Origin: Candidatus Cybelea sp.
GTDB lineage: Bacteria; Vulcanimicrobiota; Vulcanimicrobiia; Vulcanimicrobiales; Vulcanimicrobiaceae
DNA: 64,000 nt
Direction of reading: 5' to 3'
Assembly (NCBI GenBank): GCA_036489315.1
Contig: DASXFZ010000029.1
Location: forward strand, 62,001 to 126,000
The position numbers were made by a program, and so were the translations under genes. The notes beneath the pieces were generated by a model. That model worked only from the letters and a program-made list of their open reading frames with translations, had not been told where the DNA came from and searched no databases. Positions 1-64,000 of the stretch are shown here, piece by piece (within the stretch, counting starts at the first letter, position 1; each line of letters opens with the position of its first letter).

Positions 1-441
1 ATTAACGTACGTGACGATCGGCGCGCCGGGATAGGCCTCTCGCAAGAGGCGGACGTCGGCGGCCGTAATCGAGGCCGCCAGCGAACAGCCCGCGCGCAGA
101 TCGGGAACCAGCACCCTCTTGCCGGGGTTTACCAGCTTCGCGGTCTCGGCCATGAACTGCACGCCGCACAGGACGATGACGTCGGCCTCGGTTTGGGCCG
201 CCTTCATCGCCAGCGCCAACGAGTCGCCGACGATGTCCGCGACCGTGTAGAAGATCTCGGGAACCTGGTAATTGTGCGCCAGGATGATCGCATTGCGCTC
301 TCGTTTGAGGCGGTTGATCGCCGCGACGTAGGGGGCATGCAGCGGCCATTCGATGCGTGGAATGATGTGTTCGACGCGCTCGAAGAGGGGGTCGGTTTCG
401 GCGGCGATTTCCTCGCGCAGGGGTAGATCGATGGCGCCCAT
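1..441 (-). CDS. nadA: Quinolinate synthase NadA, N-terminal part (runs off the window)
   Basis: The enzyme condenses iminoaspartate with dihydroxyacetone phosphate to quinolinate in de novo NAD synthesis, using a [4Fe-4S] cluster. The 147 visible codons run without a stop from an ATG at 441 to the window edge, so the C-terminal half and the remaining cluster cysteines are not seen. Recognisable NadA segments are AHNYQVPEI at about residues 54-62, then [17 protein letters not shown] with the first cluster cysteine, and the conserved [10 protein letters not shown]. No strong Shine-Dalgarno sequence is visible before the ATG. It is divergent from the small secreted peptide gene at 631. Family identity is clear from these motifs. 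Confidence 0.93.
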
Positions 442-614
442 AGAGCTTTTGGGGAATCTTGCGGGCTTGGCCGCGCCTTCTCCCCCATCTACAACCCGCC
501 GGAGGGGCTGCCGGTTCTTACGGCGAGGCCTCGCACGCTGGGAGTCCTCAACCAAGCGTTAGAGGGGGCGGCGCTCTGGGTAGGACCGCGCACAGAGCAT
601 ATTCGCAACAGGCT

Positions 615-622
615 AGAGGAGG
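615..622 (+). promoter_or_regulatory. Strong ribosome binding site of the small secreted peptide
   Basis: AGAGGAGG lies 8 bases before the ATG at 631. A near-perfect Shine-Dalgarno sequence at this spacing is the main reason to accept the very short gene that follows. Confidence 0.7.
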
Positions 623-630
623 ATTACCGC

Positions 631-825
631 ATGAACCGCTGGTTCGCCGGGCTTATCTGCGCCGGAACGCTGGTCGCCGGCGCTACGGCGCTCGCCGCAA
701 ACGCACAACCCGTCACGCCCGCCCCGTCGACATCACCGATGTCGTCGATGGCACCGATGGCGACCACCGCCCCTATGGGAACGGCGGCGCCGATGGCATC
801 CGCGTCGCCGACGATGAAACCCTGA
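631..825 (+). CDS. Small secreted Met/Ala/Pro/Thr-rich peptide (64 aa)
   Basis: The 64-residue product starts with a typical signal peptide: MNRWF, a hydrophobic core, and a likely cleavage after AANA near residue 25. The mature part of about 39 residues is low-complexity, built from Ala, Pro, Ser, Thr and regularly spaced Met (SPMSSMAPM, TAPM, AAPM, SPTM). The strong ribosome binding site and the signal peptide support a real gene. No family is recognised. Regular methionines in an exported peptide could bind soft metals such as Cu(I), but that is speculation; it could equally be a disordered cell-wall linker. It stands alone, divergent from nadA. Confidence 0.65.
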   Translation: MNRWFAGLICAGTLVAGATALAANAQPVTPAPSTSPMSSMAPMATTAPMGTAAPMASASPTMKP

Positions 826-1203
826 CGCAAACCTGGCCGCGCGTGTCGATAAACTGTGGGCAATCACAATTTTCTTGTGGAGCGGTTGTGGACGACTCAG
901 TAATGCTATTGCAACCAGTGTGTTGCTTTGATAGCATGCAGACACTTCGTTCAATGACGAAGCGCGGACCGTATCGAGCCGCGATCGGAACACGTTGACG
1001 ATCCGTCGCAATCTTGCGGCGAATCCGAGTGGCCCGGTCGAACAACCGGATCGAAACGTCGGTGGGAAGGCGGAAACGGCTTCAAACAGGCGAGAATGAC
1101 CGGAGATACGCAAAGCCCGTAACGTTTAACGCTGCGGGCTTTGCTCATTGCAGCGGCCGCCAAACAAGGCCGGGCGCCTGCGAACGGGCAATCTTGGCGC
1201 ATC
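826..1203. other. Non-coding stretch before the OPT transporter gene
   Basis: No convincing gene, tRNA or known riboswitch is seen. It contains an imperfect dyad with arms ATGCTAT (903-909) and ATAGCAT (931-937), a small hairpin CTTCGT-TCAATG-ACGAAG (945-962), and the 10-bp terminator-like stem at 1110-1144. The density of inverted repeats suggests a transcribed leader or the 3' region of the small peptide transcript. No -35/-10 pair could be assigned with confidence. Confidence 0.4.
1110..1144. terminator. Terminator- or attenuator-like hairpin
   Basis: GCAAAGCCCG (1110-1119) and CGGGCTTTGC (1135-1144) form a perfect 10-bp stem with a 15-base loop. There is no long T-run after it, so it may be a weak bidirectional terminator for the small peptide gene, or an attenuator in the leader of the transporter gene. 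It covers the TTG at 1141, which is the most upstream possible start of the transporter and therefore an unlikely one. Confidence 0.5.
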
Positions 1204-3153
1204 GTGAACGATCGAGTCGAGTTGACGTTGCGCGCGCTGGTTTTGGGCGCCGCAATCACGCTCGTCTTTACCGCCGCCAACGTCTACCTCGGCCTGAAAG
1301 TTGGGCTTACGTTTGCGTCGACGATTCCCGCCGCGGTCATCTCCATGGCGGTTCTGCGCGCCTTTCGTAACTCGACGATCTACGAAAACAACATCGTTCA
1401 GACGGTGGCTTCGGCGGCCGGGACGCTCTCGGCGGTCATCTTCGTACTGCCGGGGCTCGTGATGATCGGCTGGTGGAGCGGGTTTCCATTCGCCGAGTCG
1501 TTCGGGGTCTGTGCGATCGGCGGTATCCTGGGCGTAATGTACAGCGTTCCGCTGCGCCGCGCTTTGGTCTCGGGTTCGGATCTCCCGTACCCCGAAGGCG
1601 TCGCGGCCGCCGAGGTGCTGAAGGTCGGCACGGCCGCACCCGCGAGTGCCGGCAATCGCGCCGGCCTGATGGCCCTGCTCGCCGGAACGGTCGCATCGGC
1701 GGGCTTCGCGGCGATCGTAGCCACTCGAATCTTCGCCGGACAGCTCGCCGGCTATTTTCGCGTGGGCAATGCGACCACCGGCATCGGATTCGGGCTCTCG
1801 CTCGCGCTCGCCGGGGCGGGTCAACTGATCGGCATCACCGTAGGGCTCGCGATCCTGACGGGCCTCGTGATCGCGTGGGGCGTAGCGACTCCGGTGCTCA
1901 CCTCCCTACATCCCCTCGCCGGCTCGGCGGCGGACGTCGCGACGGCGGTCTGGTCGCATCAGGTCCGCTTCATCGGCGCGGGAGCAATCGGCGTGGCCGC
2001 ACTCTGGTCGCTCGGCCGTCTCGCGCGGCCCGTCGCGCAGGGCGTCGGTTCCGCGATCGCAGCGTCGCGGCGGCGCCGCGCGAACGGCGCGCAGAGCGAG
2101 CCTATTACCGAACGCGACCTGCCGATCGGCGTCGTTCTTTTAATAAGCCTCTGCTGCCTGGTACCGCTGGCCGCGCTCTTGGCTCACTTCGTCGCCGGCG
2201 GCAAGCTCGCGCCGCTTATCGGAATCGTAACAATAGCCGCGGTCGCCTACGTCGTCATCGCCGGATTCTTCGTGGCCGCCGCGTGCGGGTACATGGCCGG
2301 CCTGATCGGCTCTTCGAACAGTCCCGTCTCCGGCTTGGCGATTCTCGCCGTGATCGGCGCATCGCTCATGCTCGTTGCGATCGCGAAAGCCACGGGAACC
2401 CAGGCCACGCTCGAACTCATCGCGTACGCGCTCTTCGTTACGGCAGTGCTGCTTTGCGTCGCAACGATCTCCAACGACAACCTGCAGGATCTCAAGACCG
2501 GCCAGCTCGTCGGCGCGACGCCCTGGCGGCAGCAGGTTGCGCTAATCGCCGGCGTGGTCATCGGCGCGCTCGTGATTCCGCCGATCCTCAACCTCCTCAA
2601 TCGCGGCTACGGCTTTGCCGGCGCGCCGAATCTGCAGGGGGCCGCAACACCGTTGCCCGCACCCCAAGCGACGCTGATCTCCGCGCTGGCCAAAGGCGTG
2701 ATCGGCGGCCAGATCGACTGGCGGCTGATCGGAACCGGCGCCCTGATCGGTGCCGGGATCGTGGCCGTAGACGAGCTCTTGCGCCGCACGAAAAAGGCTG
2801 CGCTGCCGCCGCTGGCCGTAGGATTGGGCATCTACCTGCCAGCCTCGACGACGCTGCCCGTCGTCGTAGGCGCGATCGCCGGATGGCTCTACAACCGCTG
2901 GGCGACGACGTGCTCTCACAGCGGGCGGGCCAAACAGTTGGCCGTGCTGGTCGCATCGGGCCTAATCGTCGGCGAGAGCCTTTTTGGCGTGCTGCTTGCG
3001 GGCTTGATCGTCTCGACCAATAAGCCCGAACCCTTTGCGTTGGTCGGCGACGGGTTCGCGACCGCCTCGGCGATTCTCGGAGGCCTCGCCTTTGCGGTGG
3101 TGCTCGGCGGCCTTTACTGGTGGACGAGCCGCGTCTCGCAGCGGCCGGCTTAA
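1204..3153 (+). CDS. OPT-family oligopeptide/metal-chelate transporter
   Basis: This integral membrane carrier of the oligopeptide transporter (OPT) family imports small peptides or metal-siderophore-like chelates. From the GTG at 1204 it is 649 aa. It begins with the family opening ELTLRALVLGAA, followed by NVYLGLKVGLTFASTIPAAVISM at about residues 24-46. The conserved LPYPEGVAAAEVLK and GLIGSSNSPVSG segments are present, with about 14-16 hydrophobic segments in all. An in-frame TTG at 1141 would extend it by 21 residues, but that codon lies in a hairpin and the added residues are not membrane-like, so GTG 1204 is preferred. Neither start has a clear Shine-Dalgarno sequence. Substrate is not predictable from sequence alone. 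Confidence 0.9.
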   Translation: MNDRVELTLRALVLGAAITLVFTAANVYLGLKVGLTFASTIPAAVISMAVLRAFRNSTIYENNIVQTVASAAGTLSAVIFVLPGLVMIGWWSGFPFAESFGVCAIGGILGVMYSVPLRRALVSGSDLPYPEGVAAAEVLKVGTAAPASAGNRAGLMALLAGTVASAGFAAIVATRIFAGQLAGYFRVGNATTGIGFGLSLALAGAGQLIGITVGLAILTGLVIAWGVATPVLTSLHPLAGSAADVATAVWSHQVRFIGAGAIGVAALWSLGRLARPVAQGVGSAIAASRRRRANGAQSEPITERDLPIGVVLLISLCCLVPLAALLAHFVAGGKLAPLIGIVTIAAVAYVVIAGFFVAAACGYMAGLIGSSNSPVSGLAILAVIGASLMLVAIAKATGTQATLELIAYALFVTAVLLCVATISNDNLQDLKTGQLVGATPWRQQVALIAGVVIGALVIPPILNLLNRGYGFAGAPNLQGAATPLPAPQATLISALAKGVIGGQIDWRLIGTGALIGAGIVAVDELLRRTKKAALPPLAVGLGIYLPASTTLPVVVGAIAGWLYNRWATTCSHSGRAKQLAVLVASGLIVGESLFGVLLAGLIVSTNKPEPFALVGDGFATASAILGGLAFAVVLGGLYWWTSRVSQRPA

Positions 3154-3242
3154 GTTCGGGTAAGAAGTAGCGTGACGAGCTCGTGCAACCCGCTTGCTCT
3201 CAGCCGAACCTGTGAATGTCTGGGGTAAAGTTTCCCGTTAGA

Positions 3243-4517
3243 ATGAGATTGGCGATATCGATTGCGCTCGTCGCGCTGCTGACGATGGGTTGCGGCGCTG
3301 GCCGAGGGCATCGCGGACGTTCTGCCTCGCCGGGACCGGCCAGCGTGCCGACGCAGACCGCGGCTCCGGCGACGGTCCACCCGACGGTGCAGATTGCCGG
3401 CATCGTCGCGCCCTACCAAAACGTCGCGATCTCGAGCGCCCTTTCAGAGCCGACCGATTCCGTCAGCGTCATCCAGGGCGATATCGTCCGGCGCGGCAAG
3501 ATCCTCGCGCTGCTCGACACGACGGATCTGCGCGCGAGCTTCACGGCCGCGGAGCGCAGCGCGGAGTCTTCGGTTGCGCGAGTCTCGCAAACGCAGTATC
3601 AGGCCCAGCTCAATATCGGCCAGGGCGGCGACCAGGTACGCAACGCCACGGCGGCGCTCCAGCAAGCCCAACAGACCCTCGCCCTCGACCAAAAGAACTT
3701 GACGCGCTTTCAAACGCTCGAAAACAGCGGATACGTCTCGCAGCAGCAAGTCGACCAGCAGCGCACGACCGTTCACAACGATCAGCAGCAGGTGCTCTCG
3801 GCGCAAGCGTCGCTGCAGTCCGCTTCGCTCAACGCGAAGGTCAACGGCAGCTATCAGCAAGGGCTTCAGGCCGCGAACGTCGCGTCGGCGCAGGCCGACG
3901 CGGCCTCCGCGCAAGCGCAGGCCGCGCAAATTCAAGCGCAGATCGACAAGGCGCAGATAATTTCCCCGGTCGACGGCGTCGTTGTGAACCGGAATCTCAA
4001 CCCGGGCGAATATCCCGGTTCACGCACGATCTTTACGGTCCAGCAGCTCAACCCGGTCTATGCCGAGCTCAACGCGTCCTCCGAGGACGTCTTTCGGATA
4101 CGGCGCGGTGCCGCGGTCTCGGTCACCGTCGCTGGGGTCAATGCCGCGCCGTATCGCGGCCGGATCAACGCGGTACTCGGACAAGTACAGCCGGGATCGA
4201 CGAACTTCACCGTCGAGGCGATCCTTTCGAATCCGGAATACCGCCTCAAATCGGGCATGGCGGTTACCGGCACGGTTGACCTCCCCGCCGTGACGGGAAT
4301 CGGCGTTCCGGCGACGGCGTTTCTCGACGACGCGCACGACAGCCTCATGCTCGTTGCGCCGGACGGAACCGCGAAGCTTACGAAGGTTGCCGAACGCGGC
4401 AGCGACGGCAAAACATCGGTCGTAACCGGTGTTCCCGCGGGATCGAAGGTGATCTCGAACGGGCAGCTCGGCATTACGTCGGGGCAGCAAATAGCGGGCG
4501 AATCCCCCGAACCGTAG
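3243..4517 (+). CDS. RND efflux periplasmic adaptor lipoprotein (MdtA/HlyD-like)
   Basis: This membrane-fusion subunit joins inner-membrane RND pumps to an outer-membrane channel. From ATG 3243 the protein is 424 aa and opens with a lipoprotein signal, hydrophobic MRLAISIALVALLTMGC with the lipobox cysteine at residue 17. An alternative ATG at 3216 adds nine polar residues. After a Pro/Thr linker come the lipoyl half (VAPYQNVAISS), a long Gln/Ala-rich coiled-coil hairpin at about residues 100-240, and the second lipoyl half with the family sequence ISPVDGVVVNRNLNPGEY. A beta-barrel domain completes it. It lies 9 bases before the first pump gene and surely forms an operon with both pumps. No outer-membrane channel gene is present in the window. 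Confidence 0.92.
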   Translation: MRLAISIALVALLTMGCGAGRGHRGRSASPGPASVPTQTAAPATVHPTVQIAGIVAPYQNVAISSALSEPTDSVSVIQGDIVRRGKILALLDTTDLRASFTAAERSAESSVARVSQTQYQAQLNIGQGGDQVRNATAALQQAQQTLALDQKNLTRFQTLENSGYVSQQQVDQQRTTVHNDQQQVLSAQASLQSASLNAKVNGSYQQGLQAANVASAQADAASAQAQAAQIQAQIDKAQIISPVDGVVVNRNLNPGEYPGSRTIFTVQQLNPVYAELNASSEDVFRIRRGAAVSVTVAGVNAAPYRGRINAVLGQVQPGSTNFTVEAILSNPEYRLKSGMAVTGTVDLPAVTGIGVPATAFLDDAHDSLMLVAPDGTAKLTKVAERGSDGKTSVVTGVPAGSKVISNGQLGITSGQQIAGESPEP

Positions 4518-4526
4518 GTTTGCGCG

Positions 4527-7500
4527 ATGTGGCCGACTCGTCTCTTCGTTTCTCGGCCGGCGCTGGTGTTCGTCGCGCTCGCGCTCATCGCGGTGGCCGG
4601 CGGGATCGCGCTGACGACGATCGTGCAGCAGCAGTTTCCCAACATCGATTTCCCGACGATCAGCGTGCGCGCGAGTTATCCCGGCGGATCGACGACGCAG
4701 ATCCGCGACGCGATCGTACGGCCGATCGAAGATGCGATTGCCGGAGCTCCGGACCTCGACCACATCAACGCGACCGTTCAGCAGGGGCAGGCGACGATCT
4801 CGGCAGTCTTTTCGCTGACCTCCAACAAAACGACCGATCTCGTTCAGGTCCAGCGGCGGCTGCTCGTCGCGCAATCGCAGCTGCCCAGCGATATGCCGGC
4901 GCCCACGGTCGGCACCTTCGATCCGGCGCAGGCCACGATCGTCACGCTCGGCGTGAGCTCGCGCTCTCTTTCGCCGGGCGCGCTCTCGGCGATCGTCACC
5001 AACAACATCGTCCCCGACCTCGAACAAGTCGACGGCATCTCCAATGTAAACGTCGGCGGCTCGGTGACCCCGGCAATCGAGGTCTCGGTTAATCCCAATA
5101 CGCTGACTTCGTCGGGGCTGACGCTCAACGACATCGTCAGCACGATCTCGCTCAATAACCTGCGCGAACCCGGCGGCATCGCCTACCTCCCGAACCGCGA
5201 GACGACGATCGACGTCCGCGGTGACGTTCGCAACGCGCAGACGGTCGCAAACCTTCCGGTGTTCGGAGCGTCGCCCTTTACCTCGACATTTGGAAATGCA
5301 TCGTATAACGAGCCCGCTATTCCGGGCGCCCCAGGCGCCCCGGTGAGCTCGTCGAGTTCGCAAAGGAGTGCGGGGGCGGCCGCCGCGTTGCCGACGCCGG
5401 CCGCGCAGACGAACAATACTTCGGCGGCAAGCAATGCGGCAGCGCCCGCAACCGCGGCTCCGCTTGCGAACGCGTCGCCTGCGCCGTCGCCGTTATCGTC
5501 GACGGCGCCGACGCCGGGGACCGCGGTAACCTTCGCGACACCGACACCGCTGGCCGTACCCTCACCAGCCGCGACGTTCAATCCCGTCGTGGCGCAGGCG
5601 ATCCTTCAAACGACCGCGACGACGGCGCCGAGCGCCGCACCGGGTTCGCAGCAGAACGCGAGCACGCCCGCAGGATCGGGCGGAGGCGGCTATGGCGGAC
5701 CGTCGCTTTCGAGCGTGAATCCGTGGACCGCTACGGCGCGCGTCATCCGCGTCGGCGACGTCGCAGCGGTTACGGACTCGTACGAGCCGCAGCGGCAGTA
5801 CAGCTACGTCGGTACGGTGCCGACGATCTCGCTGAGCGTCCAGAAATCAACCGGAGCCAGCGAAGTAACCGCCGCGCAGAACGTGATGAAGGCGTTGCCG
5901 GGAATCGAAGGCTCCTTCCCGGCACTCGACTTTAAGCTCCTCAACGATCAGGCGACCTACACAAAGCAACAGATTTGGGGTGTCTTTCATACGCTGATCG
6001 AGGCGGTCGCGATCACGGCGCTCGTCATGCTGTTCTTTCTGCGGTCGTGGCGCAACTCGATCGTCGTCCTCATCGCAATTCCGGCTTCGCTGTGCGTGAC
6101 GCTGGCCGCGATGAAAGCCGTCAACTTCACGATCGACACCGTTTCGCTGCTTGCAATGACCTTGATCATCGGGATCTTGGTCGACGATTCGATCGTCGTG
6201 CTCGAGAACGTCGAGCGGCATTACGATAACGGCGAGGCCCCGCGTGAAGCGGCGATCAAAGGGCGGACGCAGATCGGCTCCGCTGCCGTGGTGATCACGC
6301 TCGTCGACGTCGTCGTCTTTCTTCCGATTGCATTTCTTCCGGGTACCGTCGGCAAGTTTCTTTCCGAGTTCGCGCTGGTCGTGGTCGTCGCGACGCTTAC
6401 CTCGCTCTGCATCTCATTTACGATAACGCCGGCCTTGGCCGGCAACTGGTCGCTGCTGTCGAACTGGCAGGCGCCCAAACCGATCGAGCGTTTTGCCGAG
6501 GGCTTCGAAAATTTGCGCCAGTGGTATTCGCGGCGGGCGTTGCCGTGGGCGCTGGATCGTCCGGTGGCGATCGTCGTCGTCTCCGCCGTCGCGGTCGTGT
6601 TCTCGATTCTGCTGGTACCGCTGGGGGCCGTCGGCTTCGAGTTCATGCCCCCAATCGATCGCGGTGAGATCTTCGTCCAGGCAACCTATCCGACCGGCAC
6701 GCCGCTGACGACGGTTAACGCGGCGATTGGGCAGATGGCCGCGCGCTTCCAAAAGCTGCCCGACGTCGCGTCGCAGACGGCGCTCGCCGGCGGAACGCAA
6801 TCGAATTTCGGCGGCCTCCTCGTTCAAGGCTCCGTCGGCCAGATTCACGTCTTCTTGAAACCGGATCGTAAAAAGTCGACGAGCTACTGGGCACCGGTGC
6901 TCGGACGCATCGCGGGCGAAGTCGCATCCGGGGCGCGCGTCGTCGCCATCCCGGCCACCGGCACCGGCGGGGGGAACTCTCAGCCGATCGACTATCTGAT
7001 TACGTCGACGCGCGACAGCCCCGAAGTCTACGCCGCGAAGGTCGCGCAAGCGCTGCGCGAGACGCCGGGCACCGCGAACGTCAACAGCTCCGCACAGCAG
7101 CTCGCGCCGCAGGTCGACATCGAATTCGATCGGGACCGGGCGCGCGTCTTGGGCGTGAATATCGGCCAAGCCGCGGCGGCGATCCGCGCAGCATTCGGCG
7201 GGACGCTCGCCACCCAGTTCAACACTTCTCGCGGCACGAAATACGTGCAGGTGCTCTACCCGCGTGCCTTCCAGACGAGCCTGACGACCGTCGCCGAGAT
7301 TCCAGTCAGATCGCTCGGCGGATCGATCGTGCACGTCGGTGACGTGGCGCACTTCGTCGAGGATCCTTCCGAGCCGCTGCTGACGCGCGTCAATCGCGAG
7401 ACGGTCGTTCACGTCCAGTCGAATCTCGCGGCCGGCGCGACGCAGTCGATCGTCCAGAAAGCATTTCTGACGCGCCTGGCAGCCCTGCACCTGCCTTCGT

Positions 7501-8102
7501 CGGTTTTGGTAAAGGCCAACGTGGGCGGCCAGCAGCAGAATCTCTCCGATACGGTGCGCGGAATGGGCTCGGCGCTGGTCCTCTCGCTGCTGCTGGTCTA
7601 TCTGCTGATGGTCGCGCTGTACGACAGCTATCGTCTTCCCTTCATCATCATGTTCGCCGTGCCGGTAGCGGCGGTCGGTGCGCTGACCTCGCTTGCGCTC
7701 ACGCATCAGGCGCTCAATCTCTTTTCGCTCATCGGAACGGTGCTGCTCGTCGGCCTGGCTTCCAAAAACGGCATTCTGCTCGTCGACTTCGCCCACCACA
7801 TGGTCGAGCGAGGGATGAGCCGGAGCGATGCGATGATCGAGGCTGCGCGCGAACGCTTTCGCCCGATCGTCATGACGACGTGTGCGATGATCGCCGGTAT
7901 GACCCCCATCGCGCTCGCGCTCGATGCGGGCGCGGCGCAGCGCCAGGCGCTGGGCATCGTCGTAATCGGCGGCCTGATCAGCTCCCTCTTGCTGACGCTC
8001 GTCCTCGTCCCGGTGATGTTCATGTGGCTCGGGCCGCGCTCGCACGGCGAGCGGGCGGCAGTCGCCCCGGCCGCACCGCCGATGCCGGCGGCGGTGAAAT
8101 AG
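4527..8102 (+). CDS. RND efflux pump, MdtB/MdtC-like, with a large disordered insert
   Basis: Proton-driven inner-membrane RND exporter (AcrB/MdtB family), 1191 aa. The protein starts MWPTRLFVSRPALVFV, the usual first TM helix, and has the TM4 aspartate pair in GILVDDSIVVLEN and the late segment GLASKNGILLVDFA. It is about 130 residues longer than the adjacent paralogue. The extra length is a single Ala/Pro/Ser/Thr-rich, probably disordered stretch at about residues 251-398 (nt 5280-5720). It sits in the first periplasmic loop, before the NPWTATARVIRVGDVA segment. The paralogue has only a short linker there. It lies between the adaptor gene and the second pump (stop 8102, next ATG 8106), consistent with an MdtABC-like heteromeric pump. 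Confidence 0.93.
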   Translation: MWPTRLFVSRPALVFVALALIAVAGGIALTTIVQQQFPNIDFPTISVRASYPGGSTTQIRDAIVRPIEDAIAGAPDLDHINATVQQGQATISAVFSLTSNKTTDLVQVQRRLLVAQSQLPSDMPAPTVGTFDPAQATIVTLGVSSRSLSPGALSAIVTNNIVPDLEQVDGISNVNVGGSVTPAIEVSVNPNTLTSSGLTLNDIVSTISLNNLREPGGIAYLPNRETTIDVRGDVRNAQTVANLPVFGASPFTSTFGNASYNEPAIPGAPGAPVSSSSSQRSAGAAAALPTPAAQTNNTSAASNAAAPATAAPLANASPAPSPLSSTAPTPGTAVTFATPTPLAVPSPAATFNPVVAQAILQTTATTAPSAAPGSQQNASTPAGSGGGGYGGPSLSSVNPWTATARVIRVGDVAAVTDSYEPQRQYSYVGTVPTISLSVQKSTGASEVTAAQNVMKALPGIEGSFPALDFKLLNDQATYTKQQIWGVFHTLIEAVAITALVMLFFLRSWRNSIVVLIAIPASLCVTLAAMKAVNFTIDTVSLLAMTLIIGILVDDSIVVLENVERHYDNGEAPREAAIKGRTQIGSAAVVITLVDVVVFLPIAFLPGTVGKFLSEFALVVVVATLTSLCISFTITPALAGNWSLLSNWQAPKPIERFAEGFENLRQWYSRRALPWALDRPVAIVVVSAVAVVFSILLVPLGAVGFEFMPPIDRGEIFVQATYPTGTPLTTVNAAIGQMAARFQKLPDVASQTALAGGTQSNFGGLLVQGSVGQIHVFLKPDRKKSTSYWAPVLGRIAGEVASGARVVAIPATGTGGGNSQPIDYLITSTRDSPEVYAAKVAQALRETPGTANVNSSAQQLAPQVDIEFDRDRARVLGVNIGQAAAAIRAAFGGTLATQFNTSRGTKYVQVLYPRAFQTSLTTVAEIPVRSLGGSIVHVGDVAHFVEDPSEPLLTRVNRETVVHVQSNLAAGATQSIVQKAFLTRLAALHLPSSVLVKANVGGQQQNLSDTVRGMGSALVLSLLLVYLLMVALYDSYRLPFIIMFAVPVAAVGALTSLALTHQALNLFSLIGTVLLVGLASKNGILLVDFAHHMVERGMSRSDAMIEAARERFRPIVMTTCAMIAGMTPIALALDAGAAQRQALGIVVIGGLISSLLLTLVLVPVMFMWLGPRSHGERAAVAPAAPPMPAAVK

Positions 8103-8105
8103 CTT

Positions 8106-11100
8106 ATGTGGCTGACCGATCTCTTCGTTCGCAGGCCGACGCTCGTCACGGTCTTTCTCTCGCTGGTGCTGCTTGCGGGCACGATCGCCGGCTTCAACTT
8201 GGTAAAACAGCAGCTTCCGAATTACGACGTGCCCTCGATCCAAGTGCAGCTGACGTACTCGGGAGCCTCGACGACGGAGATGCGCGATGCGATCGTTCGT
8301 CCGCTCGAGGATCAGATCGCGGGGGCGCCCGACCTTAGTTACATCGAAACGTCGATTCAGCCCGGGCAGGCCTCGATCGTCGCCGTCTTCTCCTTGACCT
8401 CCGATCAGAATACGGATCTCGTTCAGGTGCAGGGGCGCGTGCAGAACTCGTTGCACCAGCTGCCGAGCGATCTTCCGACGCCGCAAATCTCGATCTACAA
8501 CCCGAGCGAGGCGGTCGTCGTCTCACTGAGTGCTTCTTCGTCGACGCTCTCGCTGGGCGACCTTTCATCGATCGTGACCAATACGATCGTTCCGTCGATC
8601 GAACAAGTCCCCGGCGTCTCGTTCGTTCAGGAGAACGGCGCCGTCACGGCGTCGATACAGGTTAACGTCAATCCGCGGGCGCTGCAGTCCTCCGGCTTCA
8701 CGCTGACCGACGTGATCAACGCGGTCGCGAACAATAACGTACGCGCTCCCGGCGGCATCGTGTACCAGCCGAACCGAGAGACGAACCTCGACATTCGCGG
8801 CGACATCACCGACGTGCCCTCGGTCGCGGGGCTGCTGCTCGGGAACACGACGACCTCGCCCGCCGGATCGGCGGAAAGCACGGTCTATCCGTGGACGGCT
8901 GCGCCGCGGCTCTACCGGATCGGCGACATCGCAAACGTGAAGGACGCCTACGAAACGCAGCGCGTCTATGCCTACACAAACGCAAAGCCCACCGTCGAGC
9001 TCGACGTCCAGAAGGCCGCCGGCGCGAGCGAGGTCGCTGCGTCCAACGCGGTGCTCGCCCAGCTTCCCGCACTGCGGGCGCAGTATCCGGATATCAATTT
9101 TTCGGTTTTGAGCGTTCAGTCGACGTACACGAAGGAGCTGCTCTCCGGCGTCACGCGGACGCTGATCGAGGGCATCCTCTTCACGGCGATCGTGATGCTG
9201 TTTTTCCTGCGCTCTTGGCGCAACGCGATCGTCGTCATGATCTCCGTGCCGGCCTCGTTCCTCGTCACGCTGGCCGCGATGCGCCTCGTCGGCTTTACGC
9301 TCGACACCGTATCGCTGCTGGCGATGACGCTGATGATCGGCATCCTCGTCGACGACTCGATCGTCGTCTTGGAGAATATCGAACGGCATCACGCCGAGGG
9401 CGAGGCGCCCAGAGCGGCTGCGGTCAACGGCCTGACGCAGATCGGCGTTGCGACGATCGTCATTACGCTGGTAATCGTCGTCGTCTTTGCGCCGATTTCG
9501 TTCCTCCCCGGTTCCGTCGGCCTCTTCTTGCGCGAGTTCGGCCTCGTCGTTACGGTCGCGACGCTGACGTCGCTCTTCGTATCCTTTGCGGTCACGCCGG
9601 CGCTGGCCGGGCGCTGGGCGCTGTATTCGCGCTGGAAACCGTGGAAAATCGTCGATCGATTCGGCCGCGGCTTCGAGAACGTTCGGCAATGGTATACGCG
9701 GCGCGCGCTTCCGTGGGGGCTCGAGCACCGCTCGGCCGTCGTGTGGATCTCGTTCGTGAGCCTGGTTCTCGCGTTGCTGTTGATACCGCTTGGGATCGTC
9801 GGTTTCGAATACATGCCGCCGGTCGACCGCGGTGAGATCTTCGTCAACATCGAGTTCCCGACGGGAACGCCGCTGACGCAGACGCAGCAGGCCGTGCTTA
9901 AGGCCGAACGCGTTATCGACGGCATCGCGGATATGCAGTCCGAGACCACAATGGCGGGCGCCTATCAGGGGCAGGTCAGCGGCTACATCAATAACGGCGC
10001 AATCGGACAGATCCACCTCTTCCTGCGCGATCGGCGGGGGCACTCGACCGAGTATTGGTCCGACTACCTGCGCTCGAAGATCGGCGGGCTTTTGCCCGGC
10101 GCCAACGTCGTCGCGGTTCCGGCGACCGATCCGTCCGGCGGCATCGCCCAGCCGATCGCCTACGTCGTTTCGAGCCTAACCGCGGATCCTTCACAGGCGG
10201 CGGCGCGTGCGTATTCCGCGCTGGCGGCGACGCCGGGAACCGTCGACGCGACGACGTCGCTCACGAACGAGGCGCCGCAAGTCGAGGTCGAGTTCGACCG
10301 CAACAACGCGCGCGCACTCGACGCAAGCATCGGCACGGCGTCGACGGCCGTGCGTGCCGCGTTCGGCGGCGATACGGCAACGCAGTTCACCGGTGCCCAG
10401 GGGCTCAAAGACGTACAAGTGATCTACCCGCCGGCCGATCTGCGCTCGCTGGGTCAGATCTCGGCGATTCCGATACGCGCGAACAACGGCTCGATCGTGC
10501 GCGTCGGCGACATCATTACGCTGGTCGGCGCGCCGGCGCCGCCGCTGATCATGCGGATCGACCGGCGCAACGTCGTGCTGATCGGGGCGAACGTCGCTCC
10601 CGGCGCGACGCTTTCAAACGTCGAGCGAGCCTTCGAGAAGCGGCTGCGGCAGCTCGATCTGCCAAAAAGCATCGTCGTTACGCCGGTCGCCGGCGGTAAT
10701 CAGGAGAGCGTGCACGATACCGCGACCGAGATGGCCGTCTCGCTGGCGCTCTCGATCTTGCTGGTCTACCTACTGATGGTCGCGCTCTACAACGGCTACG
10801 TGACGCCGTTCATCATCATGTTCACGGTTCCGGTCGCGGTGGTCGGCGCGCTCGGCGCGCTTGCGCTCACCCACCAGACGCTCAATCTCTTCTCGATGAT
10901 CGGCGCGATCCTGCTCGTCGGCTTGGTGTCGAAGAACGGCATTCTGCTCGTCGACTTCGCCAATCAGCTGCGCGAACGCGGGCTTACCAAGCTCGAAGCG
11001 ATCGAGGAGAGCGCGCACGCGAGATTTCGGCCGATCGTCATGACGACGATCGCGATGATCGCCGGGATGCTGCCCCTGGCGCTCGCGCTCGATCCGGGGT

Positions 11101-11297
11101 CGCAGGCCGAGCGTCCGCTGGGCATCGTCGTGATCGGCGGCCTCTCGAGCTCGCTGGTTCTGACGCTGCTGCTTATTCCGATTATGTATCTACGCTTTGC
11201 GCCGCAGCATTTTCGCTCGTCCTCGCTCAACGGCGAAGCCGATTCGCATCAGATCGAGCTGCCGATGCCGCTGCCGGCCGCCGGCGAAACCGACTGA
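8106..11297 (+). CDS. RND efflux pump, MdtB/MdtC-like (second subunit)
   Basis: Second RND exporter of the operon, 1063 aa, close to the usual 1020-1060 aa. It starts MWLTDLFVRRPTLVTV and carries the TM4 motif GILVDDSIVVLEN and GLVSKNGILLVDFA. It resembles its upstream neighbour along the whole length apart from that protein's insert, so the two arose by duplication. Three bases separate the genes. Two different pumps with one adaptor recall MdtABC, where MdtB and MdtC form a heterotrimer that exports bile salts, flavonoids and antibiotics. The substrate here is unknown. The C-terminal 49 bases overlap the tail of the convergent DUF2277 gene. Confidence 0.93.
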   Translation: MWLTDLFVRRPTLVTVFLSLVLLAGTIAGFNLVKQQLPNYDVPSIQVQLTYSGASTTEMRDAIVRPLEDQIAGAPDLSYIETSIQPGQASIVAVFSLTSDQNTDLVQVQGRVQNSLHQLPSDLPTPQISIYNPSEAVVVSLSASSSTLSLGDLSSIVTNTIVPSIEQVPGVSFVQENGAVTASIQVNVNPRALQSSGFTLTDVINAVANNNVRAPGGIVYQPNRETNLDIRGDITDVPSVAGLLLGNTTTSPAGSAESTVYPWTAAPRLYRIGDIANVKDAYETQRVYAYTNAKPTVELDVQKAAGASEVAASNAVLAQLPALRAQYPDINFSVLSVQSTYTKELLSGVTRTLIEGILFTAIVMLFFLRSWRNAIVVMISVPASFLVTLAAMRLVGFTLDTVSLLAMTLMIGILVDDSIVVLENIERHHAEGEAPRAAAVNGLTQIGVATIVITLVIVVVFAPISFLPGSVGLFLREFGLVVTVATLTSLFVSFAVTPALAGRWALYSRWKPWKIVDRFGRGFENVRQWYTRRALPWGLEHRSAVVWISFVSLVLALLLIPLGIVGFEYMPPVDRGEIFVNIEFPTGTPLTQTQQAVLKAERVIDGIADMQSETTMAGAYQGQVSGYINNGAIGQIHLFLRDRRGHSTEYWSDYLRSKIGGLLPGANVVAVPATDPSGGIAQPIAYVVSSLTADPSQAAARAYSALAATPGTVDATTSLTNEAPQVEVEFDRNNARALDASIGTASTAVRAAFGGDTATQFTGAQGLKDVQVIYPPADLRSLGQISAIPIRANNGSIVRVGDIITLVGAPAPPLIMRIDRRNVVLIGANVAPGATLSNVERAFEKRLRQLDLPKSIVVTPVAGGNQESVHDTATEMAVSLALSILLVYLLMVALYNGYVTPFIIMFTVPVAVVGALGALALTHQTLNLFSMIGAILLVGLVSKNGILLVDFANQLRERGLTKLEAIEESAHARFRPIVMTTIAMIAGMLPLALALDPGSQAERPLGIVVIGGLSSSLVLTLLLIPIMYLRFAPQHFRSSSLNGEADSHQIELPMPLPAAGETD

Positions 11298-11557
11298 CGC
11301 CGCAGCGCGCCGCGCGCTTTGGCCTTCGCGTTCTCCGTCTCCCGATCGCGCGCTGGAGCGTGCGTTACCAGTGAGTCGAGCAGTTCCGTCGCCGCAGTGG
11401 TGACGCGCTCGACGGCTCGCTCGAACGCGGCCTCGTTGGCTTTCGACGGGCGCGCGAATCCGCTCAGCTTGCGGACGAACTGCACCGCCGAAGCGCGGAT
11501 CTCGGCGTCGGTCGCCGGCGGCTCGAAGTTATGCAGGGTCTTGATATTGCGGCACAC
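11249..11557 (-). CDS. DUF2277 family protein
   Basis: Small cytosolic protein of 102 aa. The start MCRNIKTLHNFEPPAT, followed by EIRASAVQFVRKLSGF and PSKANEAAFERAV, is the hallmark of DUF2277, a widespread family with no known function. A conserved Cys2 is retained. The last part (GALRRQSVSPAAGS) is not conserved and overlaps the 3' end of the second RND pump gene by 49 bases, tail to tail. It lies just downstream of the MgtC-like gene on the same strand (gap 22 bases), so the two may be co-transcribed. Confidence 0.88.
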   Translation of the reverse strand: MCRNIKTLHNFEPPATDAEIRASAVQFVRKLSGFARPSKANEAAFERAVERVTTAATELLDSLVTHAPARDRETENAKAKARGALRRQSVSPAAGSGIGSSI

Positions 11558-11579
11558 GTTGCTCTCCAGGATCGGGATT

Positions 11580-12284
11580 TTACGGGGCGCTTTTCTGCCA
11601 TTCCGAGGCTTCTACGCCGCTCAACGACAGCAGCTGCCCGCAAAGGGTTTCGACCGCACGATCGTTGGCTTTGGGCGAATAGATGGCGGCGCGCAGGCTG
11701 ATGAAGCCGTCGTCGGTGCGCCGGTGTTCGATCGATTGCAGGCCGATCGTCGAGCCGCCGGCGGCGTCGAGGATTGCGCTTGCGGCTGCGTCCTGGCTCT
11801 CAGGGCGGCAAAGCGCCGATAGCTTGTACCTCGTTTCGGCGGCCTGCCGGGCGTGGGCGCGCGCGTCGATTGCGTCGGCGACCGGTTGAAAGACGCAGTT
11901 GAGCAAAATGATGGCGGCCGCTCCGGCGAAGGCTTCCGCCCAGAGGCCGAAACCGGCGAGTGCTCCGACCGCGGCCGTGGCCCACATCGTCGCGGCCGTG
12001 TTGAGCCCCGAGACGTTCGCCCCCGTGCGCAGGATGACGCCCCCGGCGATGAAGCCGACACCGGTGACGACGCCGGCGACGATACGGGTCCTGTCGCCCG
12101 CGCCCATGACGATGTCGAGCAGCGTAAAGAGCGCGGCGCCGATGGCCACGAGGCTGGTCGTATGCAGGCCGGCAGACCGCTGACGCCACTGACGCTCGAA
12201 GCCGATGAAGGCGCCCAAGAGCGCGGCGATACCGAGTCTCACGAAGAGCTCGAGCGGGGTAATGTGCGACAGCGAGGCGCTCAC
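11580..12284 (-). CDS. MgtC/SapB family membrane protein
   Basis: MgtC-like protein of 234 aa from the GTG at 12284. The start was chosen because the family opening (ITPLELFVRLGIAALLGAFIGFERQW) follows at once; an upstream ATG at 12386 would add 34 non-conserved residues and run past the start of the divergent gene. Signature stretches are ERQWRQRSAGLHTTSLVAIGAAL, RIVAGVVTGVGFIAGGVI and GLNTAATMWATAAVGALAGFG, across about five TM helices. A C-terminal ACT-like domain of about 75 residues follows. MgtC proteins modulate Mg2+/phosphate homeostasis and the F-type ATPase in intracellular bacteria; many environmental members have no proven role. Confidence 0.9.
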   Translation of the reverse strand: MSASLSHITPLELFVRLGIAALLGAFIGFERQWRQRSAGLHTTSLVAIGAALFTLLDIVMGAGDRTRIVAGVVTGVGFIAGGVILRTGANVSGLNTAATMWATAAVGALAGFGLWAEAFAGAAAIILLNCVFQPVADAIDARAHARQAAETRYKLSALCRPESQDAAASAILDAAGGSTIGLQSIEHRRTDDGFISLRAAIYSPKANDRAVETLCGQLLSLSGVEASEWQKSAP

Positions 12285-12370
12285 CGGACCACCATCGGGG
12301 CGTCGATTCGCCGGACGAGCCGCAGATTCAGCCGGCAGGCACCCTGCGAGCGCAAATCGTAAGGCGGCGC

Positions 12371-13273
12371 ATGGAACGCTGGCCAACGCTTCGCTACGAC
12401 GATTGGAAAGAGAGCCTGGCGACGCTCCACCTATGGACGCAGATCGTCGGCAAGATCCGTCTGCGGCTGACGCCGCCGATCAATCAGTGGTGGAACGTTG
12501 CCCTCTACGTGACCCCGAGCGGGCTTACGACCGCGGCGATGCCCTACGGTGACGGGCGTTCCTTCGCGATTACCTTTGATTTTTTGCAACACCGGCTCCA
12601 GCTCGACGGCTGCGACGGCGAGCACGCCGGATTTGCGCTCGAGCCGATGACGGTTGCTGCATTCTACGAACGGCTGATGGACGAGCTGCGGGCGCTCGAT
12701 TTCTCCGTGCGGATCGATACGATGCCCAGCGAGATCGCCGGCGCGATCGCGTTCGAGCGCGACACCATTCACGGGTCCTACGATGCGCCTTATGTGGAGC
12801 GCTTCTTCCGGGCACTGCTGCAGGCCGATCGCCTCTGCAAGATTTTCCGCGCCGGCTTTATCGGCAAGGCCAGCCCCGTGCATTTCTTCTGGGGAAGCTT
12901 CGATTTGTCGGCGACTCGCTTCTCCGGACGCCGCGCACCCCTGCATCCCAGCGTTCCGAACTTGCCCGACTTTGTGACGCGCGAAGCGTATTCGCACGAA
13001 GAGTACAGCGTCGGGTTTTGGCCGGGCGGGCCAGGAATCGAAGCCTCGTTTTATGCCTACGCCTATCCCGAGCCCAACGGTTTCGCCGATGCCGCCGTCG
13101 CGACGCCCGGAGTCTGGAACGGCGCGATGCGCGAGTTTTTGCTGCCGTACGAGAGCGCGCGAGCTTCGCCGGATCCCGATCGCATTGTCCTGGGCTTCTT
13201 CGAGTCGACCTACGAAGCTGCGGCAAATCTCGGCCATTGGGATCGCGCCTCTCTCGAGCGCGTCGCCGGCTAA
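12371..13273 (+). CDS. DUF5996 family protein
   Basis: Soluble protein of 300 aa with the DUF5996 opening WPTLRYDDWKESLATLHLWTQIVGKIRL, then PPINQWWNVALYVTPSGLTT and the segments VHFFWGSFDLSATRFSGR and YSHEEYSVGFWPG. The family is common in Actinobacteria and Proteobacteria and no function is established. The many conserved Trp, His and Phe residues suggest a binding pocket rather than a structural role. It is divergent from the MgtC-like gene and convergent with comEC, with only a few bases between the stops. Confidence 0.88.
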   Translation: MERWPTLRYDDWKESLATLHLWTQIVGKIRLRLTPPINQWWNVALYVTPSGLTTAAMPYGDGRSFAITFDFLQHRLQLDGCDGEHAGFALEPMTVAAFYERLMDELRALDFSVRIDTMPSEIAGAIAFERDTIHGSYDAPYVERFFRALLQADRLCKIFRAGFIGKASPVHFFWGSFDLSATRFSGRRAPLHPSVPNLPDFVTREAYSHEEYSVGFWPGGPGIEASFYAYAYPEPNGFADAAVATPGVWNGAMREFLLPYESARASPDPDRIVLGFFESTYEAAANLGHWDRASLERVAG

Positions 13274-13277
13274 TACG

Positions 13278-15593
13278 CTAGAGTTTGGCCGGCAGAAAAC
13301 TCGAAACGGTGAAGCCCGCTCCATTGCTTACGACGCCGACGCCCCCGTCTTCGTCGGTACGGTAGATGCGCGCGCCGAATCGGCGTAGCGTCTCCAGGGT
13401 CGACGCTGCGGGATGCCCGAAGAGGTTGTGCCGCCCGACCGAGACGATCGCAACCCGCGGAGCCACCGCCGCGATGAACGCCGGCGACGATCCATAGGCC
13501 GAGCCATGGTGGCCGACCTTGAGCACGCCGGCGCGCAAATCGATTCCTTCGCGCAGAAACCGCTGCTCCGCTTCAGTTCCGGCATCGCCGGTAAAGAGCA
13601 TGTGAAACCCACGATAGTCGAGCACGAACGCCAGCGAGTTGCTGTTGATCGCGTTGCCTCCGCCGATGAAGGGCAAGGAAGGGCCGATGAACCTCAGCGT
13701 AACGCCGTCGTCGGTCTGCCAGCGTAGACCGGCGCGCGGGTAAAAAATCGGCACGCCCGCCCCGCGGGCGGTCGCGATCGCGTCGCGATACGCGTGGCCG
13801 CTGTAGCTCTGGCCGCCGTCGTCGAACGCAGCGACGCCTATCCGGCGAAGTACCGGCGCGACGCCGCCCGCGTGATCGCCGTGCGGGTGCGACAGAATCA
13901 GTGCGTCGAGCCGGTGTATCCCCTGTCGTAAGAGGAACGGCACGACCGTCCGTTCGCCGACGCGTTCGGCGACCGAATCGCCGTTACGCGAGCCTCGTTC
14001 GAGGCGTCCGCCGGCGTCGACCAGGAGCGCGTGGCCGCGCGGCGTTTGAATCACGATTCCGTCGGCCTGTCCCACGTCGAGGACCGTTATGCGCAGACGT
14101 CCGTCGAACGTCTGCGGCGGCCAGAGTACGAAGCCGGTTGCAAGCGCAAGCGCGGCGGCCGCCGGCGTGCGTGCGCCTTTGTTCCAAAGCGCGGGCGCCG
14201 CGAGCAGCGCGACGTCGTAGAACGCAATGCACCACGCCGGCGCCGGTGTCATCGGCAGCACGGAGTATGGTGCTCCGGCGACGGTCTGCACGACGCCGAG
14301 CATCCACGCGAGCAGCCATGAGTTGAGGTTCGCGCACGCAGCGGCTAACGGTTCGCACCAGCTCAGCGCGAGCTGCCCCGCGCCCAACGCCATCGTCAGG
14401 GCGACGCAGGGAACCACCGCGAGGTTTGCCGCGACGGCGTAGGGCGCAAACTGCAAAAAGACGGCCGCGCCGAGCGGCCACGTTCCGAGCTGGGTCGCCA
14501 GCGTGAGCATCAGCCCTTCACGTACGCGCGCAGGTAAGGCGACGTGCGCTTCGATCGCGCGCTCGATTGGGGTCGCGCAGGCGAAGATGGCGCCGACGCA
14601 AGAGAATGAAAGCGCAAACGACGCGCTGGCGACGCTCTGGGGGCGCAAGTACGCGACGACGATCGCGGCGCCGGCGAGCGAGTTGAATGAAAACGTCGCG
14701 CGGCCGCAAGCGCGTGCAATCAGCGCAAGCGATGCCATCGTGGCGGCGCGCTCGGCGGGCAGCTGCGCTCCACTCCACCAGACGAAAGCCCACGCAAGCG
14801 CGATGGCGAGCGCGCAGGTCGACCAGCGCGGCAGCGCGGCCAGCGAAAGCAGGAGCAGGCAGAGTGCGGTCACCGCGCCCACGTGCAGACCGGCGGTGAC
14901 CAACACGTGTACGGTGCCGGTCTCTTGAAACTCGCTGCGCAAGAGCGGCGGCAGCGCCGAGCGTTCTCCCCACAGCTCGCCCGCAAGCACCGAAGCCGCC
15001 GGTTCGCCGAGACGCTCCCGCAATCGCTCGTGTGCCCACAGGTGCAATTGCGCCAGAGCGATCGCCGCACTCCAGTGCGAGCCGGAGGAGGAGAGGATCT
15101 CGGCTTCGTCGAGCCGTCCGTCGACGCCACGGTCGTGCTCGATCGCGCGTTCGCTCGGCTCGCCGGGATTTCGTGCATCGTCGAACGGCGCGAGCCGGCC
15201 TCGCACGATCAGCTGCGCTCCGGGAGTTCGTGCCTCAGAACGCAGGCGGCCGAGCACGATCGTACCGTCGTCGAGCGCGAGCGTCATTGCCGTCGATCCG
15301 TCGTCGGTGACTTCTCGGTCGAGCAGCGTCGCGGCGTACCGGGCCGTGCGGCGTTCCTGCACTATCCGCTCGCCGTTGTGGCGGAGTTGCGCGTTCGACG
15401 CGGCGGCGACCAGGGCGAGCAATACGACGACGCGAAAGCGCGGCGACTCGCGGCCAAAACAGAGATAAACGGCCAACGCCGCCAAACCGATTGCCTCCAC
15501 GGGGCGGAAATCGGCGGAGAGCGGCGTAACGGCTAGCGTTCCTAACAAGGTCGCGACCGAACAGCAAAGGAGTCCCCACGATGGCATCGCCAT
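13278..15593 (-). CDS. comEC: DNA internalization protein ComEC/Rec2
   Basis: Inner-membrane channel that brings single-stranded DNA into the cytoplasm during natural transformation. The 771-aa protein has the three expected parts. First come N-terminal TM helices with an OB-like periplasmic domain (about 1-170). Then comes the competence multi-TM domain (about 195-490), with ELWGERSALPPLLRSEFQETGTVHVLVTAGLHVG. Last is a C-terminal metallo-beta-lactamase-like domain with LDVGQADGIVIQTPRG, the metal-binding SHPHGDHAGG, FTGDAG and KVGHHGS. All metal-binding motifs are intact. comEA lies about 10 kb away at 25268, so the DNA-uptake genes are split in this genome. Start ATG 15593 gives a normal first TM helix. 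Confidence 0.94.
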   Translation of the reverse strand: MAMPSWGLLCCSVATLLGTLAVTPLSADFRPVEAIGLAALAVYLCFGRESPRFRVVVLLALVAAASNAQLRHNGERIVQERRTARYAATLLDREVTDDGSTAMTLALDDGTIVLGRLRSEARTPGAQLIVRGRLAPFDDARNPGEPSERAIEHDRGVDGRLDEAEILSSSGSHWSAAIALAQLHLWAHERLRERLGEPAASVLAGELWGERSALPPLLRSEFQETGTVHVLVTAGLHVGAVTALCLLLLSLAALPRWSTCALAIALAWAFVWWSGAQLPAERAATMASLALIARACGRATFSFNSLAGAAIVVAYLRPQSVASASFALSFSCVGAIFACATPIERAIEAHVALPARVREGLMLTLATQLGTWPLGAAVFLQFAPYAVAANLAVVPCVALTMALGAGQLALSWCEPLAAACANLNSWLLAWMLGVVQTVAGAPYSVLPMTPAPAWCIAFYDVALLAAPALWNKGARTPAAAALALATGFVLWPPQTFDGRLRITVLDVGQADGIVIQTPRGHALLVDAGGRLERGSRNGDSVAERVGERTVVPFLLRQGIHRLDALILSHPHGDHAGGVAPVLRRIGVAAFDDGGQSYSGHAYRDAIATARGAGVPIFYPRAGLRWQTDDGVTLRFIGPSLPFIGGGNAINSNSLAFVLDYRGFHMLFTGDAGTEAEQRFLREGIDLRAGVLKVGHHGSAYGSSPAFIAAVAPRVAIVSVGRHNLFGHPAASTLETLRRFGARIYRTDEDGGVGVVSNGAGFTVSSFLPAKL

Positions 15594-15649
15594 CCCCCTG
15601 CGACGACCCGGCGCGCCGGCTAGTCGGCACAGCGTAACGGAGCGCGACG

Positions 15650-16585
15650 ATGCGCGTTGTGATTACCGGAGGCGCCGGTTTCATCGGGTCGCACATTGCC
15701 GACGCGTATCTCGCGGCGGGCCACGACGTGCTGATCGTCGATTCGCTCTGGGAACATGGGGGCGGACGGCGCGCCAACGTTCCCGAGGGCGTCTCATTGG
15801 TTCACATGGATATTCGCGACGAGGCGATCGGCCGGATATTCGCCGATTTCGCGCCGGAAGTCGTCAGCCATCACGCCGCCCAGCACTCGGTGGCGATCTC
15901 TTCGCGAGATCCCATCTACGACGCGCAAGTCAACGTGGTCGGCCTGCTCAACGTGCTCGAGCACGCGCAGCGGTCGGGTGCGCGAAAGGTGATCTTCGCC
16001 TCGAGCGGTGCGAGCTTCGGCACGCCGGACCATTTGCCGATTACCGACGATATGCCGCAGCGCCCGAGCTCGCCCTACGGCATCACGAAGATGGTGGCCG
16101 AGCACTACCTGCGTTTCTTCAAGGCCTCCCGGAATCTCGATTTCACCGCCCTTCGGTACGGCAACGTCTACGGGCCGCGCCAAGATCCCAACGGCGAGGC
16201 CGGCGTGATCTCGATCTTCATCGGTAAGTTCTTGGCCCACAAGGGGGTGCGCATCGACTGGGACGGCGAGCAGACGCGCGACTACGTGTACGTCGCAGAC
16301 GTCGCACGCGCGAACCTCGCGGCGCTCGAGCGCGGTTCGGGCGAGTGCTACGTCATCGGAACCAACGTGCAGACCAGCGTGAACGAGATCTATCGCCAGC
16401 TCGTTGCGATCAGCGGCTTCGAAGCGCCAGTCGAACACAGCGAGGCGCGCGTCGGAGACGCGCGGGCCGCACAGTTCGACGCCTCGCGAGCGGCCGCGGA
16501 GCTCGGGTGGACGCCGTCGACGGCACTGAGCGACGGCATTGCCGCGACGTACGAATACTTCGAGCGATGGAGCGCTTCGCTCTAA
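15650..16585 (+). CDS. NAD-dependent epimerase/dehydratase (UDP-glucose 4-epimerase-like)
   Basis: Extended short-chain dehydrogenase of 311 aa that most likely interconverts nucleotide sugars for surface polysaccharide. The NAD-binding motif GGAGFIGSHI is at residues 7-16. The catalytic Ser is in FASSGASFG and the YGITK Tyr/Lys pair lies near residue 143. RYGNVYGPRQDP and DYVYVADVARAN are typical of GalE-type enzymes. The exact sugar cannot be assigned. The gene overlaps the start of the DNA ligase gene by 19 bases in another frame, so the two are probably translated from one message. It is divergent from comEC. Confidence 0.88.
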   Translation: MRVVITGGAGFIGSHIADAYLAAGHDVLIVDSLWEHGGGRRANVPEGVSLVHMDIRDEAIGRIFADFAPEVVSHHAAQHSVAISSRDPIYDAQVNVVGLLNVLEHAQRSGARKVIFASSGASFGTPDHLPITDDMPQRPSSPYGITKMVAEHYLRFFKASRNLDFTALRYGNVYGPRQDPNGEAGVISIFIGKFLAHKGVRIDWDGEQTRDYVYVADVARANLAALERGSGECYVIGTNVQTSVNEIYRQLVAISGFEAPVEHSEARVGDARAAQFDASRAAAELGWTPSTALSDGIAATYEYFERWSASL

Positions 16586-18249
16586 CCGCGCAGCTGATCG
16601 GCTCGACCTCAGCCAAGCTCGAAAAAGTTGCCGCGCTCGCGCAGTACCTGCGCTCGCTCGACGACGCGGATCTCGTCGCGGCGACGCGTTTCTTCACCGG
16701 CACGCCGTTTGCGGCACGCGACCGGCGTAAACTCTCCGTAGGCGGCCGAACGATCGTCGAGGCCGCGCGCCGAGTCTGGAATTTCGACGACGCGGCCTTG
16801 GAAGCGGCGTACCGCGCGACGGGCGATCTGGGCGCGGCATTGGGTCGTCTCGTCCGTACGCCGCGCGAGGCGACGCTCTTTGCCGATCGCCTGACACCGG
16901 CGATGCTCGACGCGTTCTTCGGCGAGATCGCCGGTGCGTCGGGAAAACGTTCGGGACGCCTCCGGGAGGCGGTGCTCGAACGCATCCTGCGCGCATGCGA
17001 GGACCCGCAGACCGCAACGTACGTCGTGAAGATCGTCACGGGCGACCTGCGCGTCGGCCTGCGAGAAGGCTTGGTGCTCGAAGCCATCGGCGAGGCGTTC
17101 GGTGCAGCTCCCGCGGCCGTTCGCCGGGGGCTGATGGCGGCGGGCGACGTCGGCGCGGTCGCGCTTGCCGCCAAGCACGGAACGCTCGACGAGCTCCGCG
17201 TCGAGTACGGTACGCCGATCGGGTTCATGCTCGCCACGCCGATTCCGTACGGCGATAGCTACGGCGATCTCGACGGCGATGCGTGGCTCGTCGAAGATAA
17301 ATACGACGGGATACGCGCTCAGGCTCACATCCGCGATCGGCAAGCGCGTCTGTACTCGCGCCGGCTCAACGACGTGTCGGCCGCCTATCCGGAACTGATC
17401 GATGCACTGGCCGCGATCCAGCACGAGGTCATCCTCGATGGAGAGATCGTCGCGATGCGAGACGGGCGGGTGCTCCCCTTTCGTACGCTGCAGGCGCGGC
17501 TGCAGCGCAAAGTCGTCGAGGAGTCGCTGCGTTGCGAGGTTCCGATCTCATACGCCGTTTTCGACGTGCTCGCGTACGACGGCGAACTGCTGATCGACGA
17601 ACCGCTGATCGCGCGCCGGGAGCGGCTCGCAACGCTCGAGCTGCCGTCCGCGTTCGCGACGATTGCTCCGTACGATCTCGTGCGCGAACCGCCGGCCGCC
17701 GAAATCAACGCGCGCTTCGACGCGGCTCGCGCCCGGGGGAACGAAGGCCTCGTGCTCAAGCGCGCGGATGCCCCGTATCTCCCTGGCCGCCGCGGAAAGT
17801 GGTGGCTCAAGCTCAAACGCGAGCTGTCGACGCTCGACGCCGTCGTCGTCGCGGTCGAATGGGGGCACGGCAAACGCTCCGGCGTGCTCTCCGACTACAC
17901 GTTTGCGGTGCGCGGCGACGACGGGCAGCCGGTCGTCATCGGTAAAGCGTACTCGGGATTGACCGACGCGGAGATCGCCGGACTGACGCCCTGGTTTCTC
18001 GCTCACCGGATCGCGCCCCAACGGCGTCGAGCGAAGGCGCGAGCGTCGGAGATCCCAGTCGAGCCGGCGATCGTCCTTGAGGTAGCGTTCGACGTCATTG
18101 CGCGCAGCGATCTGCACGAAAGCGGTTTCAGCCTGCGCTTTCCGCGGATCGTTCGAATTCGCGACGACAAGCCGCCGGAGGAAATCGACACGCTCGAGCG
18201 CGTGCGCGAAATCTACACAGAGATGCTCGCCAGAGAGGGATTCGGATGA
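16567..18249 (+). CDS. ATP-dependent DNA ligase
   Basis: Seals nicks in DNA using ATP. From ATG 16567 the protein is 560 aa, the size of archaeal and environmental-bacterial LigB-type enzymes. The order is an N-terminal alpha-helical DNA-binding domain (about 1-190), an adenylation domain with the nucleotidyl-lysine motif EDKYDGIR (K245), and later nucleotidyltransferase motifs DGEIV and EGLVLKRADAPY. A WWLKLKRE motif V follows, then a C-terminal OB-fold. The start was chosen at the beginning of the conserved N-terminal domain; it overlaps the upstream epimerase gene by 19 bases. No Ku or LigD partner is nearby, so a repair role rather than NHEJ is likely. Bacteria normally also carry an NAD-dependent LigA elsewhere. 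Confidence 0.92.
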   Translation: MERFALTAQLIGSTSAKLEKVAALAQYLRSLDDADLVAATRFFTGTPFAARDRRKLSVGGRTIVEAARRVWNFDDAALEAAYRATGDLGAALGRLVRTPREATLFADRLTPAMLDAFFGEIAGASGKRSGRLREAVLERILRACEDPQTATYVVKIVTGDLRVGLREGLVLEAIGEAFGAAPAAVRRGLMAAGDVGAVALAAKHGTLDELRVEYGTPIGFMLATPIPYGDSYGDLDGDAWLVEDKYDGIRAQAHIRDRQARLYSRRLNDVSAAYPELIDALAAIQHEVILDGEIVAMRDGRVLPFRTLQARLQRKVVEESLRCEVPISYAVFDVLAYDGELLIDEPLIARRERLATLELPSAFATIAPYDLVREPPAAEINARFDAARARGNEGLVLKRADAPYLPGRRGKWWLKLKRELSTLDAVVVAVEWGHGKRSGVLSDYTFAVRGDDGQPVVIGKAYSGLTDAEIAGLTPWFLAHRIAPQRRRAKARASEIPVEPAIVLEVAFDVIARSDLHESGFSLRFPRIVRIRDDKPPEEIDTLERVREIYTEMLAREGFG

Positions 18250-18317
18250 GAAGGTGCGCCGCAGGAGCGAGCGAACGCAAGCCCTACTCGACGTAGTCAA
18301 AGATATGGAGGTCGCCT

Positions 18318-19016
18318 ATGCCTCTCTCTAAACGACTCGCAGCAGAGCTCATTGGTACGTTTTGGCTGGTTCTCGGCGGCTGCGGCAGCGCCGTACTCGC
18401 GGCTGCCTTTCCCAATCTCGGTATCGGATTTGCCGGCGTGGCGCTGGCCTTCGGGCTCACGCTGCTCACGATGGCCTTCGCGATCGGCGGCATTTCGGGG
18501 TGTCACATCAATCCCGCCGTGACCGTCGGCCTGTGGGCGGCTCGCCGCTTTCCCGGAAAAGACGTCATTTGGTACATCGTCGCGCAGGTGATCGGCGGCG
18601 TCATCGCCGGCGGCGTTCTCTATATCATCGCCAGCGGCCAGGCCGGGTTTACGACGGCGAACGGCTTTGCGTCAAACGGTTACGGCGATCACTCGCCGGG
18701 CCACTTCTCACTGCTCGCCTGCGCCGTCTGCGAACTCGTAATGACGGGCATGTTCATCTTCATCATCGCCGGGTCGACGGCCAAGCGCGTTATCGCCGGA
18801 TTTGCGCCGATTCCGATCGGACTCGCGCTGACGCTCATCCACCTCATCAGCATTCCGGTGACGAACACCTCGGTCAATCCGGCGCGCTCCACCGCCGTCG
18901 CGGTCTACGTGGGCGGCTGGGCGATTGCGCAGCTCTGGCTCTTCTGGGTCGCACCGATCGTCGGCGGTGCGATCGGCGGCAAGCTCTACGACTCGCTCTT
19001 TGGTTCGGAGGCCTAG
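18318..19016 (+). CDS. aqpZ: Aquaporin Z
   Basis: Water channel of the inner membrane, 232 aa with six TM helices and two half-helices. Both NPA boxes are intact: [13 protein letters not shown] near residue 65 and [15 protein letters not shown] near residue 190. The stretch [19 protein letters not shown] is almost identical to E. coli AqpZ and includes the selectivity-filter His, Thr and Arg, so strict water selectivity is expected. A GGAGG Shine-Dalgarno sequence lies about 8 bases upstream. The gene ends 4 bases inside the convergent ferredoxin-like gene. Confidence 0.96.
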
Positions 19017-19921
19017 ACGGCGGAGTCCAGCCGGACTCCCCGGTATTCGCGTGCGCGTGCGTTTTCCGGCCCGCGACACGTCAGCGCAGCGGCGCGGCTA
19101 ACCGTCGTTTCGACGGTAACGATCGATCTGTGCCGGCGATCGATTACCTCCACTTCGGCACGTTCGTTTTCGAGCCAACGGATGGAGCCCACCGTTAGCG
19201 CGTCTCGCTCGACAACGTTGAGTTGCTGATGCGCGAACGCGAGCGCTGCTTGTACCACTGGTGCGAGGCCGATGCGGCCGCGCAGCAGCGAAGGCAGCAG
19301 TTCGCCGGCATCGGTGCGCTCAACGAGTTCCGCTGCGAGTTGCGCCGGCACGCGTCCGTAGAGTTCGCCGGTCGGTAAGATCAAGAGGTTGGCCGCGAAA
19401 CGGTCGCCGCCAAGATGTGTCGTTTCCCATACGCGGTCGGGGCGGATCTGCTGCAACGCTTGCGCGACCGGTCTGCCGCGCAGCGCGCAGCACGCATCGT
19501 GCCTGCCGTGCGTGCAGACCAGGTAGAGCGGAGCCGTATCGATTGCGACAGGCCTACGGTGTGGACCCCCGGTTTCAAGTTCCGCGGCGATCTCCGCCAA
19601 CTCGCGTACGCGCCACCACGTCGTCGTAGCCGGGCTGCTGCGCGTATCGGCGATCGCTACGTCGTAACCGCCGGCCGTTGCGGCGGCGTCGTGTCTGCCT
19701 GGAAGCCGAATCGCCTGCAGACGCATGCCCGCATCGGCGGCGGCAGCATCGATGCGGCGCGCCACCTCCGGGTCGCATCGGCTCTCGACTAAGCCGCGCG
19801 GTCCCCACCCTCCCGGCTGGTGAACGAGGAGCAGGCGCGTCTGCGGCGGAGCCGTGCCGATCATCGGATCGCCGCGCGTCTCGGCCGCGACGGCACAGCG
19901 AAATGCCGAACCGTTCGTCAC
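19013..19921 (-). CDS. Sucrase/ferredoxin-like (thioredoxin-fold [2Fe-2S]) protein
   Basis: 302-aa member of the Suc_Fer-like family, whose name is historical; members resemble thioredoxin-like [2Fe-2S] ferredoxins. The probable cluster-binding region is [16 protein letters not shown] near residue 135, followed by the family motif [22 protein letters not shown]. The N-terminal part contains [18 protein letters not shown], also typical. The GTG start at 19921 overlaps the TGA of the upstream JmjC gene in the sequence GTGA, so it is translationally coupled. The context suggests an electron-transfer or redox partner for that oxygenase; this is an inference from operon structure only. The 3' end touches aqpZ tail to tail. 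Confidence 0.85.
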
Positions 19922-21162
19922 ACGGGGACGAGGACGCCGGCGCGCAGCAGTGTGGCAAGAAGGGCCATTCCCTGCTCGGTGTTGATGCCTGGCAGTTCGG
20001 CTGCCGAAACGGAAGAGCCGGACGCTGCCACGCGCGCGGCCTCGCCAAAGACCGCCGGCAACGCAACTTCTCGATCCGGTAACGCTATGACGACCTGCTC
20101 GCTGCCGTCGTGCACCAGCACGCGCAGTCCGGGCCGGAGGCGCACGCGTCGCTCCGGGGCGAGTTCGGCCGACGCGGCGATTTGATCGAACGGTGCTATC
20201 GCGGCCGGCCGCATTGCCGACGCGAGATATTTCGCGATTCCGCTCGCCGCGGCTTTGCGATCCAAACGGTCGATCGCGGTCCGAAGCGCCGCGATCGTCG
20301 CGGCGAAATCTGTTTCAATGGCCTTTTCGTCGCAGAGATTCACACCAATCGGCAGCGACCGGCGTAACTCCGCATCGTAGCAAAGCGACGCGAGCGCATG
20401 GTCGGCGAGCATTCGCCGCGTGACGGGATGGACGCCGATGGTCAGGTGGCCCGAAATTTCCTCCAGCGACGTCGCCGCGTGGATGTACCCGCGGGGTAAA
20501 TACAGCACGTCGCCGCGTTCGAGAACGCGATCGATGAGCGGCGTTTGCGCAGCGCGAGCCTCGACCGCCGCTCGTCGCTCCTGCCACGGCTGATCGCGCA
20601 GCGGGGCATTCAGTACCGGCTCGTAAATTCGCCAACGCTTGCGGCCCGCGAACTGCAGCACGAACACGTCGTGAACGTCGTAGTGCGGCGCAAACCCGGC
20701 GTTCTGCGGAGGCGTTACGTACGCATTGACCTGGACGGGGTGTCCCAGCTGCGCCGAAAGCTCGCGAGCAAAGGTTTGGATGGGGAACCACGTTCGATGC
20801 AACGCTTGCAGCACGAGCGTTGCGCCGGCCTCGAACTCGACGAGCACGCTATCGTCGGCGACTTGATCGGAGATCTCGGCCCCCGCACCGCCGCTGCGCG
20901 TAAAGCGGGACGACGATACGAGCTCGCCGTCCCTGCTCATCCGTACGAAGGGCGTGCGCAGCCCTCGCTGCGATACTAGTTCGTCGACCGCACCAAGCGA
21001 GAGCAAATCATCGAAGCCGTCGCCGGGAAGCTGCGCCGCCGTTGCAACCAGCGGCGCCGCATCCCAGTACCGCGCGCCGAACTCCTCGAGTTTGAGTCCG
21101 GTGATGCGGAATAGCGGGTCAGCGATTGGCTCCGCCGTCAGCGCCCCCGTCGGCACCTCCAT
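19918..21162 (-). CDS. JmjC/cupin 2-oxoglutarate oxygenase, YcfD/ROX-like
   Basis: Probable Fe(II)/2-oxoglutarate protein hydroxylase of the YcfD/MINA53/NO66 type (Cupin_4), 414 aa from ATG 21162. The iron triad is visible as H160 and D162 in PHYDVHDVFVLQFAG and H228 in YLPRGYIHAATS; the following KRWRIYEP and HLTIGVHP are family features. A helical dimerisation and winged-helix-like C-terminal half follows. Known relatives hydroxylate Arg or His in ribosomal proteins. The reading frame stays open upstream to 21381, but that part overlaps the repeat peptide and is not conserved between repeats in this frame, so ATG 21162 is chosen. It overlaps the peptide gene by 44 bases and the next gene by 4. 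The natural substrate may be that peptide or a ribosomal protein. Confidence 0.87.
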   Translation of the reverse strand: MEVPTGALTAEPIADPLFRITGLKLEEFGARYWDAAPLVATAAQLPGDGFDDLLSLGAVDELVSQRGLRTPFVRMSRDGELVSSSRFTRSGGAGAEISDQVADDSVLVEFEAGATLVLQALHRTWFPIQTFARELSAQLGHPVQVNAYVTPPQNAGFAPHYDVHDVFVLQFAGRKRWRIYEPVLNAPLRDQPWQERRAAVEARAAQTPLIDRVLERGDVLYLPRGYIHAATSLEEISGHLTIGVHPVTRRMLADHALASLCYDAELRRSLPIGVNLCDEKAIETDFAATIAALRTAIDRLDRKAAASGIAKYLASAMRPAAIAPFDQIAASAELAPERRVRLRPGLRVLVHDGSEQVVIALPDREVALPAVFGEAARVAASGSSVSAAELPGINTEQGMALLATLLRAGVLVPV

Positions 21163-21360
21163 CGTGAACCCCCGGTTTACCCGACGCGCCGCCATCGGCC
21201 GGCCCTTCGGCGCCGCCGTCGGCACCGCCGTCGTGAACCCCCGGCCTTCCCGAAGCACCGCCGTCGGCCGGCCCTTCGGCTCCGCCGTCGGCACCGCCAT
21301 CCGCGCCGCCGTCGTGAACTCCCGGCCGCCCGGAAGCACCGCCGTCGGCAGGTCCCTCGC
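21119..21360 (-). repeat. Three tandem coding repeats (about 69-81 bp each)
   Basis: Unit A covers about 21277-21357, unit B about 21208-21276 and unit C about 21128-21207 of the minus strand. Unit B lacks one ADGG step. The units have diverged almost only at third codon positions of the 88-aa peptide frame, so the array is old and maintained rather than a fresh slippage product. Confidence 0.85.
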
Positions 21361-21385
21361 TGCGGAACTGATCGTCTTCAAACAT
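21119..21385 (-). CDS. Three-repeat Gly/Asp-rich peptide encoded ahead of the JmjC oxygenase
   Basis: 88-aa peptide with a short head MFEDDQFRS followed by three tandem repeats beginning EGPADGGASGRPGVHDGG and ending in ADGGA units (27, 23 and 27 residues), then NR. Aligning the 23 shared codons of the repeats gives 18 variable columns. Seventeen are purely synonymous and one is Arg/Arg/Lys, so selection acts on the peptide in this frame. The overlapping frame would instead carry many amino-acid changes. An AGGAG sits 7 bases before the ATG. There is no signal peptide and no Cys. No family is recognised. Its place as first gene of the JmjC/ferredoxin-like operon suggests a modified peptide or a hydroxylase substrate. 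Confidence 0.82.
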   Translation of the reverse strand: MFEDDQFRSEGPADGGASGRPGVHDGGADGGADGGAEGPADGGASGRPGVHDGGADGGAEGPADGGASGKPGVHDGGADGGADGGANR

Positions 21386-21391
21386 CGCGCG

Positions 21392-21397
21392 ACTCCT
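21392..21397 (-). promoter_or_regulatory. Ribosome binding site of the repeat peptide
   Basis: On the minus strand AGGAGT precedes the ATG at 21385, with 7 bases between AGGAG and the ATG. It supports translation of the 88-codon repeat frame rather than the TTG at 21381 of the overlapping frame. Confidence 0.7.
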
Positions 21398-21483
21398 ATC
21401 TCAAGAGTGTTAGTGATTTCGAAAAAGTTGCTGTCCTAGCTTGCCCACCGGAGCCGGCCGCAAAACTGGCGGACGAGGAACTC

Positions 21484-22716
21484 TTAGGGGAACGCGTCTG
21501 GAGTTCGGATGTGCTCGGGGCGTACGCCGACGCCGATCAGCCGCGCGGGAAGGCGGCGCAGGAGCGGAAACTCGTCGAAGAGGCGCACGGCCAGGGGAGG
21601 CCGCGTAATCTGCGCGCCATGTAAGAGCGGATCGATCGCGCGATTTTGAATGAACAGCTGAAAGTCTTGGGTGATCTTCGTCGGAAACATGCGACGCTCT
21701 TGGACGCGCTGCAAGTCGTCGTCGCTCGGGGCGTCCCCGGCGGCCAGCACCGGCGCAAGAATATTGGCCGTCGCGACCGCGTCTTGAATCGCGAGATTGA
21801 TCCCGACGCCGCCGATCGGCGACATCGCGTGCGCAGAGTCACCGATACAGAGCAGCCCAGGTTTGTGCCAGTGCTCGAGGCGGTCGATGCGCACCTCGAG
21901 CATCGAGACCTTCGACCAATCGTCGATCTCGGTGACGCGGTCGGAGAAAAACGGTGCAACCTCTACAATCGATTCCTGCAGCGCTTCGATCCCCTTGCTT
22001 TTAAGCGCGTCGTACGAGCCTTTGGCGATGATGTACGCCACCTGCCAGTAGTCACCGCGGTCGAGCGTGACCATCAAGTGACCAGTTATCAGCCTTCCAA
22101 GTGCTGCGGTCGGGTCGCTGGGGCTTTTGGAGATGCGCATCCACAGAACGTCCATCGGGGCGCCGAGGTTGTCGACGGTCAAGCCCGCGAGCGCGCGCAC
22201 CGTCGAGTGACGTCCATCGGCTCCCACAACGAGCTTTGCATCGATCTGGAGCTCGCCATCGGGCCCCACGGCGCGTACGCCGGTCGTGCGGCTGCCCTCT
22301 TCAATCAGCGCGGTTCCGGCGGTCTTCATCAGCAAGTGGAACGTCGGATAGCGTTTTGCCTGCGCGGCAAGAAAATTCAGAAAGTCCCACTGCGGCATCA
22401 TGCCCACGAACTTACAGTGCGTGCGCAGATGCGAAAAGTCTGCGACTTGGACGTTCTCTCCCGCGATGTTTGCGCCGACGGTCGCAAACTGGTTGTGCGG
22501 CAGCGCCAAGAACTCTTCGAGCCAGCCCAGCTCGAAGAGCAGGTCCAGCGTCGACGGGTGGATCGTGTCGCCGCGGAAATCGCGAAAGAAGTCCGGATAT
22601 TTTTCGAGCACCACCACGTCGACCCCGGCGCGCGCGAGCAGCACGCCAAGCATCATGCCGCACGGTCCTCCGCCGACGATGCAGACGCTAGTGGATATTT
22701 GCTGCGGCGAGATCAT
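21484..22716 (-). CDS. FAD-dependent monooxygenase (PHBH/UbiH-like)
   Basis: Class A flavoprotein hydroxylase of 410 aa from ATG 22716. The FAD-binding GxGxxG appears as VGGGPCGMMLGVLLARAG near residue 14. The second FAD/NADPH motif is VVGADGRHSTVRALAG and the third CIGDSAHAMSPIGGVGINLAIQDA. Such enzymes hydroxylate aromatic or quinone-like substrates; which one cannot be told here. The ATG lies in an ATGA overlap with the leuS stop (22713-22715), so it is translationally coupled to leuS. An upstream extension to 22977 is open but overlaps leuS and is Arg-rich shadow sequence, so it is rejected. A 98-base gap separates it from the repeat-peptide operon downstream. Confidence 0.9.
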   Translation of the reverse strand: MISPQQISTSVCIVGGGPCGMMLGVLLARAGVDVVVLEKYPDFFRDFRGDTIHPSTLDLLFELGWLEEFLALPHNQFATVGANIAGENVQVADFSHLRTHCKFVGMMPQWDFLNFLAAQAKRYPTFHLLMKTAGTALIEEGSRTTGVRAVGPDGELQIDAKLVVGADGRHSTVRALAGLTVDNLGAPMDVLWMRISKSPSDPTAALGRLITGHLMVTLDRGDYWQVAYIIAKGSYDALKSKGIEALQESIVEVAPFFSDRVTEIDDWSKVSMLEVRIDRLEHWHKPGLLCIGDSAHAMSPIGGVGINLAIQDAVATANILAPVLAAGDAPSDDDLQRVQERRMFPTKITQDFQLFIQNRAIDPLLHGAQITRPPLAVRLFDEFPLLRRLPARLIGVGVRPEHIRTPDAFP

Positions 22717-25193
22717 GCGACGATGTTGACCAGCTTGCCGGGGACGTAGATCTGTTTGCGCACGGGCTTCCCTTCGAGATGAGCGTGAACGTTGGGCTCT
22801 TCGAGGGCGAGCGCCAATGCCCGCTCTCGAGCGATCGACGCCGGGACCCGGATGCGGGCGCGAACCTTCCCGTTCACCTGAACGACGAGTGTAATCTCTT
22901 CGAGCACGAGCGCTCGTTCGTCGGGTTCGAGGTACGACTCCAGGTGCACGGATCCGCGGTTGCCGAGCCCTTCCCACAGCTCTTCGGCGATGTGCGGCGC
23001 GAACGGCGCGATCAGGATCGGCATCGAGCGCACGGCGTAAAGGAGCGCCGGCGAATCGGGCCTCGTGCCCGCCGCGGCCGTCATCGCGTTTACGAGTTCG
23101 TCGAGCTTCGCAATCGTCGTGTTGTAATGGAAGCGGCGCGAGAGCGTCTCCTCGACGGCCGACTTTGCGACCAGATGGACGGCGCGCAGCAGCGCCTTGT
23201 CATCGTTCGATTCGGCCGGCGGCAGAGCGCGGCCGCTTTCGCCGCGCTCCGGCGCGGCGCGTTCCAAGAAGGGCCGGCAGGCTCGCCAGATCCGGTGCAG
23301 CAAGCGTACGCGGCCGCTGATTCCCTCGTCGGTCCAGTCGCTCGTATCTTCCGGCGGCGTCACATAGAGCAGGAAGAGCCGCATCGCGTCGACCCCGGTC
23401 TTTTCCGCGGTCTCGTCGATACCGACCACGTTGCCGCGAGATTTCGACATCTTCTCGCCGTCGCGCAGCACCATGCCCTGGTGGAAGAGGTGCGCGAAGG
23501 GTTCGTCGGGGCCCTCGACCCAGCCGCGATCGTGAAAGAACTTATAAAAGAAGCGTGAGTAGAGCAGGTGAAGCACGGTGTGTTCGGCGCCGCCGATGTA
23601 CTGGTCGACGTTCATCCACTGTTGCGCCCGCGCGAGGGACCACGGCAACTGGTCGTTGTGCGGATCGAGGTAGCGCAGATAGTACCAGCTTGATTCGAAG
23701 AACGTGTCCATCGTATCCGCCTCGCGTCGTGCGGGTTCCCCGCACGACGGACACTTAGTTTCGACGAACTCCGCGACCGAAGCGAGCGGCGAACCCTCAC
23801 CGCCCAAGCGCACCCCCGGCGGCAGGAGCACCGGCAAATCTTCGTCGGGAACCGGAACTTCGCCGCAGCGCGGACAGTACACGATCGGAATCGGCGTTCC
23901 CCAATAACGCTGGCGTGAGATCAACCAATCGCGCAGCTTGTAGTTGACGCTGCGCTTGCCGATTCCCAACGTCTCGAGCCGCGCGGCAATCGCCGCGCGG
24001 GCGCGTTCGCTCGACATTCCGCTGAAATCGTCGCTGGCGATGAGGCGCCCGTCTTCGACGAAGGAACCATCCGGTACGACTTCGGCTTCATCTGGAGGAA
24101 CGACGACGGTGACGACCGGGAGCGCGTGCTTGCGCGCAAACTCGAAGTCCCGTTCGTCGTGCGCCGGCACGCCCATGACCGCGCCGGTGCCGTAATCGGC
24201 AAGGACGTAGCTGGTAACCCAGATCGGAACGCGTTCGCGAGAGAGCGGATGAATCGCGTAGGCACCGGTAAAGATGCCGCGTTTTTCCATGAGGCTCGTG
24301 CGCTCGAGCTCGGACTTCGACTTCAAGCTCTCGGCGAAGGCGGCGATCTGCGCGCTGCGCTCGGCCGAGATGATTCTCTCGAGCGCGGCGACGATTGGAT
24401 GCTCGGCGGCCACGGCCAAAAACGTGACGCCGTACACGGTGTCGAGGCGCGTCGTAAAGACCTCGATGCCGGCGTCGAGACCGTCCACCGCAAAAGCAAA
24501 CGTCGCGCCTTCGCTGCGTCCGATCCAGTTACGCTGCATCGTGCGCGTGCGATCGGGCCAGCCCGGCAGCTGGTCGAGGTCTTCCAACAGGCGGTCGGCG
24601 TAGGCGGTTATGCGGAGAAACCACTGCGAAAGATTGCGGCGTTCGACCAGGTGACCGCAGCGCCAGCAGCGTCCGTCTTGGACTTGCTCGTTGGCGAGCA
24701 CGGTTTGATCCTGCGGGCACCAGTTGACCGGCGCCTCACGTTTATACGCGAGGCCGCGCTCGTAAAGACGCAAAAAGAGCCACTGATTCCAGCGATAGAA
24801 CTCGGGCTCGCAGGTCGCGATCTCGCGCGACCAGTCGTAGCTCGTCCCCATCAAGCGAATCTGGCGGCGCATGTTGAGGATGTTTTCGGTGGTCCAGGCT
24901 GCCGGATCGGCGCCGCGCGCGATCGCGGCGTTTTCTGCCGGCAAGCCGAAGGCATCCCAGCCCATCGGGTGCAGCACGTTGTAGCCGAGCATCCGCATCA
25001 TGCGCGCGACCGCGTCGCCGATCGAATAGTTCTTCGCGTGGCCGATGTGCAAATCGCCGGAGGGATACGGCAGCATCTCCATCGCGTAGTACTTAGGCTT
25101 TTCGCTCTGGTTGGGCGCGCGATAGGACGCGTCGCGCTCCCAGCGCGACTGCCACTTATGTTCGATCGAAGCGAAGTCGTAGCTTTCGGCCAT
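22713..25193 (-). CDS. leuS: Leucyl-tRNA synthetase
   Basis: Charges tRNA-Leu. From ATG 25193 it is 826 aa, normal for bacterial LeuRS; an ATG three codons further up is also possible. The class I signatures are intact: HIGH at residues 49-52 (DLHIGHAKNYSIGD) and KMSKS at 581-585 (GEKMSKSRGNVVGID). The CP1 editing domain contains the expected YGTGAVMGVPAHDERDFEFA. A zinc-ribbon-like pair of CxxC motifs appears in WCPQDQ/CWRCG and again in YCPRCG/CPSCG. The anticodon-binding and C-terminal domains are complete. It is divergent from comEA and coupled to the flavin monooxygenase gene. Confidence 0.97.
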   Translation of the reverse strand: MAESYDFASIEHKWQSRWERDASYRAPNQSEKPKYYAMEMLPYPSGDLHIGHAKNYSIGDAVARMMRMLGYNVLHPMGWDAFGLPAENAAIARGADPAAWTTENILNMRRQIRLMGTSYDWSREIATCEPEFYRWNQWLFLRLYERGLAYKREAPVNWCPQDQTVLANEQVQDGRCWRCGHLVERRNLSQWFLRITAYADRLLEDLDQLPGWPDRTRTMQRNWIGRSEGATFAFAVDGLDAGIEVFTTRLDTVYGVTFLAVAAEHPIVAALERIISAERSAQIAAFAESLKSKSELERTSLMEKRGIFTGAYAIHPLSRERVPIWVTSYVLADYGTGAVMGVPAHDERDFEFARKHALPVVTVVVPPDEAEVVPDGSFVEDGRLIASDDFSGMSSERARAAIAARLETLGIGKRSVNYKLRDWLISRQRYWGTPIPIVYCPRCGEVPVPDEDLPVLLPPGVRLGGEGSPLASVAEFVETKCPSCGEPARREADTMDTFFESSWYYLRYLDPHNDQLPWSLARAQQWMNVDQYIGGAEHTVLHLLYSRFFYKFFHDRGWVEGPDEPFAHLFHQGMVLRDGEKMSKSRGNVVGIDETAEKTGVDAMRLFLLYVTPPEDTSDWTDEGISGRVRLLHRIWRACRPFLERAAPERGESGRALPPAESNDDKALLRAVHLVAKSAVEETLSRRFHYNTTIAKLDELVNAMTAAAGTRPDSPALLYAVRSMPILIAPFAPHIAEELWEGLGNRGSVHLESYLEPDERALVLEEITLVVQVNGKVRARIRVPASIARERALALALEEPNVHAHLEGKPVRKQIYVPGKLVNIVA

Positions 25194-25267
25194 GAAGAGC
25201 ATCGTACACGCTCCGGCGGCCGCGCCGCTACCCTTTGCAACGCAGGGCGCCGTCGTGATGGACGGCC

Positions 25268-25885
25268 ATGATACTACGAATTACGCTCGCCGCCGCGCTC
25301 GTCGCGGCCGTGGCTTTCGCTTTTCACCACTCGGCGCCGCGCAGCGCGATCGAGACGGCCGCTCTGCCGGCGGCACCCGCAAGCGCATCTCCCTCAGCGG
25401 ATCCGCGCCAGGCGCACCGGCCGCGTCACCCGGCGCAGAGCGGGGAGGTGGTCGTTTACGTCGCGGGCGCGGTACGCCGGCCCGGCCTCTACCATCTGCA
25501 ATTTGGCGACCGGTACGCGCGGGCGGTCGAACTGGCGGGCGGTTTGAGTCCGCAGGCCGACGCGGCCGGGGTCAACCTCGCCGCGCCGGCCGGCGATGGG
25601 GACGAGGTCGACGTTCCCGCCGCAGGGCAGGCGCCCGCCGTTCACCGGCAGGCACGCCGTGGGCGCCACCGCGCGCACACGCCGGTCGAGGCGAGCGTCG
25701 ACATCAATGCCGCCGATGCGGCTGTGCTCGGGGCGGTCCCCGGAATTGGACGGGCGATCGCGCAGCGCATTATCGAACTGCGCGAACGCGAGGGTCCTTT
25801 TTCGTCGCTCGACGAGCTGCTCGACGTTGCTGGCGTGACGCAGGGCCGTTTGGAACGTGCTCGGGCCTATCTTCGGCAGCCTTAG
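25268..25885 (+). CDS. comEA: Competence protein ComEA (SLBB plus helix-hairpin-helix)
   Basis: DNA receptor for natural transformation, 205 aa. The layout is an N-terminal membrane anchor (residues 2-20), an Ala/Pro linker, an SLBB domain with VVVYVAGAVRRPGLYHLQFGDRY, a basic spacer and a C-terminal double helix-hairpin-helix. The latter contains VDINAADAAVLGAVPGIGRAIAQRIIELRE and the FSSLDELLDVAGV motif that binds double-stranded DNA. This is the canonical ComEA order. It hands DNA to ComEC, whose gene is at 13278-15593. It is divergent from leuS. Confidence 0.93.
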   Translation: MILRITLAAALVAAVAFAFHHSAPRSAIETAALPAAPASASPSADPRQAHRPRHPAQSGEVVVYVAGAVRRPGLYHLQFGDRYARAVELAGGLSPQADAAGVNLAAPAGDGDEVDVPAAGQAPAVHRQARRGRHRAHTPVEASVDINAADAAVLGAVPGIGRAIAQRIIELREREGPFSSLDELLDVAGVTQGRLERARAYLRQP

Positions 25886-25958
25886 GAAGCTCTTGCGGCG
25901 CTCCCGATCCTTCGCACAAAAGGTCATCCCGCGACGGGCTGCGCATTGAGATTGCGGC

Positions 25959-27764
25959 ATGCAGTCGGAGCTCCCGCCAAAGCAGACGCTCCCAAGCCTT
26001 ATTCGCGAGTCCCTTGCGGAGCCGCGCGATGAGGTGCTGGTCGAGCGCGTCGAAGGGCACTGGACGCCGGCCTCAAGCGCCCAGCTGCTGCAACGCGTCG
26101 TCGATCTCGCCTGTGCGATCCGCGATGCCGGCTTGGCCGCCGGCGACCGCGTTTCGCTCGTCTCACACAACTGCGTCGACTGGATCGTCTGCGATTTCGC
26201 GGCACTCTTTGCCGGCTGCGTCGTCGTCCCAATCTATCCCACCCAGGCCCTCGACCACACCGCGTACATCATCGAGCACTCCGGTGCGCGACTGATTTTC
26301 GTCGACGGAGCGCAGACGCTGGCGCGGCTGCGTGAATTGGGGGCACCGCTGCCGCGCGTCGTCGTCTTCGATTCCCGCGGCGAGGATGGCTTGGCCGCTT
26401 TCGAAGCACGCGGCGCGGAGGTCCGCGCCGCGCACCCGGAGCTCCCCGCAACCTACGAGGCGGCGCTGCACCCCGACGATCTCGCGGTGCTGATCTACAC
26501 GTCTGGAACGACCGGAGCGCCCAAAGGCGTCATGCTCTCGCACGACAACTTGGCGTTTGACGCGCGCGTCTCGCTGGAATGCGGTTTCGACGGCATGGAG
26601 GCGGGGCGCGACGTGATCTCCGTGCTGCCGTATTCGCACATTTACGAGCACACGCTGATCTACATCTACCTGCTTGCGAAGGTACGGTACTTCATCTGTC
26701 ACGATCCCGGCGAGCTGCTTGCCGATCTCAAGGACGTGCGGCCGTCTGAGATGACGTCGGTCCCCCGCATCTTCGATCGTGTGCTCGCGGGGGTGAAGGG
26801 TCAGGCATTGGCTGCCGGCGGCCTGCGCGCGCGGTTGGTGCCGTGGGCGCTCGAGGCCGGACGCGCCTACATGACCGCAAAAGTGCTGGGCAACGGACCG
26901 TCCGGGCGGCAGTCGCTAACGTTCGCGCTTGCCAAGCGGCTGGTACTCGGTAAGATCCCGCCGGCGCTGGGGCTCGATCGCGTCGAGTTTCTCTGCAGCG
27001 GGAGCGCTCCGCTCCACAGCGATACGGCAATGACGTTCTTGGCGATGGGCATTCCGATCATGCAGGGCTACGGGCTGACCGAAACGTCGCCCATCGTCTC
27101 GGTGAGCCGCTTGAGCGCCAACGAATACGGTGCCGTCGGGCGGCCGATCACCGGCGTCGAGGTCGAGATCGCCGGCGACGGCGAGGTGCTCGTCCGCGGA
27201 CGAAACGTGATGCACGGCTACTATCACAACGAAGAAGCCACCGTCGCGGCGCTGGAGAACGGCTGGCTGCACACCGGCGATATCGGCGAACGCAACGCGG
27301 CCGGGTTTCTGCGCATTACCGACCGGAAAGGCGAGATCTTCAAGACCGATACCGGCAAGTGGATCGCGCCGGCGCGGATCGAGGCGAATATCAAGCGATC
27401 GATCTACGTCGCGCAGGCGCTGGTCGTGGGCAGGGGACGTCCGTTTCCGATTGCGCTGATCTGCCCGAACTGGACGTTCCTGCGATTGGCGATTCCGCAG
27501 ATTCCCGCTGGAACCGAGCCGGAGGGCATGGCGGCCCGCGACGACGTGTGCGTCTTTTTGACGCGGGAGGTTCACACGCAGACCGCTGCGCTCGCCGGCT
27601 ACGAGCAGGTGCGCAAGATCGTGATCGTACCGCACGAGTTTAGCGTCGAACGCGGCGAGCTCTCTCCATCAATGAAAATCAAAAGACGGATGGTCGAGCA
27701 GCATTATGCCGCCGAGATCGAGCGGGCGTACGAGGGTGCGACCGCGGTGCACGCGCCCGCATGA
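25959..27764 (+). CDS. Long-chain acyl-CoA synthetase (AMP-forming)
   Basis: Activates fatty acids to acyl-CoA via an acyl-adenylate; 601 aa, the size of FadD15/FAA1-type enzymes. The P-loop is LIYTSGTTGAPKGVMLSH near residue 177. Further motifs are the ATP/AMP motif QGYGLTETSPI, WLHTGDIGE, and the fatty-acid signature-like RKGEIFKTDTGKWIAPARIE. The catalytic-loop lysine is expected in SPSMKIKRR near the C-terminus. The stop overlaps the ATG of the PadR regulator (ATGA at 27761-27764), so the two are co-translated and the regulator may control this gene. Confidence 0.92.
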   Translation: MQSELPPKQTLPSLIRESLAEPRDEVLVERVEGHWTPASSAQLLQRVVDLACAIRDAGLAAGDRVSLVSHNCVDWIVCDFAALFAGCVVVPIYPTQALDHTAYIIEHSGARLIFVDGAQTLARLRELGAPLPRVVVFDSRGEDGLAAFEARGAEVRAAHPELPATYEAALHPDDLAVLIYTSGTTGAPKGVMLSHDNLAFDARVSLECGFDGMEAGRDVISVLPYSHIYEHTLIYIYLLAKVRYFICHDPGELLADLKDVRPSEMTSVPRIFDRVLAGVKGQALAAGGLRARLVPWALEAGRAYMTAKVLGNGPSGRQSLTFALAKRLVLGKIPPALGLDRVEFLCSGSAPLHSDTAMTFLAMGIPIMQGYGLTETSPIVSVSRLSANEYGAVGRPITGVEVEIAGDGEVLVRGRNVMHGYYHNEEATVAALENGWLHTGDIGERNAAGFLRITDRKGEIFKTDTGKWIAPARIEANIKRSIYVAQALVVGRGRPFPIALICPNWTFLRLAIPQIPAGTEPEGMAARDDVCVFLTREVHTQTAALAGYEQVRKIVIVPHEFSVERGELSPSMKIKRRMVEQHYAAEIERAYEGATAVHAPA

Positions 27765-28165
27765 CCTCCGCCTCCCAGCGGATCGACGAAGTCGTTCGCG
27801 GGCCGATCAAGAGCAAAACGGTCTTTCCTGCCCTGATCCTCCACCTCGTCGAGTGCCGGCCGGATCACGGTTACGGCCTGATGCAGCGTATCCACGAGAT
27901 CTGCGGCGACCTCGTCGCGGTAAATACCAACAAGATTTATCCGCTGCTGCGACGCCTCGAAGAGCGCGGGTTCGTGACCGCTTCGTGGGAAAATCCGACC
28001 AAGCGTTCCCGCCGAGTCTACGCGATTACCGCGGCAGGCGCGGAACGTCTGCGCCGGATAAAGAGTTCGATGCTGCCGTATCTTGACTCGATCGCCGGAG
28101 CGATCGAACGCTTACGCGCCGAGTTGTACGAAACTAGCAGGACCCCGGAACCGTACCGACGATAG
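27761..28165 (+). CDS. PadR family transcriptional regulator
   Basis: Winged-helix repressor of 134 aa. The PadR features FPALILHLVECRPDHGYGLMQRIHEICG, then NKIYPLLRRLEERGFVTASWE and RRVYAITAAGAERL, fill residues 20-100 and a short helical C-terminus follows. PadR proteins usually repress their own operon and respond to small hydrophobic or phenolic ligands. The 4-base overlap with the acyl-CoA synthetase gene suggests regulation linked to fatty-acid use. The ligand is unknown. Confidence 0.92.
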   Translation: MTSASQRIDEVVRGPIKSKTVFPALILHLVECRPDHGYGLMQRIHEICGDLVAVNTNKIYPLLRRLEERGFVTASWENPTKRSRRVYAITAAGAERLRRIKSSMLPYLDSIAGAIERLRAELYETSRTPEPYRR

Positions 28166-28192
28166 TCGGCATCGCATTGGGAGGTCCTCGTA

Positions 28193-29716
28193 TTGCACGT
28201 TACATCGCTACGCATTCTGATTGTTGCAGCTGCGGCTCTGGCGTCCAGCCTGCCCGCGAGCGCCGCGAAGCCGCCGCCGATACCGCCGCTGACGCCCGAT
28301 GCCGTCACCCATCATCGGATCGTCCTCGACGGCAGGACGCTGGCGTACACCGCCCGCGCGGGAACGATTACGCTGCGCAACGCCGGCGATCAACCGACGG
28401 CACGCGTCTTTTATACCGCTTACACGCTCGACGGCGCGAGCCCGTCGAAGCGGGCTGTAACCTTTCTGTACAACGGCGGCCCGGGAAGCTCGACGATGTG
28501 GCTGCGCATGGGTTCCTTCGGGCCGGTTCGAGTGCAAACGCCGATCGGTCAGCTTGCGGGTCCGCCCCCCTATCGGCTCGTCGACAACGGCAACTCGCTG
28601 CTCGACCGGACCGATCTCGTCTTCATCGATATGCCCGGGAGCGGATTCGGCCGCATCATCGGGGCAGGAAAGCGTGACGATTTCTGGGGCGTCGACCAAG
28701 ACGTCGCTGCCTTTGCCCAGTTCATCCAGCGCTACATCACGAACTTCAACCGGTGGAATTCGCCGCGCTTTCTCTTCGGAGAATCGTACGGCACGACGCG
28801 CTCTGCGGCGCTCGCGAACTATTTGCAGAACGCGGGAATCGGCCTCAACGGCGTCGTCTTGCTTTCGTCGTTCTTGAACTCCAACATCGACTATAACGAC
28901 GGTGCGCCGGTCGGCGGCGGCGACTGGGGATATCTCCTTTATCTCCCGACCGAGACGGCGACGGCGTGGTATCATCACGCGCTGGGCGACAGGCGGCCGC
29001 TCTCGCAGATCCTTCCCGAGGTGGAGAGCTTCGCTCTAGGCGAGTACCTCGATGCGCTCGGGCAAGGCGCGCAGCTCGCTCCGGACCGTTTCAACGACGT
29101 CGTCGCGAAGCTGCATCGCTACACCGGCCTCTCGGAAACCTACATCCGCAACTCGAATTTGCGGATTCCCTACGATCGATTCGAAAACGAGCTGCTGCGA
29201 CAGCAAGGCCGTACCGTCGGGCGCATCGACTCGCGCTTCAAGACGTACGTGCTGGACCGCCCCGAAGTCTCACCGGATTGGGATGCGACCGACGCGGCGA
29301 TCGACTCGGCGTTCACGTCGACCTCGAACTACTACCTGCGCCAGGTGCTGCGCTATAACACGCCGCTGCTTTACCGCGCCAATATCTACGACCTCATCTA
29401 CGGCGGCGGGCAGAGCTGGGATTTCAAGCACGGTACGAACGTTCAGATTCTCAACGTCACGCCCGATCTGGCCCAAGCGATCACGTACAATCCGAACCTG
29501 AAGGTCTTTTCCGCAAACGGCTATTTCGATTTCGCGACCCCCTTCTTCGCGACGGTCTACGCGCTCGATCATCTCTATTTGGCGCCGGCGCTTCGGCGAA
29601 ACATCACTTACGGCTTTTACGAATCGGGGCACATGGTCTATCTCCACCCGACCGCGCTTGCGCGCTTTCACGACGACCTTGAACGCTGGTACGCGGGAGC
29701 GCTGAAAAATGTTTAG
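28193..29716 (+). CDS. Secreted serine carboxypeptidase (peptidase S10), copy 1
   Basis: Exported S10 carboxypeptidase of 507 aa that trims C-terminal residues from peptides, usually at acid pH. The start is TTG 28193, chosen because GGGAGG sits 8 bases upstream and a good signal peptide follows (ending near SLPASAA). The catalytic triad is visible as S198 in GESYGT, D446 in ANGYFDFATPF and H480 in ESGHMVY. YNGGPGSSTMWLRMGSFGP holds the oxyanion region. The gene overlaps its paralogue at 29709 by 8 bases, so the pair is an operon of duplicated genes. Confidence 0.92.
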   Translation: MHVTSLRILIVAAAALASSLPASAAKPPPIPPLTPDAVTHHRIVLDGRTLAYTARAGTITLRNAGDQPTARVFYTAYTLDGASPSKRAVTFLYNGGPGSSTMWLRMGSFGPVRVQTPIGQLAGPPPYRLVDNGNSLLDRTDLVFIDMPGSGFGRIIGAGKRDDFWGVDQDVAAFAQFIQRYITNFNRWNSPRFLFGESYGTTRSAALANYLQNAGIGLNGVVLLSSFLNSNIDYNDGAPVGGGDWGYLLYLPTETATAWYHHALGDRRPLSQILPEVESFALGEYLDALGQGAQLAPDRFNDVVAKLHRYTGLSETYIRNSNLRIPYDRFENELLRQQGRTVGRIDSRFKTYVLDRPEVSPDWDATDAAIDSAFTSTSNYYLRQVLRYNTPLLYRANIYDLIYGGGQSWDFKHGTNVQILNVTPDLAQAITYNPNLKVFSANGYFDFATPFFATVYALDHLYLAPALRRNITYGFYESGHMVYLHPTALARFHDDLERWYAGALKNV

Positions 29717-31199
29717 CCTCGCCGTAATCCTAGCGGCAGCGGTCGCCGTGCCGCCGACCCCCGGGCCCAACGCGCCGGTGCCCGACGCGGTAAGCAAACA
29801 CACCATAACCCTTAGCGGGAAGGTCTATCCGTACACGGCGCGCGCCGGTACGATCGCGTTGGAGAACGATAAAAACGAGACGACCGCCTCGATCTTCTAC
29901 ACGGCGTTTACCGAAGACGGCGTCGACCCGCACACGCGGCCGGTAACCTTTCTCTACAACGGCGGGCCGGGCAGTTCGACGATTTGGCTGCGAATGGGAT
30001 CGTTCGGACCGGTCAGAGTCTCGGTCGGCGACGGCGTTCCGACGCCGAACGCTCCGTTCGGGTTGAATAGCAACCCCTACTCGCTGCTCGATCGCACGGA
30101 TCTGGTTTTCATCGATGCGCCGGGGACCGGGTTCAGCCGGATCCTCGGAGCCGGAACGCCGAAGGAATTTTATGGCGTCGATCCGGACGTACAGGCGTTC
30201 GCGCAGTTCGTCTCCAGATATCTTTCGACGTTTGGCCGCTGGAATTCGCCGAAGTTTCTCTTTGGCGAATCCTACGGCACTCCGCGTTCGGCGATGCTCG
30301 TCAACGCGCTCCAGCAGAAAGGCGTCGGCATCAACGGCGTCGTGCTCCTCTCCTCAATTCTCGACTTCGGTCTCGCGTGGGACGTGAATTTCACTCCGAC
30401 CGCCATCGGCGGCGGTGACTGGGCATTTCCGCTGTACCTGCCCACCGAGGCCGCCTCGGCTTGGTACCACCACGCGCTGCCCGGCCCCCAGACGACGCTG
30501 AGCGATCTGCTGCCGAAGGTCGAGGCGTTTGCGATGAACGAGTACCTCAACGCACTCGCCCAGGGAGCGAATCTCTCGCCCGGCACGTACAACGACGTCG
30601 TCGCCAAGCTGCACGAATACACTGGTCTCCCCGAACGCTACATCCGCGATTCGAACCTGCGAATTCCCTACTATCGCTTCGAAACCGAGCTCTTCCGCGA
30701 CAGCGGCGTCATGCTCGGACGCTACGACGCGCGTTATACGAGCTACATGCTCGATCGTCTTCAGGAACGGCCCGATTTCGACGCCGTGGATTCGGCGATC
30801 GATGCGGCCTTCGTCGCGACCGGAAACTCCTACCTCCGCGACGTTCTCGGTTACCGCACGACGGCGGTCTATCAGCCGGAGATCAACGTGTTCCGGCAGT
30901 GGGACTGGAAGCACAACGGCTCCCTTCCAACCAATACCGCTCAGGATCTAGCGGCGGCGATGGCCTACAATCCGAATCTGCGAGTCTTTTCCGCAAACGG
31001 CTACTACGACTTTGCGACGCCGTTCTTCGCGACCGTCTACACGCTCAATCACCTACAGCTCTCGCCGGAGCTGCAGTCGCACGTCAGCTACGGCTTCTAC
31101 GAATCCGGCCACATGGTTTATCTGCACACGGCCGCGCTCGCGCAGTTCCACGACGATCTGGAGCGCTGGTATTCGCAGACGCTCCAGGCCGGCCGGTAG
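29709..31199 (+). CDS. Secreted serine carboxypeptidase (peptidase S10), copy 2
   Basis: Second S10 carboxypeptidase, 496 aa, with a short signal peptide (MFSLAVILAAAVAV). The triad is S188 in GESYGT, D434 in ANGYYDFATPF and H468 in ESGHMVYLH, and YNGGPGSSTIWLRMGSFGP is conserved. It is closely similar to copy 1 along its full length, with different loops around residues 215-245 that may alter substrate preference. It starts inside the end of copy 1, and its stop directly abuts the stop of the convergent BNR-repeat gene, leaving no spacer. Confidence 0.92.
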   Translation: MFSLAVILAAAVAVPPTPGPNAPVPDAVSKHTITLSGKVYPYTARAGTIALENDKNETTASIFYTAFTEDGVDPHTRPVTFLYNGGPGSSTIWLRMGSFGPVRVSVGDGVPTPNAPFGLNSNPYSLLDRTDLVFIDAPGTGFSRILGAGTPKEFYGVDPDVQAFAQFVSRYLSTFGRWNSPKFLFGESYGTPRSAMLVNALQQKGVGINGVVLLSSILDFGLAWDVNFTPTAIGGGDWAFPLYLPTEAASAWYHHALPGPQTTLSDLLPKVEAFAMNEYLNALAQGANLSPGTYNDVVAKLHEYTGLPERYIRDSNLRIPYYRFETELFRDSGVMLGRYDARYTSYMLDRLQERPDFDAVDSAIDAAFVATGNSYLRDVLGYRTTAVYQPEINVFRQWDWKHNGSLPTNTAQDLAAAMAYNPNLRVFSANGYYDFATPFFATVYTLNHLQLSPELQSHVSYGFYESGHMVYLHTAALAQFHDDLERWYSQTLQAGR

Positions 31200-34187
31200 T
31201 TACTTCGAGATCGCCTCGAACTTCGCGAGGGTCTGTTTGTAGATCGCCGCGAGCCGGTCGTAGCCGGTGCGCATGTCGGGCGTGGGCGCGGCGTCCGCAC
31301 TTTCGACAGAGCTTTCGAGGTAGTCGAGCTGATTCTCGAGGAAGAGAAAGCTCGTGACGTCGTGCGAGTAGACTCCCATCGAATCGTCGGGATTCGCGGG
31401 AGGCGCCTGACCGGCGATCTCGCGGCCGATCGCTTGGGCGCGCTCCGGCGAGGCCCGCTTGGCAGACTCTCCGGCCTTCGCGCGCGACTGCGCCACTTCG
31501 GCCCGCAGCGCTTCAATGCGGCGCGCCAAGACGTACTGCGCGGATAGATCCGCGTCGCTCGCGGCGATGCGCGGATCTCGCTCGACGCGGGCTTCTCGCG
31601 TGTAGGAAGCTCCGTCGACGCGCAGACGCACGGTATAGCTTCCCGGCGGGAGCAGCGGACCGTCGGACGTGTCCTGGTGGAAGTCCCAAACGAAGCGATG
31701 CGCTCCGGCAGCCGTCTCGGGAAGAGGGTGGCGTTCGATCCAGTGCGTCGTAAAGGGAACCGATTGCGGATCGACCGCTTTGGGCGGCTGCGAACTCGAC
31801 CACTGCCGCACGACGCTGCCGTCGCCGGCGAGAATCTCGATAACCACCGGACCGCGCGCCTCGTGCGGCAGATAGTAGTCGATGTAGAGTCCGGTCGGGG
31901 CATTGTCGACCTGCGGCTCGTCGAGCGGCAGCGGCGTCCCCTCCTGATTGCCGGGGCGGATCCGCCGCGCAGGGACCGGCGCGAAGAGATAGGCCCGGTC
32001 GCGACCCGCTTGGGTGACTTGCCGCAGCGGTGCGATATCGTCCATCACCCAAAACGCGCGGCCGTGCGTCGCCAGCACCAGGTCGTTGCCGTGCACGGCG
32101 ATATCGCGGATGGAAGTGACCGGAAGATTGAGCTGCAGCGGCTGCCAGTTCGCTCCGTCGTCGAACGAGACGTACACGCCTCGCTCGGTTCCGGCATACA
32201 GGAGTCCGGCGCGGACCGGATCCTCACGCACGGCGTTGACGAACGATCCCGTAGGAATGCCGTTCGAGATCGAAACCCACGTTGCGCCGCCGTCGCTCGT
32301 GCGATAGATGTACGGCTTGTAATCGTCGAGGCGATGGCGGTCGATCGCGGCATATGCGACGGCGGGATTGTAATGCGAGGCCTCGATGATTCCGACCTTG
32401 CTCCAAGCGGTAAGCTCCGGCGGCGTCACATTCTTCCAGTTGAGAGCCTGCCCCGAGCTTGTCGAAGGCCGCGTGACCCAGATGTAACCGTCGTCCGTGC
32501 CGGCCCAAATGAGGCCGGCGCGCAGCGGCGAGGGCGCGATCGAATACACGACGCCGTGACGGCGCACGTTGTTGTCGTCGGCAAGCGTCGGTGCGTCGAG
32601 ATTTGCCGGCGTGCCTTCGTCGGCGCGCGAGAGATCGGGGCTGACGATCTTCCAGGTTTCGCCGCCGTCGCGCGAACGAAAGATATTTTGGTGGGCGAAG
32701 TAGAGCGACGTGCGATCGACCGGTGAGAACGCCAGCGGCAGCGTCCAGGTGTTGCGCCATATCGTCTGGGGATGCGACAGCATCGGATCGACGTTCTGCT
32801 CCCAGCCGGTTGCCGGTATCTCGCGCGTTACCGTCGGACCGCCCTCGCCGCTAGAGTCGCCGAAGACCATGCCGTGACGGCGCGGATCGGGAGCGAGATT
32901 GCCGTTCTCGCCGCCGGCATCGAGCGGTCGAAAATCTTGCTGTGAGAGCGTTCCGTACTTGCTCATCGTCGTCGCCATGGCGGCTCCGGAATCTTGTTGA
33001 GCGCCATACGCAGAGTACGGGAAGCCATCATCGGTAGCGACGTGATAGAACTGCGCCGTCGGCTGATTGTACCAAGAGCTCCACGTCCTCGCGCCGTTGA
33101 GGCTCACGACGACGCCCTGATCGCTGCCGAGAATCATGCGGGCCGAGTCGGCGGGATCGATCCACAGCGTATGGTAGTCGTCGCCGGTCGGATCTCCCAA
33201 AATCGCGGAGAAAGTCTTCCCTGCGTTCGTCGAGCGATACATCGCCGTGTTCATCACGTAGACGACGTCGGGGTTGCGCGGGTCCGCGGTGATCCCGCCG
33301 AAGTACCAGCCGCGCTGCCAGATCCGTTGGTCGCCGCTGGTTCGAGTCCAGCTCGTGCCGTCATCGTCGGAGCGAAAGACGCCGCCGGCACCGGGCGGAC
33401 TATCGACGTTAGCGTAGATGCGGTGCGGCGCGGCCGCGGAGATCGAAAGGCCGATGTGGCCGACGCGCTGCGGCAGTCCGTTGGTCAGCTGCGTCCACGT
33501 CGCACCGCCGTCGCTGGTTTTATAAAGACCGCTCGCCGGGCCGTTGGAAGGGGGATAGACGTTCCACGGCGGCCGGCGCGTCTGCCAAAGGGCGGCATAG
33601 ACGACGTTTGGGTCTCCGGGCTCCATTGCCAGCGAGATCGCGCCGGTATCGGCGTTCTTGAAGAGTACCTTGTTCCACGTATGCCCGCCGTCGGTCGTTT
33701 TGAAGACGCCGCGCTCTGCATTTGGCCCGTACGGATGGCCCAGGGCGGCGACGTACGCGACGTTGGCGTCGTGCGGATCGACGACGATCGCGCCGATCTG
33801 TTTGGTATCGTTGAGGCCGAGATGGGCCCAGCTCTTGCCGCCGTCGGTCGACTTGTAGACGCCGTCACCGTACGCGATGTCGGAACGCATGTCGGCCTCA
33901 CCGGTGCCGACGTAGATCGTCTTTGGATCGCTCGGCGCGACGGCGATTGCGCCGATGGAGCCGATTGCTTCGTGATCGAAAACCGGCGTCCACGTTCGTC
34001 CGGCATCGTTGCTTTCCCAGACGCCGCCGTCTACGGCGCCGAAGTAAAAGTGGTTCGGGTCACCCGGGACGCCGGTTACCGCGAGCGCGCGTCCGCCGCG
34101 AAAGGGGCCGATCAGCCTCCAGTGCAGCGAGCCAAAATACGCGGGATTGATAGAGACGGCTGCGAGAACGACGGCGAGCAGGTGCAT
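31200..34187 (-). CDS. Large BNR/sortilin (VPS10)-like repeat protein, copy 1
   Basis: Exported beta-propeller protein of 995 aa. A short hydrophobic start (MHLLAVVLAAVSI) is followed by many Asp-box repeats of the form SxDGGxTW, for example VYKSTDGGKSWAHLG, VFKTTDGGHTWNKV, LYKTSDGGATWTQL and IYRTSDGGATWVSI. The protein ends with a helical tail (about 860-995). Such proteins are often annotated as glycosyl hydrolase or sortilin-like, but no catalytic residues can be assigned. An unusual insertion, RPSTSSGQAL near residue 577, interrupts what should be another DGGxxW repeat. The start is 6 bases after the TPM-domain gene, so they probably share an operon. A paralogue is at 60406. Confidence 0.85.
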   Translation of the reverse strand: MHLLAVVLAAVSINPAYFGSLHWRLIGPFRGGRALAVTGVPGDPNHFYFGAVDGGVWESNDAGRTWTPVFDHEAIGSIGAIAVAPSDPKTIYVGTGEADMRSDIAYGDGVYKSTDGGKSWAHLGLNDTKQIGAIVVDPHDANVAYVAALGHPYGPNAERGVFKTTDGGHTWNKVLFKNADTGAISLAMEPGDPNVVYAALWQTRRPPWNVYPPSNGPASGLYKTSDGGATWTQLTNGLPQRVGHIGLSISAAAPHRIYANVDSPPGAGGVFRSDDDGTSWTRTSGDQRIWQRGWYFGGITADPRNPDVVYVMNTAMYRSTNAGKTFSAILGDPTGDDYHTLWIDPADSARMILGSDQGVVVSLNGARTWSSWYNQPTAQFYHVATDDGFPYSAYGAQQDSGAAMATTMSKYGTLSQQDFRPLDAGGENGNLAPDPRRHGMVFGDSSGEGGPTVTREIPATGWEQNVDPMLSHPQTIWRNTWTLPLAFSPVDRTSLYFAHQNIFRSRDGGETWKIVSPDLSRADEGTPANLDAPTLADDNNVRRHGVVYSIAPSPLRAGLIWAGTDDGYIWVTRPSTSSGQALNWKNVTPPELTAWSKVGIIEASHYNPAVAYAAIDRHRLDDYKPYIYRTSDGGATWVSISNGIPTGSFVNAVREDPVRAGLLYAGTERGVYVSFDDGANWQPLQLNLPVTSIRDIAVHGNDLVLATHGRAFWVMDDIAPLRQVTQAGRDRAYLFAPVPARRIRPGNQEGTPLPLDEPQVDNAPTGLYIDYYLPHEARGPVVIEILAGDGSVVRQWSSSQPPKAVDPQSVPFTTHWIERHPLPETAAGAHRFVWDFHQDTSDGPLLPPGSYTVRLRVDGASYTREARVERDPRIAASDADLSAQYVLARRIEALRAEVAQSRAKAGESAKRASPERAQAIGREIAGQAPPANPDDSMGVYSHDVTSFLFLENQLDYLESSVESADAAPTPDMRTGYDRLAAIYKQTLAKFEAISK
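32446..32468 (-). repeat. Short intragenic repeat-like insertion encoding PSTSSGQA
   Basis: Minus-strand bases read CCTTCGACAAGCTCGGGGCA then GGC, in frame as PSTSSGQA. At this point the flanking sequence (WVTR before, NWKNVTPPEL after) calls for an Asp-box such as DGGxxW. From memory, the same short sequence is scattered in genes and intergenic regions of many high-GC environmental genomes and leaves STSSGQA-like traces in proteins. No second copy was noticed in this window. Confidence 0.5.
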
Positions 34188-34193
34188 AGCTCG

Positions 34194-35216
34194 CTACCAT
34201 CCTCCGCCGCTGTCTCCGCCTCCCCCACCGAAATCGCCACCGCCGCCGCCGGAGTCGCCGAAGCCGCCGCCGCTCCAGTCGCCGCCGCTGGCGCTGCCCA
34301 TGTCGGATTGGCCCGCGTCGCTCTGCCAGCCGCCGGAATCGTTGGCGCCCCAGCTCCCGCCGGCATCGGGGGCGCTCTGTCCGGATCCGCCGGGGAGGAT
34401 TCCACCGGCGCCGCCCCCGCGGAAGAGCTCGTTACCGAGCCAGGCTCCGCCTAGACCGCCCAACAGTCCGCTCCAGAAGCTGCCGCCGCCGCCGTAGCCC
34501 CCATACCCATAACCAGGCGGCGGCCCGTAGCCCGGGCCCGGAGGTGTCCCGGGCGGCGCTGCGGGCGGTGCGCTTCCTCCATAGTAACGCGGGCGCGACA
34601 CCGCGCGCAGTACCGAACGCAGAAGCAGAAACCCGATAACTGCGATGATGACCCACCAAAACATCGATATATGCCCCAATCGTGAAGTGTTGCGCGCAGC
34701 GGGCGCCGCAGCACCGGCTCCACCGGGCTGCGGCCGGTTGAGCTCGCCGCGGTGCGCGCGGTAGATGTTGAGGATGGCGCTTACCGCGCCCGTTATCCCG
34801 GCGTCGTAGTTTTCACTGCGGAACTGCGCTTCCATCGAGGTGCGGATGTCGCGAAGCACGTCGGGCGTGAACCATCCGGCTTGCACGCCATTGCGATCGG
34901 GCACGATGATGTCGCGCCGGTCGTCGCGTGCGACGAAGATCAGGACGCCGTCGACGCTCTGCTGCGAGAACGCGTTCTGGGCAGCGCTCTGCAGAGGAGC
35001 GCCCCCTAGCGACGGCACCGTGAGGACGACGATCTCTTTGCCGGTTGCCGCGTTGAAGCTGGAGATCTGCATGTTGAGCTGCGCGACGGTGGCGGTTGAA
35101 AACATTCCCGCTTGGTCCTGCACGAAGTCTTTAGCCGAGGCCGCAGCGGCGGCGCACAGCCAGATCGCGCCGAGAATTGCGAGGGCGGTTCCAGGCCGGG
35201 CCGTGGGAAATTTCAT
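34194..35216 (-). CDS. TPM-domain (YgcG-like) membrane protein with Gly-rich tail
   Basis: 340-aa protein with a signal peptide (cleavage near A28), a TPM_phosphatase domain (about 29-160; FVQDQAGMFSTATVAQLN, GKEIVVLTVPSLGG, DGVLIFVARDDRRDIIV) and one TM helix near 183-203. A cytosolic or exposed tail follows that is almost only Gly, Ser, Tyr, Pro and Asp and ends in a run of GGGG-type motifs. This is the standard layout of YgcG/TPM proteins, whose plant member helps assemble photosystem II; the bacterial role is unclear. The long glycine tail is common in the family. It lies directly upstream of the large BNR-repeat gene. Confidence 0.87.
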   Translation of the reverse strand: MKFPTARPGTALAILGAIWLCAAAAASAKDFVQDQAGMFSTATVAQLNMQISSFNAATGKEIVVLTVPSLGGAPLQSAAQNAFSQQSVDGVLIFVARDDRRDIIVPDRNGVQAGWFTPDVLRDIRTSMEAQFRSENYDAGITGAVSAILNIYRAHRGELNRPQPGGAGAAAPAARNTSRLGHISMFWWVIIAVIGFLLLRSVLRAVSRPRYYGGSAPPAAPPGTPPGPGYGPPPGYGYGGYGGGGSFWSGLLGGLGGAWLGNELFRGGGAGGILPGGSGQSAPDAGGSWGANDSGGWQSDAGQSDMGSASGGDWSGGGFGDSGGGGGDFGGGGGDSGGGW

Positions 35217-35298
35217 GTCCGGTCCTACCCCGCGCGTTCGGGCGAAGTTTCGGGCCGGCAGGGGAACTCGACATCCGGAGGTGCGAGCAGCCTAAGCG

Positions 35299-36708
35299 AT
35301 GGAGCCGCGCGCATCCCTACGAGCCGGATCGCTTTCATTCGCCGAGGTGCTCGCGACCTCGATCGCCCTGATCGGGCCGAGCATGACGCCGATCCTGATC
35401 GCCCCATACATGTATGCGCTTGCCGGGAACGGTACGTGGCTTGCCTACGTCTTCGGCGGCACGATGCTGACCTTCGTCGCGCTCTGCATCAACCAATTTG
35501 CGCGGCGTTCGACCTCCGCCGGCTCGCTGTACCACTATGTGGCCGAACACTTGGGGCGCGCGGCCGGCGCAATCGCGGGCTGGGCGGCGATCTGGGCCTA
35601 CGGCTTCGTGGCCGCCGCCGTACTCGGTGCGATGACGCTCTTCCTCGGCTTGCTTTTCGGCTCGACCTCGTGGTCTGCGTTTCTCGTCGTCACCGTCATC
35701 GCGCTGCTCGCGTGGCAAGCCGCGTATCGCGGAGTGCAAGTCTCCGCGCTGGTGATGCTCGTGCTCGAAGTGATCTCGGTCACGGTCATCTCGATTGTCG
35801 TCGTTACCGTGCTGGTCGCCCGGGGACCGTCGCTCGACCTCGCGCAACTGCGAATCGAGGGCGGTTTTCCGGGCGGCGTGGGACTATCGATCGCGTTTGC
35901 GGTCTTCAGCTTCGTCGGCTTTGAGAGCGCCACGGCATTCGGTGCGGAGGCCCGCCGCCCGCTCGTCGCCATACCCCGTGCGGTGATCGGAAGCGTCCTT
36001 TTCGTCGCGGCGTTTTTCGTCATCGCGACCTATGCGGAGATCGTCGGTTTCGCGCACGCCGGCAAACCGCTGGGCGCGGCGACCTTTCCGATGGGAACGC
36101 TCGCCCAGTTATACGGGATTGGATTTCTGCGCGTGCCGATTGCCGCCGGCGCGCTCTGCAGCGCCTTCTCCGTCTGTTTGGCGTGCATCACGACGGCCGG
36201 ACGAATCGCCTATGCGATGGCATCGGCCGGGCTCTTCCCGGCCGTGCTGGCTCGCGTGGAGCCGCGCCACGGAACGCCCAACGTCGCGGTCACGCTTGTA
36301 ACCGCGCTCACGCTGGGGGTCGCCCTGGCCGCGCTGGCCTTGCGCGTGGCGCCGATCGACATCTTCAACAACTGCGGCACGCTCAGCTCGTTTGGATTCA
36401 TTCTCATCTATATGCTGATTGCCGTCGCGGCGCTCGTCTACTGCCGCAAGCTTGGATCGATGCGCGTCGTCGACTTCATCGTCTCGCTGATTGCACTGGG
36501 GCTGCTCGTGCTGACGGCGATCTGGCTCTTCGACTCCGTTCCGGCACCGCCGCAACGCTGGTTCGGATACTACTTCGTCGCGTACTTGGCGGCGGGTGCT
36601 ATCTGGTTTTTGCTTGCCGGCTCACTGAGAGTGCAGCGAGGCGGTAACGACGATCAATCCGCCGGCGACGCTGAGCGCGAAAAAGAAAATAAAAATCCAA
36701 ACGCCTAA
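35299..36708 (+). CDS. APC-family amino acid permease
   Basis: Inner-membrane amino-acid/polyamine/organocation transporter of 469 aa with about 12 TM helices. The family opening SFAEVLATSIALIGPSMTPILIAPYMYALAG is at residues 12-42. SFVGFESATAFGAEARRPLVAIPRAVIGS (TM6 to its loop) is characteristic of APC transporters. A short charged tail (AEREKENKNPNA) ends the protein. Substrate is not predictable; amino acids or polyamines are likely, which would suit the amine catabolic genes further downstream, but they are 9 kb away. It is divergent from the TPM-domain gene and convergent with rsfS. Confidence 0.9.
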   Translation: MEPRASLRAGSLSFAEVLATSIALIGPSMTPILIAPYMYALAGNGTWLAYVFGGTMLTFVALCINQFARRSTSAGSLYHYVAEHLGRAAGAIAGWAAIWAYGFVAAAVLGAMTLFLGLLFGSTSWSAFLVVTVIALLAWQAAYRGVQVSALVMLVLEVISVTVISIVVVTVLVARGPSLDLAQLRIEGGFPGGVGLSIAFAVFSFVGFESATAFGAEARRPLVAIPRAVIGSVLFVAAFFVIATYAEIVGFAHAGKPLGAATFPMGTLAQLYGIGFLRVPIAAGALCSAFSVCLACITTAGRIAYAMASAGLFPAVLARVEPRHGTPNVAVTLVTALTLGVALAALALRVAPIDIFNNCGTLSSFGFILIYMLIAVAALVYCRKLGSMRVVDFIVSLIALGLLVLTAIWLFDSVPAPPQRWFGYYFVAYLAAGAIWFLLAGSLRVQRGGNDDQSAGDAEREKENKNPNA

Positions 36709-36770
36709 GCGCATCCAAAAGTCGCGCCGGGTGCGCGAGGCTCGAGTCCGGTGTAGGGGCCGCCGGGCCT

Positions 36771-37112
36771 TCACGAGCTTTGCGCGCGCCGCTCGGCAAC
36801 ATTCGACCAGAGCCGCTCCAAATTATAGAAATCCCGTTGTTCGGGCGTGAAGACGTGCACGATTACGTTTCCGAGGTCGATGAGGATCCATGAACCATCC
36901 GTGTAGCCTTCGACGCGCGAGACTCCATAACCGTGTTTGCGCGCGGATTCGACGACGGCATCGGCGATCGCGCGAGTCTGAATCTTCGAGCGGCCGGTCA
37001 CGATCGCGAACGTGTCGGCCAAAATCGTGCGGGCGCCAACGTCCAGCGTCGTAAAGGACTCGCCTTTCTTATCGAGCGCGCTCTCGCGTACGAGGTCGAT
37101 TAACTCGCTGAT
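36771..37112 (-). CDS. rsfS: Ribosomal silencing factor RsfS
   Basis: RsfS (Iojap family) binds ribosomal protein L14 and blocks subunit joining when nutrients are low. The 113-aa product is typical in size: ALDKKGESFTTLDVGARTILADTFAIVTGRS, then VEGYTDGSWILIDLGNVIVHVFTPEQRDFYNLERLW. No ATG, GTG or TTG exists in frame near the expected N-terminus. An ATC at 37112 with GGAG 8 bases upstream is the best candidate; it overlaps the yqeK stop by 13 bases. Alternatives are a ribosomal frameshift from yqeK or a sequencing error. The yqeK-rsfS order is widespread in bacteria, which supports the identification. Confidence 0.88.
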   Translation of the reverse strand: MSELIDLVRESALDKKGESFTTLDVGARTILADTFAIVTGRSKIQTRAIADAVVESARKHGYGVSRVEGYTDGSWILIDLGNVIVHVFTPEQRDFYNLERLWSNVAERRAQSS

Positions 37113-37711
37113 GCGCGTATCTCCGCGGGCGCGCCGCCGGCAATCGCCAGGCCGAAGCGCTCGGCCGCAGCGAGCGTCGCCGGCAGCGTCGCCTGGCCCT
37201 TGCGGACATTGTGCTCGATGGCGCCGAGCAGCACGGCACGCATCGCCGATGCGAGGTCGCTGCGCGCGAGCTGCCACAGCGCCGCCCGCGGTTCGAACGA
37301 GCGCCCTGGTTCGAGCGAGTCGGCGAGGTAAACGATGCAATCCAGCGCCGACATATTCGCCGCGCCGGTGGTGTGTTTTTCGATCGCGGAGAGCACCTCT
37401 GCGTCGTCTACCCCGAACCGCTCGCGCGCAATCTCGGCCCCGAGCTTCGCGTGGAGCAGCATCGGATTCGCGCGTTCGGCGTCGCCGATCGAGAGTCCGC
37501 GCTCCTGCGACTCTGCCAAAAGGCGTCCAGGCGAATACAGACGCGCGAGGTCGTGCAGCAGCCCGGCCAGCCGCGCTTTCCCCGTATCGGCGCCGTGCCG
37601 TTGCGCGAGGAGCTCGGCGCAGCGCGCGACGCGCACGCTGTGCGCGAAACGCTGCTGTTGCCCCAGATGCCGTCGCAGACGCCGCGAGAGTTCGGCATAC
37701 GAGGCGGTCAT
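37100..37711 (-). CDS. yqeK: HD-domain nucleotide hydrolase YqeK
   Basis: YqeK proteins are symmetrical Ap4A hydrolases of the HD superfamily. From ATG 37711 the protein is 203 aa. The metal-binding motifs are RFAHSVRVARCAELLA, GLLHDLARLYSP (the HD pair), LLHAKLGAEIARERF, and IEKHTTG with LDCIVYLADSLEPGR. This order matches the Bacillus YqeK layout. The ATG overlaps the rimI stop in ATGA. It sits between rimI and rsfS in a five-gene operon with 4-13 base overlaps. Confidence 0.92.
   Translation of the reverse strand: MTASYAELSRRLRRHLGQQQRFAHSVRVARCAELLAQRHGADTGKARLAGLLHDLARLYSPGRLLAESQERGLSIGDAERANPMLLHAKLGAEIARERFGVDDAEVLSAIEKHTTGAANMSALDCIVYLADSLEPGRSFEPRAALWQLARSDLASAMRAVLLGAIEHNVRKGQATLPATLAAAERFGLAIAGGAPAEIRASAS
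37121..37124 (-). promoter_or_regulatory. Shine-Dalgarno GGAG that may set a non-standard rsfS start
   Basis: On the minus strand GGAG is followed by 8 bases and then ATC at 37112-37110, the first codon that matches the expected N-terminus of RsfS. It is the only evidence pointing to initiation at ATC. Confidence 0.45.
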
Positions 37712-38244
37712 CGCGCCAGCTTGGCGCGCAGGGCGCGCAGACGATTGCCGTAGAGTTCGCTCTTCAGACTGCCGGCCCACATGATCAGTGCGCTTTCGTT
37801 GTCGTCGGTGTAGTAACCGGTGCGCATCGTAACCGTGGTAAATCCGTACTTTCGGTAGAGCAGCTGAGCGGATGAGTTGCTCTCACGAACCTCGAGCGTC
37901 ATCCACGCCGCGCCGCGGTCGATCGCTTCGTCGATCAGCCGCGCAAGCAGCACTTCGCCGAAGCCTCTCCGGCGATAGCCGGGATCGACGGCCAATGTCG
38001 TAATGTGCGAGTCGTCGACGATGACCCAGATTCCGCCGTAGGCAACGACGCGGTCGTCGTAGCGCCCCACGAAATAGTGCGCCAGCTTATTGGTATTCAA
38101 CTCGTTGTAGAACGCATCGCTCGGCCAAACGGTTGAAAAACAGGCACGCTCGATGCGCGTAACCGATGAAATGTCCCTTGACGTCATCGGTTCGATCGAG
38201 AATCGGTTCGGCTGTTGCGACGGCTGTTGGAGTTCTGCTTTCAA
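37708..38244 (-). CDS. rimI: Ribosomal protein S18-alanine N-acetyltransferase RimI
   Basis: GNAT acetyltransferase of 178 aa. Family features are DISSVTRIERACFSTVWPSDAFYNEL at the start, ITTLAVDPGYRRRGFGEVLLARLIDEA (acetyl-CoA loop) and LEVRESNSSAQLLYRKYGFTTVTMRTGYY. The adjacent tsaB and tsaE genes are the usual neighbours of rimI. The most upstream start is TTG 38244, whose TTGA overlaps the tsaB stop; an ATG at 38187 also begins a good N-terminus. Confidence 0.92.
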   Translation of the reverse strand: MKAELQQPSQQPNRFSIEPMTSRDISSVTRIERACFSTVWPSDAFYNELNTNKLAHYFVGRYDDRVVAYGGIWVIVDDSHITTLAVDPGYRRRGFGEVLLARLIDEAIDRGAAWMTLEVRESNSSAQLLYRKYGFTTVTMRTGYYTDDNESALIMWAGSLKSELYGNRLRALRAKLAR

Positions 38245-38891
38245 AGTTTCGGAATCTTTGCGGCGGGCAACTCGCCGTAGTCGGCGCGCACTTCATGCAG
38301 GCTTGCCGGAGGCGTGCGAGACCCTGCTGCGAGCGCGGCGGCTGCGGCTGCGGGCGTTACGGCCGGGTCGAAGGGACGCACGTCTAGGGCGCGTTCGGCG
38401 AGCGCGTGGAGGACGTCCTTCGGAGCGCCCACAACATCCAGCCGCCCCTCGTGCCCCTCGGCGAGCAATTCCTCGAGCACGTCGGCGGTTCGGCCGGAGG
38501 CGCGGCGCGTCTTCCCCCCAGACCGGTAACGCGCCGAGATGACGCCGGGGCGCCCAACCACGACCGTAAGCACGCGTTCGAACGATCGCCCGAACTCGAT
38601 CAGGTCGAACGAAGAGATGGGGACCAGCGGCAGCCGCCAAGCGGCGGCGAGCGATTTGGCATAGGCAATGGCGATGCGCAGCCCGGTAAAGCTTCCGGGA
38701 CCGGCTCCGACCGCGAGACGATCGATGCCCCCTCGCTCGAGGCCAGCTTCGTCGAGGGCTTGGCGCACGATCTCGAGTCCGCGTTCGAGCGCGATGTTTC
38801 CGGATTGTTGCGCGCAGCCGGCGATCCGATCGTCGCGCGCGACGGCCGCGGAGAAGAGCCGCAGCGCTCCGTCGAGTGCAAGAACGTTCAT
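38241..38891 (-). CDS. tsaB: tRNA t6A modification protein TsaB
   Basis: TsaB (YeaZ) is the partner of TsaD in making N6-threonylcarbamoyl adenosine at position 37 of ANN-decoding tRNAs. The 216-aa protein has the ASKHA-fold start MNVLALDGALRLFSAAV and the hallmark GAGPGSFTGLRIAIAYAKSLA near residue 62. The C-terminal half is the usual poorly conserved domain. It starts in an ATGA overlap with tsaE. tsaD itself is not in the window. Confidence 0.93.
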   Translation of the reverse strand: MNVLALDGALRLFSAAVARDDRIAGCAQQSGNIALERGLEIVRQALDEAGLERGGIDRLAVGAGPGSFTGLRIAIAYAKSLAAAWRLPLVPISSFDLIEFGRSFERVLTVVVGRPGVISARYRSGGKTRRASGRTADVLEELLAEGHEGRLDVVGAPKDVLHALAERALDVRPFDPAVTPAAAAAALAAGSRTPPASLHEVRADYGELPAAKIPKL

Positions 38892-39304
38892 CGCAGGTCG
38901 CGAAGCACGAGCCGGCGAGGCTCGCTGCCGGCGCCTTCCATCTCGATCTCATACCGGCGCTGCGGAATCAGGTCGGGCGCGTTGCGCCACCACTCTACGA
39001 GGACGATCGAAGCGCCGTCGAACGCCTCTTCGAGTCCCAGCTCTACGGTTTCGCGCGGGTCCTCGATGCGAAAGAGATCGATGTGGTCGATGGGCGGATC
39101 TCCGCCGTAGCGATGCCAAAAGGTAAACGTCGGGCTAGACGACGGATCGGAGCCCACGAGCGCTCGTACGATCGCTCGAACGAGCGTCGTTTTGCCCGAC
39201 CCGAGCGGGCCGGAAAGCGCGACGACGTCGCCGGCTCGAAGGCGCGGTGCAAGCCTCTGGCCAAACGCGCGGGTCTCCTCTTCGTCGTGAAGAGTCAAGT
39301 GCAA
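38888..39304 (-). CDS. tsaE: tRNA t6A modification ATPase TsaE
   Basis: Small P-loop ATPase of the t6A complex, 138 aa. Walker A is SGPLGSGKTTLVRAIVRAL near residue 31, with SSPTFTFWHRY and HIDLFRIED following and LVEWWRN (Walker B region and conserved Trp) near residue 102. The start is TTG 39304 with GGAG 7 bases upstream. It is the first gene of tsaE-tsaB-rimI-yqeK-rsfS and is divergent from gyrA, with 53 bases between the two start codons. Confidence 0.93.
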   Translation of the reverse strand: MHLTLHDEEETRAFGQRLAPRLRAGDVVALSGPLGSGKTTLVRAIVRALVGSDPSSSPTFTFWHRYGGDPPIDHIDLFRIEDPRETVELGLEEAFDGASIVLVEWWRNAPDLIPQRRYEIEMEGAGSEPRRLVLRDLR

Positions 39305-39357
39305 CGGGGTGCTCCAACGCGGAGTTGAAATACTCGATCCATGAGTGCAGGTAAGTA
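39305..39357. promoter_or_regulatory. Divergent upstream region of tsaE operon and gyrA
   Basis: Only 53 bases separate two divergent TTG start codons. Any promoters must be very compact or overlap the opposite gene. No clear -10/-35 pair is visible. Confidence 0.3.
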
Positions 39358-41862
39358 TTGAACAACGATATCATAGCGCAGGTCAACGTCGAAGATGAGA
39401 TGCGGGAGAGCTATCTCTCGTATGCAATGTCGGTCATCGCTTCGCGAGCACTGCCCGACGTCCGGGACGGTCTCAAGCCTGTTCAGCGGCGGATCCTCTA
39501 CGCAATGCGCGAGATGGGCTTCGAACCCACCAAGCAGCACCGCAAGAGCGCCGGTATCATCGGCGAGGTGCTCAAAAGCTATCACCCCCACGGAGACAGC
39601 TCGGTCTACGATGCCCTCGTTCGCATGGCGCAGGATTTCACGCTGCGCTATCCGCTGGTCGACGGGCACGGTAATTTTGGCTCGATCGACCCGGACCCGC
39701 CGGCAGCTTACCGGTACACCGAAGCGCGCTTGGCGCGAACGGCGCTCGACGTTCTCGCCGACATCGATAAAGAGACCGTTCCGTTCGTTCCGAACTTCGA
39801 TAACCAAGGCGTCGAGCCCAGCGTTTTGCCGGGACGTCTTCCGCAGCTGCTCGTCAACGGCTCCAGCGGCATCGCGGTGGGTATGGCGACCAACGTTCCG
39901 CCGCACAATCTCGCCGAAATCGCCGACGCGATCGCGGCGGTGATCGACGATCCAGAGATCGGCATCGACGATCTCAGCAATATCGTCACCGGGCCGGACT
40001 TCCCGACCGGCGGAACGATCCTCGGGCACGAGGCCATCCGGGAAGCCTACCGGACTGGGCGAGGCTCCATCACGATTCGCGGCAAGGCCGAGATCGTCGA
40101 AGAGCGCGGCAAGCACAAGATCGTCATTACCGAGATCCCCTATCAGGTCTATAAGAGCCGTATAATCGAAGCCGTCTCCGAAGCGTACTCGGAGAAGCGC
40201 ATAGCGGGAATCGCGCGCATGGACGACGAGTCGAACCGCAAAGGCATGCGGGTCGTTATCGAACTGCAGCGGAACGCGACGCCAAAGATCGTGCTCAACC
40301 AGCTCTTCAAGCACACGCCGCTGCAGTCGAGCTTCGGCTTCAATATGCTCGCGCTGGTGCCCGTCGGTAAGGCTCGAGCGGACGGCTCCGTCGCGCTCGA
40401 ACCCCAGGTGCTCAATCTCAAGCAGCTCCTCGAGCACTTCATCGCGCACCGCAAAGACGTCATCGTCCGGCGGACGGCGTACGATCTGCGCAAGGCGCAG
40501 GAGCGAGCGCACCTGCTGGAAGGCTACCGAATCGCGCTCGACAACATCGACGAAGTCATCGAAATCGTGCGTTCGAGCCAGACGACCGACGAGGCTAAGC
40601 AGCGTCTCTCGCAACGCTTTTCGCTCAGCGAAGTGCAGGCCCAGGCGATCGTCGACATGCGTCTGCGCACGCTGGTTGGGCTCGAGCGCCAGAAGATCGA
40701 GGACGAGTACGCCGAGCTGATCAAGACGATCGCGGAGCTGCAGGATATTCTCGGCAGCCCACGTCGCATAGCGCAAATCGTCAAGGCCGAGACGCTCGAA
40801 GTCAAGAAGCGTTTTGGCGACGAGCGCCGGACCGGCATCGAACCCGCAGAAGGCGAGATATCGATCGAGCAGATCACGCCGAACATCGACGTCGTCGTCA
40901 CCTACACGGTCGGCGGATACATCAAACGCGTCTCGGTCGACACGTTTCGAACGCAGCTTCGCGGCGGCCGCGGCGTCATCGGCATATCGAACCTCAAACG
41001 CGAGGACGTCGTCAGAAACTTCTTCGTTACCAAGACGCACGACCACGTGCTGTTCTTCACCAATAAGGGTCGCGTCTATCGCTTACGAGGTTTCGAGATC
41101 CCCGATACGACGCGTCAGGCGCGGGGTACGGCGCTCGTCAATCTGCTGACGCTCCCGCCGGGGGAAGAGGTGACGGCGGCCTTTCCGATCGACAAGTTCG
41201 AGGGCGAGAAGTACCTCGTTATGGTCACCAGGAATGGCGTCATCAAGAAGTCCAAGCTCTCGGAGTTCGCCAACGTTCGCCGCAACGGGCTCATTGCGAT
41301 CAACCTCGATCCGACCGACGACCTGCTGGCCGTCGACCTTTCCGACGGTTCGCGCGACATCATCCTCGCGTCGACGCGCGGGATGGCGGTTCACTTCAAC
41401 GAGAAGAACGTGCGGCCGATGGGGCGCCAGGCGCGCGGCGTCAAGGCGATGACGCTCGAGAGCGGCGACACGATCGTCGCGATGGACGTCGTTGAAGACG
41501 AACGGCGCGAGGTGCTTCTGGTCACGTCGCTGGCCTTCGGCAAGCGCACGCCGATCGACGAGTACCGGCACACGTCGCGCGGCGGCAAAGGCGTCAAGGC
41601 GTTCGCCCGTCAGCGCGACGACATCGGCCAGGTCCTCGATCAGATTCTCGTGGCGGCCGACGATCAGATCCTGATGATCACCTCGGGGAACCAGGTCATC
41701 CGGCTGAAGGTCGGCGACATCCGCAAGACCGGCCGGGATGCCAAGGGCGTCCGGCTGCAGCGGCTGGGCGAGGGGGACGAGGTCATCGCGATTACCAACC
41801 TTGGCAAACAAGCCAAACAAATCACCGAGATCACCGGGGAACCGCAACAAACCGAGCTGTAG
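39358..41862 (+). CDS. gyrA: DNA gyrase subunit A
   Basis: Breakage-rejoining subunit of type IIA topoisomerase, 834 aa from TTG 39358, followed by [26 protein letters not shown]. The quinolone-resistance region and catalytic tyrosine are present; Y120 in [12 protein letters not shown] is the DNA-linked residue. The C-terminal domain is a six-bladed propeller whose GyrA box reads QLRGGRG at 533-539, close to the canonical QRRGGRG, which identifies gyrase rather than ParC. Upstream of the TTG the only nearby ATG (39341) hits a stop within seven codons. gyrB is not nearby. trxA follows 19 bases after the stop. Confidence 0.95.
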
Positions 41863-41881
41863 GAGTGTCTAGAGAAGAGAG

Positions 41882-42208
41882 ATGAGTGCATTAGCAGAGG
41901 TCAGCCAAACCAACTTTGAGACCGAGGTGCTTAAGAGCAGCCAGCCCGTGCTGGTTGATTTCTGGGCCCCGTGGTGCGGGCCGTGCCGCATGCTCGGTCC
42001 GATCGTCGAAAAGGTCGCTTCCGCGCACGCCGACAAGGCGAAGTTCGTCAAGTTGAACACCGACGATAATCCCGGCATTGCGGGTCAATATCAGGTCTCG
42101 GGCATTCCTTGCCTGATCCTCTTCAAGAACGGACAGCCCGTCGATCGCATCGTCGGATACGTTCCGGAGAACGTCGTTACGTCGATGCTGGGCAAGCACG
42201 TCGCCTAA
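41882..42208 (+). CDS. trxA: Thioredoxin
   Basis: 108-aa thioredoxin with active site WCGPC at residues 31-35 (FWAPWCGPCRMLGPI) and the cis-proline loop SGIPCLILFKNGQ. It has an additional cysteine directly after the cis-proline (IPC), less common but found in other bacterial thioredoxins. General disulfide reductase of the cytoplasm. An AGAAGAGAG purine tract precedes the ATG. selA begins 28 bases after the stop. Confidence 0.95.
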   Translation: MSALAEVSQTNFETEVLKSSQPVLVDFWAPWCGPCRMLGPIVEKVASAHADKAKFVKLNTDDNPGIAGQYQVSGIPCLILFKNGQPVDRIVGYVPENVVTSMLGKHVA

Positions 42209-42236
42209 CGAACCGGTCCCGGGCCGTCCGCCGGCG

Positions 42237-43556
42237 ATGCATCGCATCTTGGACGACCCGCGTCTTCGCGCGATCGAAGCGGAGGTCGGCCGGGAACGAA
42301 TCAAACGCGCGGCCCAGGACGTCTTGGGCCGCGTTCGTCTTTCCGAGACGGTCGAGTTTGAAGCGATCGTCGCTGCGGTCGTTGAGGCGGCGCGAGAGTT
42401 GCGGCTGGGAAGCCTGCGGCCCGTCGTCAACGCTACCGGGATCCTCATCCATACGAATCTGGGGCGTGCGCCGCTCGGGCGCGACGTGCTGGACTCCGCC
42501 GCCGAGGCCGGCGGCTATTGCAATCTCGAGTTCGACCTTGCGGCCGGCGAGCGCGGCTCGCGCTACGCCGCGCTCGACGCGCTTCTCGCGGAGGTAACCG
42601 GCGCCGGCGGACTCGTCGTCAATAATTGCGCGGCGGCGGTTTTGCTCGTACTCGATACCTTTGCGCGCGGTCGCGAAGTGGTCGTCGCCCGCGGCGAACT
42701 CGTCGAAATCGGCGGCGGCTTTCGGCTTCCCGAGGTGCTCGAGCGCAGCGGCGCGAGGCTCGTCGAGGTCGGCACGACCAATCGCGTCTACCTCGCCGAC
42801 TACGAGCGCGCGCTCTCTCCGCGGACGGGGCTGATCCTGCGAACCCACCCCTCGAACTACCGTATCGAAGGCTTCGTAGCCGCCCCCGATGCGGCGGCGC
42901 TCGCGCAGCTCGGCAAGCGCGTTGGCGTGCCGGTCGTCGAAGATCTCGGCAGCGGGGCGCTGGTCGACCTTGCCGAGTACGGCGTGCCGCACGAACGAAC
43001 GGTAGGTGAAGCGCTCGCCGACGGCCTCGACCTGGTGACGTTTTCCGGCGATAAGCTCCTAGGCGGCCCGCAGGCCGGCATCATCGGCGGGCGGCCGCAA
43101 CTGCTCGCGCGTCTGCAGAACAATCCGCTGTTGCGGGCGCTGCGCCTCGATAAATTGTCGCTCGGCGCGCTCGCCGCGACGCTGGGGTGCTACCGGAACG
43201 CAACGGCGCGCGAGCGGATCCCGATCTACCGGATGCTTTCGGCGACGCTCGCGGAGCTGCGTGCGAGGGCGCACGCTTACGCCGCCGCCGTTTCTTGCGC
43301 AGAAATCGTCGAAACGCGCGGCTATATCGGAGGGGGTGCCCTCCCGCAGGCGAGCATCGCCTCACTCGGAGTGGCGATCCAAACTTCCGACCCGGGGGCC
43401 CTCTGCGCGCGCCTGCGCTGCGGCGAGCCGGCGATCGTGGCGCGCATCGAGCGCGATCGCGTGGTGCTCGACCTGCGGACGATCGCGCCTTCTCAGGACG
43501 ATCGCGTCGTCGCTCGCCTCGCGCAGGAGTTGCCCAGCTTTTCTGACAAGCGTTGA
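42237..43556 (+). CDS. selA: L-seryl-tRNA(Sec) selenium transferase SelA
   Basis: PLP enzyme that converts Ser-tRNA(Sec) to Sec-tRNA(Sec) using selenophosphate. The 439-aa length is typical of bacterial SelA (about 460). Signatures are VVNATGILIHTNLGRAPLG, LVVNNCAAAVLLVL, RGELVEIGGGFRLPEVLERSG and VEVGTTNRVYLADYE. The PLP lysine K273 is in FSGDKLLGGPQAGIIGG. The N-terminal helical domain that contacts tRNA-Sec is short but present. selB lies 11 kb downstream at 54820; selD and the tRNA gene are not in this window. Together these imply UGA is recoded as selenocysteine in this organism. Confidence 0.95.
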   Translation: MHRILDDPRLRAIEAEVGRERIKRAAQDVLGRVRLSETVEFEAIVAAVVEAARELRLGSLRPVVNATGILIHTNLGRAPLGRDVLDSAAEAGGYCNLEFDLAAGERGSRYAALDALLAEVTGAGGLVVNNCAAAVLLVLDTFARGREVVVARGELVEIGGGFRLPEVLERSGARLVEVGTTNRVYLADYERALSPRTGLILRTHPSNYRIEGFVAAPDAAALAQLGKRVGVPVVEDLGSGALVDLAEYGVPHERTVGEALADGLDLVTFSGDKLLGGPQAGIIGGRPQLLARLQNNPLLRALRLDKLSLGALAATLGCYRNATARERIPIYRMLSATLAELRARAHAYAAAVSCAEIVETRGYIGGGALPQASIASLGVAIQTSDPGALCARLRCGEPAIVARIERDRVVLDLRTIAPSQDDRVVARLAQELPSFSDKR

Positions 43557-43586
43557 AGCGTCTTTTTCCGTTGGAGGTTTTTGGAG

Positions 43587-45404
43587 ATGCGTCAAGCAGC
43601 GATTATTCGTTTGGAGGGGAGCGCCGCACTCATTATTGCGTTCGCGCTTTCCGCCTGCGGGGGCCACTCGGCGTTCGATGGAGCCGTTCCGGCAGGGGGG
43701 AACGCGCAGTTACAGCGCGGTCCGCTCTCGCCGGTGCGAAGCACTCAAAACTTGCGCGCGATGATGGTCAAGGGCGGCCTGGAAAGCAACGCTTCACACG
43801 GTGCGGGGTATCCCGTTACGGCCGATCCGCCGGTCTCGCACCCCAACGAAGCCCCTTGTGTTGACAGGCTCTTCAACCCGCACACTCCACCGCTGCAATC
43901 CAGCGGTCTGCCCGTCGGCAAGTTTGCCGACTATAGCGATCACCCGTTCAACTATAAGCCGCCGGCGAACTGTCCGGGGCCGTATGCAAAGATCGTCTTC
44001 AAAATGCATTTCCGGGTGACGGCCGGCGTGCAATTCGACAGGACGGGAGCCGTCTGGATCGGCGCCACGAACGTCTTCTTCGGGACCACCTCCGAGCCCG
44101 GACAGAACGCGAGCCCGCAGTGGGACGTCGAGCGGGACGTCAGCGAGTACGCGCCGATCTTCGCCCAGCCGTCGGTGGGGCAAGCATCGGTCTATAACAT
44201 CGTCAACTCGCAGTACACCGGCATCATTTACGGCACGGCCGAGCTGGATTTCTATCCGGCGACCAAGCAGTTTCCGGCGGCCGCGAGCGCCGACGGCGTC
44301 TATCCGCTCTCTGGCGGACCGAGCGGCGGATACGTCTACCTCGACGCGGCCACCGACCAAATGACCGGTACGTTCACCTTCCCAACCAATGTCCGGGCGG
44401 CCTATTTGGACGTCTTTCTCGAGTCGCAGTCGGGCGACGAGTTTTGGTACACCTGTTTTCCGAACGATCTCGCCGGTAAGCTGCAAAACTGCGGCAATAC
44501 CGCCTTCCGGGAAGGCGAGGTGAGCGTCGACGGACAGCCGGCCGGGGTGGCGCCGATCTATCCGTGGATCTACACGGGCGGCATCGATCCGTATTTATGG
44601 ATCCCAATCCCCGGCGTCGAAACGTTGAACTTCAAGCCCTACCGTATCGACCTGACGCCGTTCGCGGCGCAGCTCGACGACGGAAATCCGCATACGATCG
44701 CGGTCTCGGTCTTCAACGACGACAACTACTTCGCGGCAAACGCGGCGCTGCTCGTTTATGAAGACCACGGCTCCACGCAAGTCACGGGCGGGCTGATCGA
44801 GAACGGGACGGCGTTCTCGCCGGCAGAGAAAGTAGCCGAACACGTGCGCTTCGACAAGTCCGGCAACGCCAGCGGAACGATCGACGTCTCGGCGACGCAC
44901 CCGGTCAGTCTGCGGGGTTACGTCAACACGTCCAAGGGCCGCGTCACGACGTCGGTGACGCAAAGCATCGCCTTCTCCAACTTTCAGCGCATCAACGATA
45001 CCTCGAGTCAGTTTCTGCAGAACATCAAGCAGAACACCACGATCACCTCGAATACGATGACGTCGACGCGCGGCAAGCGCCTTCGGGCGCAGAGCCAGTG
45101 GACCTATCCGTTCGACGTTCGCTACAACTACGTCGTAAAGAGCGGCGCGGCAACCCAGACGACCGACGTCTTGCAGACTAAGAGCGGCAGCGGGCTCGAT
45201 CAAACCCGCAGCAAGGCATCATCCTGGTCGTCGCTCAACAACCTGCACTCGTACGACGTTCTGAACATCCACGGGAGCAACGCCTCGCCGTCGAACGCCA
45301 AGAGCCGCCAACAGTACAAATCGCTCAACGTTGACGGCGGATGCTATGAGGAGACGCTCAAATCGCTGCTTAACGTCTTGACGAGTAAGCTGAAGGGCTG
45401 CTAA
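43587..45404 (+). CDS. PNGase A-like lipoprotein (peptide-N4-asparagine amidase A family)
   Basis: 605-aa exported protein with a lipoprotein signal (IIAFALSAC, lipobox near residue 24). The middle matches peptide:N-glycanase A of plants and fungi: CPGPYAKIVFKMHFRVTAG, QFDRTGAVWIGATNVFFGTTSEP and WDVERDVSEYAPIF. IVNSQYTGIIYGTAELDFYPA and TLNFKPYRIDLTPFAAQLDDG continue the match. That family removes N-linked glycans from Asn, including core-fucosylated plant glycans. A second C-terminal beta domain (about 420-605) completes it. ATG 43587 is chosen because GGAGG lies 9 bases upstream; a TTG at 43581 adds two residues. It is monocistronic, between selA and the convergent aldehyde dehydrogenase gene. 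Confidence 0.82.
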   Translation: MRQAAIIRLEGSAALIIAFALSACGGHSAFDGAVPAGGNAQLQRGPLSPVRSTQNLRAMMVKGGLESNASHGAGYPVTADPPVSHPNEAPCVDRLFNPHTPPLQSSGLPVGKFADYSDHPFNYKPPANCPGPYAKIVFKMHFRVTAGVQFDRTGAVWIGATNVFFGTTSEPGQNASPQWDVERDVSEYAPIFAQPSVGQASVYNIVNSQYTGIIYGTAELDFYPATKQFPAAASADGVYPLSGGPSGGYVYLDAATDQMTGTFTFPTNVRAAYLDVFLESQSGDEFWYTCFPNDLAGKLQNCGNTAFREGEVSVDGQPAGVAPIYPWIYTGGIDPYLWIPIPGVETLNFKPYRIDLTPFAAQLDDGNPHTIAVSVFNDDNYFAANAALLVYEDHGSTQVTGGLIENGTAFSPAEKVAEHVRFDKSGNASGTIDVSATHPVSLRGYVNTSKGRVTTSVTQSIAFSNFQRINDTSSQFLQNIKQNTTITSNTMTSTRGKRLRAQSQWTYPFDVRYNYVVKSGAATQTTDVLQTKSGSGLDQTRSKASSWSSLNNLHSYDVLNIHGSNASPSNAKSRQQYKSLNVDGGCYEETLKSLLNVLTSKLKGC

Positions 45405-45413
45405 GCCGCCGCG

Positions 45414-46955
45414 TCAGCGGTCGCTGAACCAGCCCGACGGCGCGACGTCGAGGTTGACGTTGATCTGTTTGACCTCGGTATACGCGTCGTAGCCATAAGT
45501 TCCAAGCTCGCGCCCGATGCCCGACTGCTTGTAGCCGCCCCAGGGTGCCTCGTTATAGGTCGGGTGGTACGTGTTGATCCACGTGATGCCGGCGCGCAGC
45601 TTGCGAATAACGCGGTGCGCCTTGGCGATGTCTTCCGTGAAGACGGCGCCGGCCAACCCATAGATCGTGTCGTTGGCGACGGCAATCGCTTCCGCTTCGT
45701 CGGCGAAGGTTTGCACGACCAGCACGGGGCCAAAAATTTCCTCGGCGACGATCCGCATCTGCGGCGATGTCTGATCGAAGATCGTCGGAGCGATGAAGTT
45801 CCCCGCGGCGAGCTCACCGCCGAGCCGTTCGCCGCCGCAGAGAAGCTTCGCGCCTTCCCCGACGCCGGCGGCGATGTAGGCCTCGACGCGTTCGCGATGG
45901 ACCGGCGAGATAATCGGTCCCATCTCGGTCTGCGGATCGAAGCCGTCACCGACGCGAATCTTGCGCGCTCGTTCGACAAGCCGCTCCAGGAAACGGTCGT
46001 GCAGCGATCGCTCGATCACCAAGCGCGAGCCGGCCGAACAGACTTGCCCGGCGTTGGCGTAGATCCCGAAGAGCGCGTAGTCGATCGCCGTATCGAAATC
46101 GGCGTCGGCGAAGACGACGTTGGGGGACTTGCCGCCGAGCTCGAGCGAGATCTTTTTCAGATTCGACGTTGCGGCTTGCATGATGCTGCGGCCGGTCTGC
46201 GTCCCGCCGGTAAAGGCGATCTTGTCGACGAGCGTACTGGCGGCCAGCGCATTGCCGGCAATCGCACCCGCGCCGGTGACGACGTTGACGACGCCGCGCG
46301 GAAATTCGAGCTCCTCGAAAATCGCCGCGAGGCGGATCGCCGAGAGGGGCGTTAACTCGGAGGGTTTGAGGATGCAGACGTTGCCCGCGGCGAGCGCCGG
46401 AGCCAGCTTCCAAACCGCCATGAGCAGCGGATAGTTCCAAGGAACGATCTGCCCGCAGACGCCGATCGGCTCGCGGACGGTAAATGTTTGCGAGGGTGCC
46501 GGCACGTCGAACGTTTGTCCGTGCGGTTTTGTCGCCAGGCCGGCGTAATAACGAAAGCAGTTGGCCGCGTCGACGGCGTCGTACTCGGTCTCGCGCAGAG
46601 GCTTTCCGTTGTTGAGCGTGTCGATGCGCGTGAACTCGTCGCGGTGCGCGTCGATCGCATCGGCCACTTTGAAGAGCAGCGCCGCGCGATCGGCGGCGCT
46701 CGTCGATCCCCAGGGGCCTTGGTCGAAGGCTTTGCGCGCGGCCTCGATCGCGCCTTGCACGTCCTCCGTCCCCGCTTCGGCGATCGTCGCGATCTTTTGA
46801 CCGTTCGAGGGATTGAAGAGGTCGCGCGTCGCGCCGCTGCGCGCCGGCCGCCATTCGCCGTCGACGTACATCGGAATGACGCCGTCGACGCCGGGCAGGT
46901 GCGCGAGAATCGACTCGGGATCGACCGGAGAGTTCGCCGTTACTTGCATCGTCAT
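45414..46955 (-). CDS. NAD(P)-dependent aldehyde dehydrogenase (aminobutyraldehyde/betaine type)
   Basis: 513-aa ALDH superfamily enzyme. The catalytic residues are E272 in LELGGKSPN and C306 in GQVCSAGSR; FTGGTQTGRSIM is the coenzyme region and the C-terminus carries the APWGGYKQSGIGRELG motif. The closest style is betaine-aldehyde or 4-aminobutanal dehydrogenases (PuuC/PatD/BetB type). As last gene of an operon with two class III aminotransferases, the best guess is oxidation of 4-aminobutanal to 4-aminobutyrate. A 27-base gap separates it from the patA-like gene upstream. Confidence 0.9.
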   Translation of the reverse strand: MTMQVTANSPVDPESILAHLPGVDGVIPMYVDGEWRPARSGATRDLFNPSNGQKIATIAEAGTEDVQGAIEAARKAFDQGPWGSTSAADRAALLFKVADAIDAHRDEFTRIDTLNNGKPLRETEYDAVDAANCFRYYAGLATKPHGQTFDVPAPSQTFTVREPIGVCGQIVPWNYPLLMAVWKLAPALAAGNVCILKPSELTPLSAIRLAAIFEELEFPRGVVNVVTGAGAIAGNALAASTLVDKIAFTGGTQTGRSIMQAATSNLKKISLELGGKSPNVVFADADFDTAIDYALFGIYANAGQVCSAGSRLVIERSLHDRFLERLVERARKIRVGDGFDPQTEMGPIISPVHRERVEAYIAAGVGEGAKLLCGGERLGGELAAGNFIAPTIFDQTSPQMRIVAEEIFGPVLVVQTFADEAEAIAVANDTIYGLAGAVFTEDIAKAHRVIRKLRAGITWINTYHPTYNEAPWGGYKQSGIGRELGTYGYDAYTEVKQINVNLDVAPSGWFSDR

Positions 46956-46982
46956 CGTCTCTTTCTGTAGGGCCGTACGCCT

Positions 46983-48371
46983 CTACGATGCGTTCGACGT
47001 GGGAACCGGTTGCGGTTCCATGCTGGCGAGGCTCTCGCCCAGCGCGCGACAGACGTAATCCGCCTCGTCTTGCGTGATCGTCAGCGGGGGTTCGACCCGA
47101 ATTACTCGGGCGTTCACGAGCGTCCCGGAGACCAGCACGCCTCGATCGAGCATTCGCTTGCCGAGCTCGAATCCGGTCGCGTCGTCGTGAAACTCGAGCG
47201 CGATGAGCAAGCCCTTTCCGCGCACGCTCGCGACGAGGCCCGCGTGCGGCTGCACGGCGGTGCGAATTCCCGCAAGCAGGCGCTCTCCCAGCCGCGCCGC
47301 GCGCTGCGGAAGCTGTTCCTCGATGAGCACGTTGATCGTCGCCAGCGCCGCGGCGCAGGCGAGCGGATTTCCGCCGAACGTCGACGTGTGCAGGAACGGA
47401 TTGTCGAACAGGCGCGAGAATACTTCGCGCCGCCCGACGACCGCGCCGGCCGGCACGACGCCGCCGCCGAACGCCTTCGCCAGGCACATTAGATCGGGGG
47501 CGATACCGTAGTGCTCGCAGCAGAACATCTTGCCCGTGCGCCCCATGCCCGTCTGCACTTCGTCCAAAATGAAGAGCGAACCAAATTCGTCGCAGAGCGC
47601 GCGGACGCCGGGAAGATAGTCGTCATCGGGGATGTTTACGCCGCCCTCGCCTTGGATCGGTTCCAAGAGGACGGCGCCGACGTCCTCGCCGACCGCGCGG
47701 CACGAGGTCATCATGTCGCGCAGCGCGGGAAGGTCGTTGAACGGCACGTGCTCGATGTTGGGCAGCATCGGCCCGAACGGGCGGCGGAACTCCGCTTTCG
47801 CGCTGGCCGAGAGCGAGCCGTAGCTCTTGCCGTGAAATCCCTTCGTTGCCGCGACGATCGTCTGCTTTGTCGGATCGTAGGCGCGCGCGAGTTTGAGCGC
47901 ACCTTCGACCGCTTCGGTTCCGCTGTTGCAGAAGAAGCTGAAGTCGAGTTCTCCGGGCGTCAGCATCGAGAGCGTTTTGGCGAGCATCGCGCGCAGCGGA
48001 TCGAGCAGATCCTGGCTGTGCAGCGGCTGACGCCGCAGCTGATCGGTTACCGCTTTGACGACTTTGGGATGGCGGTGGCCGACGTTGAAGATCCCGAAGC
48101 CGCCCAAACAATCGAGGTAGCGGCGTCCGTAGACGTCGCGATAGGAGTTCGGGCCGGCGTCGGCCCACTCGACAACGGCGCCGGCCTCGCGTGCGTCGGT
48201 CGCCTTGCGGTATTCCAGGAATCCGGGGTTGACGTGATCGCGAAACCCCTCGACGGTCTCGCGCGTGATCCACGCGGCCTCCTCGGGGCCGACTTCGATG
48301 TTTTCGATCAGCGCGAGAACGCGCTGCGAGTATTCGTAGGCGCGGCGTTCGCGTTGCTCGGAAGAGCTCAC
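46983..48371 (-). CDS. patA: Putrescine aminotransferase (PatA/YgjG-like)
   Basis: Class III PLP aminotransferase of 462 aa that transfers the amino group of putrescine to 2-oxoglutarate. The match to E. coli PatA is unusually strong by eye: HVNPGFLEYRKA, YLDCLGGFGIFNVGHRHPKVV, QPLHSQDLLDPLRAMLAKTL, and PFLHTSTFGGNPLACAAALATINVL. The PLP lysine is K299 in CLAKAFGGGVVP and DEVQTGMGRTG is intact. Start ATG 48371 overlaps the stop of the upstream aminotransferase gene by 4 bases. With the downstream dehydrogenase it makes 4-aminobutanal and then GABA. Confidence 0.9.
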   Translation of the reverse strand: MSSSEQRERRAYEYSQRVLALIENIEVGPEEAAWITRETVEGFRDHVNPGFLEYRKATDAREAGAVVEWADAGPNSYRDVYGRRYLDCLGGFGIFNVGHRHPKVVKAVTDQLRRQPLHSQDLLDPLRAMLAKTLSMLTPGELDFSFFCNSGTEAVEGALKLARAYDPTKQTIVAATKGFHGKSYGSLSASAKAEFRRPFGPMLPNIEHVPFNDLPALRDMMTSCRAVGEDVGAVLLEPIQGEGGVNIPDDDYLPGVRALCDEFGSLFILDEVQTGMGRTGKMFCCEHYGIAPDLMCLAKAFGGGVVPAGAVVGRREVFSRLFDNPFLHTSTFGGNPLACAAALATINVLIEEQLPQRAARLGERLLAGIRTAVQPHAGLVASVRGKGLLIALEFHDDATGFELGKRMLDRGVLVSGTLVNARVIRVEPPLTITQDEADYVCRALGESLASMEPQPVPTSNAS

Positions 48372-49621
48372 GCCGCGAAGACCTCCGCGGCGGCGTCGCG
48401 GAGCGCTTCTAGGCCTTCGTCGAGCTCGGCGTCCGTCACGACCAAGGGCACGAGAATGCGAATGACGTTGCTCTGCCCGGCAAGCAGCACGATGAGCCCT
48501 CTCCGGCGCGCGGCCTCGAGAATTTGCGGCGCGCCCGACGAGAGTTCCATCGCCATCATCGCACCCAGGCCGCGAACGTCGAGGATTTGCACGTGGCTCG
48601 ACTGCAGGCCGCGCAGCGCGGATTCGATGCGCGCCCCGATCGCGCGGGCTCGCTCCAAAAAGCGCTCATCCATGATCTCGAAGATCTCCAGTGCCGCCGC
48701 GCAGGCAACCGGATTTCCGGCGAAGGTGCCGCCCAATCCGCCCGGCTCCGGCGCGTCCATGATCTCGGCCTTTCCGACGACTGCGGCGAGCGGAAGCCCA
48801 CCGCCCAGCGTCTTTGCGACCGTCATCAAGTCGGGCTCGATGCCGTAGTGCTCGCAGGCGAAGAGCCGGCCGGTCCGGCCGAAGCCCGTTTGAATCTCGT
48901 CGACGACGAAAACGATTCCGTGCTGCGCCGTAATACGTCGCAGCTCGTGCAGAAAGGCGGCGGGTGCCGGGAGGAAACCGCCTTCGCCGAGGACCGGTTC
49001 GACGATCATCGCCGCCACACGATCGGCGGAGACGACGCCGTCGAAGATCTCGGCGAGGGCTCGCAGTGCATCCTCGGTCGTCACGCCGTGGCGAAGACTG
49101 GGAAACGGCGCGTGGTAGATCTCGCTGCAAAATGGCCCGAAGTGCTGCTTGTACGGCGCGTTCTTACCGGTCATCGTCAGCGCTAGGAGCGTGCGTCCGT
49201 GGTAACCGTGCGTGAAGGCGATCACCGCCGGCCGTCGAGTGTACTCGCGCGCGATCTTGACGGCGTTCTCGGTCGCCTCGGCGCCGGTGGAGAGCAGCAG
49301 CGACTTTTTGGGCGAAGTGCCGGGGGCGCGGCGATTGAGCTCCTCGGCGACTCGGAGATACGGCTCGTACATCGCCACCTGGAAGCACGTGTGCGTGAAC
49401 CGCTGCGCCTGCTCCGCGATGGCCGCGACCACCCGTGGGTTGGCGTGCCCGGCGTTGAGCGTGCCGATGCCGCCGGCGAAGTCGAGGTATCGCCGGCCCT
49501 CGGCGTCCCAGAGCGTCGCTCCGCTCGCGCGCTGCACCCAGATCGGATGCGCCGTAGCGACGCCGCGCGCGACGTTTTGCGCGCGCCGCTGCGAGAGAGA
49601 AAGTTTCGTTGCGGTGTTCAA
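48368..49621 (-). CDS. Class III aminotransferase, 4-aminobutyrate (GABA)-type
   Basis: 417-aa PLP enzyme from TTG 49621. Features are HPIWVQRASGATLWDAEGRRYLDFAGGIGTLNAGH, AMIVEPVLGEGGFLPAP, VVDEIQTGFGRTGRLFACEH and the PLP lysine K270 in VAKTLGGGLPLAAVVG, all typical of GABA/5-aminovalerate transaminases (GabT/PuuE). The frame stays open to 49699, but that would overlap the divergent TonB-receptor start, so the TTG right before the conserved part is preferred; no Shine-Dalgarno sequence is visible, and a leaderless message is possible. First gene of the gabT-like/patA/ALDH operon. Confidence 0.88.
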   Translation of the reverse strand: MNTATKLSLSQRRAQNVARGVATAHPIWVQRASGATLWDAEGRRYLDFAGGIGTLNAGHANPRVVAAIAEQAQRFTHTCFQVAMYEPYLRVAEELNRRAPGTSPKKSLLLSTGAEATENAVKIAREYTRRPAVIAFTHGYHGRTLLALTMTGKNAPYKQHFGPFCSEIYHAPFPSLRHGVTTEDALRALAEIFDGVVSADRVAAMIVEPVLGEGGFLPAPAAFLHELRRITAQHGIVFVVDEIQTGFGRTGRLFACEHYGIEPDLMTVAKTLGGGLPLAAVVGKAEIMDAPEPGGLGGTFAGNPVACAAALEIFEIMDERFLERARAIGARIESALRGLQSSHVQILDVRGLGAMMAMELSSGAPQILEAARRRGLIVLLAGQSNVIRILVPLVVTDAELDEGLEALRDAAAEVFAA

Positions 49622-49693
49622 AGCGAGGAAGTTATATTCGGCATATGTAAAGGCGCTCTTCCTTAGTCTGCTGGAGGCCATTGGGGGAGGCAC
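49622..49693. promoter_or_regulatory. Divergent promoter region of the amine catabolic operon and TonB receptor
   Basis: About 72 bases separate the TTG of the GABA transaminase gene (minus) from the GTG of the TonB receptor gene (plus). It contains the AT-rich stretch GTTATATTCGGCATATG near 49630-49646, the lowest-GC piece of the area and a likely -10 region. GGGAGG precedes the receptor GTG. No operator repeat was recognised. Confidence 0.4.
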
Positions 49694-52600
49694 GTGCACA
49701 AGCGAATCGTCGCGTTCGTCGTCCTGGCGGTGGTTGCCATGCCCTTCGGAGCGAGAGCGGGAACGACTGGGACCCTGCGCGGCCGAGTGATCGACGCGAC
49801 GACCCGGGCTCCCCTCGCCGGAGTGGCGGTCAGTGCGGTTGCGCCGTCGCAGACGGCGCAGACGGTCTCGGACGCTTCGGGCTCCTATTCGTTTATCTCG
49901 CTTCAGCCCGACACGTACACGGTGAGCGCGAGCAAATCCGGATACGATTCGCTCTCCCAGCCAGGCGTAACCGTCATCGCCGACCAGTCGACCACGGTCG
50001 CGCTGGCGCTGCAGAAGACGCTGCAGACGATCGCGCGGACGACCTCACGTTCCGCACAGTCGCTGGTTCATTCCGGCGTGACGAGCGACGTTTTTTCGAT
50101 CAACCCGACGGGTCAAAGGGCCGCCTCGACGCTCTCGGGCTCGGGTTCGCTCACGCAAGCCTACGGCGCGATTGCGAGCGCACCCGGCGTCAACATCCCT
50201 TCCAACCAACAGGGTTGGTATCAGAGCGTTTACGTTCGCGGCGGCGACGTCGATCAGGTTGCTTATGAGTTCGACGGATTGCCGACGACCCGGCAATCGG
50301 ATCTCGCGCCGATCGCAACGCTGACGTCGCTGGGCAATCAGGAGGTGCAGGTCTACACGGGCGGCACGCCCGCGACTTCGAACTCCTCGGGCCTGGCCGG
50401 CTACATCAATCAAGTCATCAAGACCGGAACCTTCCCGGGCTATGCAACGGCGGACTTCGGTATCGGCGGACCGGCGTACTACCATCAGGCGACCGTCGAA
50501 GCCGGCGGCGCGACGCCCGATCGCATGTTCTCGTACTACGTTGGGCTTTCGGGAACGAATCAGACGTTTCGCTACGGCGACCAGTTCGGCGGGGTCAGCC
50601 AGCCGTTGTACTTCTATCCGCTCAACGTCCCGACGAACAACAACGTCTACAATATCCTCGACGGCTCGGCCGGCCGATATCCCAACTACGGGTTCATCGC
50701 GCAGCCCGGCTACGGCTACACGCAAGCGTATGATGCCGACCGGGAGAACGTCGTCAACTTTCACATCGGCATCGCGCACCGCGACTCGCCCCTGCGCGAC
50801 GACATTCAACTGCTCTACGTCACGGGCGGGATCGGCGCGCAGTTCTACAGCTCCGCCAACGACATCGGCTACACGCCGCTGGTCGGCAAGCGCACCGGCA
50901 TCGGCTATCCGATGCCGTACCTCGATTCGCTCTACTACGGCGGCCCGCTAATGAAGACGCCAAACCAAAGCGACGTCATCATCGGCGACTTTCCGAGCAG
51001 CCCGACGGGCCGGGCGCCGGGATCGCCGGTGGGGGTGAACGATCGCGACGGAAACTACAACGGCTATTCGATCGAAAAGTTTCAGTACCAAAAAAACTTC
51101 GACTCCCGCTCGTATCTGCGAGCGCTCGTTTACGGTGAGTATTCGCGCTGGTTCATCAACGGGCCCGACAGCGCTCAGCTGGTCTTCGGTTCGGATCCGG
51201 CCGACTACGAAGTCCTCGAGCATGGCTACGGTGCCGGCCTGATTTATTCAAATCAGCTCTCGGCGCAGCACCTGCTTACCGCCGAAGCTTCGTATACGAC
51301 GCAGAAGCTGCAGACCTATAACGCCGGCTTCAGCTCGACCGATCCGTTTACGAGCAGCCGCGCACCTACGGGGCTCGGAACGATTCTCTCGAGCTACGGG
51401 ACGCCGAACGGCAAGTGCTACAACTACAAGACTGGCCAGCCGTGGAGCTGTTTCGATGCCGGCAGCCAGGGCGGCTGCCTCTCGCCGGCCGGATGCTATC
51501 CCGGCGAAGGCTCCTACCGTTTCAACCTGACGCCGGGCGAGGCGCCCGCGAATACCCCCGCCGCGCGCGCCGGCGCTCGCTGGATGATGACCGAGAACGG
51601 CGTGAGCGCTCAGGTCGACAACGTAACGCCTCGCTTCGCTTCGGCGGCGCTCACGGACGTTTGGGAACCCAACGACCGGATCGTCGTCAACATCGGCGCG
51701 CGTTTCGACCGCTTCGCCTACGACACCAACAATCTGGAGGATGGCTACCCGGCGCGGCAGTTTTGGTTCGATGCATACAACGACGAGCATTGCGGCACGC
51801 TGGGATCGCAGCCGCAGTGGACGTGGAACGCAAAGAGCGGCTCGTTCGGTGCGTGCGCCCCCGGCCTTTCCCCGATGACGCAGCCGGGCAACGGGCTCTA
51901 TAACACCGGTGCGGGCGAAGACGTATCTAACGTCTTCGCGCCGCGCGCTTCGTTTACGTACACGATCAACCCCGATACGGTGATTCGCGGCTCCGCCGGG
52001 CGTTACGCACGGGCCGAAGGCTCGTCGTACTACCAGTACAACACCTATCAGCAGAACCTCGCGTCCTTTATCTCGCAGTTCTACCCGTACGGCTACCACA
52101 CGCCCGACCACGATATCTCTCCGGATACGTCGGATAACTTCGACCTCTCGCTCGAAAAGCACGTCAAAGGCACGCAGCTCTCGTTCAAGGTCACGCCGTT
52201 CTATCGCAATACGCGCAACGAGCTGCAGTTCCAGGCGATCAACGCCGTACAGGGAACCCTCGCCGGCCTCAACGTCGGAACGCAACGCTCCTACGGCGCC
52301 GAGTTTTCGCTGCAGTACGGCGACTTCAGCCGAAACGGCATCTCCGCAATTTTCTCCTACACGCATACGGAGAACCAGATCCGCTACAGCCCGATCAACG
52401 GCGTGAGCGTCATCGACGCGCTCAACTCGCAGATCGCCCTCTATAACTCCTACACGTCGGCCTGCGCCCACGTGACGCGAAGCTCCGCGAACTGGCAGGC
52501 GTGCGGGAGCGGCGCGAATCCCGGCAACGCCAGGCCCGTGCTGCGCAATACGCAATCGGGTACGGGCGATCAAGGGAAGCTCCAGGTACCCAACCCGTAC

Positions 52601-53254
52601 TATCGCGGCGCGCTGCAGCCGCTCTTCGATACGAACGGATGGTACGCGCCCTACGACGTGATTCCGAGCCCGTTCAATGCTGCCAACGGTTACGAGGTGC
52701 CCGACGTCGCCTCGCTGATCCTCAACTACCGGCACGGCCGGTTCGCGGTAACGCCTTCGCTGCACTACGCCGACGGTTCGAACTACGGATCGCCGCTGGT
52801 CTGGCCCGGCTACGTGCCGCAGTCGTGCTCGGCGCAGCCGGCGAAGACGCCGCTGGCTCCGGGCAGCAGCTGCTCCGGCGGCGCGGCCGGCGCGATCTTC
52901 CTGCCCGATCCATACAGCGGAAAGTTCGACAATCTCGGCGCCTTCATTCAGCCGGCGGAGCTCACGCTGAACCTGCAGACGAGCTACGATTTCTCTTCAC
53001 GCGTGACGCTGACGGTGCAGGCCGTCAATATCTACAATCAGTGCTACCAGCGCGGCTTTGCCTGGGACAACACGGTAACGTGCGTCTACTCGAACCTGCC
53101 CTCGAACATCTTGGCGCCCGCCGGCAACTTCCTCAAGAATCCGCCTCAGCAGCTGCGCTACCCGTACGGCACGTTTTTCAACATCACCGAAGTCGGCATC
53201 TCGTCGGTGCTTCAACCCTTCGGCTTTTTCGCGGATCTGAGCGTAAAGATCTAA
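49694..53254 (+). CDS. TonB-dependent outer-membrane receptor with carboxypeptidase-regulatory-like domain
   Basis: 1186-aa outer-membrane receptor. It starts at GTG 49694 with GGGAGG upstream and a signal peptide ending near residue 22 (FGARAG). Residues 24-105 form a CarboxypepD_reg-like beta sandwich (GTLRGRVIDATTRAPLAGVAVSAV, SYSFISLQPDTYTVSASKSGYDS). A plug domain follows (LTQAYGAIASAPGVNI, SVYVRGGDVDQVAYEFDGLPT, SLGNQEVQVYTGGTPA), and the rest is a beta-barrel rich in Tyr and Asn ending FFADLSVKI. No classic TonB box was pinned down. It is divergent from the amine catabolic operon and upstream of an amine oxidase, so an amine-containing or peptide ligand is a reasonable guess. Confidence 0.9.
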   Translation: MHKRIVAFVVLAVVAMPFGARAGTTGTLRGRVIDATTRAPLAGVAVSAVAPSQTAQTVSDASGSYSFISLQPDTYTVSASKSGYDSLSQPGVTVIADQSTTVALALQKTLQTIARTTSRSAQSLVHSGVTSDVFSINPTGQRAASTLSGSGSLTQAYGAIASAPGVNIPSNQQGWYQSVYVRGGDVDQVAYEFDGLPTTRQSDLAPIATLTSLGNQEVQVYTGGTPATSNSSGLAGYINQVIKTGTFPGYATADFGIGGPAYYHQATVEAGGATPDRMFSYYVGLSGTNQTFRYGDQFGGVSQPLYFYPLNVPTNNNVYNILDGSAGRYPNYGFIAQPGYGYTQAYDADRENVVNFHIGIAHRDSPLRDDIQLLYVTGGIGAQFYSSANDIGYTPLVGKRTGIGYPMPYLDSLYYGGPLMKTPNQSDVIIGDFPSSPTGRAPGSPVGVNDRDGNYNGYSIEKFQYQKNFDSRSYLRALVYGEYSRWFINGPDSAQLVFGSDPADYEVLEHGYGAGLIYSNQLSAQHLLTAEASYTTQKLQTYNAGFSSTDPFTSSRAPTGLGTILSSYGTPNGKCYNYKTGQPWSCFDAGSQGGCLSPAGCYPGEGSYRFNLTPGEAPANTPAARAGARWMMTENGVSAQVDNVTPRFASAALTDVWEPNDRIVVNIGARFDRFAYDTNNLEDGYPARQFWFDAYNDEHCGTLGSQPQWTWNAKSGSFGACAPGLSPMTQPGNGLYNTGAGEDVSNVFAPRASFTYTINPDTVIRGSAGRYARAEGSSYYQYNTYQQNLASFISQFYPYGYHTPDHDISPDTSDNFDLSLEKHVKGTQLSFKVTPFYRNTRNELQFQAINAVQGTLAGLNVGTQRSYGAEFSLQYGDFSRNGISAIFSYTHTENQIRYSPINGVSVIDALNSQIALYNSYTSACAHVTRSSANWQACGSGANPGNARPVLRNTQSGTGDQGKLQVPNPYYRGALQPLFDTNGWYAPYDVIPSPFNAANGYEVPDVASLILNYRHGRFAVTPSLHYADGSNYGSPLVWPGYVPQSCSAQPAKTPLAPGSSCSGGAAGAIFLPDPYSGKFDNLGAFIQPAELTLNLQTSYDFSSRVTLTVQAVNIYNQCYQRGFAWDNTVTCVYSNLPSNILAPAGNFLKNPPQQLRYPYGTFFNITEVGISSVLQPFGFFADLSVKI

Positions 53255-53264
53255 GGAACGCTGT

Positions 53265-54806
53265 TTGAAGCGACGCGACTTCGTTACACGGGCCGGTGCC
53301 GCCGCGGCCGGCGCCGCCGGCCTTCCTCGTTTTACCGCTTTTGCGAGCTCGGCGGCACGCGACCGCGAGAAGGTCGTGATCGTCGGCGCAGGGATCGCCG
53401 GGCTAACCGCGGCGCTGCGCTTGCGCGACGCCGGCATCGAGGCGACCCTCTACGACTCTGCCGCCCGCGTGGGCGGCCGGATGCACTCCGAGCGGCACTA
53501 CTGGAGCGAGGGACAGCACACGGAGTGGTGCGGCGCAATGGTCGACTCGACGCACGAAAACATTCGCGGCCTCGCCCGGCGTTTTGCCTTGCCGCTGCTC
53601 GACACGTACTCCGGGCGACCGCCGCGCGCGCGCGACACATGCTTCCTGAGCGGGCGCTACTACTCGATGGCCGATGCAGACCGCGACTTCGCCGGCGTCT
53701 ATCCGATTCTGCAGGCCCAGCTCGCACAGGTCGACCCGACGACGACCTACGCAAACGCGACCCCAACCGCGCGCCGGCTCGACGCGATGAGCATGCGCGA
53801 TTGGATCGTGCATTACGTTCCCGGAGGGCTCGGCAGCCAGCTCGGGCGCTTGATAAAAGAGGCGTACCGCAACGAGTACGGCCGGGAGATCGAAGAGCTC
53901 AGCGCGCTCAATCTGGTGCTGCAGCTCGGGCAGCAGCGCACCTACGCGCAGGCGCGCGAGATGAACGTCCTCGGATACTCCGATCAGCGTTACATCTTGG
54001 CCAACGGCAGCCAGGCGCTGCCCGAAGCGATCGCCGCATCGCTGCCGCCCGGCAGCATCCGCCTCGAGCGCCGGCTCGTCGGCATCGAGAAGGCGGACTA
54101 CGGCCTCTACGTACTCTATTTCCGGCATCGCGGTCTGCGCCAGATCGTCTACGCGGACCGCGTCGTGCTCGCGATACCGTTCATCGCGCTGCGCGCGGTC
54201 GATTATTCCGGCGCCGGCTTCGACGGTGCGAAGATCAACGCGATCGAGAATCTCGGGTACGGCTTTCACACGAAGCTGCACCTGCAGTTCGATCGACGAG
54301 CCTGGATGCGGCAGAATCATCCGTGGCCGCAACCCGCGAGCGGGCAGATCTGGACGACGCTGCGCGTCCAAAGCGCGCTGGATTTCTCGCTGGGGCAGCG
54401 GGGGCGCGACGGCCTCATCGAGGTCTTTACCGCCGCGTCGCCCGCGATGGTCGATACGCCCCCCAAGCCGTATTCGCGAATTGAAGACTCGCCGGCGGTG
54501 GCCTGGCACGTGCGCGACTTTTTCACGCAGCTCGAACGGATTTGGCCCGGGGTCGCATCCACCTGGACCGGCAAAGCCACCTTTGGCAACGCACAGGCCG
54601 ACCCGAACATTTTGGCCAGCTATTCCTGCTGGCTCGTCGGTCAGTGCACGACGATCGCCGGGCACGAGGCACGCGCGCAGGGCCGCGTTCATTTCGCCGG
54701 CGAGCACACCTCGGTGGAGTATCAAGGCTTCATGGAGGGCGGGGCACAGTCGGGATTGCGGGCCGCGGACGAAATCCTGGCGGACTACCGCATTCGGAGT
54801 CGCTAA
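53265..54806 (+). CDS. Flavin amine oxidase with Tat signal
   Basis: 513-aa FAD-containing amine oxidase (MAO/putrescine oxidase/L-amino-acid oxidase superfamily). TTG 53265 is preceded by AAGGAA, and the N-terminus KRRDFVTRAGAAAAGAAG is a twin-arginine signal, so the folded flavoprotein is probably exported. The FAD motif is VVIVGAGIAGLTAALRLRDAG near residue 37, with ARVGGRMHSE after it and the C-terminal VHFAGEHTSVEYQGFMEGGAQSGLRAADEI. The substrate could be putrescine or another primary amine, which fits the neighbouring transaminases. It starts 10 bases after the TonB receptor stop, and selB starts 13 bases after its own stop, so these may share a transcript. Confidence 0.9.
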   Translation: MKRRDFVTRAGAAAAGAAGLPRFTAFASSAARDREKVVIVGAGIAGLTAALRLRDAGIEATLYDSAARVGGRMHSERHYWSEGQHTEWCGAMVDSTHENIRGLARRFALPLLDTYSGRPPRARDTCFLSGRYYSMADADRDFAGVYPILQAQLAQVDPTTTYANATPTARRLDAMSMRDWIVHYVPGGLGSQLGRLIKEAYRNEYGREIEELSALNLVLQLGQQRTYAQAREMNVLGYSDQRYILANGSQALPEAIAASLPPGSIRLERRLVGIEKADYGLYVLYFRHRGLRQIVYADRVVLAIPFIALRAVDYSGAGFDGAKINAIENLGYGFHTKLHLQFDRRAWMRQNHPWPQPASGQIWTTLRVQSALDFSLGQRGRDGLIEVFTAASPAMVDTPPKPYSRIEDSPAVAWHVRDFFTQLERIWPGVASTWTGKATFGNAQADPNILASYSCWLVGQCTTIAGHEARAQGRVHFAGEHTSVEYQGFMEGGAQSGLRAADEILADYRIRSR

Positions 54807-54819
54807 GGACCGATTCGCG

Positions 54820-56673
54820 ATGCACGTGATCGGGACGGCAGGACACGTCGATCATGGAAAATCGGCGATCGTTGCCGCGCTGACCGGTACGAATCCCGAC
54901 CGCTTAGCGCAAGAGCGCGAGCGCGGCATGACCCTCGATCTCGGCTTCGCGCACCTGCGCTTTGCTGACGGCGTGGAAGGCGGAATCGTCGACGTGCCCG
55001 GTCACGAACGCTTCCTGCACAACATGCTCGCCGGAGCGGCCGGGATGGAGATTCTTCTGCTCGTCGTCGACGCCGTTGAAGGCGTCAGAGCGCAGACGCT
55101 CGAGCACCTCGCGATCCTTCGCTACCTCAATGTCCGCCGCACGATCGTCGTCGTCAACAAGATCGACCTGATCGAACCCGCGGATCGCGACGACGCCTGC
55201 CGGCGCATCCTGGCGCAACTGCAGGCCACGGTTGCGCGGGACGCGCCCTACTTTGCGGTCTCGGCGGTCACCGGCGAAAACGTGCAATCGCTCAAAGACG
55301 CGCTGCACGAGTTGCTCGCGGAGATGCCCGGCCGCAACGCAGAAGCGCCCGTTTATCTGCCGATCGATCGCGTCTTTTCGTTGACGGGACTGGGCACGGT
55401 CGTTACCGGTACGCTGATACAAGGCAGCATCGAAGCGGGTGACGCGCTGCGGGTGGAACCGGGCGGACACGCCGCCGCGGTGCGCAGCATCGGCGTCTTT
55501 GGATCGGTTCGCCCGCGCGCCGAAGCGGGTTCGCGCGTCGCGCTGAGCATTCCGGGAATCGACCATCGCGAGATCGTGCGCGGTCAAGCCGTCGTGGGAA
55601 CGGAGTTTGCGGCCGCGACGGATTTTGCGGTTCGCTTTACGCCGGCGCGGGGTGCGGCCGCATTCATGCGCCGGCGCACGCCGGTGCGCGCGTACATCGG
55701 CTCGGCGGAACGGCTCGGAGTACTGGTCGCCGGCGAGCCGTATGCCGACGAGGCGGAGACGCCGGCCCGGCTGCATCTGCGCGAGCCGGTGGTTGCATTT
55801 GCGGGCGTGCGGTTCGTCGTGCGCCGTCCGTCGCCGATGACGCTGCTCGGCGGCGGTTACGTCGAAGGAGCGGGACGCGGCGAAGCGCCCGAGGCGGAGG
55901 ACCCCGACGACGCCTTGCTCGCGCGCATCTTGCAGGCGCGCGGGCTCGAACCGGCGACTGCGCTCGAGCTCTCCGCCGCCGCGAACGTGCGCGAAGCGGC
56001 AACGGCGGCTGCGCTCGCGCGCTTAGTCGAGCACGGCGACGTGCTTGCGCTCGATAAACCGCGCGCCTACGTCTCGGGCTCAGCCGCCGGCACGCTGCTC
56101 GCAAGCGTCTTGGCGCAGCTCGACGAAGCGCAGCGGGCCGAGCCGTGGTCGATGGGAATGACCTCGATCGCGCTCTCGCGGGCGCTCGACGTCTCCGAGG
56201 GCGTGCTCGTGCGCGTCCTCGAGCACTTTGCCGATGACGGGCGCCTGGTCAATCGTCGCGGTTACTACGCGACGCTCGAGTACCAGCCGGCGCTGACGCT
56301 CGAGCAGCGAGCCTTCTTCGACCATTTGGTTCCGCTCGACGAAGGGCAACCGTTCGTTCCGATTCCGTTCGCCGGCGTCGCCGCGGCGGTGAAGACTTCG
56401 CGCTTGCCCGGCATCGCGAAGGCGTTCGACACGATGCTGGCCCGCGGTACGCTCGTGAAGGTCGGCGACGACCTCTATCGCGGCGCGCAGATCGGGCGGA
56501 TCGTGGCGAGCGTTCGCAGCTATCTCGAAAAGAACGGCACGATGACCGCCGCGCATTTCCGCGATCTGCTCGGAAGCTCGCGAAGATACGCCGTTCCGCT
56601 GTTGGAATGGCTGGACGCGCAGGGGGTGACGATTCGCAGCGGCGATCGGCGCGTGCTGCGCAAGCAACTCTAG
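54820..56673 (+). CDS. selB: Selenocysteine-specific elongation factor SelB
   Basis: GTPase that carries Sec-tRNA(Sec) to UGA codons next to a SECIS hairpin. From ATG 54820 it is 617 aa, typical for bacterial SelB. G1 is GTAGHVDHGKSAIVAALTG at the N-terminus; RERGMTLDLGFAHL (switch I), DVPGHERFLHNMLAGA and NKIDLIEP follow. Domain II has IDRVFSLTGLGTVVTGTLIQG. The C-terminal half consists of winged-helix domains that read the SECIS (WH4 ends SSRRYAVPLLEWLDAQGVTIRSGDRRVL). The longer open frame upstream overlaps the amine oxidase gene and is not SelB-like. It pairs functionally with selA at 42237. Confidence 0.95.
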   Translation: MHVIGTAGHVDHGKSAIVAALTGTNPDRLAQERERGMTLDLGFAHLRFADGVEGGIVDVPGHERFLHNMLAGAAGMEILLLVVDAVEGVRAQTLEHLAILRYLNVRRTIVVVNKIDLIEPADRDDACRRILAQLQATVARDAPYFAVSAVTGENVQSLKDALHELLAEMPGRNAEAPVYLPIDRVFSLTGLGTVVTGTLIQGSIEAGDALRVEPGGHAAAVRSIGVFGSVRPRAEAGSRVALSIPGIDHREIVRGQAVVGTEFAAATDFAVRFTPARGAAAFMRRRTPVRAYIGSAERLGVLVAGEPYADEAETPARLHLREPVVAFAGVRFVVRRPSPMTLLGGGYVEGAGRGEAPEAEDPDDALLARILQARGLEPATALELSAAANVREAATAAALARLVEHGDVLALDKPRAYVSGSAAGTLLASVLAQLDEAQRAEPWSMGMTSIALSRALDVSEGVLVRVLEHFADDGRLVNRRGYYATLEYQPALTLEQRAFFDHLVPLDEGQPFVPIPFAGVAAAVKTSRLPGIAKAFDTMLARGTLVKVGDDLYRGAQIGRIVASVRSYLEKNGTMTAAHFRDLLGSSRRYAVPLLEWLDAQGVTIRSGDRRVLRKQL

Positions 56674-56687
56674 CGTCTTTTGCGCTC

Positions 56688-59183
56688 TTAGACCGCGAGC
56701 GCTTCGCGCGCCGCCTGCTCTTCGGAGAGCGCCGCACCTTCGGCGGCAAAGGCCTCGATCTCGTCCTCGGCGAGGCGCTCGCGAAGCGCCGCAACCAAAA
56801 TCTCGTACGTCCGCCGCTCGGTGAGATCTCGTTCGCAGCCCTCGCTTCGATACCACGCATCGACGTAGCCGCGCAGGCGCGCGCCGCGGCGGCTCTCGCC
56901 GCGCAGCGCCGCAACGGCGGCCAGATGCTGCGTGGCGATCGCGGCGTCCATGGAGTGCGCGCCGCGAGCGAGCGCGAGCGCCTGCGCCGCCGCGCAGCGC
57001 GCACCGTCGATGTTGCCCAGCGCGAGCTGATAGGCCGCGGCATTTGCTCGCGCGGTAATTTCTAAGCGCTTGACCCGCACGCGGTGCGCCGCGAGCGCGG
57101 CCGCTTCGGCGTACTCGAGCGCGCGCTCGGGATTTCCGGCACTAAACTCGAGCTCCGCCATGTTGTGGCGAAGGACGGTCGCCTCGAGCGTGTCTCCCAG
57201 CGCCGTCATCAGCGAAAGCGCCTGCGTGTAGAACTGCCGTGCGTCGTCGACCAGACCGAGACGCGCGGCGATGCTCGCGCGCATGCCGAGTGCGCCGGCG
57301 TAACGACGCGTCCCCCGCAGGCCTCGTTCTTTGGAGATCAGCAACGCCGTCTCGGTGGCCTCCAGCGCCTCGGCGATCCGTCCGGCGTGCAGGAGGCCTG
57401 CACTCAACTGGTAGAGGCACCCGACTTTGGCGTAGGGCTCGTCGCAGTGCTCGAAGAGGCCCAACGCGCGCCGCGCGGCATCGACTTTGTGAGTTCCAAA
57501 GCTGATCGTCGACAACGTTCCCCACACCTGCGCCGCGACGCCCGGCGCGGCGGCCGCGTCCACGCGCTCGAGCACGGCTTCGAGCCAGCGGCGCGGCTGC
57601 GCATCGCCGCGATTCATCCGCCACGTACGCGTAGACGCACAGGCCAGCCGCGAAGCGATCGAGACTTCGCCGGCCGCGAGCGCCCAGTCGATCGCCGCCC
57701 TCGCGTTGTCGAGTTCCGGCTCCATCTCACCCGGCCACGATCGTGCCGGCGTTGCGCGGAGAGTATCGTCCGGCCGGGGATCGTAGGCACGTTCGCCGCG
57801 TTCGGCAAGATCGAGGCAGGCGAGTGCGTGGCGCCGAGCGATCGCGTCGGCTTCGTTGCGGGCAATCAGTTTTTCGCGTGCGTATTCTCGGAACGACTCG
57901 AGGAGCCGGTAGCGCGGTTCGCTGCCTTCGAGATCGGCGGTCAGCAGCGACTTATCGAGCAGCGAGGAGAGCAGGTCGAGCATGTCGAGCATGTCGGTCT
58001 CTCCATCGTCGCTCGAGGCACAGACGGCTGTGGCGCCGGCGAGCGTACACCCGCCGGCGAAAACGGAGAGTCGCTCGAAGACGCGCTGCTCCGGCGCGGG
58101 CAGCAGGTCGTAGCTCCAGTCGATCGCCGAGCGCATCGTTTGCTGGCGCGGCAGCGCGGTCCGCGCGCCTCCGGTGAGCAAGCGAAAGCGATCGTCGAGC
58201 ATCTCGTCGAGCGCCTTGAGCGAAAGGAGATTCGCGCGAGCTGCGGCGAGCTCGATCGCCAGCGGAATTCCGTCGAGCCGGCGGCAGAGCCCGGCGACGG
58301 TGGGCGCGTTTTCGTCGGTGAGCTCGAAGCGATGGTCGACCGCCCGCGCCCGATCGACGAAGAGCTCGATCGCCCCGTACTCGGCCGCCTCGCTAGCAGA
58401 GAGTTCACGCGATGCCGAGGCCCGGGGCGTGCTCAGCGAGGGAAGCCGGTAGGTGCGTTCCCCAGCGAGCCGCAGCGGCTCGCGGCTGGTCGCCAGAACG
58501 CGCAGCCGCGGACAGGCTCCGAGCAAACTCTCCGCGACCCGCGCGGCTTCGCCCGCGACGTGTTCGCAGTTATCGAGAACCAGCAGAAGCGACTTGCTCT
58601 TGAGGTGTTCGATTAGGCGATCGAGCAGCGGGCGGTGCGGCGCTTCTTGCACTCCCAACGATGAGGCAATCGCTGCGACGACCAAAGAAGGATCGCCGAG
58701 CGGCGCCAGCCCCACGAAGCGAGCGCCGTCAATTCCAGTGTAGGCCGCGGCGATCCGCAAGGCGGTGCGTGTCTTCCCGATGCCGCCGGCACCGATCAGG
58801 GTGACGAGTCGATGCTCGCGCACGAGCGCGGCGATCTCGTCGAGCTCCTTTTTCCGCCCCACGAACGAGGTCAGTGCGAGCGGCAGGTTCGAGCCGCCCT
58901 CGGGGCTTGGGGTCGCTGCGCCGTGCCGCCGCGCGCCCGAGCGGGCGGCAGCGGCTGCGAAGGCGCGCCGCTGCTCGTCGGTCAGCGTCAGCGCGCCGGC
59001 CAGCAACGTCAGCGTTTCGCGTTGCGGCGTTCGGCGATGTCCGCGCTCGAGCGCGCTGATGCCGTCCGCGCTCATGCGCGCGCGTTCGGCGAGGGCCTCC
59101 TGCGAAAGACCGGCAGCAAGGCGGTGGTGCCGCAAGAGCACTCCAAAATCCAGCGCGCCCGGTGCTCGCGCCTCGTCCTCCAT
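56688..59183 (-). CDS. XRE-type regulator with NB-ARC ATPase and TPR domains
   Basis: 831-aa signal-transduction ATPase from ATG 59183. Residues 12-67 are a Cro/C1-type helix-turn-helix (LLRHHRLAAGLSQEALAERARMS, ISALERGHRRTPQRETLTLL). The NB-ARC-like ATPase starts with SFVGRKKELDEI and P-loop GAGGIGKTR (131-139), with LLLVLDNCEHV as Walker B, VLATSREPLRLAGE as sensor and CRRLDGIPLAIELAAAR as the GxP-like motif. The C-terminal 400 residues are Ala/Leu-rich TPR repeats. Such AfsR/MalT-like STAND proteins act as ligand-gated transcription factors. The target is unknown. Continuous open frame upstream to 59393 is not conserved. It lies downstream of the RMD1-like gene on the same strand (gap 47 bases). 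Confidence 0.9.
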   Translation of the reverse strand: MEDEARAPGALDFGVLLRHHRLAAGLSQEALAERARMSADGISALERGHRRTPQRETLTLLAGALTLTDEQRRAFAAAAARSGARRHGAATPSPEGGSNLPLALTSFVGRKKELDEIAALVREHRLVTLIGAGGIGKTRTALRIAAAYTGIDGARFVGLAPLGDPSLVVAAIASSLGVQEAPHRPLLDRLIEHLKSKSLLLVLDNCEHVAGEAARVAESLLGACPRLRVLATSREPLRLAGERTYRLPSLSTPRASASRELSASEAAEYGAIELFVDRARAVDHRFELTDENAPTVAGLCRRLDGIPLAIELAAARANLLSLKALDEMLDDRFRLLTGGARTALPRQQTMRSAIDWSYDLLPAPEQRVFERLSVFAGGCTLAGATAVCASSDDGETDMLDMLDLLSSLLDKSLLTADLEGSEPRYRLLESFREYAREKLIARNEADAIARRHALACLDLAERGERAYDPRPDDTLRATPARSWPGEMEPELDNARAAIDWALAAGEVSIASRLACASTRTWRMNRGDAQPRRWLEAVLERVDAAAAPGVAAQVWGTLSTISFGTHKVDAARRALGLFEHCDEPYAKVGCLYQLSAGLLHAGRIAEALEATETALLISKERGLRGTRRYAGALGMRASIAARLGLVDDARQFYTQALSLMTALGDTLEATVLRHNMAELEFSAGNPERALEYAEAAALAAHRVRVKRLEITARANAAAYQLALGNIDGARCAAAQALALARGAHSMDAAIATQHLAAVAALRGESRRGARLRGYVDAWYRSEGCERDLTERRTYEILVAALRERLAEDEIEAFAAEGAALSEEQAAREALAV

Positions 59184-59230
59184 GATTCGCCGGGCTTTCG
59201 CGCCGCCGCGGCGCGCATCCTCACCTCGGC

Positions 59231-60319
59231 TTACATGTGCAGCAGCGTGAGGACGCCGATCACGACCTCGATCGCCACGAGCGCGACGATCGTAACTTCG
59301 AGAAACTCGTCGCGCCGGCTGCGCGCCTGATCGCTGAAGAAGCGATACATCTCGCCGACGCTGGCCAGCTTCGTGTCGATCTGGCGCTGCCAATCGGAGA
59401 GTCCGAGCCTCGTCGCTGCGGCTCGATAGATACGCGCGTAGTATGCGTCGCCGACGACCTTGAGGGCGTTGGTCGAACGATCCGTCAGCTCGAGCACGTC
59501 GACGATCAGATACCGGAGCACTGCGGCCTGTTCGGCCTCGCGGCGTCCGCGCAGCGACCTTGGCGGGCCGCTGGGCTGCATTTTGTAGATTCCGTCGAGC
59601 TCGTGGTCGAGCAGCGCGTCGTAGGTTCGCAGCTCGAGCAGCTGCGAGTTGGCGAACTCCAAAATGTCTTCGATCGCGAGCGCGCTCTCACGGCGATCGT
59701 AGACGAACGCGGTATCCCACTGCACGATCGTCAGATCGTCTTCGTAGTAGGAAAACCTCATGCGCAGTGCTTCTTCCGCTTCGCTCGCCGCCAGCGGCTT
59801 GCGCTCTCCGAGCAGAAGGCCGGCCAGCGCTCCGGCATGTTCGTCGATCAGCGTCTCCGCATCGACGCTTTCGGTAAAACGGTCGATCTCGACGATCACG
59901 TAATCTTCGACAAGCGGAGGATGCCGGTCGTCGAATGCCGCGGCGTACTCGCTGCAAACGCGCTCGACCGCCGTTTGCGCGAAGCTCGCGATGCGTTCGT
60001 CGGTGCGAGCCCGATCGACCAGCGAGTTGAGATCGTTCCAACTCCCGGACGCGGGAAAGCTCAGTCGCAGCGATACTACCCCGTAGTCGTACATTTTGAG
60101 GCGCACCGAACAGCGCAGCGCGCCGAACGAAGCGTCCTCGAGGTTGGCGACCAGCGGCGGCACCGGAAACTGCAGGTATGGTTGCGCGTGCGGATGCAGC
60201 GGAAGCGCTGCCGGAGCGCGCGACTGCGCGCCGAGTGCGCCGGCCTTTGCGAGATCGATCGTGTCGGCGACATCGAATAAGTAATAGGCTCGTACGGCAC
60301 CGGCGGCGATGTCGAGCAT
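59231..60319 (-). CDS. RMD1/YagE (DUF155) family protein
   Basis: 362-aa protein of the RMD1/YagE family. Features are SVRLKMYDYGVVSLRLSF near residue 73, ALRMRFSYYEDDLTIVQWDTAFVYD, ILEFANSQLLELRTYDALLD and, at the end, FLEVTIVALVAIEVVIGVLTLLHM, a C-terminal TM helix that anchors the family in the membrane. Yeast and fungal members act in mitochondria and sporulation; the bacterial role is unknown. It is divergent from the second BNR-repeat gene and 47 bases upstream of the XRE/NB-ARC regulator. Confidence 0.87.
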   Translation of the reverse strand: MLDIAAGAVRAYYLFDVADTIDLAKAGALGAQSRAPAALPLHPHAQPYLQFPVPPLVANLEDASFGALRCSVRLKMYDYGVVSLRLSFPASGSWNDLNSLVDRARTDERIASFAQTAVERVCSEYAAAFDDRHPPLVEDYVIVEIDRFTESVDAETLIDEHAGALAGLLLGERKPLAASEAEEALRMRFSYYEDDLTIVQWDTAFVYDRRESALAIEDILEFANSQLLELRTYDALLDHELDGIYKMQPSGPPRSLRGRREAEQAAVLRYLIVDVLELTDRSTNALKVVGDAYYARIYRAAATRLGLSDWQRQIDTKLASVGEMYRFFSDQARSRRDEFLEVTIVALVAIEVVIGVLTLLHM

Positions 60320-60405
60320 CCAAGCCGCGCTTACGGCGCCGCTGGGCGCGCTCCTTTGAATGAAGCGAGGAGAGGTACGGCTCTGGTACCGTTAAAGAAG
60401 CGACG

Positions 60406-63369
60406 ATGCTCCCAATGCTTGTGCTGGGCGCTGCCGTCGGCGCCGCGCCCTTTGCCGGACTGACCTTCCGGGAGATCGGCCCCGCAATCAGCGGCGGACG
60501 CAGTACCGCGGTGGCCGGCAGCGATCGCGACCCGCATCTCTACTACGCGGGCGGTGCGGGCGGCGGCGTCTTCAAAAGTACCGACGGGGGTGCGTCGTGG
60601 ACCGCCGTCTTCGATCGCGAGGGCGCCGCGCCAATCGGCGCCATCGCCATCGCTACCCGCAACGAGCGGGTCGTTTGGGTCGGTACCGGCGAGTCGAACC
60701 CGCGCAACGACGTGGAATCGGGAGACGGCATCTATCGTTCGGTCGACGGCGGCGCGAGCTGGCGCCACGCCGGGCTGCGGCGGTCGGCCCACATCTCGGC
60801 AATCAGCATCGATCCGCGCAATCCGAGCGTCGTTGCGGTCGGGGCACTCGGCCGCGTCTCGGCCGGCGACGCGAATCGTGGGGTTTACGTGACGCGCGAC
60901 GACGGTGTCCATTGGAGCCGGACGTTATACGCGGGTCCGTTGAGCGGCGTCTCGTCTTTGGTGCGCCTGCCGAATCATCCGTCGACGCTCTTCGCGGGCG
61001 TCTGGCAGCTCCGGCGCCTTCCCTGGACGCTGGAGAGCGGCGGCCCGCGCGGCGGGATCTATCGTTCCGACGATAACGGCGCCACTTGGCGGAAGCTGAG
61101 TGGGCACGGCCTTCCTCGCGGCCTGACCGGGCGCATCGGGCTCGCTGCCGGAACGCGCGGCCGGATCTACGCGCTCGTGCAGTCGCGCGAGGGCGATCTC
61201 TGGCGCTCCGACGACGGCGGAGCGAACTGGCGGGTGATGCCTCATAGTCCGCTGCTCGGCGCGCGGCCGTTCTATTTCAGCAGCGTCTACGTCGATCCGG
61301 CCAATCCCGATCGGCTGATCAACGTAAGCCTCATACTCTCGCTGAGCACCAATGGCGGCCGCTCCTTTCATCCGATCGCGGAGGACGCCGGATGGGACTA
61401 CCACGCGATTTGGTGGTCCGCCGACGGCAGGCGCATCATCAACGGCAGCGATGAAGGCGTAATCCTCTCCGCCGACGGCGGCGCACGGTTTTGGCAGCCC
61501 TACGATCTTCCGTTCGCACAGCCGTACCACGTGGGTCTCGACGGCCCGCCGCCCGATTATCGCGTCTGCATCGGTTTGCAGGACGATAACTCATGGTGCG
61601 GTCCGTCGGCGCCGCCCAATGGGATCGGCGTGATGAACCGCGATTGGTATCAAGTCGGCGCGGGGGACGGCATGTGGGTACTCGCCGATCCGCACGATCC
61701 CAACCTCGTGTGGTCGACGTCGACGAACTCCGACACCGGCCAAGTCTATCTGTGGAACGCGCGCACGCGCCAGGCGCGCGACGTCTCCCCGGATGCCGAG
61801 TCCAACGGAGTCAAACCGGCGAGCGCGCTCGACTACCGCTTCAACTGGGACACGCCGATCGCGTTTACCGACGACGGCAACGCGCTGGTCGGCGGTAACG
61901 TTCTCTTCGAAAGCGCGGACCGCGGGGAGACGTGGAGCGTTCTCAGTCCGGATCTCACGCGCAACGATCGCAGCAAACAGGGACCATCGGGCGGTCCCGT
62001 TTCGTACGATCAGTCGGGGGCCGAGTTCTACGATACGATTCTTTACATTGCAACCACGAAGCTCGATCCCGCGCTGATCTGGGTTACAACCGACGACGGG
62101 CTCGTGCAGATTACGCGCAATGCCGGCGCGCCGGGGAAAACCTCGTGGCAGAATGTCTCACCCCCGGTCTCGCTCGTCCCCCCGTGGGGCCGCATCACCT
62201 GCATCGATCCGGGGCGCTTTGCAGCCGGAACGGCATTCATCGCCGTCGAGCGCCATCTCAACGGAGACGAACGCCCGTACGTGCTGCAGACCAACGACTA
62301 CGGAAGCACGTGGCGTTCGATTGCCGGAGATTTGCCGCGCGATCGGTACGTGCGCACCATTCGCCAAGATCCGCGCGACGGCAACGTGCTCTATGCCGGC
62401 ACCAATCGCGGCGTCTGGGTAACGTTGAACGGAGGATCGCACTGGCAGCCGCTCCGTTTGAATATGCCGGCGACGGCGATTTACGATCTCGAGATCGAAA
62501 CGCAGGCTAACGATCTCGTGGTTGGAGCGCATGGCCGCGGCGTCTGGATCCTCGACGACCTGACGCCGATCCAGCGGTGGAGCGGCGCAAACGCAGGGCG
62601 CGTCACGCTCTTTGCGCCGCGCGACGCGATCCAAATGTGGAACTGGCCGCCGGTCAATACGTTTACCGATCCATTGCTCCCCTACAACGAGTACATCGGC
62701 GACGGCGGCGACGGAGGCGCGATCGTAACCTACTTTCTTCCGAGCGGCGCGAAGCGGGCGTCGATCGCGATCCTCGATTCGCGCGGGCGCGCGGTGCGGC
62801 ATTTGAAAGACGACGACGTGCCGAAAGACGCCGGAATGAACCGGGCTTCGTGGGATCTCACCGAAGACGGCCCGGTTCAGTGGCGCGGCACGTACAAGCA
62901 GAACCGCGGGCCTGACGCCGGACCCGAAGTCGTGCCGCAAACCTTCACCGTCGCGTTGACGGTCGACGGCGTCACGAACTCTGTTCCGCTCGTCGTCCGG
63001 GCGGATCCCAGCACTCCGAACGTGCCGGCGCTCGAGATACGGTATAACACGCTCGCAAGGCTCTTTGGCGAACTGAGCACGATCGATACGATGCTCAACG
63101 GCATCGACGAGCGTCTGCGCGGGGCGACGCCGGCGCAGGCCCAGCGGCTGCGGGCCGTTCGGGAGCGCCTGAGCTACGATCCGCGCAACATCGAAGACCT
63201 TACGGGGCCGGCGCAGTTGCGTGAGGACGTGCTCGACCTCATATCGCGTGTCGAGAGCTCGTTTGCCCCGGCGACCCGGGCCGAAGTGCTCCAGGCGAGC
63301 CGATACTCGGACCGGCTCGCTCCGATTGAATCTGATTACCAGGCTGCGCTGTCAACAGGTGGGAGATGA
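60406..63369 (+). CDS. Large BNR/sortilin (VPS10)-like repeat protein, copy 2
   Basis: 987-aa paralogue of the 31200-34187 protein with the same overall plan: a hydrophobic start ([13 protein letters not shown]), the opening [20 protein letters not shown], repeated Asp-boxes such as [45 protein letters not shown] and [14 protein letters not shown], and a helical C-terminal tail. Where copy 1 has the PSTSSGQA insertion this protein has an intact stretch ([19 protein letters not shown]). Family members form ten-bladed propellers and often are called glycosyl hydrolases; no catalytic residues are evident. The last bases overlap the clpB start (ATGA at 63366). Confidence 0.86.
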
Positions 63370-64000
63370 ACGTCGATAAGATGACCGAGCGCGTCGGCGA
63401 CGCGCTCAACGAGGCCTACTCTCGTGCGCTGCACGAGCACAACACGCAGACGACGCCGGAGCACATGCTCGCGGCGCTGTTGGAACAGGACCGCGGCATC
63501 GCTCCGGACATCCTCGCCAAGGCCGGTGCCGATCCGAAGGCGCTGGCGCGCGCGGTCGACGATGCCATCGCCCGGCTGCCGCGGCTGAGCGGTGCGAGCG
63601 CCGATTCGGCGCAGGTGACGCTCTCGCCGGAGCTGGCCCGCATCATGAGCGCTGCCGAGAACGAAGCGAAAGGGCTCTCCGACGACTATACGTCCGTCGA
63701 GCACGTGCTGCTGGCGATGGCACAGTCTTCCGGCGAGCTCGGCCGCCTTCTGCGCAACGCGGGGCTGACCAAAGATAAGCTCCTGCAAGCGCTTCGCGAG
63801 GTGCGCGGCAATCAGCGCGTGACGACCAAAGATCCCGAGGGAACGTACAAATCGCTGGAGCGATATGGTCGCGACCTTACGCTCGAAGCGGAGCGCGGCA
63901 AACTCGACCCGGTGATCGGGCGCGACGAAGAGATTCGCCGCATCGTTCAAGTGCTCTCGCGCCGAACGAAGAACAATCCGGTGCTCATCGGCGATCCCGG
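63366..64000 (+). CDS. clpB: ATP-dependent chaperone ClpB, N-terminal part (runs off the window)
   Basis: First 211 codons of the disaggregase ClpB, which works with DnaK to rescue aggregated proteins. The ATG at 63366 overlaps the stop of the BNR-repeat gene. Residues 1-150 are the Clp N-domain ([35 protein letters not shown] and [13 protein letters not shown]). [27 protein letters not shown] then starts the first AAA+ module, and the sequence ends inside Walker A (NPVLIGDPG). The rest is outside the window. ClpB rather than ClpA/C is indicated by the GRDLT and [29 protein letters not shown] segments. Confidence 0.95.

Follow-up and report, generated by a model that had tools for sequence, protein, structure and literature searches.

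A conserved, probably co-functional amine locus with a TonB-dependent receptor and a putatively exported flavin amine oxidase in Eremiobacterota

Within the 64,000-nucleotide stretch of Candidatus Cybelea DNA analyzed here (the window), five genes form two divergent arms: a minus-strand trio encoding a putrescine aminotransferase-type protein (PatA), a GabT-type aminotransferase and an aldehyde dehydrogenase (ALDH), and a plus-strand pair encoding a TonB-dependent receptor (TBDR) and a flavin amine oxidase (FAO). This cassette is conserved across many genera and two families, and the arrangement is not a chance neighborhood. The coupling of the two arms is well supported, and the whole is probably a conserved, co-functional amine locus. 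On balance, we favor a function in (poly)amine uptake and catabolism, most likely of putrescine/spermidine-like compounds or their conjugates, with both substrate and transport being presumed. Polyamine as the substrate is moderately supported, and active amine import by the TBDR is a step that we only infer.

The window belongs to a 3.1-Mb metagenome-assembled genome of the Eremiobacterota (WPS-2) that is 95% complete; among named genomes, the closest were MAGs of Candidatus Eremiobacterota. Eremiobacterota are a little-known and mostly uncultured phylum of nutrient-poor soils. If the reading is true, a conserved amine locus equipped with a receptor in the outer membrane would reveal the way in which these bacteria subsist on scarce nitrogen compounds, and TonB-dependent receptors would be known for a broader range of substrates. 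The locus also offers a concrete receptor-oxidase pair for assay.

Organization of the locus

The minus arm consists of the GabT-type class III aminotransferase gene (48368..49621), the patA gene (46983..48371) and, as third gene, that of a BADH/aminobutyraldehyde dehydrogenase-like ALDH (45414..46955). The plus arm carries the genes of the 1186-aa TBDR (49694..53254) and of the FAO (53265..54806), the latter with a Tat-type RRDF N-terminus. The open reading frames were found again with the spacing given in the earlier note, namely a 4-base overlap between patA and gabT, a 27-base gap between patA and the ALDH gene and 10 bases between the TBDR and FAO genes. The Pfam assignments agreed with this layout, being Aldedh (PF00171) for the ALDH, Aminotran_3 for both aminotransferases, CarboxypepD_reg, plug and TonB β-barrel for the TBDR, and Amino_oxidase (PF01593) for the FAO. 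We regard the five genes as real because orthologues share the layout at 42-80% FAO identity.

The GabT reading frame is open to 49699. The gene probably starts at the TTG at 49621, since orthologues align from about residue 27, and on that start the two arms diverge from a single 72-bp intergenic region, in line with the divergence noted earlier. Inside this region lies a 34-bp block (49632..49665). Eight of the nine tested loci of the genus matched it at 28-33 of its 34 positions and the ninth (L057) at 22, scores that are partly due to construction because the consensus came from the same sequences. The best match in 11 other loci reached 19-20/34, and shuffled sequence gave 18-21. The block would fit a control region shared by both arms and is a candidate promoter or operator. 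In genus g1, which has this block, the gene of the PucR regulator described below is missing.

The minus arm is preceded by gyrA and selA (42237-43556), with a PNGase A domain gene (43581-45404; PF12222, 183 bits) between selA and the ALDH gene. The latter product belongs to the peptide N-glycanase family, and no labeled relative was seen at that place in the loci of the annotated relatives. On the opposite side, the ATG of selB (54820..56673, plus strand) lies 13 bp past the FAO stop, so the plus arm may continue into selB, a gene that is probably outside the amine function. selB neighbors the cassette in many of the loci L047-L065. That the TBDR-FAO pair is merely inserted between selA and selB was considered and rejected because g10, g25, g28-g31 and g33, where selB was unlabeled on the stretch, and the second family introduced below all keep the cassette.

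Conservation of the cassette

The earlier note had suggested searching the genome context for the same divergent pair. We have run this search, and the pair recurs across the order and in a second family of the class. Of the 103 genomes available for the order, 33 gave an FAO orthologue in a protein search (E ≤ 1e-110), a count that does not represent independent events, given the kinship among the genomes. Thirty-one of these loci were fetched and annotated, the window being the 32nd and a 3-kb contig (G017, locus L036) the 33rd. The TBDR gene directly adjoined the FAO gene in 30/33 genomes. As to the three exceptions, the contig ends just before the FAO gene in L059, L070 keeps the PatA arm, its gabT and FAO genes standing back to back without an intervening TBDR gene, and the TBDR gene is about 6 kb away in L071.

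In 23 of the 33 genomes, the GabT-PatA arm was seen in divergent orientation on the FAO stretch. In G029 the PatA arm sits on a separate contig (L123) among other neighbors, in G089 patA is on the FAO contig outside the fetched stretch, and the eight remaining loci are interrupted by contig ends. The lack of an adjacent TBDR in L070 and the arms on different contigs in G029 were counted against the polyamine reading. PatA orthologues (E ≤ 1e-120) were likewise found in 33 of the 103 genomes, 32 of which also have the FAO. The FAO occurred without PatA in G019 only, at a contig edge, and PatA without the FAO in G046 only, where ALDH-PatA-GabT diverge from a PucR gene and a TBDR gene (L125, which ends inside the latter). 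These figures bear out the proposal that both arms belong to a single conserved locus.

When 149 genomes of the phylum were searched with a profile, 48 had an FAO match at E ≤ 1e-60, and 12 of these belong to the second family of the class. The TBDR gene adjoined the FAO gene in nine of these 12, the GabT arm being divergent in six, and in the other three the FAO gene lies at a contig end. The outgroup branches of the FAO tree are very long, and the tree was not relied on for strict orthology of the FAOs of the second family. In two more distant genomes, G133 and G138 (L099 and L098), no TBDR label was found near the FAO. Around the distant FAO relatives within the order (about 34-37% identity; L078-L085, n = 8), the cassette is absent; in one of them, L078, a TBDR gene (31% identity) lies two genes away.

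Family assignment of the enzymes

PatA exceeded one NCBIfam equivalog cut-off (NF008570, 674.2 vs. 612) and fell under a second one (TIGR03372, 607.8 vs. 658.65). The GabT-type protein, scored with the over-long start, missed the TIGR00700 cut-off by 0.05 bit (506.60 vs. 506.65). The ALDH was under every equivalog cut-off shown, both for the best NCBIfam model, BADH (618.8 vs. 668.6), and for the aminobutyraldehyde dehydrogenase models TIGR03374 (381.0 vs. 909.3) and NF010000 (491.8 vs. 615). The trio had been described as a full putrescine-to-succinate-semialdehyde route. The PatA step stands on NF008570, and the word "full" overstates the case because the ALDH and GabT are below their cut-offs and no SSADH above cut-off was found in the genome.

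Like the E. coli PatA, PatD/YdcW and GabT route, the trio, here in one run of genes, combines a PatA of the NF008570 family, an ALDH and a GabT-type enzyme. It differs in its ALDH, which falls outside the aminobutyraldehyde dehydrogenase equivalogs of TIGR03374. To our knowledge, the E. coli putrescine transaminase/GABA route has no TBDR, exported oxidase or PucR.

The FAO scored 144 bits against a PF01593 cut-off of 19.8. Its export is predicted from the N-terminus (MKRRDFV in the window, with only one Arg in some relatives), and TatC is encoded in the genome. An AlphaFold2 model from 25 sequences had a pLDDT of 86.3, residues 1-30 (the signal region) being mostly below 50. The best structural matches, tied at Z = 38.3-39.3, were MAO-A (39.3), putrescine oxidase and cyclohexylamine oxidases. 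Residues 33-513 of the model adopt the MAO fold also found in Rhodococcus putrescine oxidase, cyclohexylamine oxidase, MAO-A/B and NicA2-type enzymes (Z = 35-39), from which the FAO differs by its Tat-type N-terminus and its place beside a TBDR. Lys337, invariant in 25/25 rows, sits where MAO and polyamine oxidases have their catalytic lysine. Identity to the solved oxidases listed is only about 20%, and the nearest solved proteins by sequence are L-amino-acid oxidases (LAAO). These points, like the tie of putrescine oxidase with enzymes of other substrates, count against the polyamine reading, and the modeled fold and the sequence together leave the FAO substrate unfixed.

These data have to be weighed against a co-functional locus for another amine, such as a monoamine, cadaverine, an amino-acid derivative or a small peptide, with PatA and GabT acting on related omega-amino compounds. 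The closeness of the FAO to L-amino-acid oxidases, the tie among MAO, cyclohexylamine and putrescine oxidases, the ALDH scores and a paralogous receptor in a hut locus all agree with it. However, PatA is over a putrescine aminotransferase equivalog cut-off, and in the HMMER alignment the FAO lacks the Arg of the LAAO GAMR motif, which presumably binds the substrate carboxylate. The window has Met there, and Arg occurs at this site in 0/25 rows. We consider another amine possible and rather unlikely.

The TonB-dependent receptor and its paralogues

The TBDR exceeded the Pfam cut-offs for the plug (PF07715, 28.3 vs. 23.9) and the barrel (PF00593, 49.6 vs. 27). Its AlphaFold2 model from 22 sequences had a mean pLDDT of 52, and a comparison with PDB sequences gave 0 matches at E ≤ 0.01. 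The genome encodes about ten TBDR paralogues and two ExbD. In a receptor tree of 58 rows, every locus-linked TBDR, from both families, fell into one 42-row clade (99% SH-like), which also holds L111-L114 and L116, with no FAO locus alongside on the stretch read, and the L071 receptor.

The earlier note had asked whether the receptor clusters with peptide or sugar transporters. The TBDRs of the locus form one clade instead, and the selected annotated neighbors of the paralogues bore no signature of a sugar or peptide transporter. One paralogue (L104, 4089-11132 on contig C55 of the same genome) sits between hutU and hutH, both above their cut-offs, which suggests that this receptor is linked to histidine use. 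Another (L111) adjoins a DAO-type oxidase that is nearest to pipecolate oxidase and under its cut-off. An amidohydrolase (L112), a sulfatase (L107) and an AT62-type aminotransferase (L116) are further neighbors, and those of L105, L108, L113, L115, L118 and L120 have no clear catabolic link.

Such TBDRs are numerous in the genome and stand next to varied genes, which, together with the receptor-less L070 locus, could mean that the TBDR imports an unrelated ligand, e.g., a siderophore, and is joined to the amine genes by operon position only. Against this, the TBDR-FAO adjacency holds in 30/33 genomes of the order and 9/12 of the second family with differing outer flanks, and a single receptor clade tracks the locus. 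An unrelated ligand therefore seems improbable to us.

In SusCD-type polysaccharide utilization loci, a TBDR likewise stands next to catabolic enzymes. The present locus resembles them in its CarboxypepD_reg TBDR beside catabolic enzymes and in the regulator found in relatives, and departs from them in that SusD and glycoside hydrolases are absent among the labeled genes of the cassette, whose enzymes are predicted to act on amines. By analogy with sugar utilization loci, the TBDR might be an active importer of polyamines or conjugates that, with the periplasmic oxidase, makes up a "polyamine utilization locus" within a wider TBDR set of the phylum, some members of which lie beside amino-acid catabolic genes. 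We put this forward tentatively. Porins can admit molecules as small as free polyamines, and the lack of an obvious need for a TBDR was counted against the polyamine reading.

Additional genes in relatives and proposed pathway

In many relatives, a PucR-type regulator gene (PF07905, GGDEF_2, HTH_30) lies between gabT and the TBDR gene. It was present in 4/4 searched genomes of other genera and was not found in the six searched genomes of the genus of the window, the latter being counted against the polyamine reading. An APC-family permease gene follows the FAO gene in many relatives' loci. The window encodes a permease 41% identical to it (35347..36708, plus strand), about 13 kb away, which is a possible candidate for the inner-membrane step.

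In three g31 genomes and one g24 genome, the locus also has an NF004718 aminotransferase together with a dehydrogenase of the MMSDH type, the latter over its cut-off (TIGR01722, 656.7 vs. 448.5). G014, G023 and G045 have a 46-49% identical MMSDH relative 9-13 kb from the ALDH gene, and the best matches of the MMSDH query in G000, G009 and G010 were about 30-35% identical. This β-alanine-type arm is not universal among the relatives, which also counts against the polyamine reading. Spermidine cleavage requires a C4 arm plus a C3 arm, and the two arms of some relatives would fit such a cleavage.

For a polyamine locus, the pathway might run as follows. The amine would most likely be spermidine or another polyamine, or a conjugate of one. 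The TBDR would carry it through the outer membrane, and the Tat-exported FAO would oxidize or cleave it in the periplasm. The APC permease would import the diamine or amino-acid products. PatA, ALDH and GabT could then convert the C4 part via GABA to succinate semialdehyde, and in several relatives the second aminotransferase and the MMSDH-type enzyme could process the C3 part as β-alanine. The earlier proposal of uptake and periplasmic amine oxidation thus holds as regards one conserved locus, to which the relatives add PucR and APC genes, and stays presumptive as regards amine import and the FAO reaction. Exported oxidases of this fold can also serve in detoxification or signaling (H2O2, aldehyde) instead of supplying carbon and nitrogen, a role that is very improbable here, given that amino-acid permeases and a catabolic arm in the cytosol constantly accompany the FAO.

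Relation to described systems

According to the passages on these regulons in Leyn et al. (2016, PMC5343134), TBDRs have been predicted in HutC regulons of Caulobacterales and Sphingomonadales and in the HypR regulon of Alteromonadales. TBDRs that serve small nitrogen compounds have thus been predicted before. Those regulons share with the present locus an outer-membrane TonB-dependent transporter tied to the catabolism of a small nitrogen compound. They concern histidine and hydroxyproline/proline in Proteobacteria, whereas here an amine/GABA pathway and a putatively exported oxidase are found in another phylum. Among the papers listed on TBDRs with polyamine, amine oxidase or amino-acid use, we found no description of a polyamine TBDR, which is weak evidence of absence, and nothing specific among those on Eremiobacterota and on PucR with polyamine. 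A term search of the Vulcanimicrobium alpinus paper (PMC9758169) returned "polyamine" once, in an APC superfamily name in a figure legend, and no match for "putrescine," "spermid-" or "TonB."

A second Pfam "amine oxidase" beside a paralogous TBDR of the same genome (L101, 6538-11822, the two genes overlapping) was considered as a parallel case. It was dropped because the nearest NCBIfam model is the CrtO carotenoid ketolase (306 bits, below the cut-off of 1000), and the protein is better described as a CrtO-like FAD enzyme of the carotenoid ketolase/desaturase type. Directly before this TBDR lies the gene of a large sortilin/VPS10-BNR repeat protein (L101, 3641-6550), and the same trio, judged by gene sizes, occurs in G014 (L121). 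Another large sortilin/VPS10-BNR repeat protein is encoded in the window at 31200-34187.
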